The position numbers and the translations under genes were made by a program. Below the pieces are notes generated by a model. The model made no database searches and was not told the DNA's origin. It saw nothing but the letters and a program-made list of their open reading frames with translations. A stretch of DNA of 37,707 nucleotides from Gracilariopsis chorda (lineage: Eukaryota > Rhodophyta > Florideophyceae > Gracilariales > Gracilariaceae). Where the stretch lies: positions 1-37,707 of the forward strand of contig NBIV01000407.1 in assembly GCA_003194525.1 (NCBI GenBank), in the 5' to 3' direction. Below are positions 1 to 37,707 of the stretch, piece after piece (the first letter of the stretch is position 1; each line of letters opens with the position of its first letter).

Positions 1-2
1 GA

Positions 3-467
3 CCCTATCGGGTGGTTTCCGTCGCCGACGACACAGTCGTACTGGACATCGATAACCAGTTCGAACGCGTCTCACGCGACCGCGTAGCCCACGCGCCTGC
101 GCCCCCTGAGGGCTCATCACCGCTCGTGACAATCCCGGAGGATGACCTCGTAACTCGGCCAACGGATAATCTGCTTCCGTCCCGCCCACCCGTCTTACCG
201 CACCCGAAACGGGGACTCTCGGATCTTCCGATTGCCGATCAACCGGTTGAGCGCGCCGCGCGTATCGTGAAACGCACGCTTGACCCCAAACGCCTAACCG
301 TTACTCCGCCCGCGGAGGTCCTTCAGCCTGAACCCACCGCCCTCTCACCTAAGGAGGGGAGGGACGGGAATCGATCGCGCCATCGCGGAAGGAAGCTCCG
401 GCGTCGGACGGTGTCCCGTTTCATACGGCATCGTCGGATAAGCACCCCCGGAGCAGGGAGGAGTTGA
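3..467 (+). pseudogene. Integrase C-terminal part with GPY/F-type motif, partial
   Basis: The frame opens at the window edge with P-Y-R-V-V-S-V-A-D-D, which fits the GPY/F module at the end of gypsy integrases; the preceding partial codon could encode the G. A proline-rich, basic tail follows and ends at a stop near 467. The catalytic core is outside the window. In chromoviruses this module precedes a chromodomain, and a chromodomain is found about 730 bp downstream, but the sequence between has stops in every frame, so the polyprotein is broken. Confidence 0.7.
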
Positions 468-1196
468 ACGCATCGCGAAGCGAGAAGGCCGTCTCCGCGG
501 ACCCGGATGCACTCCTGTCGAGCGAGTCGCTGGGTAGCGAAGGAGGAAGTAGTGAACCGGACTCGGTGTGGTCACTAATGTGGCGAATGATATCTCCGAG
601 CACGGAGCACATACAACCTCGGTCATAACCAGTTTCGTGGTGAGCTGAAAAGTAACCGCGGACACGGAGAGTGTGGTTGACACTGCGTGCGTTACCGCAG
701 AGCCCCACAAATGGACACTGTCACGCCACTGTCACGCGGACGAAGCCCGAAATTCCAAACCGTGGAAAGGTGTACACGTACATACCGCCGGCCAGCGTCA
801 GGAGTACAGTCAAGACCCGCGTCGTGGAAAGACCGCGCGCGACACTTGCCGCCAGCGGCCAGCCAATCACAGTGTGTGATGCATGGCAATCCGCCTCCTG
901 GCGTCGGAACCGTAGTGAACCGCCTCCCTCACCGTGAACGGTCAAACTCACCAGAGTTGCACGGGTCGCGTGGGAGAAGAGCTCGCGAGCTGCGAGTCAA
1001 TAGGGGAATCCGGTTATAACGGAAGGCCCCCCCCCCCCCCCCACAAGGAGAGGATTAGGAAGCGGAAAGACCGCAATGCGGTATCAAGTCCCAGCACTCG
1101 CAGCGTCGAGGAAAGCTGACTTTGCCCGCAGGGTCGCGCCAATTTCAGGCAAGTCCCCTCACAGGGTTCTCCCCTTAAGCCCTGCCATGACGTGTC

Positions 1197-1420
1197 AGGA
1201 GCCGGCTACGTACGACAAGGAGTTTGTCGTTGACCACATCGTGGATCATGTTCTGGACTCCAAAGGAGTGTGGTTTTACCAAATCCGATGGTACGGATAC
1301 CCCCCCGGAAGAGGACACATGGGAGCCCATTCAGCACCTTCCTCGTTCCAAGGTGATAACCTACCACCGCCGGACGCGGTTCCCACTCCCATCCACTTTG
1401 GACATGGCCCAGGTTGGGTA
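1197..1420 (+). pseudogene. Chromodomain of the chromovirus, frameshifted
   Basis: Two adjoining frames together give a recognisable chromodomain. The first (to about 1300) has EFVVDHIVDH, then WFYQIRWYGY, matching the V-E-x-I-L-x and Y-L-V-K-W-x-G-Y strands. The second (from about 1300) continues with PEEDTWEP and a short helix, matching the family's D-T-W-E-P motif. The join falls on a run of seven C at 1300-1306, so a homopolymer length change explains the break. In functional elements the domain directs integration to modified histone marks. Another homopolymer (C16, 1027-1042) lies upstream. Confidence 0.75.
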
Positions 1421-1563
1421 GGACGATACACTGCACTATGCAGAAGATTCCGAAGACAGAAGAGAAGTCTCCGAAGAGAAGAGGACACAGGAAGAGATCT
1501 GGCTACAGAAGGTTACACGAATTAATGGACTGGATAGGGAAACCAATGGTCATTGGACGTCAC

Positions 1564-1618
1564 ACCGCCTAGCGGTCCGACCGAAGTAACGGTTTAATGA
1601 AGAATACCGCCTAGCGGT
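1564..1618. repeat. Duplicated 13-nt perfect hairpin
   Basis: ACCGC-CTA-GCGGT occurs at 1564-1576 and again at 1606-1618, each followed by CC. Each unit is a perfect 5-bp stem with a 3-nt loop. The stretch lies in the non-coding part of the chromovirus between chromodomain and antisense ORF. Confidence 0.8.
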
Positions 1619-1758
1619 CCAGCATGAAGATGCTATGAAGAAGAAAAAGAAGAGTCCGGACATACGGATATAGAAGAAGGAAGTCGTTTACCCACAAGCT
1701 ATGGAGCGTTAAGCGCTAACCTATATCAGGTGTGTGGGCCACGGTCCAGGATCCTGAC

Positions 1759-3657
1759 TTAGGATGAGCCGCTCGTTGGCAGTTGGTAGTTCGCAGACGC
1801 GAAAGCCAATAACTCGCTCACGCTGGTGAGATTGGAAGGCGCAACCACTCCAATGGACTGGAGGTGAGCCCTGAGGGCAACGGCCTGAGGGTCCACGGGG
1901 ACCGGAGATGCGGTAGACGGAGAAGCAGCCGCACTGGCGGCCATATTCCAGCCATCTGGAGCAGCCACATGCTGGCCGGATCCGTCGAGATCGTTGACCA
2001 TCGCCGTTACCGGGGCTACGGCCTCCTCCACCTCATCGGGGTCGTCATCCACCATTGGATCATCCTCGTAGGAACCGTGCCAGTCATCTGAAAACATGAA
2101 CCCAACCGGGTGGCCTCGCGGAACGGAGCGTGGTACATCGCGTAACGCTAGCGCGTGAGCCCGTGAAGTCACGGATACCTCCCAAGGGTCATAGAAGACG
2201 AAGTTGCCAGCGTTTGGATTTCTCCGGCCTGGAGAGCGATCATGCCTGGAAGGCTCACCGTCAGGGACGTTGGAGACTGGGACTGTATCCCAGTTAACCA
2301 TATCGATGGTGTTCAGAAGGCACTGAAGCTCATCCACATTGGCTTCGGATCCCAGAGGGATATAGAGATCCAATCGGCGGATAACCTGGCGTAGGTGAGG
2401 AGGAATGTACCACAGACGGTTCTTGTCGTACACCTCCCAGAGGAGAAATGCGGCAACGCGAGCAGCCCATTCGGCGAGGAAGAGAGTCCAGTAACCGGAA
2501 TCCGGATTGTTGATTAATCGTGAACCGATGTAGCTGAGGCACGGAGGCATCTCCGCAAAGCATCCCTCGGGACTTCGAACCTGCTCCACCAAGGGGGAAG
2601 AGGTGCATACCGGCCGCGCATCGCGGATGGACGGAGCCTCTCGACCTCGAGATTTTGGTATGGTACCAGGAACCCGAAGCGGGAGCGCGCCTTTCGCTCA
2701 AACCGGAGTCGGTCGAAGAAGGATCCGCGATGATTCGGACGACGAAGATATCGGAACTCTGCACGCAGAATTGGGCGCCTCCAGAGGAGCATCCCGGCTT
2801 CTATTGGAGTGGACCGGAACGGTGTAGATGGCTGGTAGGCAGCAAGGTTCTCGCAGTATGAGACTTCACCGTAGGTACGGTACCGCGAGAGGTCAAAGCT
2901 GTATTCCGTTGGTATCAGCTCATCCGGATAACTCGCGCGGGCGAGACGGTCGTAGGCGACCTTGGCCATCCCGGTACGGGCTTCATTCAGCGTCTCGAAA
3001 CCATATCTGGTGCGCTTCCGTGCGAGGAACTGTGGCTCTACCGCGATACGCGTCCTCCAGTCGAAGGAGTCGACCATATCCCGGCCTAGTCCCCCTGGGA
3101 GCTCGCCTCCTCCACATAGGAGTCGCTGAGGTCCGAGTCGGAAACCCATGTGGGGTGGAACCAGGGCGCACGCGAAAAGAGGAGAGCGTCTTCCCGGGGA
3201 TTGCGGGCCCAAAGTGTCGATGGTGACACCCAGCCGGCGGCGGTCGCAGTGATCGGTATCGCTTGAGCGGAATTCCAGGCGGCGATACTCGCGGCATCCG
3301 AGGCATCCAAGGTTGGAACATGAGACGATCCTCCAGGCAGAGGCAAGGAGAGGAACCCAGAGGTTGGGTGACGAACCCACGACCCCGGCGTCGCGAAGGA
3401 AGGTTGTCCGCTCGCGGAAGTCCCTGCGGGGCGCTCGCAGGCGGGTTGTTCGAAAACGGAGTGTTGGTCATAGTAGAGAGGGGCGCAGAGTCTGTTGAAG
3501 AAGGTACCGAGGGTTGATCAGTTGTAACCGTGTTGGTACGGGGGACCGGTATCTCGGCGATTCCCTTCTCGGGACTATTTATACCCTCGCGCCTCATCTC
3601 CTCACGCCTATACTCACGTTCGTTTTCGGCCCTTAAGGAGGGGGATGTGTAGTGCAA
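1759..3657 (-). pseudogene. Antisense ORF region between pol and 3' LTR, broken
   Basis: On the strand opposite to gag-pol, three overlapping open stretches together look like one ancestral protein of roughly 600 residues interrupted by frameshifts: about 3657-3300, 3346-3086, about 3085-2760, and 2592-1759. The best preserved part (2592-1759, 277 residues) has an aromatic-rich helical stretch around residues 30-90 (for example WTLFLAEWAARVAAFLLWEV), an acidic patch near 175-190 (DDPMVDDDPDEVEEA) and an Ala/Pro-rich tail. The 5' end of the reading region touches the LTR boundary, so an antisense promoter in the LTR is possible. I recognise no family. Antisense ORFs in this position are known from some plant gypsy elements; that this one is ever expressed is inference. 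Confidence 0.45.
3635..3645 (+). other. Polypurine tract
   Basis: AAGGAGGGGGA directly precedes the TG start of the LTR, the usual place of the plus-strand primer in LTR retrotransposons. It identifies the following LTR as the 3' LTR. Confidence 0.75.
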
Positions 3658-4560
3658 TACATTCCCGCGTACGGGCGATGGTGAAACTCATATCTGAGGT
3701 GTACTCGGTGCGAGCGATGAAGCGGGATGCATGAATTTTAGCCCCCGTTTACCGGGCTAATTAGCGGTCGGGTTACCCAGGGTGGTTTTGGGAACATTCA
3801 TATTTTGTGGTACTTGCCTGGCAAGGGTGGTGGACACGTGGCTACAGCCCCAGCCAGGAGGCCCAAAACGGCTACTTATTTTAGTATAGTTTAGGGGTTA
3901 ATTTTACTTAGGCTAGTGCACTACCTACTGTACTGCACTGAGCTAGTACTTGAGCGTCGGCCGCACGGCGGCGAGCTCACCAAGAAAAGTAACAAGAGTT
4001 CGGCTCTGACTCTATTCGCCATGCGAAGTGTCTAACTCCTCGCGGAGGTACACCGCTTGCCCGATAGTTTCACCCGACTCGCACCACCGAGGAGACCGTG
4101 CTCGTCGTACCCAGTGGGTTGTGACCACTCGTGGTATTCGTTGTTGTCGTGTGACCGCCCGTACAGGCCCTATCTCCGCCCCAGTTTTGGGTATTGATAT
4201 TACCGACGTGTGTCGTGAGACCGTGAGACCATCCTTTCCCCTCATATCCCCTAACCGCCGCGCGGTGCGTGTTGGTGTGTGTGTATCGGCACCCCCCTCC
4301 GGGGTCTGTTCCCGCTTTCCGCACGGCCCCGTCGGGTGGTCCCTTTCCCTCTTTTGTTCCACTGTTCGCAGGCTACTTCCGGACCAGCCGTGGTTCCGAC
4401 CCGTTCTAACCCCTAAACCTCCGAGGTACATCCAGGCTCCCGACGGAGTTACACCCGTCATACGGGACACGGAGGGCTCTACCCAGCTGGGCCTACCTCT
4501 CCAAGAGAGCAAGGCTTCGAGCTGCCTTGGGTGCCTTTCCCACACCGGGATTGCACCACA
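3646..4560 (+). repeat. LTR copy A (3' LTR of the left chromovirus)
   Basis: The LTR begins at 3646 or 3648 (TGTAGTGCAA) and ends at 4560 (TTGCACCACA); the ends are inverted repeats with one mismatch. Its 3' module (about 4445-4560) is shared with LTR copies B, C and D, including a GGAGGGCTCT block and the terminal TTGCAC. Hairpins include CCCG-CGTA-CGGG near the left end, GCCGC-ACG-GCGGC (3960-3972), CCCGT-CAT-ACGGG (4454-4466), the palindrome CCCAGCTGGG (4482-4491) and CTCTC-CAA-GAGAG (4497-4509). Long open frames on both strands here (4028-4588 plus, 4545-4012 minus) are not supported as genes. Confidence 0.8.
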
Positions 4561-5697
4561 CTTAGATGTTGGTCGATTGTTGAGGTGAGTTCAGACCGAA
4601 TTACGAAGCTCAGAACCTCTTTTTATAGTGTTTAGAGGCACTACAAACGAACCAAATACGCATTTCTACTTGCTAGTTACTCATGTGTGCGTCTAGGTTA
4701 CTCCATTGGCTTCTAGCGACCTTTGGAGCTGCACACTAACCAATAATAAAGCGACAATTTGCGCCAGCATCACTAAAATACTGTAGTCTTTGCTGGGCCA
4801 ACAAAGCGTGCAATGTGCTAGACACTACTGGAACATTTTACACGTGTGTTCCAGCAATGTCTGGCACATTCCGCAACATTCGCGACCGACAAGGAGCATA
4901 TTTTTGAACAGGTTCAGATATCCGAACCAAATCCTGCCGTTTGTGTCAAACAAACATTACAGTAGAAACAGCAGCATTTAAGAGAGATGAAGACGACAAA
5001 TGACATAAAGAGAAGGAATCAGTGCACTTCACACACAAGTTTGCTTTGGAAATCTGATCCTGTTCAGAGAAAGTAATGCCAAACATTGTTCTCGTGTCTG
5101 GCATTAAATTGCCCACAGATTTGTCATTTGGCGCCAAACCACTAAACATCTTGCTCCGAAGCATACAATATTCATCCCTCATAACTTCTTTTATTTTATT
5201 TTGATGTTAGAATACATATACGCTGTAAATTTTATAATCTCGTAAAACACAGCCATAAAATTCCGAAAAACATACGCAGATGAAATAAAATTTCTTCATA
5301 CCGTCGAGCCCAAAAACCGTTCAAGAAAGGCCTAAGGTTCTCAAAGCAAGAAGACTAGGCGATTGTTGCTGGGGGCTAAATCGAAATGTCTAAATATGCG
5401 GTTTTTTAACCAACTTTTTATCTGATTGTACGATTCGTCCTTTCCCGAGACGAGGCAAAGCTCTGCAGTGGGCGACTCCGAAAAAAACAAAATGTGTACA
5501 GACACATATTACTCAGTTTTTGTTCCTTTGCGTAATGTGCATACCAATCATGTGCGAAAAACACAAAGACACATTCCTTCATCTCCAAGGCACAAAGCAC
5601 CATGGTTGCACCATCTACGTAATCAGGCCGTAGTCGTCTTCACTCACTTTAGACACAGACTGAGATTGAAACCAACTTCAAAAGCTTTGTTTTCAAG
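4561..5697. other. Non-coding, AT-rich, with imperfect inverted repeats
   Basis: I see no gene here. The left part of the Harbinger-type transposon probably lies within it, but I could not define terminal repeats. An imperfect inverted repeat spans about 4817-4873 (TGGAACA facing TGTTCCA, with TAGACA/TGTCTGG on the outside). The motif TGTCTGGCA recurs near 5084 opposite AATGCCA, making a second, smaller hairpin. Confidence 0.4.
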
Positions 5698-6855
5698 ATG
5701 ATGCCTTTCCTGATGTTATTACACCAACAAGGCTGCATAACCAAAACCGGAATGCACTTTCGAAAACTCATAACGCTAAATGCTCGACGCCGTCGTGACC
5801 GACGCATTACTCGTAAGTCATTACAACACTCTTCATGTTCTGCGTTCAATATATTGTACGTATCAAGATGCGACCAATCGCTAATAACGTTTTGTGGCTT
5901 TGACCACAAAACATTTTTGTATCTTTTTTCATCTTTCCAGCCTGTTTACGAGAGCTACACGCCTTATAGCAGAGATGAAAACATTCGGGTTATTAGATCA
6001 AGAGCAAAATTGCGTGTTCGCCCTCGTTCTCTCAATGCTACCCAATGTTTAGCTCTAACTCTATCATGGTATCGCACCAGGGGATCAAATATGATTCTGT
6101 GCATGATATTTGGAATAACTTCCTCTGTGTGCTCAATTTTTTTACGGTTTGGAAGAAGAATTCTTCTAAGAGCCTTGCGAAAAGATAATAATGCGAAGAT
6201 ACGCATGCCGACGGCTTTGGAGGTTGCTCAATACAGGAATGCGATTCAAGAGAAGTATTCGCTTCTTGACGATGTCTATGCCATGGCAGATGGTCTGAAG
6301 CTTTATTTGCAGCAAAGCGGCCATGCAGTCATACAAAATATGTTCTACAATGGGTGGACCCACGATTACTATGTAGGAAATGTTTTTGTCTTTGTTCCTG
6401 CTGGAGTGGTCATTGCCGCAGCTTTTAATGCACCCGGATCTATGCATGACTCCATCATCGCAGAATGGGGTAAGATATATGAAAAACTTGAACGGGTGTA
6501 CAACGATTGTGGTGCTACATGTTTTTTCGATTCAGCATTCAGTAAAGGTCACTATCCATTTCTGGTAAAGTCTGCGCAGCTGCTGCCGATGGCAAACAGC
6601 AGAACTGAGTTATTGAAGTCACGCCAGGCGACATCTGTAAGACAAGCTTCAGAGTGGGGCATGAGGGTTTTTCACGGATCATTTCCTTGTTTAAACGAGC
6701 GTTTTGTTTACGAAGAACGGGGAGAGCGAAAACTGATTCTCAACTTAGTCGTTCGACTCTTCAATGCTCGCACACGTCTTGTCGGCATCAACCAAATACT
6801 GCACACGTTTATGCGATTCTTGAGTGTTGAGGCCAACTCCATTTTACAACGTTAA
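5698..6855 (+). CDS. PIF/Harbinger-type transposase (DDE_Tnp_4-like)
   Basis: An uninterrupted 385-residue frame starting at ATG 5698 (a second ATG follows at once). The C-terminal half is a DDE nuclease of the Harbinger type: MADGLKLYLQQSG carries the first Asp in the usual D-G context, FNAPGSMHDS is the signature A-x-G-S-x-H-D-S with the second Asp, and a third acidic position would lie beyond DSAFSK. The N-terminal part (residues about 20-110) is basic, with RRRRDRR, and may contain the DNA-binding segment. The protein would cut and paste its own element in the nucleus. The gene downstream on the other strand (6934-7643) is the typical partner protein of such elements. The lack of stops suggests a fairly recent arrival, but the start is uncertain and terminal repeats were not found. 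Confidence 0.75.
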   Translation: MMPFLMLLHQQGCITKTGMHFRKLITLNARRRRDRRITRKSLQHSSCSAFNILYVSRCDQSLITFCGFDHKTFLYLFSSFQPVYESYTPYSRDENIRVIRSRAKLRVRPRSLNATQCLALTLSWYRTRGSNMILCMIFGITSSVCSIFLRFGRRILLRALRKDNNAKIRMPTALEVAQYRNAIQEKYSLLDDVYAMADGLKLYLQQSGHAVIQNMFYNGWTHDYYVGNVFVFVPAGVVIAAAFNAPGSMHDSIIAEWGKIYEKLERVYNDCGATCFFDSAFSKGHYPFLVKSAQLLPMANSRTELLKSRQATSVRQASEWGMRVFHGSFPCLNERFVYEERGERKLILNLVVRLFNARTRLVGINQILHTFMRFLSVEANSILQR

Positions 6856-6933
6856 CTAGTGCGGGAGACTTTACGTATCTTTGTTAGCATTCGTATGGCC
6901 TTTGGCTATAAACATCATAAATATTTGCATGAA

Positions 6934-7643
6934 TTACTCTCGATTTCGACTGTCCTCGTCACGTTTCCTGCCAGCTTCATCCCTCTCTTCCTGACGAGCT
7001 TTTTGTTCCTCTTCAAGCTGTTCTTTACGTAGATTCGCCTCTACCATACTTCGCGCCCTGTCCTCCTCCCTTTCTATTTGCAAACGTTCCCTTTCGGCCA
7101 TTCGAAACTCTCTGTCCTGCAACGATGCTTTGAATAGTTCCATGATGTCGGCCTCTTCTCTGACATGCCGCTTTGGTCGTTTGTGAACAATGGGAATGAA
7201 AGGAATCGTACTGCTTGGTGTGTCCGATCCTACAATGGGTACTGCATCTATTTCTCCAGTGGGAAGAAATTCATGATCCTCAGGTACAATTTCTTCAGTA
7301 TGCTGTCTTTCCTCATCTCCAGAAAACACCCCTTCTACACCGCTATCATCATCGTCCCCCAAATCAACTCGCTCTGTCATATCCCTCCTAATTCTTTTCG
7401 CTCGCAACACGGTCTCAAGAATTCTCGGGTCTCCAGTCGGAGCATTTCTACGGTACAGAGATGCAAATTTTCTGCTCAACGAATCGGTTGTACGATTTTC
7501 ATTTGGAAACTTGGCCTTGTGTAGGCCTGTTACAGCGTCCCACTCTTCGCCGCCAACCGGTAAATTTGTTTCAAGTGCGTCCAGCAAACTGTTAAGTTCA
7601 GGTTCTGTAAATGTAGCTCCTCTGCCAACCCCAGTGCTTCATT
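6934..7643 (-). pseudogene. Harbinger accessory protein (Myb/SANT-like, DUF6818-like)
   Basis: The frame reads GATFTEPELNSLLDALE, then VGGEEWDAVTG and RKFASLYRR, the pattern of the Myb/SANT-like domain in the second protein of Harbinger transposons. An acidic middle (DLGDDDDSG) and a highly charged C-terminal coiled coil of about 70 residues follow, ending at 6934. This partner usually binds the element's ends and carries the transposase into the nucleus. In this frame no ATG lies between an upstream TGA near 7643 and the domain. An overlapping frame running from 7808 to about 7640 could hold the original N terminus, which suggests a frameshift near 7640. Confidence 0.65.
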
Positions 7644-7946
7644 TTCTTGAAACATTTCCGCCCTGTTTTTTTTGAACAGTTTGTGGAGATGCAGTACTGT
7701 TTTTTCTTTGCTTTGGTTTGCAAACGGTTTTTCGTGGTGCACTGTTGCGTATACTTTCCGCATGAGAACCATTATCATGTTCAAACGATCTGCGTTCTTT
7801 CGTACCATCTTTGAAATAGTTAATGTTCCAATTCCCTATGCTGAGAGCTTCTCTTTTGGCTGCGTTTTTCTATGAGCATCTCGAAATAGCTTGCAAAGAT
7901 ATCAATACGTAGTCACCCACCTTCTACGACTGGATGGTAAAATGCA

Positions 7947-8770
7947 TCAAAGATTCTGCGCTTTGCTTAGCCTTATCGAGAGCGTGTGCGTAATGTGCGT
8001 CTTACAGTAGAGAACTAAGCCTGTCCTTGAATTTTTCAACTGCTTCGAGAGCCATTTCGTAGAGGAATGGATGAATTCAAGAGGGTTCTTAGGATTCCAG
8101 CCCAGATCCACTTCAAATGGTGACATTTCAAGGTCATCCGATTTTGCTAAGTTGTAAGCAAACTCAGTTGTACGAAGTAGCAAGTCCCAGTCATCTTGTT
8201 CGAAAGAACAAAAGAACTGGATATAGTCTTCGACCATACGGTTCATCAGTTCTGATGCTCCACCCGTTTGTGGATGCCGTGACGAAGACATTCGTAGATC
8301 GATTCCACAAAGCGTCATAAGCGTCTTCCAGAATAATTAAGTAAAACGAGAGTCGTGAAAAGAGATCAAAGCATCAGGAAGACCATGATTGGGAAAGATG
8401 TGCTTAAAAAAAGCATGGCAGCAGCGGGTGCATCATAGGTCTTATGCCAGGGTATAAAAAGGACTGGTCTAGAACGACGGTGAAATGCAGTCGTAGCCCC
8501 TTTCTTTCTCTTATAAGTGCACAATAAAATCTGTTGAAAGTACATCCCATCGGCGTTTAGGAACTCGTAAAGGCGTTGGGTCATTGAGGGCTTGACCTTG
8601 ATTATCTTTCTGTTGCTGACAGATCTGACATACTTCACAATACTTCTGGGCATCACGGGTCTTGTGTTGCCAGTGAAATCCGACAAGACGACAAAGCGAC
8701 TTGCTAGAACCGAGGTGACCTGCGGTTTTTGAATCATATGCCAGTTCTAGAACCTTTCTTCTAGCTTTTC
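7947..8770 (-). pseudogene. Integrase remnant of the minus-strand gypsy element
   Basis: From about 8750 leftwards the sequence encodes the HHCC zinc-binding domain (AGHLGSSKSL, HWQHK, then YCEVCQICQQQK). The DDE core follows in pieces: STDFIV with the first Asp, HKTYDAPAAAMLF, FPNHGLPDALIS, then SSRHPQTGGASELMNRMVED with the final Glu, and WDLLLRTTEFAYN near the end. Several stops and frameshifts separate these pieces; the last open frame is 8318-7947. Confidence 0.8.
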
Positions 8771-8792
8771 TTGGGATGTAAAGCTTATTCTT

Positions 8793-9430
8793 TTAAAGCA
8801 GCTTCCAATCATTACCCCGGAACTGGAGTAGTAATATCTCGATCTTCTTCCGTTTCTTTGGAGTACTCGGTAGGCTAACCTGTAGTGCAGACATGATAGG
8901 CCCAAAGAGCTGGTAGTCAGCGTACTTCATCACAAGATTTTCATCTACAGCAATGTCGAAAGCATCCATCTCCACATTTGCAACGGATATTGGGGGAATA
9001 CGAGAAAATGCATCCCCAGTACATGAACCCGTCCTGATTTAAGAGATACATCCCGAATATTGTAGGAGGCTAACAACTCCAGCCAACGTGCTTCACCGCG
9101 ATTCACCGTCTTATTCGAAAGGAAGTTTTTCAGCACCTGATTATGGGTGAATACGGCGTATGTAGGGTTGTTTCTGTAGCAATGAAACTGCTATAATGTG
9201 GTAATAAGTCGCAAAAGTTCTTCTTTGTTCGTTTTATATTTTCATTCTGCCTGTGTTAGCTTCTTGGACATATACACGACCATTATGGCGTAGTATTTTT
9301 CATCAAACTGAGAGAAGATAGACCCAACAGCAATATGTGCAACAACATGAACCCAGAATTCCTTTGACCAATCAAGAGGTCTGAGTATTGGTGCCGCGGT
9401 TAAATCAATTTTCAAGTCCGCGAATGCCAT
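8793..9430 (-). pseudogene. RNase H region of the minus-strand gypsy element
   Basis: Fragments at 9430-9242 (PILRPLDWSKEFWVHV, then YMSKKLTQAE) and 9136-8793 (HNQVLKNFLSN, RWLELLASYNI) match the gypsy RNase H start and its T-D-H-x-x-L, R-W-x-x-x-L end. The frame breaks between and within them. It lies directly downstream of the RT remnant. Confidence 0.75.
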
Positions 9431-9479
9431 TTCACAGCTCTCATTCCAATTCTTGATTCCTCTCAGCTTTTTTGTGAGG

Positions 9480-10460
9480 CTAGCTAGAGAGCGAAGCTGC
9501 CGGGCTTGAAAAGTCCTTCATAAATCTGCGGAAAAACTGATCAAGTCCTAGAAAGCTCCCCAGTTCCGTGAGAGATTGAGCAACGGGCCAGTTCTTTACA
9601 AATTTCACTTTGGATGAGTTGACACGCAACCGATTTTGTCCGACTACAAGCCCCAGGAATTTTTTCTCGGTTGCCATAAACGTACATTTCTTCGAAGATA
9701 CGTAAACCTTGTTATCACGCACGCGTTTAAGCACTAGTTTGATATGCGACAAGTGGACATCCTTGGCTCTGCTATAGATAAGCAGACCGTGTACATAGGC
9801 TGCAAGAAAGACGTCTATTTATTCATGCATGACACGGTTCATCAGTGTTTGAAAGGTAGCAGGTGCGTTACATAAACCCATGGGCAGCACCGAATACTCG
9901 AACTGGACGTACTTTGTGTTGAAGACTGTCTTCTCGATATTCTCAGGGTGCATACGTACTGGATGGAACCCTGTTTTGAGATCGAGCATGGAAAAGAATA
10001 TAGCATTTCCAAGGCAATCAAAAATTTCATCGCAGCGAGGAATTGGTGAGTTGTTTCGCTTTGTGATGCGGTTCAATGCTCGATAATCTACAACACCTCG
10101 CAATTTTCGTCCCAGTTCCTTCACAAAGAACAGCGGAGAGCCGTATGCAGATTTTCTTCGACGGATTTTGCCACTTCTCAAAAGTTTCTCTACATATTCT
10201 TTCGCAGCCACAAGCCCAGCTGGCGAAAGCTGGTACAACGGACGGTGGGAAGGCTTTGCCCCGTTCTCTGTAGTGATCCAGTGATCAATGTCTCTTTGTG
10301 TTTGACACACACTTCCCTTCACCATTACAAGGATGAGAGCACTGGTGCTATGGTAGTACGTCCCAATGTTAGCTATGGAACGATGTTGTTCTCTTTCCTG
10401 TCGACAATTCTCTTCGAATTGATGGCGTTTGTTCGAATTAATCTCAATCAAGCCTATCAC
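9480..10460 (-). pseudogene. Reverse transcriptase of the minus-strand gypsy element
   Basis: The frame from 10460 to 9819 contains the conserved RT blocks: HRPLYQLSP, YGSPLFFVKE, GVVDYRALNRITKRN, FFSMLDLKTGFHPVRM (first catalytic Asp in MLDL) and VLPMGLCNAPATFQTLMNRV. A stop follows, then the next frame (about 9810-9480) gives the continuation. There the Y-x-D-D catalytic box reads YVHGLLIYS, so both active-site aspartates are lost. The thumb segment (KKFLGLVV, LGSFLGL, FFRRFMKDF) follows. The enzyme cannot be active. Confidence 0.85.
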
Positions 10461-10567
10461 TACTTCAGTGCAAGAATAGTGTCCGCGCCCTCGTACGATG
10501 CGCTCTCCAGGTATGTTTTTGAAGATAACGAGACGCGCTTAATCGGTGCTTCAAGACATTTAGGATT

Positions 10568-11386
10568 ATGGAGAGAGGAAATAAGGAGGCTCTTGTAGTG
10601 GCCACCCGGTTTTGGGCGGGAACGGAGAGCGATTACTCTCGAATTCAATCATTTATCAAAAAGTGTAGTACACACTATTCAGGTACTGCCACAATGCTTC
10701 TGGTTGGGATCAATGAGGAAAGAGACAAAGTGCAGAGCGCTGAAAGGCTTCTAGGACTATTGCAATCATTTCAAGTTGTGATTACCGTGGAGGTGCTCCG
10801 TATTTTTCCCTGGGGAGCTGTGACTCATGCTCTAAACTTGCTGACTCACAAGGCCAGAACTCTAGTCCCAGAGAGTAATCTCATACTATTCCAGTCACCT
10901 GAGGTTGATCCGGATAGTATTGCACTGGATGGACTTCTGGGAGTAATGACCAAGCACAAAAACACCTTGGTTGTGGGACATTCATTTAAGGAACACAATG
11001 TACCTCGTACTTTACATCGAGGGAGCAAAAGCATATTGCCTATCAGAGGAGATGTGTGTCCATGGAATACTATGGCCCTCTGGAATGTGAATATGCTGAG
11101 TAAAACCGGATTCCCTGCTGTCGCGGATCAAGTTAATCCTCCAGGAATGGAGGAGATCGGAGTTATTGCTCTTCAGCAGCAGTTGTACGGGTGTCACAGT
11201 AGGTCTGCTCGGCTCTATTGTGGCCCCGGGAATTTGTCTTGGACAACAAACTTTGATAATCTTGAGAGACAAGAACGACACAGCGGAAAACTGGCATCCA
11301 AAGTCTCCAGAGGAAAAGAAATTTTGAAGATTCTGAGTGCTCATGGAAGTGAGGACTCCGTTCAGATCATCGTTCATTTCAACTAA
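10568..11386 (+). CDS. Hypothetical protein, possibly glycosyltransferase-like
   Basis: An intact 272-residue frame from ATG 10568 with an in-frame stop shortly upstream (10526). I recognise no named family. The order of features (TATMLLVGINEE strand, a segment RIFPWGAVTHALNLLTHKA, the strand NLILFQSPEVDPDSI, then LVVGHSFKEH and GDVCPWNTMALWNV) resembles the GT-A fold of family 2 glycosyltransferases, in which an N-x-x-x-x-A helix is followed by a D-x-D-like strand; here that position reads SPEVD. No signal peptide or membrane segment is evident. The open frame directly upstream in another phase (to 10598) could be a frameshifted N-terminal piece. It sits at the edge between transposon remnants and the host genes. 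Confidence 0.5.
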   Translation: MERGNKEALVVATRFWAGTESDYSRIQSFIKKCSTHYSGTATMLLVGINEERDKVQSAERLLGLLQSFQVVITVEVLRIFPWGAVTHALNLLTHKARTLVPESNLILFQSPEVDPDSIALDGLLGVMTKHKNTLVVGHSFKEHNVPRTLHRGSKSILPIRGDVCPWNTMALWNVNMLSKTGFPAVADQVNPPGMEEIGVIALQQQLYGCHSRSARLYCGPGNLSWTTNFDNLERQERHSGKLASKVSRGKEILKILSAHGSEDSVQIIVHFN

Positions 11387-12177
11387 CTGAGAAACTTCCG
11401 TCCCACAATTTCACTCCAATCAAGCGTGCAGGTCAAGCGTGTACAAGACAATAATATCGGTTCTCTCCTGAATGGTCCGCGATCGTTGCTGAGCGCATTC
11501 TGAGTGAGATAGGTAGAACCCAGATTTTTTGCCGAGGTGTACTTGTTCTGGCTTTGACATTCATCCCAGGTGGTGGGGCACATTCTCATTTCTACTTTGA
11601 CGCACAATCTCTATTTACAACTCTGTCGAATGGAGCAACCACAACTGTTCGACCGATGCGTTCGGGGCTGCTGGAGAGCCGTTGAGGCATGGAATAGGCG
11701 AACCTCCAGTGTAGGACGTGATACGCGAGCTAGTGGGCAAGCGCCGATTGGAAGGTAAAGAACCGTGCGCTCTTCTCTTCGCGGTTATCTCTTGTTTCGA
11801 CCATATTTCATCGTTTGCTGCTTCTTTATTGGTAAGGGAAGGTTATGCTTGCCTTCCTCAGGCAAAGTGTCGATGCGGTGCACTGCGACCCTTAAGTCGC
11901 AGAGCATCTGCATTGTGGCGTTAAACTGCCAGCTCGATTTTCGCACGCGTGTACAAGCTTCTCTCGGTTCAATTTTGCAGTGTCCTTGTCGGCATCGATC
12001 GCCATCGTTGTTCCCGATGCTGTGAAGTCCATCATCACGGTGTCATACCGCAAAGGGCTACGAGCGGCATAGCTCGACAAGCACAACTAGCCCGCTTGTC
12101 AGTTTCGCTAAAGTGCGAACGCCCTATAGGCTGCCTTGGAGCGGCACTGAGCTTTCATCTGAAGCGAAAGCGTTTCG
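11387..12177. other. No gene recognised
   Basis: Only short overlapping frames without recognisable motifs are present, and I see no repeats of note. It may hold the 3' region of the preceding ORF. Confidence 0.4.
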
Positions 12178-12529
12178 TCAGTCGTCAACAGTGTCTAGAA
12201 ACAAGAAACTTCGTTTGGCGAGTTTGACATTGCCGCCAATGGTGTGATGGGTTGGGTTCTTCGGGACTTTCACTGTCCACAAATCGCCAATTTGAGGGTA
12301 GAAGATGTTTGTGATTGAAATCGGGGGATTTGAGCATTCGCACTTGACACCACCGATTTCTAACAGCATCATGAAGTTGGCATCGATGAACTGGGATTGG
12401 CATCTCACCTCCTGTGGCAAATCGTGCGCCTCTAATTCCAGAAATAATCGATTCCTGGCCACATATTTCGGAATTCCGCCCTAAGAGATGTGTACCAACG
12501 GTACCTCGGCATCGCTCATGACCAGACAA
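12178..12529 (-). pseudogene. Unidentified protein fragment
   Basis: Two overlapping minus-strand frames cover this stretch. The more protein-like one (12462-12178) has a plausible beta-rich character (FMMLLEIGG, FYPQIGDLWTVKVPKNP) and runs to a stop at 12178. No start or family can be assigned. It could be the end of a degraded gene or transposon protein. Confidence 0.25.
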
Positions 12530-12800
12530 GGGCGCCGCAGAGATAAATGTTACGCGTCATGAATCTGCAGAATGACATGATGACCGCAGTGTGGTTGCAT
12601 CGCCGTCATCAGACACTTGCAGACTATGAAAAGAAGATCAACTCATCCGCCGTTCTCGATTTAAAAGCGCTCTGAACACGACCGGAAGCACCCTCAGTAA
12701 CAGCACGCAACCATCACACTCCTCTTCTGTCTTCAAATCACTGAAACCAACCTCCAACATTTCAACGTACTTCTATTCTATACCTCACGCTCTGCACCAC
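12530..12800 (+). promoter_or_regulatory. Upstream region of PGR5
   Basis: This 270-bp non-coding stretch must hold the PGR5 5' leader and probably its promoter. A pyrimidine-rich tract (TCACACTCCTCTTCTGTCTT) lies about 90 bp before the start codon. No clear TATA element is seen. Confidence 0.3.
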
Positions 12801-13145
12801 ATGAATCCTGCATTCGTTGCCGCCACACCCGTATCCGCATCCCGGACTGACTTCGTCGGGCATGCAGTCTGCAACCGACGACCAGCAATTGAGAATACCG
12901 ATATTCAGCAGGCGAAGTGGACAATGGGACGCCTTTCAAAGTTCGGACCGTTCACCCCTGCCGTGATCGCGACTCGTCTTATCATTGGAGACAAGCGACT
13001 CAACAAAGTTAGAGGAAAGGCCATCAGTCTTCACTCCCAGGCCATAACTGCTTTCTGTGACTTCACCGGAGCTGGACCAAGGATGCGTCAGAATCTGATC
13101 CGCGTTGCGAAGAAGAACGGAGACACCCTTGGGTTCCTTTCGTAA
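12801..13145 (+). CDS. PGR5: PGR5, proton gradient regulation 5 (plastid-targeted)
   Basis: A 114-residue intron-free protein. Its last 70 residues match PGR5 across plants and algae: FGPFTPAVIATRLIIGDKRL, then KVRGKAISLHSQAITAFCDF, and the end LIRVAKKNGDTLGFLS. PGR5 is a small thylakoid-associated stromal protein required for antimycin-sensitive cyclic electron flow around photosystem I and for control of the proton gradient. The first 40 or so residues are rich in A, T, V, S and R with few acids (MNPAFVAATPVSASR) and fit a transit peptide with the Phe near the start typical of red-lineage plastids. The length is close to that of land-plant PGR5. The ATG at 12801 is the only suitable start. 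Its presence shows the window belongs to a photosynthetic eukaryote. Confidence 0.9.
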   Translation: MNPAFVAATPVSASRTDFVGHAVCNRRPAIENTDIQQAKWTMGRLSKFGPFTPAVIATRLIIGDKRLNKVRGKAISLHSQAITAFCDFTGAGPRMRQNLIRVAKKNGDTLGFLS

Positions 13146-14367
13146 CTCCTCACCCGCACTACACCCTGTGTCTTGGATCATTTCTGTGGCGGCGATCGCA
13201 TGTGTTGAATTCGGCAGGGGCACACCGGCGGTCTGGGTTATATGTTCGAGTCTGACTTCTTGTATAGCAATTTCTTCTTGAGATCTGTTTTGTATTCAGC
13301 TCCTGTAGATTCCTGACGCAAGTCACTAGTCTATTCAAACGTAAAGATCTCAACACTTACTATCAGTTTTGTGGGAACCACTAGAAAAGAGGGTTGCGAA
13401 GCCCGCGGTTGTCGAAGGAGACAGTAGATTGTCCTCTACAAATTACGACAGTTTGCGCGAACGTCGGGACATCAGAAACTTCGTAATGTGAGTGCTGCGA
13501 ATGAATGCGACGAGACAAAAACGTGCATGCGCGGCCTGTCCGATGGTCCTGCTCTCTATGTTAGTACAACGGATGAGCAAAACGGAATCTGCACTTCTCA
13601 TAAAGTGGTTCACGCCAGGACCTATGGTTCGCGGTTCCACGAGTAGATATTAGCTGGCGTTCCTCAGCCATTGAGCTCAAACCCGAAATCATCTAACATC
13701 TCTACAGGGATCTTCTCTTCGAAGTGCCAGCGATTGGCGGTTTCGTATTACATGATACAAGAGCTGTAACCATTCAGGAGGTAGAACAGGATGCCGATGA
13801 GATTAACCACTGTAGTTCTTGCCGTGTCTATGATGTTGCAAGCTGGAGCTAGTGCCGGCGTCGCATGCAGATAGCACGTAAACGAAAGTAATGTAGAACG
13901 GATACTTTTGTACAAGTTCTTTGCACGAATAATGAGTACCAAAGCCACGCCCACGCTGTAGAATCCTCACAGAAATGCGCTGCACATTCACTTCTTGAAT
14001 TGGAATGATCGGTTTCTGGATTCATGTACAGGAAGTTTTGGGATCTTGGCGAGTATGGCAGTTGTTCACTACCGTCCGCAGATATCCATGCGAGCGGCTT
14101 TCATCTTTTCTTTACCATCAGCGCAAACACACCTTAAGTGACAGTTGACAGCTCTAAAGTCATAAAACACAAAAGAAAATACAGTTGAGAAATCACGGAC
14201 AGCCTAACCCTAAGGCTAAGTTAGGAAGATCGAAAGGCCATGCAAAGACGGCCCTTCGAGAAAACTGGCTTTCCGACACCGATAGCGTTTCTGTCATAGG
14301 GTGGAAACGGATGAGACAGAGTATGCTCATCTCTGTCGACAAGCACCATTCTCAGTTTTACAGAAAG
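13146..14367. other. Intergenic, no gene recognised
   Basis: About 1.2 kb between PGR5 (plus strand) and Arf1 (minus strand, ending at 14368), so it holds both 3' ends. Short frames are present on both strands without motifs. I see no clear repeat or RNA gene. Confidence 0.45.
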
Positions 14368-15880
<1,513 letters not shown>

Positions 15881-17053
15881 ATGTTCACCCTCGCAGCATT
15901 TGCCACGTCTGTCCATTTTCCAATCACCGCCCATCCAAGACTGGCTCCGAACCACCATTTGAAGTCCTGTTCTTGGATTTCACCCTTCACGAGTAGTTCC
16001 CGGTACCGCGGCAGCCGTCGTGTTAGTACGTATCTATTCCAACTGAGAGCATCTCAGCAAGCACCCTCCGAGGATTCGATCACTGACGAAGACGCTCTTC
16101 AGGATCGCCCAATCGAGAAGCTCACTCCGAACAAGCTCACGTGGGCCGAAATTCCGTTTTCGAGTTTGCAAGAAGAGCTTGACGCAATCGACGAATATGA
16201 GCGTGAAGAAGATCTCGATCGGGGTTCTTCCTGGCCCAAGTTCTTACGCGGCGCCGCCTACGAGTACTGGGGACAACCAAACCTGGCTCTGGCCCAGTAC
16301 GCCACAATTGAGGCCGGTACCAATCTTCTCAAGGTCCCGGAGCTGTGGGAGAGAAAAGCTTACAATTGCTTCAAAATAGGAAACGTAATGCAGGCTAGCG
16401 CCTTCTTCGACATTGCTATAAACCTTTACAATCTAAGCGTTGGAAATGAGTTGCACTTCGTCCATTGGTTCTATCGCCATTTCAAAGATTATGTCCCCAA
16501 ATGGAACGGGCCTCCGGCTCCGGTTCAGAGGGGTATCTGCAAATACTGCATGGGAATGAGCAAAATTGCCCGAGAAAGCTTCGTAGCTCAAATTGTCATG
16601 AAGAAAGAAGGGATGGAGCATGCTTTGCTGTGGTTCTTGGCAGCTTCGTACAAATCGCACACGGATGAAGCCGTATTGGAATGTGACTTAAAGATCGTGC
16701 ACAGCACCATAAGCGAGCAATTTGATTGGAACCCTCGCCTACGACTATTCATCGATCTTTACCTCGCGTATGCTAACGGTGTTTTCGGGCGCGTAGCAGA
16801 GTTGGAGGAAGAATTGTCTAACGCCGTCAAGAAAGATGGTAGTGATGACATCGTCACAAAGGTGTACATCGCCTTGTACCACGACGCTTTCACAAAGGAT
16901 GAATCAGAAAGGGACCGAGCTTTGGATGAACTATCCGCAGTTGGTACGACATCAAAGCAAAACGACACAGAGAACTTCTTGTTCCACACCGCTGTCAACC
17001 GCTTCTCAGCCCCAGGAAAAGAAAAGTCTGACGTATCCAAATCACTAGGATAA
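15881..17053 (+). CDS. Tetratricopeptide-repeat-like protein, probably plastid-targeted
   Basis: The ATG at 15881 gives 390 residues; the frame is open a little further upstream but only with GTG. The first 60 residues lack a clear membrane span and are rich in S, R, P and aromatic residues (MFTLAAFATSVHF, then SRYRGSRRVSTYLF), like a plastid transit peptide. From about residue 115 there are helical pairs of TPR type: FLRGAAYEYWGQPNLALAQY, ELWERKAYNCFKIGNVMQAS, AFFDIAINLYNL, with the small-large-aromatic spacing of the repeat. A later part contains a paired-Cys segment (GICKYCMGMSKIA). TPRs bind partner proteins; the role here is unknown. No intron is seen. It ends 298 bp from the convergent Rpt4 gene. 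Confidence 0.75.
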   Translation: MFTLAAFATSVHFPITAHPRLAPNHHLKSCSWISPFTSSSRYRGSRRVSTYLFQLRASQQAPSEDSITDEDALQDRPIEKLTPNKLTWAEIPFSSLQEELDAIDEYEREEDLDRGSSWPKFLRGAAYEYWGQPNLALAQYATIEAGTNLLKVPELWERKAYNCFKIGNVMQASAFFDIAINLYNLSVGNELHFVHWFYRHFKDYVPKWNGPPAPVQRGICKYCMGMSKIARESFVAQIVMKKEGMEHALLWFLAASYKSHTDEAVLECDLKIVHSTISEQFDWNPRLRLFIDLYLAYANGVFGRVAELEEELSNAVKKDGSDDIVTKVYIALYHDAFTKDESERDRALDELSAVGTTSKQNDTENFLFHTAVNRFSAPGKEKSDVSKSLG

Positions 17054-17351
17054 AGCGACTCCACGCCTGAATCAAATCGCTCCACGAGCGTTTCCACAGG
17101 TATCAATTTAGCAGCGGTGATGGAGGCGACGATTATAGCTCTCAAGCTTTTGGAATACTTTAGCACCGTTGTCATCTTATTCCATACATTCGAAGTTGCG
17201 AATCAAAGTCGATTTGTTCGTTCTACAGTATACAGCAACCTTGTAGTAGCTCTACATGCTATATCTGTCGGGGAATACCAAATGCGTTGGGTTTATGATT
17301 GCAGAACATAATGCGGTACACCTCCATTGGTGCCAACTGTCTCAAAAACGT
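17054..17351. other. Convergent 3' intergenic region
   Basis: This is the 298-bp gap between the stop codons of the TPR gene and Rpt4, which face each other. It must hold both polyadenylation regions. No canonical AATAAA stands out on either strand. Confidence 0.45.
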
Positions 17352-18666
17352 TTACTTGCTACCGCCGAAGTTCTTCGAGTATTCAAGTGTTCCTTCTAAT
17401 CTCTTCTTATCAGCAATCTTTCGAACCCCTTTCATGAAGTCTTCGTGAATAACGTAATCTCGTTCTTCGCGAATAGCAAATAGACCAGCTTCAGTGCAGA
17501 TGTTTCTCAGATCTGCACCATTGAATCCATCAGATAGCTTGACTACCGCTTCATAGTCTATATCCCCATGCTTCGTAAGCCTTCGCGCATGAATCTTCAA
17601 AATGTCTAAACGTCCTTGCTCGTTTGGAAGCGGAATCTCCATCTTTCTGTCAAGTCGCCCAGGTCGCAAGAGGGCCGGATCAAGGACATCTGGGCGATTC
17701 GTAGCCATAATAAGCTTCACTTTTCCAAGCTCATCAAATCCGTCAAGCTGATTAAGCAACTCCATGAGAGTTCTCTGAATCTCTCGATCGGCAGATGTGC
17801 CTTCGGAAAATCGCCTGCCTCCAATGGCATCAATCTCATCCATAAATATCACGCACGGTTGGTGGTCTCTTGCATAATTAAACATTTCCCTGATAACTCT
17901 TGCACTCTCACCGATGTACTTGTCGACAATTGCAGAGGCCACGACCTTCAAGAACGACGCATCGATATTGGATGAAATCGCTCTAGCTAGGAGTGTCTTG
18001 CCAGTACCAGGAGGTCCGTAGAGAAGAACACCCTTGGGAGCTTTAATTCCGACTCTTTGAAAAAGTTCGGGATTAGTGAGCGGCAGCTCTACAACTTCTC
18101 GAAGTTGTCTAATCTGTTCGCCCAGTCCACCAATCTCCGTGTAGTTGACGCTTCCTGGCTCCTCTGCAAGCATATTGTGAACTAGTGGGTCAACTTCCCT
18201 CGGTAATTGACGCATAATTGTTAAAGTGGTCATATCGAGCGACACTCTCGTACCCTGAACCATCTTACTCTTGTCGAGTTTGTTCCGACATCCCACAACA
18301 TATCGAGGTCCAGACAAGGCCTTGACAATGAATCGTTCGGAATCTAGCTGTCGTAATACTTCGCCTATTATTTGTCCTACGCTTTGAAGAGCCTTGAGAT
18401 CATCCTCAGTTTTATCGTAATCCTTCTTTAAATCCTTCAGTTCTTGTCGCAGAGTACGTACCTTTTTGTTGAGAGCAGGGTCAGATTGTTGTTGATTTCT
18501 GGTACGGCGAGTCGGAAATCCAGATGAGGAAACGGAATACGCTAGAACTTACTTGTGCATCTGCTTCTTTGTGCTGGAGCATCACTCTGCGGTACTCCCG
18601 CAGCGCATCTTGTCTGACTTGATCAGCTGGATTCGGTGGATTTGGAGGAGTCTCTGTTTCCATCAT
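17352..18666 (-). CDS. RPT4: 26S proteasome regulatory ATPase Rpt4 (PSMC6), two exons
   Basis: Exons 18666-18553 and 18461-17352 on the minus strand give 407 residues. The 91-nt intron (18552-18462) begins GTAAGT and ends AAAAAG; its acceptor lacks a strong pyrimidine tract, but the join [13 protein letters not shown] aligns without gap to Rpt4 orthologues. Motifs: N-terminal coiled coil ([14 protein letters not shown] onward), OB-domain segment [14 protein letters not shown], Walker A GPPGTGKT, Walker [12 protein letters not shown], the second-region-of-homology RPGRLDRK, sensor ATNRPD. The sequence [20 protein letters not shown] and the absence of a C-terminal HbYX motif (it ends GGSK) separate Rpt4 from other Rpt subunits. 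It is one of six AAA+ ATPases that unfold substrates into the 20S core. Transcribed divergently from GGT. Confidence 0.95.
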
Positions 18667-19051
18667 CGTGTGAAATGGAGGTACCTAAAGCTTCGGAAGA
18701 ACAAGAAAACTTGGCAGTGGAGTACGCCTTCTAGGTTCAACTTTCAGTTCAGTGCTTGAAACGGACGGTTGTATCCCTCCAACAATCCAGAATGAGCGAA
18801 CCCTTGCTACGAGCAGAAGCATTGGGCCTGCGCTTCTAGAGTTTCGTAGGTTTTTAAAGTTAAAATATATTGAAAATATCACTAAAAGTTTTATTCAATT
18901 CGAAAAGTATGTTCTTCTTTTACAGTTTCGAGCGGCAGCTTGATCTTCAACAGCAGCAGTCTGCGCCATGCAAAGGCGTTCATGCATTTATGGTTTCATC
19001 TGGACCAGTCAAGATGTTATATTTGCTGATCTAGGTCTCTAAAACACAGAC
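18667..19051. promoter_or_regulatory. Divergent promoter region of Rpt4 and GGT
   Basis: A 385-bp gap between two start codons pointing away from each other. The middle (about 18850-18910) is AT-rich, with TTAAAATATATTGAAAATAT the best candidate for an unwinding or TATA-like element. No other motif is recognised. Confidence 0.4.
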
Positions 19052-21334
19052 ATGCCTTCAGCAAGACAGGAGGAGAGCAGCGAGACCGTACCTATCGCTC
19101 ACGCGGACCACAGTGATGACGATGACGACGACATTGACGTGAATGGGCTCTTACAAAATTCTCGTTCTCATCCTTCGTCGCACCACACTGGGAACGCTGA
19201 ACAAGACAGAGGGGATACGTTTTTCGCACAGTTCTCCAGATTCTGGCGCAAAATACCTCCGTCGTGGTCAGTTGAAAGAGACCCAACGATCGCACTTCGA
19301 CAAGTTTTTACTCTTCTGGGGTTTCTTAGCTTGTGCGTCTTCATTTTTTCGGTACCCGGACTCCTATACGTTGTTTCTCCCAGAGCTCCAGCACCACCTG
19401 GAACCGGTCCGGATCTAGATGAGGCCGCGTCCCTGATAAGTGGACCAAATGGCGCTGTTGCCGCAGATCACCCTGAATGCAGTGAGCTAGGTGTCAAAGT
19501 TATGCGCGATATGCACGGTAATGCTGTGGATGCGATGGTGTCCACGGTTCTTTGTCAAGGTGTTCTTGCCCCGTTCGCCTCAGGACTGGGCGGTGGTGCT
19601 CTGATTCTCATACATCACTCCCAGTCGTTCACTTCAAAGTTCTATGACGCTCGTGAGACAGCACCTATGGCCGCAACTATGAACCTGTTTCGAGAATCAT
19701 CCTCTTCCAGATTTGGTGGCTTGGCCGTCGCAGTCCCCGGAGAGCTGCGTGGATTATACACTGCTCACAAAGAGTGGGGTGTGCTGAAATGGGAGGATGT
19801 CGTCAACCCCGTGGTGGAAATCGCAGAAAACGCGAAAGTGGGTCCTTTTTTGGCTATCAAGTTAAAGCAGATGAACGAAACCATTTTCTCATCTGATTCT
19901 TTGAGAAGGATCTTTACTAAGAAAGTACCTACAGCAAAACAAGAAACAAGAAAAGACGCCGTTGCATCCGCAGAGCTACCGGGGGTTCGCCGCAATATTG
20001 AAACAAATCAAAGCCTTTCTCTTCTGTTGCGCGGCGTCATTGAATCATTGGAGGATGGTTCGGTAGTCACAGATGCAAATGATAAAGACCAGCACGGCGT
20101 CACTGCGAGTAACAGCACCAGCGAGAGAAATGCTACGTACAGAGATGTCCTGCTCGAAACAGGTGACAACCTTGAGAATAAGGAACTGACAAAGACATTG
20201 AGAGAAATCGCGAAGAAAGGTCCAGATGCATTCTACGTTCATCGTAGTGAAAGACTTTCAAGAGAGATAAGAGACGCTGGAGGAGTAATGACCGCTGATG
20301 ACATAAAAAGCTACAAAGTTAAGATCCGGCCTGTGGTTACATCATCATACCAAGGCTTTACGATTCTCGGAGCACCACTTCCAAGTACAGGAGGGATGGG
20401 CATTGGACTGGCTTTGAACATGATTCTTGAAATGCAGTTCCGGAAGAAGGGACGTAATAGTATATCATATCAGTTGCTAACGGAAACTCTGAAGTGGGTT
20501 TTCGGAGCACGTATGGGCTTAGGGGATCCAGATTTTTACCCAAGCGCTGAATGGTACTCGCGTCGGATGCTTACAAGAAGAGAAGCCGTCAGTCGCGTGT
20601 TTCGAACGAGACAAGACCGCACGTTTAAACCTCAGCACTACTCAAAACGGATAAGCACATCGAAGTTAGAAGGAGGCACCGCTCATGTTAGCATCCTTGA
20701 CAAGAACGGAACCGCTGTTTCTGTTACGTCCTCCATTAATCTGCCTTTTGGCGCAGGGCTGGTTTCAGCGAGCAGTGGCATCCTCTTAAACGATCAAATG
20801 GATGCATTTACTACGGCAGTCACGCGAACGAACGCATACGGAATGTATCCTAGTCCAGAAAACTTTGTGCAAGGTGGAAAACGACCAATTTCGTCCATGT
20901 GCCCAACAATTGTTCTGAATGGCGAGAAGGTTTACATGATTGTTGGAGGATCTGGAGGACCTAAAGCCATCAGCGGAGTCCTTCAAACCCTCATTAACGT
21001 CATCGACTTTGGTGATCGATTATCAGAAGGCATAAGTGCGCCAAGAGTTCATCATCAATTGGTGCCCAACGAAGTTTCGATCGAAGGAGCAAATAGTACC
21101 TCTTGCGAAGAAGCCCACGCTTTTTCACGACCATCAGAAGATGGTGGTGAGCACGGATGGCCGTACTGGAAGAGTGTTTGCACAGCTTTAAAAGAAAATG
21201 GGCACCATCTTGTCGGTCCCGCTGTGCATGGGGCTGTGCAGGCCGTCTTATTTCCCGATGCACGGAGCAAGGGAGAAGGTCTGATTTATGCCGCAAGCGA
21301 CCCGCGTCGCATAGGAAAAGCAGCTGCTTATTAG
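19052..21334 (+). CDS. GGT: Gamma-glutamyltransferase (type II membrane protein)
   Basis: One uninterrupted 760-residue frame. An acidic N-terminal tail (DDDDDDIDV near residue 23) is followed by a single membrane span near residues 88-112 (TLLGFLSLCVFIFSVPGLLYVV), so the enzyme domain would lie outside the cytosol or in a vacuole. The catalytic part starts at GPNGAVAADHPECSELG; the processing site and nucleophile are the Thr in EGGTAHVSI, preceded by the large-subunit signatures GLGGGALILIHH and ETAPMAA. Later blocks include LPFGAGLVSASSGILLNDQMDAF and RPISSMCPTIV with GGSGGPKAISG. The family cleaves glutathione and transfers its gamma-glutamyl group. It is longer than typical GGTs (about 570) because of the N-terminal tail and an insert of about 60 residues near 290-350 rich in N, T and S. 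Confidence 0.93.
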   Translation: MPSARQEESSETVPIAHADHSDDDDDDIDVNGLLQNSRSHPSSHHTGNAEQDRGDTFFAQFSRFWRKIPPSWSVERDPTIALRQVFTLLGFLSLCVFIFSVPGLLYVVSPRAPAPPGTGPDLDEAASLISGPNGAVAADHPECSELGVKVMRDMHGNAVDAMVSTVLCQGVLAPFASGLGGGALILIHHSQSFTSKFYDARETAPMAATMNLFRESSSSRFGGLAVAVPGELRGLYTAHKEWGVLKWEDVVNPVVEIAENAKVGPFLAIKLKQMNETIFSSDSLRRIFTKKVPTAKQETRKDAVASAELPGVRRNIETNQSLSLLLRGVIESLEDGSVVTDANDKDQHGVTASNSTSERNATYRDVLLETGDNLENKELTKTLREIAKKGPDAFYVHRSERLSREIRDAGGVMTADDIKSYKVKIRPVVTSSYQGFTILGAPLPSTGGMGIGLALNMILEMQFRKKGRNSISYQLLTETLKWVFGARMGLGDPDFYPSAEWYSRRMLTRREAVSRVFRTRQDRTFKPQHYSKRISTSKLEGGTAHVSILDKNGTAVSVTSSINLPFGAGLVSASSGILLNDQMDAFTTAVTRTNAYGMYPSPENFVQGGKRPISSMCPTIVLNGEKVYMIVGGSGGPKAISGVLQTLINVIDFGDRLSEGISAPRVHHQLVPNEVSIEGANSTSCEEAHAFSRPSEDGGEHGWPYWKSVCTALKENGHHLVGPAVHGAVQAVLFPDARSKGEGLIYAASDPRRIGKAAAY

Positions 21335-21776
21335 GCGACCATTAGACCAGAGCTTCAACCATTTAAGCAAAGGCAACGCCATCAATCGTAGAAGGGTTGG
21401 GATGTATCCCGTTGAGAAATTAGGGGACGATTCCGATTGTATTATAGTAACTGCACTACTCTCACTAAAGCTAACCAGACGCAGGTGCCCATCTGAAGGC
21501 AAGCTGCCAATCATGACAATACTAAAGAACTAGCAGACACGCAGCTCCATATAATATACATGTCCAGGACTTAAGTATCACAAGAAAGTTTAGTGCAGAA
21601 GATAAATGTGTCTGTGCCAAACATGGCGTGATGCTTTCCACGTGGAAAAGATGGCTCAGCGTAGGCACACTTTTACCCGAGAGTAGAAGAAGAAAAATGC
21701 TGACGTTCCTGATGATTCTTCGTGATCTTATATGTACATTAGGTTGTTTACATTCCATACAACTTGAACACCAACG
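21335..21776. other. Convergent 3' intergenic region
   Basis: The 442 bp between the stops of GGT and the Spg1-like gene, which face each other. It holds both 3' ends. The open frame starting at 21628 is the reverse shadow of the GTPase gene. Confidence 0.5.
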
Positions 21777-22454
21777 TCAGTACTCAAGAATTGGCTCCCC
21801 AACATTCGACATTTTCGGCACGTTGCATTTCAGATTGAACCTCTTGCTGAGAACAATCTTAAAGAGTTTCTGCACATTAATGGAGTGCGAGGAAGATGTA
21901 AAAATTAGTGGACTCCTCATGGCCTTCGCAAATGTTCTCGCATGTGCAATCATGTCACGTTGCTTGTCCATACTCAATCCCGCGAACAAATCAAACTTGG
22001 TACCGACTAGGAACGGAATAAATGTCTGGTTGAAACCACGTGCTTGTCTGTACCACTCTTGTACGCTTCGAAGCGTAACACGTCTAGTCAAGTCAAACAT
22101 AAAGAGAATCGCGGCAGCATCAGCACAAACTAGTGGAATCATTTGATTAAACTCATTCTTACCGCCGCCAAGGTCAAAGATGGTGAAAGTTACAGTTCGC
22201 TCTCGCACAGATATGATCTTCTCCATGAAATTAATGCCGAGCGTTTGAATGTAGTCTTCGTCGAATTTATTCTCCACATATTTCACCATGAGCGAGGTTT
22301 TGCCGACATAGGAATCTCCTAGCATGCCAACTTTCAGCTGGAGATTAGTTGGGCCTTTTGCCCTTGACATTCGCCCTGCAGCGGGCGATGGCAACGGCTG
22401 GCTCGAACTGCCTTGATCATCCTGCTTTTCGACCTGCTTCTCAGTGGTGGACAT
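21777..22454 (-). CDS. SPG1: Spg1/Tem1-type small GTPase
   Basis: A 225-residue intron-free protein. After a polar N terminus of about 38 residues it has the P-loop GDSYVGKTS, the Spg1-specific block KYVENKFDEDYIQTLGINFM, LVCADAAAILFMFDLTRRVTL, EWYRQARGFNQTFIPFLVGTKFD (T-K-F-D replaces N-K-x-D, as in this family) and a C terminus without a prenylation Cys, all as in Spg1/Tem1. In yeasts this GTPase starts the septation/mitotic exit pathway at the spindle pole; plant and algal versions are less known. The switch II region reads DLGGGKNEF where the family has DLGGQREF: the catalytic Gln position is changed and one residue is added, so intrinsic GTP hydrolysis may be altered. No intron fits at this point. 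Confidence 0.9.
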   Translation of the reverse strand: MSTTEKQVEKQDDQGSSSQPLPSPAAGRMSRAKGPTNLQLKVGMLGDSYVGKTSLMVKYVENKFDEDYIQTLGINFMEKIISVRERTVTFTIFDLGGGKNEFNQMIPLVCADAAAILFMFDLTRRVTLRSVQEWYRQARGFNQTFIPFLVGTKFDLFAGLSMDKQRDMIAHARTFAKAMRSPLIFTSSSHSINVQKLFKIVLSKRFNLKCNVPKMSNVGEPILEY

Positions 22455-23044
22455 TGTTCAAGTTGCGATGTACAAGTCTTCAAGCTTGTTTCTTCAAAAG
22501 GTGAGCGAAAGATGTGCTGGCTATCCAGAACTGGATACTTTCTCCGCAGGAAAGGTGCAGCTTCTAGCCACTGAGCCAACAAATGCAATAGGCAGAGAGA
22601 GACACTGAAGCAGTCAGTGAGTGGCGTCCTGGAAGGAGAAGGGCGGCTGTCTTCTATATAGCAAGAAGTTCTGTTGTGAAAACCATATAGAGAGAGAGCG
22701 GCCAGAGCAGAAAGCCGTTCCAGATGCAGCGGATGGGCCCAGTGTTGATGGGTAAACGTCACAGTGTCCCAGGACCGTGCGAGGCCATGCGCGCCCCAAG
22801 CAGAGAGCGTAACAAGAATAAGAATTCATTAGCCTGTGCCACCGAGGGGACCACCGGTACCACGATACAGGCACCAATTGGTGATTTGGGGCAAACATTT
22901 AAGTAAAAAGCTTGACCTTTGTGTATGATGTAAGCAATCGTATGCATGTATGTCAAAAAACCGTAAGCTCTGAATCTTACTGGAAAGAGATATGCTTCAA
23001 TCGAAGAATCGTGTTCAACGGCACCAGTCTAATCCTTCCTCTAC
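22455..23044. other. Upstream of Spg1; no gene recognised
   Basis: This probably holds the Spg1 promoter and leader (22455-22720). The rest shows short frames without motifs. The boundary with the copia element starts near 23045. Confidence 0.4.
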
Positions 23045-23134
23045 CTGTGAGTAAAAGGTCGTACCTCTTTCTTTTACTTCGTTCTGCTGCTGCCTTGGAC
23101 TATATATCTAATCTCCACTGTAATTCTGTTTGGC
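23045..23134 (-). repeat. Left copia LTR (3' LTR)
   Basis: This is the 90-bp direct repeat of 28294-28383, including the block GCTGCTGCCTTGGA and the pyrimidine tract TTTCTTTTACTT. The pol frame of the element ends inside it. Its true outer limit could lie a few bases further. Confidence 0.65.
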
Positions 23135-23159
23135 TTTGAAAAGGCACAATGCAGCAATA

Positions 23160-23843
23160 GAGAGTTTACGAAAGTAGATTTTTTTCACATGGCTTGCAAA
23201 TCTCGTGAAACGTATTACAAGTTTCCGGTCTAAGAGAAAATTTGATTTCCGAGCCAAGTCATTTATTCTCTTACAGCCCGAGTTTGTGAAGTTCGCTTCA
23301 CTTGTATTTTGTTCAATTCGCGGGAATTATTCCCGCGTATATTATATGAGGTTCGTATGTCTGTCCATGAGGAGGCCAGCTCCTTACTCTCACCTCTACG
23401 CAAACTACTCCTCGCAAAGCCCATACTTGGCACTACTCGCATTCCTTTTCTCTTCGATATGGCTACCCCGCTGCCTTTTTACAAAACAACTAACAAAACC
23501 TCATCTTCGGCTCCAGCAAGCAACGCGAGACTAGTTATGCGTGAGCGCTTTTGTTTGCGGCGGATAGCCGCTACGATTTGATAGTCCTTCTGCTTCATGG
23601 CACGGATGAAGTGCCACTGAAGGATGGACTGTGGGGAACATGGGGATTGTCAGAGGAAACAGAATAAAATTTTGGCTCGTACTCACATTGTGTGAGTACG
23701 AGCTAGCAGAACCAGAACGGTTGACCTTGTGAAGTCATATTTGATCGTAAACTTGCATGACACAAATATGACCTCAAATTTCTGTTTAGATTTATGAGTC
23801 ATATTTGCAAGTCATGTGAAAAAAAAAACTTTCGTAAACTCTC
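23160..23843. mobile_element. MITE with terminal inverted repeats and TA target duplication
   Basis: Ends are inverted repeats of about 45 bp, starting GAGAGTTTACGAAAGT, then a T run, CACATG and CTTGCAAAT, with few differences. TA lies on both sides (23158-23159 and 23844-23845), the signature of Tc1/mariner-type target duplication. The 684-bp interior has no transposase. A perfect 13-bp stem with a 3-nt loop lies at 23675-23703 (GCTCGTACTCACA, TTG, then its complement). It sits inside the C-terminal end of copia pol. Confidence 0.8.
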
Positions 23844-23845
23844 TA

Positions 23846-24810
23846 ATGTCCATGCGTCTGGTGTTTCACGGTTCCCGGTTGCTGCATTGCGCTGCTTGCT
23901 GTAGGGAGGGGGTGTAACTTGAAAATGCTGGCAAAATTGGCGAAACTGATCCCAATGAAGGGGTTTTGTGAGAATCTCCGCAAGCATTTTTTCCGTTCCT
24001 ATGCCATGCAGTTGTATGTGCTTTTCTGTGACGTGCTGCTCAACATTACGATGCCATAACTCCACAACGTTTCTGCCTTTGGTGGGAGCTTGATTTTCCG
24101 CTATAAGAATCGCTAACCGACTGTCTATGTAGTTGGATGTTAGGGTTTTGTCGCGGATGTTGATCTTCCGGAGGAGTCTGTGTAGCAATTGCGTGTGTTC
24201 AGTAGCAAAAGGTTTGGCGATGTACTCTGTTTCGGTTTTTGAAAGCGTGACTATATCTTGCTTTTTACAGCACTAACAGAGTGGTGTCTGCCCGATGTAT
24301 TGGACATTTCCAGAAATGAACTTTCGGTCTTTTGCATTGGCGTAGTCCGCGTTACTGTATGTGAGAAGGTCAGATTTTTGGTAGTCTTATCGCATGTGTT
24401 GGGCTGTGTATCGAAGTCTGTGCTTTTAGGTGCCTTCAATATAGCGTAGAAGAGTCTTTAGTGCATGTAAGTCATGAGATTGTGGCTGTTACATGTTTTG
24501 CACCAATCTAGTGGTGCCAGATGTAATATCGGGCATGGTATATGTAGTGAAATTTATCTTCTCGCGACTTAGCGAAGATTTGTATCATATATCACATGTA
24601 TTCCGTGTGATTTGGGAGTGCTGGCTATGAAATACAGTGTTCCTGCTGGCATGCCACGCAGCTGTAGATATGAGTCTGAAATGTACCAATATATGGTAAC
24701 CTGGAGAACATCCGAATAGACGGATGGTTGCATAGAACTTTCCCAGTATTTTGGGCTATTTTAGTTTTAATTTGTAGTAAATTATTTTCCTCATTAGAAG
24801 GCTCGCGCAT
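23846..24810 (-). pseudogene. Copia RNase H and C-terminal pol end
   Basis: From 24810 leftwards there is a degraded RT thumb/connection (SIRMFSRLPYIGTF resembling R-x-L-R-Y-I-x-G-T). Next comes the RNase H start around 24440-24260 with SNADYAN in another frame. The well preserved end (24188-23846) has YIDSRLAILIAENQ, HVTEKHIQLH and LAEILTKPL, matching the copia pattern D-x-x-x-A-x-x-L, R-x-K-H-I, A-D-x-L-T-K-x-L. One Asp of the last motif is Glu. Several frameshifts make it non-functional. Confidence 0.75.
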
Positions 24811-24833
24811 CTCCTGATCCGGTAAGTGCCACG

Positions 24834-25324
24834 TGTGGTGCCCTGCACACCCTAGTGTCAGACATAGTGGGCGTGCCTACTTAGGTGATGGCTCCTCGAC
24901 ATCACCTTTTCTTAGTAAAGGTAACTATGGCTCATCCTTGAGGATTAGTCTTTGCAGAGTTTCGGCACTGGTCCCTGCCGCCCACGTGAGCTTTCTTATC
25001 CCATACGGGTCGAACCACGACTGGGCACGGTACTATAAACCCCTCAGGGTCATCCGGGCAGTCTGGTTCGAATTGTGCCACTTCTTTCACTTGTGTTTTT
25101 CCTACCTGGACTACTGTTTCTACGGTTTCTACGCCGAACGCGCCAACACTTCACGTACCTGGGTATTGAACACAACCCCCCACCTCCGTGGTGTGTCTGC
25201 AGTCACAGTCGGTTTTACACCCGACACCGTGTGATACGGAGGGTTCTGCCAGCCAAGCTACAGACCCAGGTAGCAAGGCTCCGAACACCTTGAGTGTCTC
25301 TCCTCTCAAGAGGTTTGCACTACA
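24834..25324 (+). repeat. LTR copy B (solo LTR of the chromovirus family)
   Basis: It starts near TGTGGTGCCC (24834; 24827 is also possible) and ends TTTGCACTACA (25324), the terminal pattern of LTR A and D. It shares the GGAGGGTTCTGCC block and ends with a hairpin CCTCT-CA-AGAGG (25302-25313) just before the terminal motif. About 490 bp long, shorter than the other copies. It splits the copia RT frame. No clear target duplication was found (GTAAG before, GTACA after). Confidence 0.7.
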
Positions 25325-26388
25325 GTACAATCTGTAATGCACCTTATTTCACCAAGAATTTGGCGGAATGCTGTAGCTTGTGACGGTGGAAGTGGCTGTG
25401 TAATCTGTTGTTGATTTATCGTTGTGGTGTGTGTATAGGGGGATAGAGTGGTGTTGCAATTCGTCATGTTTGTTTGTTTCAGTATGGCCACTATTGCGTC
25501 GGGTTGCGAGATGTGGACGCTGCTGGTAAGCGTGTAGGTGATGGTCCAATTCAGAAAGTGTTAGGGTTTTCATAATTGCTTGACCTTGTACTTGGCTTTC
25601 ATGGCTGTGTATAGTTGGTCAATGATGTTTGTTGTTGCGGCCAACACTAGACAGTCATCGATTGTGGTGCTGAGTAGTAGGATGCCAGCCGATGTTACCT
25701 TGATGTAAAGGTATGGATCATGGTCGGATGCGACGAATTTATGTGTGAATAGGAAGGTTTTGCGTCCTCTGTTTTAATATTATTCCGGGGGTGGTAAACC
25801 GTAAAGGTTACCCTTGAGTTCACCGTAAGTGCTGTTGTGTTTCATAGTGCCGTCGAATAGTGGCATTTGACAAGCATACACGGTTTGGTGGTGGTCATAC
25901 TTTTCATGGAGGTACGCGGAAGTTATTTCAAAATGTTCTAGTGGCATTTGGTGTTTGGCATGAAGGGCAAAGAGTAGGTTCTGGGTAGTGTGGTCTGCAG
26001 TGAATGTGGTGGTGAGTTTGGGATCAAGATGAAGTCCCTGTTGCATGAGGTCCTCTCTGACGTGACAATGCGCTTTTCGATGTGTGAAGTTCCCATTGGG
26101 TGCTCTTTTGTAGCGATAAAGCATCATGAGTGGAATGATCGTGTGGTTCGGTGGACGGAAGTCAGATGGGAGCCATTGAATGCATCGGTACTTGTCAAGA
26201 TTATGGAGCATTCCATAGTGGCTGCAGGGGGTCTTCTGGTTGAGAGCGGTATGAATGTCGGATAACACGTCTGCTTGGGGCTGTGGTGGTGGATGCTGCA
26301 CAGGTAGATGCGGCGGTTGAGGAAGAACATGGTACGGATATGGTGAGAATGTTGGGGCGGCCTGGGTGGGCATGGCTTGCGGTTTCAT
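25325..26388 (-). pseudogene. Copia reverse transcriptase
   Basis: The frame 26388-25780 begins with a Pro/Gln-rich linker and then shows the copia RT start: IPLMMLYRYKRAPNGNF, RKAHCHVREDLMQQGLHLD and the block LEHFEITSAYLHEKYDHHQTV, corresponding to D-V-x-x-A-F-L-x-G-x-L; the first catalytic Asp is replaced by Glu (FEIT). It ends ELKGNLYGLPPP, matching the K-x-L-Y-G-L-K-Q box. The rest continues in broken frames; the region near 25373 (AFRQILGEIR) precedes the LTR B insertion. The Y-V-D-D box was not seen intact. Confidence 0.8.
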
Positions 26389-26603
26389 TTGGCGGAACTT
26401 TGGATGACGAGGGTCGCGACATTGGGCATCAGTGTGGTTGCACGGTCTCCCGAAGGCCCTGTAAAATTAACATAGTTGCTGTGGCGGAATTCTTGGCTGT
26501 GGGTCATAAGAACAACGGTACTGACGGCGACTGAGGTTGTATGGTTGGGCTGCTGTGCCATAGTCCTCGATGAATCTCGAGCTCCTGGGTGCTGTACAAT
26601 TTT

Positions 26604-27395
26604 TACTGCAATGCCCGGAAGCGGAAGTGCACCGAAAGACATTCGGGATCTTTCCTCGCTAGAGGTGAGCCCAGTTGGGTAGAACCCTCCCAGGGGTGGC
26701 ACGACTATGTCGGGTTGTAAGGCTGCGGCCACGCGTCGCAGCTTGCGCAGGTAGGCTGAGGCAAGAATTGGGTATCCGCAGGAGCGGTGTATGAGGGAGG
26801 TCGTCCTCTAGAGAGCTGAGGTTTCCACGTTACTGGCACGCGCGGACAAGAGCCGTGGGTAGCGGGAAAGCCACCCTGTAAAGGGAAAATAAGGGGGAGC
26901 TGAGTCACGAGTGTCGTGAGGAAGACTAATGGCAATGCAGGTAAATAAACCTTATACAATGCGAACACCAAGACAGTTGGAATAACAATCCGAATACTCG
27001 GGTCCTTTAGATAGGCAAAAGGGTTAGACTTCCCGTATGCGACGGTGCTTCCCTCCAAAGAGGAGTAGAAAACACGCGAAGGCGGTGAGGTCTAGAGCCA
27101 ATACCCCAGGTTGGGGTCCCTTGTTGGGGAAGTATAACTGGTGCGACGGCAACTCGCCGGCGCACTAAGTACTAACCATCACATAAATGGATGTAAAAAT
27201 AATAAATAAAATTAACTAAATTACTCCACTCTAGTGGTTCATTCCCACTACTGTAGCCAACCGCCAATTGAGTCTTCCGTGTCCCACGTTTCCAATCCAC
27301 TACTACTGTTCGTAGTTCATGCAATGACTACATTACCGAAAGATTCGGGAAATCAACCAAGTACCAAGAATTCCTCCCCGAGGGCATTGCACTTC
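26604..27395 (-). repeat. LTR copy C (chromovirus family, inverted relative to LTR D)
   Basis: The reverse complement aligns over its whole length with LTR D (31502-32308), including the CCCCAACAAGGGACCCCAAC block and AGTACTTAGTGCG. It starts TGAAGTGCAA at 27395 and ends TTGCAGTA near 26604. It lies in copia between gag-like and RT parts. Conserved hairpins include CCTC-GCTA-GAGG (26654-26665) and CCCA-GT-TGGG (26670-26679), written on the plus strand. No internal retroelement sequence adjoins it, so it is a solo LTR. Confidence 0.8.
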
Positions 27396-27429
27396 AGAAG
27401 TGACTGTAAGGAGTGGCTTGTAAAAGTTG

Positions 27430-28140
27430 TAGAGTTCCTTGAATGAGTGTGTAAAATTTCTTGATAGTTGTGGGTGTGTTGGACAGAATGGGTCCTAGAA
27501 TGGTGGTGATGTTGGTGTTATTACGAAGACGAGCGATGAGGAAGTCGACTGTTGTGCTCTCTTCGGAGATATCGGGGTATCATTTTCTGGTGGACATCTG
27601 TGTGCTTCTTAATGTATTCGTCATTAGTGGTGTCTTTTTTAAAGGTGATACTTTCACCTTCCGTTTTGAGAAACTTATGATCTTCTTTCGAAGATTTGTT
27701 GATGTGGCCGATGATATTTTCCACTAGTTCATGCGGTGTAGGACGTTCACCTGGGACGATGCGCAGTCCTAGTATCTTGGACGAATTGCTGCTCAGATCT
27801 GCCGCAAGGAATCTATTTTTCTCGCCGTAGTGGATCTAGAGTGGTTGAGGTTTGATGGGTGCTGGTGGATTTTGGTCGAGATGCTCGGTGGCCTGGATGG
27901 TGACTGTATAAGTCTGCAGGGCTAAGTACCATAGTACGTGGTTACATAAGTCAAGTTCGGGTATGCGTTGGAGCTCGTAGTGTTCCCTTGTTAGTGGTAT
28001 GTATGAAAGAAGGAGTGAGAGTGTGGCTGTCGGCTTGGTAAGGCGTTAACGTACGACTGTGTGAAGTATTGAGTTCACGATATTGAGCAGTCTCTTTGGG
28101 GTGATGTGTGTCGTTGGCAGTTTGGATGGAGTTTGTTTAA
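27430..28140 (-). pseudogene. Copia gag-like remnant
   Basis: In pieces this minus-strand region reads like the copia gag (UBN2/retrotran_gag type): LGLRIVPGERPTPHELVENI, SITFKKDTTNDEYIKKHTDV and, in a shifted frame, NNTNITTILGPIL. The E-Y-I-x-x-H-x-D-x-H-x-K-M segment resembles the family's central helix. Several stops are present. Its place between the right LTR and the pol remnant supports the call. Confidence 0.5.
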
Positions 28141-28293
28141 AGTTGTATGATGTGCGGATTATAGCGTAATGCCCGTCCTAGGCGATAGGCTCGGCGTTGA
28201 TGGTCCGTTGTGTCGTATTTGATTGAAAAAAAGGATGGAAAGGGAAGAAAGTAGGTGCTACAATGTTAGAGATCATTGCGTGAGGCCCATAAA

Positions 28294-28383
28294 CTGTGAA
28301 TAAAAGGTCCTACATTTTTCTTTTACTTTGTTAGGCTGCTGCCTTGGAATATATATCTTATCCCCACTGTAATGCTGTTTGGC
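28294..28383 (-). repeat. Right copia LTR (5' LTR)
   Basis: This is the direct-repeat partner of 23045-23134 (see there). The inward flank on the minus strand reads GTTTATGGGCC; no convincing tRNA primer match was seen. Confidence 0.6.
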
Positions 28384-29029
28384 ACTACCAACGGTACCAA
28401 AGGTACCAATCGGTACAACTGTACGAAAACAAATCACTTTGCAATTACTGCTTACTGTGACAAACCAAGCCTGCGTTCGAGGACTTGGTTTGGAGGTACC
28501 GGTCAGAAAGGCTTAATTTGAAACACATTCACTACCTTAAAATGTGTAAAAATTTGTGTGGCTTTTGGTACGCTAGCTTCGATGGTAGAAGACGAAGGGG
28601 TTGATTTGAGAAGAAGATAAGCTTCGATTTTTTTGTCGTCTCTTAAAACTTGCGTTCTGTTTTGGCATAGTGGCAATGGCTCGTGTTGGTTTGAACCACA
28701 ATGGAGCGGAATATTGTAAAACTATCTTATTAGTTTCGGAAATGTTACGATGACGGACATTATTGCTTTTTTAATGAAAGAAAGGATTAAAAGCGTTTGG
28801 TCCGTGTATTGGAGAAAAGCCAACAGCTACACAATAAATGTTTACCACTATTAATATGCTTCTTTATACAGCCAAAACGCTTTTCTTTCTTCCGAACAGA
28901 GGAGGCACGAGCTTTTTCCTTTGAGTGCTTCACTTTTCAGTTTGCACGCCTTGTAAAGAACTACATTTCTGCCGATTCTAGTACTTCCATAGACACAACG
29001 TTCCTGAAATGGACAACTTGAGAGGCAAG

Positions 29030-29408
29030 CACTAGTGTCTATCCGCCCGGATGTAATGTTGCCAAATGATTATTTTTTGAAGGTTTTGAACCTTTCATAC
29101 ACGCGTCAGAAACGGTGTTTTTGAATTAAAAGTACGTTTTTGATATCAAAAAAGCCAATTTTCTGAAGCTCTGTAGTAAGTTAGTCATATTTTACAAGCA
29201 CATCTCTATCAAACTATCTGGTTTTCTTATGTTTCTGCTTCTCACCTAGCATAAACGACAGAAGCTTAGAATTTTTGCTATACAAAAACATGTTGCATAA
29301 CTTATACAGACTACAAAAGCCAACAAATCCGATCAAAATAACTAAAATTAATCGTAAAGTTGATTGTTTTGACCTCATATGAGGTCAGTGGTCCGATAGA
29401 CACTAGTG
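29030..29408. mobile_element. Short non-autonomous element with CACTA-type ends
   Basis: CACTAGTGTCTATCCG (29030-29045) is matched by the inverted copy CCGATAGACACTAGTG (29393-29408), 14 of 16 positions pairing. CACTA...TAGTG ends and the small size (379 bp) suggest a CACTA-type MITE. A 3-bp target duplication is not evident (AAG before, TCT after), which weakens the call. Confidence 0.4.
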
Positions 29409-29448
29409 TCTATCGGACCGGTGCGCTGACCTAATATGAGGTCAGCGC
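29371..29448. repeat. Cluster of three perfect palindromes
   Basis: Three abutting structures: a 16-bp palindrome GACCTCATATGAGGTC (29371-29386); a 30-bp perfect palindrome centred between 29404 and 29405 whose half is GGTCCGATAGACACT (29390-29419); and a 10-bp stem GCGCTGACCT with a 6-nt loop (29423-29448). The outer two share the core GACCT...AGGTC. Confidence 0.9.
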
Positions 29449-29536
29449 AACGGCACGCAAAATTTAAAAAAAAAAAACAATCTGATCCCCATGGCCCCAT
29501 ATTTCAAATTTCGAACTTCAAAACATGGCCAACCAG

Positions 29537-29660
29537 GTCGTCTTTGAACTATAAGTACTTTTAGAAGACGACCACTGAGCCATAACAGCAGCTCAGTGGT
29601 CGTCAGGTCACATGCGAGCAAATAAACATGAGTTCGAACCTCGCTGAGTTTACATAAACT
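29537..29660 (+). other. Nested hairpins with Pol III A/B-box-like motifs
   Basis: A perfect 14-bp stem with a 9-nt loop (29568-29604, half GACGACCACTGAGC). A competing 8-bp pairing GGTCGTCT/AGACGACC spans 29537-29574. Overlapping its 3' arm is CAGCTCAGTGG, a good tRNA A-box, and about 40 nt on is GAGTTCGAACCTC, a good B-box. No acceptor stem can be drawn, so this is not a working tRNA; a tRNA-derived SINE or a Pol III RNA is possible. A 7-bp hairpin GAGTTTA-CA-TAAACTC follows. Confidence 0.35.
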
Positions 29661-29927
29661 CCAAAACCCCTTCGGGAGCTCGACAAACTCTAAATATATT
29701 TAAATTTCCAGAACGTTTATAACACCCACCTGAACAGCAGAAAGAATACGGTGACATCTGTTAAAGGGGCAGTTTCGTCATAGAGTTTAAATAATCTAGC
29801 AAGTCTAAATAACCCGGATTGAATTAGCAGGGGGCTAAAGGTAAAATGAACTTATTTTAAACTTTTGCATTCAAACATACATTTTTAATATACAAAACGA
29901 AGGTGCACAAGGTTGTGGACATCTTCA

Positions 29928-31501
29928 TCAGCTTCTGAACTTCATTATACCGTGACGCTCTTCAATGTGTTTCATAAAACAATCTCTATTAGTACCAGTG
30001 TGACATGAAAACACTTCTTTTTCCTTTCTGATATAGCACCCAGAACATAAAAACTGGGAATTTGTATTACCTTTGCAGAAATTGCATCTTCCTTGATATA
30101 AAGCTTTTTTAATCTTGCCATCCTTGTTTTTTCTCCTTCTAGTCGTTTGCATTAAATGCAAGCCAGTGCCTGCAAACATTGGCTTCTCATGAACATTTTC
30201 ACATTCTTGCTCATCTCTACTCATTAGACCTGTGGTATCCCATGTATTCTCAATTAGTTCATCAGCCAACTGGCAATAGAAGTGGTGCAGATTTTTCACG
30301 GTTCTGATTCCATTTGCGGCTTTGTACAACTTCCAGGCGTCCACAATACAAATCGATAAAAGAGAGCAGTTCACTCGAAATGACCACTCTTTCACTTCAA
30401 TTTTCTTCTCCAGATTCAGATCATCTTGTCTGCATCTGTTATGGTGATCGACCATTGAACAGTTTTTGTAATACTCTTCACACACTTCGGGAATTCTGAC
30501 CTCCAATTCCACTTTCTTAGAAATATTTCACTCCCTTCTTCACCTTTCTCGAATAATAGGAGAACCAGGATTAACCGTGCCAGAGGTTGATACGAAATAC
30601 CTTCTTTCTCTGTCCATCCACATTATAGCCATTATATCATTATTGATAATGCTTCCCTTCGATAGCATAGATACAAAATCTCTCCTGTCCGATAGAGTAG
30701 TTTCGGAGAGATTTGTCATAGGATATTCACGAGTAGAATTTTTGACAACTCCAGTAAGCCTTAAACCTTTCTCCAGTAATGCTTTCGCGGTACTGACAGA
30801 CGCAAAAAAAGGAATTTGCACATACCAACCTTTCTGATCCAAAGCGTGGTTGCACTAAGCGAAGTAAGACTGCCGTTTCATAGGCGTTATCAGAATCAAA
30901 AACTTGTTCCGGAATATTTGCACCCATATTGAGCTCAATGTTCAGCATTATGCCACTTCGTGCACAAAATACGGCCTTCATTTCAAGACCATTTTCTGGC
31001 TTTCTATCTAATGCCGTATAGTGTGGAAGCCCGACATCAATCCAATTACCGCCTAATTCGTACCATCGTGACATTCTTTCGTCAACACATAAGGCATGTG
31101 ATGGCGTGACAAAAGACCGACGATGGTCATTGATTGCCTTCACAAAATCTGCTACGAAAGACCCACGCGCGATTCCCTGCTCTTCAGTCACACCATTTCC
31201 GTTGAAGCATATTGAACTTCTATGCATTTCAAATCTGTTCCATGACATCGCAAGACCAATATTTGGCTGAGGAATAAACTTAGAAAAATGCTCGAGGCTC
31301 CAAAGATCCCGACTGTTAGAGAACTCAATGCGAGTAATGAGGATAAGAATTCCAAAGAATTTGAGCAATTCTCCCCCTGAAGTCCTCCGAACGTCTTTGC
31401 TTTCTAACCGAACATTTGCTCTGTTCACTATGAACTGCACATGCTGCATAGGGAACATCCAAAAAAAGAAATCTAATGCACTCATGTTTGGAGGAACGTG
31501 A
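29928..31501 (-). pseudogene. piggyBac-type transposase, truncated and frameshifted
   Basis: The domain starts MSALDFFFWMFPMQHV (ATG at 31485), typical of the piggyBac family. The first catalytic Asp lies in CVDERMSRW. The D-N-x-F box reads CANSFFCV, so the second Asp is lost. Frames change near 30840; the next frame (30842-30540) has MWMDRERRYFVST, matching the W-x-D-x-R, S-T region. The last frame (30512-29928) has CSMVDHHNR with the third Asp and a Cys-rich C terminus (CNFCKGN, CSGCYIRK, DCFMKHIEERH), as in piggyBac. The open frame extends 40 codons further to 31620, but those codons are antisense LTR D, so the N terminus was cut off by that insertion. Confidence 0.85.
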
Positions 31502-32308
31502 TGAAGTGCAACGCCCTCAGGGAGGGATTCTGGGTACTTGAACGCTTTCCCGATATTATCGGTTGTGTAGTGTGTATATGAACTACGCCTCACTATGGTG
31601 GATATGGACACGTGGGACACGGTTTTGGGTCAATTGGCGGTTGGCCACAGTAGTGGATGTTGCCACGAAATGTGGAGTATTTTAGCTAATATTATTTATT
31701 ATATTCACACCCATTTCTGGGAAGCTAGTACTTAGTGCGACGGCGCACTGCCGTCGCACCAGTAAACCTTCCCCAACAAGGGACCCCAACCTGGGGAATT
31801 GGCTCTAGTTGTTACCGCTTGCGCGCGTACTCTACTCCTCCTTGGAGGGAAACGCCGTAAACCACGGGACATCTAACCCCCTTGCACATCTAAAGAAACC
31901 CATCACTGGGAGTATAATTGTTCCAATCATATTGGTGTTTCGCCCTGTATAGGGAGTCCTGTCCACCGGCATTGCCGTATCTGCTCGTCGCTCTCGCGAC
32001 CCACTTCGTCCTTCCTCTTTCCCCTTTTTAGGGTAGCACCTCCCGCTATCTGCGGCCCTCGTGTGCGCATCCGCTCACACACCCCCACTTACGTGGAAAC
32101 ATACCTCTACTGAGGATCACACCCCGCTCACGCGGATACCGATTCTTCGCCTTCACCTCCCTGCGCGAGTCGCGACAGGTGTCCCTGGTCTTACAAACCG
32201 GCTTCGCCGTGACACCTCTGGGAGGGCTCTACCCACCTGGGTTCACCTCGTGAGAGGAAGATCCCGGACGTCTTTCGGTGTTTTTCCCCTTTGGGGCATT
32301 GCACCACA
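31502..32308 (+). repeat. LTR copy D (5' LTR)
   Basis: Begins TGAAGTGCAA and ends TTGCACCACA, an inverted-repeat pair. It aligns with the reverse complement of LTR C throughout. Hairpins: a perfect 8-bp stem GCGACGGC-GCACT-GCCGTCGC (31737-31757), ACCCA-CC-TGGGT (32231-32242), CCTC-GTGA-GAGG (32246-32257) and CCCC-TTT-GGGG (32286-32296). Just beyond the end, TGGTCTCCCGACC (near 32313) has the TGG start expected of a tRNA primer site, but the tRNA was not identified. Confidence 0.8.
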
Positions 32309-32412
32309 AAGTGGTCTCCCGACCTAGAATCGGTTTTGTTTTCCCTCTTACGAGGTTTGTTTTCACTCACCGGAAGTTCCGTGATCGTTTCCCGTCGTAA
32401 CGGTATTTTCTC

Positions 32413-33129
32413 ATGTCGAGAAATCCCTCCGATGCGGAGCCAGTGGTTACGCGTAGTCGCTCCCGCGACAACGCGGACACATCCGAAGTTCGGTTCGTAC
32501 CCCGTATCCCTTTACGGACAAGTTCCAGCCGTGCTGGCGCCGCTTCATCGCGGAATGATACCCCCGACCGGGAACCCCGGAACCTCCTTTTGCCCTCGTT
32601 ATCACCCCCGCAGGGGAATGCAGCATCGACTCCGGCTGTTGCCGCAGTGCCCCAGGCACCCCGGCCTGCTCCCGCTGTCGCGGCTTCAAGCCCCCGTGGA
32701 ACGGGCTATAACACCCCCCAGGGGACTTCCCTGGAATCCCAGGTCCGCGCTCTGTGGACCGCCCATGACACCCTTGTAGGGGAACTAAAATCCCTCCAAG
32801 AGGTGGTCTCGGCAACCCCCGTAAAGGAGGTCGCGGAGGAACTCCGTATTTTACGGTCTGACGTCAACTCCGTGTTGGAGAGTTTGGGACAACCCGCCGC
32901 CTTCATCGAAGGAGTTGAAGCCCGATTTGATCGGATTGGTGCCCGCCTGAAGACGCTGGAGCAGTTCGTCCTCATGGACAAACCATCCCCGGGTGATCCG
33001 GTAAACGAGGCATCGCACAACGACCAGCTTGCTGGGAAGAAGAAACGCCGTCACCGACGGAAACACCACCGAAAATATTCGGACCGATTCTTCGACATCG
33101 TCGGAATCATCCCGAAACCATTCGGTTAG
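32413..33129 (+). pseudogene. Gag N-terminal part (matrix-like)
   Basis: A 238-residue frame from ATG 32413. It has a Ser/Arg- and Pro/Ala-rich first half, then a coiled-coil segment (residues about 108-190: ALWTAHDTLVGELKSLQEVV and VNSVLESLG) and a basic patch KKKRRHRRKHHRK that may bind RNA. The start codon lies in the loop of a perfect 6-bp hairpin (TTTCTC-ATGTC-GAGAAA, 32407-32423). The capsid continues in the +1 frame, overlapping by about 100 nt. Confidence 0.7.
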
Positions 33130-34585
33130 CTCGAGCTCCTCGGACTCCGACTCGGAGGACGAGAAGCGAGGCTACTCCTCCCGCTCGAAGCGGACATCGG
33201 CCACTGAAGGTGTGGTCCGAACCCGCCAGAAGGGGAGAAGACACCCCGGTCTCCGGGAATTGAAACCGACAAACCCGGATTACCGGAAGCTTTTATCATA
33301 CCGGTACTACCGGCTCGAAGATTCGTCACTTGGACGTACGCCCCGTGGTACGGGAAAGGTGCGAGAATGCATTAAGCGAATGCAGCTCTCGCTCCGCAAC
33401 CAGTATTTTACTGGAGAGGACCCAGTCCTAGTACTGGATTTCCTATCCCGCTTTGTAGCGGAGGCCGATATCCTCGGTATGAATGAGGGACAAGCCTATT
33501 TGGCTTTACCGTATTTCTTACGGGGAGTGGCCGAGGACCAATACACCTCTGTCCGAGGATCTTCTCGCGCCTCCGAGGGAGGAGTTACTTGCTGGCCGGA
33601 GGCTGTGCAGTATCTTCTGCGCTCCTACGCCACCAACACCGCTATTCAGCAGGCTATCCTCGCTTTGCGAGATACACGCCAGCGTGCTGGAGAGACCGAG
33701 ACCGATTACTCGGTGCGCCTTAACAAGGCTTTCCACAGATGTGGTAACGTATACCCCGCTGGGGAGCGCAGTACCATGTTCATTGATGATCTTGACCCGG
33801 CAATCCGGAGTTTAGTTACCCGTTATCGGGAGGACAAGCGAAGGATCACCTACCTCGAGCTGGTCCAACACGCTCGAGCGGAAGGGGATGCACTTCGTGC
33901 AAGAACTCCGAACAATCGGTCTAAATCCGCCAAGGCATTGTTGCTGGAAAGCGAAGCTTCCTCTCTCCCGCTCACCGCGGATGGGAACCCTGGACAGGGA
34001 TTTGATACCGTGCATTTAGCGCAGGGGGATGGTGTGTCGATACCCACCAGTGAGTTACCGTCAACGACGGAGATGACCCATGATACGGGAACAGAAGATC
34101 CCGTTCTATACGGTGGTAACAGTCGGGTTCAACCCCAACGACTCCCGTTTTCAAACGTTCAATCCCGTTATCAACGGCCTGGATGAACTGACACCCGCCC
34201 TGCGGTTCGCTTCTCCGATACTCGGAATAATAATCCGCGTGTCGCGGTGCTGGCTCTCATTTGCCACCTGTGCTATGCCCATGGCCATACCTCTCCTCAG
34301 TGTATTTGTTCACTGAAGGATATGGCCAAGGTGGTGGAAAATTATGAGGCCCTCACTCCAGAGGAGAAACGTTCCGTCCCGACGGCTTCCTGCCTCCGTG
34401 TTAAAACGGACTTTTCCCACGACCTACCACAGACCCCGCGTGCGCGGCAAGCTTCATACACCCCGATTCGGGAGATCACGCAACCATCCGTTGCAACCCC
34501 CGCTTATGCGGATAGAAACCCCCGTCAACGGGATGAAGCACTCGTTGTCGAGGAAACCAACCCACCGCCGAAGGCGGAAAACTAA
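33062..34585 (+). pseudogene. Gag capsid and nucleocapsid (zinc knuckle)
   Basis: This frame starts with a Ser/Asp/Glu-rich linker (about 33080-33170). The capsid-like helical region follows, with LRNQYFTGEDPVLVLDFLSR, ALPYFLRGVAEDQY and RQRAGETETDYSVRLNKAF, the usual gypsy retrotransposon-gag pattern. A single TGA/stop at 34184-34186 interrupts it. Beyond, in the same frame, lies CHLCYAHGHTSPQC, a perfect C-x2-C-x4-H-x4-C zinc knuckle, and the region ends at 34585. The shift from the first gag frame is +1 near 33082, next to the hairpin CCGAA-AATA-TTCGG (33069-33082). Confidence 0.8.
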
Positions 34586-34602
34586 CTGAGGGAGTCTCCC
34601 CT

Positions 34603-35175
34603 TTGGGAGAGGCGTCCTCAAGAACGAGGCTGTTGGCGCCCGAGGCGTCCTCGCCTCGCTCCCCGGTGAAAGTCCTCTCGAGGAAAGACACCGTTGACGC
34701 GGACTCTGCGCACCTCGGTGTGTTGCGTCGCCCGTGGATACGGAGTAAAAATCCCCGGATTCCCGGTAGAGTCTTGGTCTTGGCCAAGCGCAATTATAAG
34801 GTCTATGCCGACCTTGGCCTTGACCCCCAGTTTATGGTGAGGTTTCTCACCGTCCTGGATACAGGTGCAGGCCCCAACTTTGTTGTGGAATCATTGTTAC
34901 CCCCGCTTGTGCGGTCGTGTATCCGCTCTGACGCGGTCCCCGACATTTCGGATGCGAACAACAATCCGTTACAAACGGTGGGCACAGTGGACCTCGTCGT
35001 GAGACTTGGTACCTCTGTGATGAAGTTGGACTTCATCGTTTGCCGTTCATTGGAAGCACCAGTCATACTGGGATGTGATTACTGCGACAGATTTGTCGAC
35101 GCAATCAGGCCCCGCCTCAGGCGTGTAGAACTTGACGACGGATCGTCGTTTCCGATTGTTCGCCGCCCGCTATAG
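34603..35175 (+). pseudogene. Retropepsin-like aspartic protease
   Basis: A 190-residue frame between gag and RT. FLTVLDTGAGPNFV carries the D-T-G active site, and APVILGCDYCDRF is the I-L-G-x-D flap-side motif of retrotransposon proteases. It is in a different frame from the zinc knuckle (stop at 34585) and from RT. About 175 bp without a clear frame follow. Confidence 0.8.
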
Positions 35176-35350
35176 CGGTCCTCTCGGAAACAAGTTCCGC
35201 TCCCTGCTGCGCAGGAACCACCGCCCGCGTCCCGCGAGTCCACCAAGCTCCGCGTCGCTGCCTCGGTTTCTATACCGGCTGAGTCCCAAGTCTGGGTGCA
35301 GGTAAAATTCCCGTCAACACAGTCTTCGGGTTATACAACCCCTCGCCTCG

Positions 35351-36475
35351 TTGTACGAGAAATCCCAGCTGGCGCTGGCTAATGGAATTGTCTCCATTTC
35401 CCCGGATGTCCCTTTCCGGCTATTGGTTGCCAACCTTGGCAAACACGCCCAGTATCTGGTCAAACACCAAGTAATTGGGAGTGTAACCCCCCATCCTATG
35501 GGAATGCTGCCAACAAAGATGACAGCCGCCGATGTACTCGGAGTTACCACCTCTTCTGAGGAGTTCGCCCCGCCGTCCGAAGACGTCAAGTCTAAGGAGG
35601 GGGAGGAAACCGCTACTTCAGCGTCGAACATACCGAGTAACTCGGAATTGGAATTGCGAACCACACCTGTTCCACAGGACAATGCTCCATCGAGCAACGA
35701 CCGGATTGATCCGGAAAAAGCACTTGAAGCGCTGGACTTCAGCCACGTGCCAGAGTCGCACCGCGACAAACTCCGTACTATGTTACGGGAATTCACCACA
35801 ATGTGGGATGGCTCGCTTGGCGAGATTAATGCAACGGAACACCGGATCGATTTAATCCCCGGTGCGCGACCGGTTGCACAACCCCCTTACAGGGCAGGTC
35901 CGAAAGCTCGGGAAGAGGAGCAGTCCCAAGTGGACAAGATGCTGCGCGCAGGTGTGATTGAGCCCGCTCAATCACCCTGGGCATCCCCAGTTGTACTGGC
36001 TTTAAAGGCCGACGGAACCTGGAGGTTCTGTGTCGACTACCGCCGGCTCAATGCCGTGACTGTTAGGGACACGTACCCCATCCCTCGTATGGACGAGTGC
36101 ATTGACTCCCTTGGAGACGCCACCGTGTTCACGGCCCTTGATGCCAATTGGGGATATTGGCAAGTACCTGTCAGACAGGAGGATCGCGACAAAACCGCAT
36201 TCACCTGCCACGCAGGAACGTACCGCTTCAAGCGGATGCCATTTGGGTTAACCAACGCCCCCGCCACCTTTCAGCGTGCAGTAGATATTCTACTCAACCG
36301 CTTTAAGTGGCGGAGTTGTCTGGTCTACCTTGATGATATTATCATCTTCTCCAACTCGTTGGACGACCATCTCACTCACGTCCGAGACGTGCTGACCGTA
36401 CTCCGCGATGCGGGAATTACCCTCAAGTTGAGGAAATGCGAGTTTTTTCACAGATACTGTGAAGTATCTGGGTCA
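35351..36475 (+). pseudogene. Reverse transcriptase with intact active site
   Basis: After about 120 residues of linker, the RT blocks are complete and normally spaced: GVIEPAQSPWASPVVLALK, FCVDYRRLNAVTVRDTYPIP, VFTALDANWGYWQV (catalytic Asp), RMPFGLTNAPATFQRAVDIL, YLDDIIIFS (both catalytic Asp) and TLKLRKCEFF. The frame leaves the family sequence after KCEFF at a run of six T (36443-36448); the correct continuation FTDTVKYLGHII is in another frame. About nine perfect stems of 6-10 bp fall between 35954 and 36494, including the 10-bp stem GTGATTGAGC-CC-GCTCAATCAC (35954-35975). Confidence 0.9.
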
Positions 36476-37168
36476 TATTATCCGTCCTGGACGGTTAGCG
36501 ATCGAGAAAGCTCGAGTCAAATCCCTCGTTGAGGCGAAAGAACCCCGTACTCAAACGGAACTGCGCTCCTTTCTGGGGCTGGTCAACGTCTATCGACGGT
36601 TTATCCCGAACTTTTCGGATACTGCAGCGCCCCTGAACGCGTTGTTGCGAAAGGGGAACCCCCCAAAACTGGGAACATTTACGCCCGAGCAATCGGAAGC
36701 TTTTAACTCCTTAAAGGAGGCTGTCACATCAGCACCAATCCTACATCTCCCAAAACGTGGGTTGCCATACTCCGTAGATACGGACTCGAGCGACTACCAA
36801 GTCGGGTGTGCTCTTTTTCAAACCACCCCCGAGGGGGAACGACATCCAATTGGTTATTGGTCACGTTCGCTCAATGTTCATGAGCGGAACTACTCCGTAT
36901 CGGAGAAAGAGTGCCTCGCCGTCGTTATGGGCGATGTCCACTCTGCGCCCCTACCCTTATGGGAATTCACTTCACCGTGTACACGGATCATTCCTCATTG
37001 AGGTGGTTGATGAATATCTCCGACCCGTCGGGACGCCTCATGCGCTGGAGACTCCGCCTCGCGGAATATGACTTTCAAGTCATTTATAAAAAGGGTGCGC
37101 AGAACACCCAGGCCGACGCTTTTATCGCGGTTACCCACAAGTGGGGAAGCACTCCCAACGGAGGATGA
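36459..37168 (+). pseudogene. RT thumb and RNase H
   Basis: The frame 36459-37001 has KYLGHIIRPG, LRSFLGLVNVYRRFIPNFS, then the RNase H start VDTDSSDYQVGCALFQ, GYWSRSLNVHERNYSVSEKE and CLAVV. A shift near 36930 moves it to the frame at 36911-37168 with FTVYTDHSSLRWL and the end YDFQVIYKKGAQNTQADA. The catalytic acids (D in DTDSS, E in SEKE, D in YTDHS and in QADA) are present across the two frames. Confidence 0.85.
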
Positions 37169-37398
37169 TGAAGTCCCATGCTTCATGGCTATAGACCCGG
37201 ATGATACGGAACATGCCGTCGAGGCCAGGCCAGAAACCTGGGACGAGGATGCTGATTTTTGACGAACTACTCGCATCGCGAGATAAATCTGAGAACCCGT
37301 TACCGGGAAACTTTGTACCGGTATCACCGGAAGAAATGATCCGAGAACAATTCGGCGACCCATTCTGTACGAGAATTCGTGCCCGTATCAACGGTGGG

Positions 37399-37707
37399 TG
37401 AAGATCTCCCTTTCGGGGTAAACGACAAAGGCTACCTCGTAAGAAAGGTCGAAGCCCGCCCACAGATTGTGGTACCACATTCCCTGCAATCGCGGGTGTT
37501 ACATCTATCACACTACGCCCCCATTGGAGGTCATTCCAGGTGGGAGGAAACTCTACCTAACCCTGCGAAGGGATTTCTATTGGCCCGCAATGGCGGTGGA
37601 TTGCTACGCAACTGTGGGTTTTGTAGCGAATGCGCGAAGAATCGCGTCAAACTCCGCAAAAATGCGAAGAAGATGAAACTATTCCCCGCAAGGGCGCCGC
37701 TCGAGTT
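37399..37707 (+). pseudogene. Integrase zinc-binding domain, cut by window end
   Basis: In three frames the HHCC domain is visible: GYLVRKVEARPQ, then HLSHYAPIGGHSRWEET (two His), then YLTLRRDFYWPAMAVDCYA, then CGFCSECAKNRV (two Cys). This is the N-terminal domain of gypsy integrase with two frameshifts. The catalytic core is beyond 37707. Confidence 0.8.

Follow-up and report, generated by a model that had tools for sequence, protein, structure and literature searches.

A perfect Watson-Crick mini-hairpin was found once per roughly 20-30 nt along element A, the 5' part of an LTR retrotransposon lying in the window, the 37,707-nt stretch of Gracilariopsis chorda contig NBIV01000407.1 that was analysed. 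The hairpin lattice is a trait of this chromovirus clade and is absent from the sampled gypsy families outside it, and comparisons among copies support the maintenance of the stems by purifying selection together with pair-preserving change. The leading reading, which we favour tentatively and at somewhat below even chances, is that of a selected lattice of single-strand mini-hairpins whose units most probably serve to compact packaged RNA or cDNA or to bind nucleocapsid on it.

Element A occupies 31502..37707 (+ strand) and is truncated by the contig end. Its hairpin-tiled 5' LTR (31502..32308, +, TG...CA, about 810 bp) was aligned to the 5' LTR of L024; this one copy, taken with L051, has two ~810-bp LTRs 97.9% alike with GAAGT on either side and a total length of 9,786 bp, and its TG..CA ends and short target-site duplication, both determined by eye, are those of Ty3/gypsy elements. 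A putative tRNA primer-binding site (TGGTCTCCCGACC..., 32312..32333, +), recognised by position and sequence, lies 3 nt past the LTR. The gag region (32401..34585, +) consists of open frames 32401-33129, 33005-34186 and 34187-34585 in the window copy and of an uninterrupted 723-aa frame in copy L025. A CX2CX4HX4C pattern match (CHLCYAHGHTSPQC, 34262..34303, +), which we take to be a zinc knuckle, was found in Gag, and the start of pol (34537..35175, +) is assigned to the protease region by a DTGA motif at residue 108 of the L025 pol, presumably the protease motif; Pfam gave no match for the gag frames, the zinc knuckle or the protease region. The reverse transcriptase frame (35306..36532, +; RVT_1, E 7.8e-34) and the RNase H frame (36432..37001, +) were identified by Pfam. 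In the L025 pol (1887 aa), Pfam placed RVT_1 at 488-646, RT_RNaseH at 743-841, H2C2 at 975-1032, rve at 1049-1146 and Chromo at 1823-1864, which is the reverse transcriptase, RNase H, integrase and chromodomain order of Ty3/gypsy chromoviruses.

Judged by domains, LTRs and pairwise identities, element A is a chromovirus (Ty3/gypsy, with chromodomain) of a gracilarioid red alga. The gracilarioid placement of the host comes from its gamma-glutamyltranspeptidase, which is 73% identical to the Agarophyton chilense protein, 75% to that of Gracilaria domingensis and 91% to an lgn record. The reverse transcriptase frame has at least 102 scored matches in the assembly at 94-100% amino acid identity. 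Protein relatives numbered 6239 at E <= 0.001; among the 120 listed, the best align over most of the query with about 50-56% identity, and relatives from Agarophyton chilense stand at 47-51%. The viral and prokaryote collections yielded no DNA relatives from other species, and the whole window gave no Rfam match at gathering thresholds. Element A has gene order, domains, LTRs and target duplication in common with chromoviruses, which have been reported from red algae (PMC3605345); the hairpin lattice is a feature of the clade of element A, and the available part of that paper does not mention it.

Over 31502..37707, 219 hairpins (at least 4 bp, span 11-14 nt) were counted against 77.4±7.6 expected, about 2.8 times expectation, and stems of at least 5 bp with 3-4 nt loops reached 5-7 times expectation in LTR, leader and coding sequence; between 31740 and 37707 there were 44 hairpins of 5 bp with a 3-nt loop, against 4.0 expected. 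The two clusters of the preliminary description, with ten 5-bp stems where about one was expected and about nine stems, were both borne out. The first (32427..33354, +) holds 13 maximal stems of at least 5 bp with a 3-nt loop, two of them overlapping (mean 0.89, maximum 5 in 500 dinucleotide shuffles), and the second (35954..36619, +) holds 12 stems of at least 6 bp with 1-6 nt loops, some overlapping (mean 0.75, maximum 5 in 500 such shuffles). It was also right that the hairpins sit within intact domains. The extent proposed there, coding sequence only at 32407-36619, was wrong: hairpin density jumps at the LTR start, from 1-5 per 250 nt (30501-31500) to 8-10 (31501-32500), and from 31502 onwards the LTR and leader are tiled as well, up to the contig end, as are about 9.5 kb in L025, a long copy. 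A check on many copies, suggested along with the first observation, gave the excess in all ten copies L021-L030 (85-112 hairpins per ~10 kb vs 15.2-16.4 expected).

The window also has a second hairpin-rich element. Element B (1..4500, +), which is the 3' portion of another family in the clade of element A, contains 141 hairpins against 57.7±6.3 expected, and the excess drops to background past 4500. It matches residues 1297-1371 and 1799-1887 of the element A pol, the latter spanning the chromodomain, and beyond these matches consists of sequence without a recognised gene; the tested frames of element B gave no Pfam match of their own. Families A and B are ~60% identical in DNA and their hairpin positions are partly common, 13 of 50 coinciding within 1 nt vs 6.4% by shifts. 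Hairpin enrichment was also observed in two old relatives, L036 and L037, held within the arbitrary background stretches L031-L040, of which the other 8 of 10 serve as background. As for the controls named at the outset, no excess was found in the gypsy element outside the clade at 7947..10460 (- strand; 35 vs 31.4) or in the host genes at 14400-22500 (106 vs 101.1). None of six gypsy families of this genome that fall outside the clade reached z >= 2.5, and there was no excess in a copia relic or in the GC-rich L048 (0.55) and L050 (0.58). The copies that are nearly identical, the old relatives and the families without the trait together form a natural experiment in one host, with and without the lattice, and the lattice makes testable how retroelement genomes become compacted, coated or shielded.

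The shape recurs and the sequence does not, as had been stated at first. The typical unit has a 4-5 bp stem, a 3-5 nt loop, a C-rich 5' arm and a G-rich 3' arm; stem lengths fall narrowly at 4-6 bp, and in element A loops of 3-4 nt dominate, with triloops favoured. A loop of 1-2 nt physically amounts to a loop of 3-4 nt on a stem shortened by one pair. No common loop sequence was found in the element A hairpins, which have a base preference CC..GG-A that is weak in element B. CC-clamped hairpins showed a period of 20-20.5 nt (z 4.1 in L025, 3.4 in L022 and 4.7 in the window copy, each the best of 64 periods tried), with distances in L025 peaking near 20, 41 and 63 nt. For all hairpins, the 20.5-nt period was weak in L025 (z 1.5-1.7, best period 16) and reached z 3.1-3.3 in L022 and the window copy, and in element B the period was weak (z 2.6-2.8 at 19.5). 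Gaps of about one missing unit between CC hairpins contained another hairpin in 23 of 40 cases vs 13.1±2.8 expected, for which a general excess of non-CC hairpins may be explanation enough.

In the proposed mechanism, the hairpins would act in the single-stranded form of the genome, packaged RNA and/or cDNA, where a repeated unit, about one per ~20 nt, would compact the ~9.8-kb strand and might be bound by the element's own zinc-knuckle Gag, the binding being a guess from the 14-residue motif. Constraint on individual stems would follow from such local units, since the loss of one hairpin would have a small cost of its own. Zinc knuckles are also present in retroelements without such hairpins. 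A more specific form, which we consider possible and hold with less confidence than the general one, is a shape-based second code across the whole clade, in which quasi-regular, sequence-independent Watson-Crick mini-hairpins ~20 nt apart over coding and regulatory sequence would serve packaged RNA or cDNA as a nucleoprotein ruler, each hairpin carrying one protein unit and selection acting on single stems. The observed lattice shows that a second pattern can overlie an entire polyprotein, whatever the codon phase, and survive divergence of families to ~60% DNA identity.

Dispersed packaging-signal hairpins of small RNA viruses are similarly many and short, with shared shape and varied sequence through coding RNA, and share a loop motif read by the coat protein; element A is alike in shape and spread, its loops have no common sequence, and its hairpins have the CC..GG-A base preference. 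Where coding genomes are pervasively structured, the known cases are mostly RNA viruses, in which the folding is diffuse. Among LTR retrotransposons, the Ty1 genomic RNA is structured and has been studied for packaging, dimerization and priming (PMC9503155, PMC5454406, available parts); what is available of PMC5454406 concerns a 5'-terminal domain and does not mention an element-wide repeated hairpin shape. The preliminary description knew of no such report in LTR retrotransposons, and the literature search, covering sources available in part, likewise returned no published clade-wide, quasi-periodic lattice of one hairpin shape.

The spacing and coverage would also suit a lattice that protects every ~20-nt transcript stretch from attack that is independent of sequence or guided by small RNAs, be it slicing, decay or annealing, the weakest unprotected stretch deciding survival. 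The coverage of LTR, leader and coding sequence, the constrained stems, the spacing near small-RNA length and the frequent filling of CC-hairpin gaps agree with this. On the other hand, hairpin-free gaps in L025 extend up to 97 nt, and the longest gaps are not clearly trimmed because 11 exceed 50 nt vs 13.8 under random placement; the genome also contains abundant gypsy families that do without the lattice. We consider protection unlikely.

Equally unlikely is an activity at the DNA level, with hairpins in single-stranded cDNA, or symmetric duplex sites two helical turns apart, read by integrase or a host protein. In element A, G.U was no better tolerated than A.C (transmitted/private 19/90 vs 26/98, p 0.51), so the G.T against A.C comparison proposed earlier revealed no preference in either direction, which sets these stems apart from ordinary RNA helices. 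RNA folding energy in element A lay under dinucleotide shuffles (z -1.62/-1.56; mean -1.62 sense, 24 windows of 200 nt), and the signal was stronger with DNA parameters (-2.35/-2.14), with both strands alike. RNA thermodynamic selection alone fits poorly, given the absence of G.U preference, the similarity of sense and antisense and the favoured triloops, and the evidence from element A is not RNA-specific. The preference for 3-4 nt loops and a period near two B-DNA turns (20.5) also suit a DNA form. Against it stand the strand-asymmetric flanks of element A (A after the 3' arm in 98/172, T before the 5' arm in 24/172), needless for symmetric duplex sites, and the innermost pair of element B, where G.U is in excess (39 vs 21.6 expected; A.C 28 vs 23.8). 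Stems of 4-5 bp are too short for extrusion from duplex DNA. In element B, folding energy barely falls under shuffles for RNA (z -0.57, 11 windows) and for DNA (-0.76) is comparable to the control gypsy (-0.94). The pervasively folded RNA first suggested is less well supported: element A agrees with it in energy, while wobble preference and sense bias are absent there. Order-dependent folding along the genome, coding sequence included, is common to element A and the genome-scale ordered structure of some RNA viruses (PMC3695492, available part). By our own measure of RNA-level pairing (wobble tolerated, sense favoured), element A differs from it and the innermost G.U of element B points the opposite way; further differences are the uniform isolated 4-5 bp hairpins, the ~20-nt spacing, the LTR retrotransposon setting and the weak energy signal of element B.

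Copy comparisons indicated selection on the stems. For transmitted and private variants and double changes, 9 of the 20 loci L001-L020 were excluded as duplicates of loci in use, and the hairpins counted were those shared by 3 or more copies; sites were covered by at least 10 copies in the first selection test and 9 in the matched and double-change tests. Transmitted stem variants were depleted (transmitted/private 109/301 vs 371/522 in spacers, p 1.9e-7). The first selection test was confounded by base composition; the effect stayed, weaker, in matched tests: at G/C sites alone (p 0.001), for the CC hairpin set within G/C sites (p 0.013) and at G/C synonymous or noncoding sites (47/108 vs 118/154, p 0.0097), in line with the selection first suspected. 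No significant depletion was found at CpG sites (p 0.48 for CC, 0.08 for all hairpins), at A/T sites (0.31, 0.23), for transversions (0.35, 0.20) or at G/C nonsynonymous sites (p 0.23), indicating from the transversion values that transitions carry the signal; shifted pseudo-stem controls gave overall p 0.25, 0.19 and 0.08. An earlier copy comparison (stem divergence 1.7% vs 3.1%) was discarded because defining hairpins in the reference copy would by itself roughly halve the divergence.

Watson-Crick pair-keeping double changes were about ten-fold commoner among transmitted (14/109, 8 distinct pairs) than private stem variants (4/301, 3 pairs), and four shifted controls gave 2/178 transmitted. 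These changes bear on a purely mutational origin, in which reverse transcriptase would perfect near-palindromes through repeated template switches or snap-back copying, without selection. Strict complementarity in element A, loops of minimal physical size, the transmitted double changes and the near-uniform codon phase of 3-nt-loop hairpins (14, 12, 15) would fit, but copying of arms predicts paired changes and 91 of the 109 transmitted stem variants leave the pair broken or wobble. Stems halt at 4-6 bp with no further growth, transmitted stem variants are depleted, the spacing and the CC..GG-A preference are unpredicted, and the trait is missing from six further gypsy families of this genome. 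Template switching as the sole cause, raised early on, is therefore disfavoured and seems improbable.

Covariation in the old relatives was significant at nucleotide level in 3 of 4 comparisons: where both letters had changed, pairing was kept in 12/18 and 10/12 cases in L036 (two directions) and in 24/45 and 14/27 in L037, against 35-38% in controls. In codon-based alignments, none of five comparisons showed excess covariation (10/24, 17/40, 49/113, 3/13, 4/17; p 0.06-0.97). Within the family, varied pairing pairs numbered 4 vs 1-4 in shifted controls, counted on the window part of the element in 13 copies, none from L001-L020, with sites covered by at least 10 copies and no minimum hairpin presence.

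That the lattice simply follows from nucleotide composition, codon usage or the pattern of amino acids is hardly credible. The GC content of the element is high (0.53-0.59 per kb from 32001 on), but L048 and L050, of similar GC content, have no excess, and the counts lie about 15-19 s.d. above those of shuffles that preserve codons, codon junctions or dinucleotides. A codon-driven origin was rejected on the failure of codon shuffles and the near-uniform phase of 3-nt-loop hairpins (4-nt loops 4, 5, 11). The seven open frames of element A, with mutual overlaps of 122, 46 and 98 nt, contain 71 hairpins (stem at least 5 bp, loop 3-4 nt) against 10.9±3.3 (maximum 21 in 300 shuffles) with protein and codon usage kept, the comparison put forward at the start as a possible refutation, which the excess survived, and against 15.2±3.8 (maximum 24 in 60 shuffles) with codon-junction dinucleotides kept too.

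In the assembly holding the window (91.3 Mb, 1081 contigs), the protein of element A, an LTR retrotransposon whose 5' part lies in the window, starting at position 31502 and truncated by the contig end at 37707, gave at least 102 scored matches with 94-100% identity in a protein search. A complete copy, joined from L024 and L051, is 9,786 bp long; its LTRs of about 810 bp, with TG..CA ends, are 97.9% alike, and it has a target duplication of 5 bp. Another copy (L025) retains intact frames of 723 aa and 1887 aa, the longer one encoding RT, RNase H and integrase, with a chromodomain at the C terminus, and the Gag of the element carries a single CX2CX4HX4C zinc knuckle. Because of its domains, element A is an ordinary chromovirus. 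Directly adjoining the L024 copy, a further stretch of this type of LTR (L024 1-407; 89-90% identity to the LTRs of L024) was observed, which is probably a nested insertion. The LTR start of element A adjoins a 300-aa frame on the minus strand (30727-31629), a putative piggyBac-type transposase; the element has apparently inserted next to this frame or inside it.

The preliminary description had reported clusters of small perfect hairpins at 32427-33354 and 35954-36619, and the recount confirmed them, finding 13 stems in the first stretch (0.89 expected) and 12 in the second (0.75 expected). Between 31740 and 37707, 44 hairpins combined a stem of exactly 5 bp with a 3-nt loop (4.0 expected). 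The seven open frames of element A, which partly overlap, contained 71 hairpins with stems of at least 5 bp and loops of 3-4 nt, compared to 10.9±3.3 in 300 shuffles keeping protein and codon usage and 15.2±3.8 in 60 stricter shuffles that also kept codon-junction dinucleotides. Each of ten further copies (L021-L030) had 85-112 hairpins against 15.2-16.4 expected. In L025, 335 non-overlapping hairpins (120±8 expected) covered 44% of 9.55 kb, and 206 of the CC-clamped type, with CC..GG as outer pairs, were found where 18.5±3.6 were expected. The hairpin density goes up at the LTR start.

The excess came chiefly from hairpins spanning 11-14 nt overall, with stems of 4-6 bp, was lower at spans of 9-10 and 15-16 nt, and was absent from 17 nt up. 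Effective loops of 3 nt (171 vs. 43 expected) and 4 nt (155 vs. 42) were dominant in element A, followed by 5 nt (57 vs. 30). In element B (1-4500), a chromodomain element of a second hairpin-tiled family in the same clade, loops of 3, 4, 5 and 6 nt numbered 51, 58, 38 and 25 (18.5, 19.2, 14.7 and 13.2 expected). The 5' arms are rich in C, with a fraction of 0.50 in A and 0.46 in B, whereas G is abundant in the 3' arms; CC..GG outer pairs are preferred in A, and 98 of the 172 hairpins of this type have A as the next base. The spacing of CC hairpins peaks at about 20, 41 and 63 nt, and a period of 20-20.5 nt was the best of 64 tried (z 4.1 in L025, 3.4 in L022 and 4.7 in the window copy). The periodicity of all hairpins was weaker, with z 1.5-1.7 in L025, where the best period was 16, and 3.1-3.3 in L022 and the window copy; in B it was also weaker, at 19.5, with z 2.6 when all hairpins were included and 2.8 for the 20 CC hairpins. 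Gaps of about one missing unit held another hairpin in 23 of 40 cases (13.1±2.8 expected), for which the general hairpin excess may account. The codon phase of 3-nt-loop hairpins was close to uniform.

Element B contained 141 hairpins against 57.7±6.3 expected, and three more loci of its family (L043-L045) were enriched with z 7.5-11.4. By blastn, the B family had no similarity to the A copy L026 or the window A copy; the pol pieces of L052, another B locus, showed 46-66% protein identity to A (RT piece 57%) and enriched hairpins (38 vs. 17.0±3.5). Two old relatives of A, met by chance in arbitrarily chosen stretches (L036 1-6000, 76% DNA identity; L037 1500-7400, 68%), still had raised hairpin counts, L036 most clearly with 6-13 CC hairpins per kb over its first 6 kb, and would be of use in studies of dating and decay. 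No clear excess was detected in five sampled gypsy families outside the clade (z -0.8, 1.2, -0.8, 2.4 and -0.1 in L046-L050, in order) or in the gypsy element at 7947-10460 (z 0.8), the control named in the preliminary description; the RT regions of all six are 33-40% identical to A. There was little or none in the host genes (z 0.6), a copia relic (z -0.8) and a DDE transposase frame. This distribution suggests that the lattice marks a clade, on the families sampled. Mild excesses in two sequences outside the clade, L049 (z 2.4) and the DDE frame at 5653-6852 (z 2.2), are possibly chance among the tests made.

Up to 24 copies were compared, with changes in one copy (private) presumed to be mostly post-insertion and shared variants taken as transmitted. 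Stems had 109 shared and 301 private variants, spacers 371 and 522 (p 1.9e-7); three shifted pseudo-stem sets gave p 0.25, 0.19 and 0.08. Base composition accounts for part of this difference. At G/C sites the shared/private ratio was 82/264 in stems vs. 172/330 in spacers (p 0.001), while no significant difference was found at A/T sites (p 0.23), for transversions alone (p 0.20) or at CpG sites (p 0.08); the signal was borne by transitions (p 8.5e-9). Restricted to noncoding and third-codon-position G/C sites, the ratio was 47/108 in stems vs. 118/154 in spacers (p 0.0097); the remaining G/C sites gave 35/156 vs. 54/176, which was not significant (p 0.23).

Variants within a Watson-Crick pair made up 17/109 shared and 5/301 private changes (p 4.7e-7, both arms counted). 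True double changes from a paired majority were 14/109 among shared variants (8 distinct pairs) and 4/301 among private ones (3 pairs), against 2/178 and 10/308 in four shifted controls; an earlier count on the window part of A only found pairs with two pairing types no more often than in controls (4 vs. 1-4). In comparisons with the old relatives, 12/18, 10/12, 24/45 and 14/27 of the pairs in which both letters differ had kept their pairing, whereas control pairs did so in 35-38% of cases (p 0.011, 0.001, 0.011 and 0.10; two directions per relative, not independent), but in a codon-based alignment including the harder-to-align parts none of the values (10/24, 17/40, 49/113, 3/13 and 4/17) was significant, so that covariation of stem pairs is regarded as supportive but unproven. 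Hairpin positions in A and B coincided within 1 nt in 13/50 cases for L052 (6.4% from shifts), 8/18 for the window B copy (null 9%) and 7/21 for L045 (null 7%); L036 shared 31/108 with A (null 4.3%) and L037 16/188 (null 4.7%). Since the majority of positions were unshared, turnover occurs alongside conservation.

The comparison of G.T with A.C mismatches proposed in the preliminary description showed neither to be over-represented at the three central pairs of near-perfect 5-bp A stems (14 vs. 17.4 and 18 vs. 20.0 expected). Transmitted stem changes to G.U and A.C in A numbered 19 and 26, and private ones 90 and 98 (p 0.51). Inner A-U pairs were frequent (105/291 at pairs 3-5 of 13-nt hairpins), indicating that the stems are not simply of maximum strength; wobble is nonetheless not favoured. 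At the innermost pair of B, G.U (39 vs. 21.6 expected), A.C (28 vs. 23.8) and other mismatches (147 vs. 93.3) were counted, the G.U excess being a mild sign in the direction opposite to A. Mean folding z for sense/antisense strands was -1.62/-1.56 with RNA and -2.35/-2.14 with DNA parameters in A, -0.57/-0.32 and -0.76/-0.72 in B, -0.26/-0.19 and -0.94/-0.67 in six windows of the control gypsy, and -0.13/0.37 and 0.28/0.14 in the host genes. The pattern in A speaks against simple thermodynamic selection on RNA, and for a strictly Watson-Crick reader, a both-strand or single-stranded-DNA function, or a protein needing regular helix geometry.

A selected lattice of single-strand hairpins is the best-supported statement. 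Its hairpins would be compaction and nucleocapsid-binding units of the packaged RNA or cDNA, as the spacing, the coverage and the zinc knuckle suggest. That the lattice is instead read at the DNA level is considered unlikely, and a role as a shield from cleavage or small RNAs is held to be equally improbable. Mutation alone through template switching, a cause raised in the preliminary description, would be expected to make transmitted variants occur as paired changes and to lengthen the stems, and is disfavoured. Genome-scale ordered RNA structure is the nearest known kind, from which the selected lattice departs in geometry, wobble and strand behaviour. No published account of such a lattice was found in searches of the open literature.

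Both ends of the contig (positions 1 and 37707) lie within hairpin-tiled elements, and this contig therefore breaks at copies of the clade. Many matches to the B frame at 1004-1525 are interrupted close to residue 100 and fall into two parts; hence a frameshift at this point apparently distinguishes those copies from the one in the window. The DDE_Tnp_4 transposase frame (5653-6855) encodes 400 aa, and the minus-strand frame at 6934-7638 might be its partner. The host belongs to the gracilarioid red algae, since the gamma-glutamyltranspeptidase encoded by a host gene in the window has 73-75% identity to Agarophyton and Gracilaria proteins.
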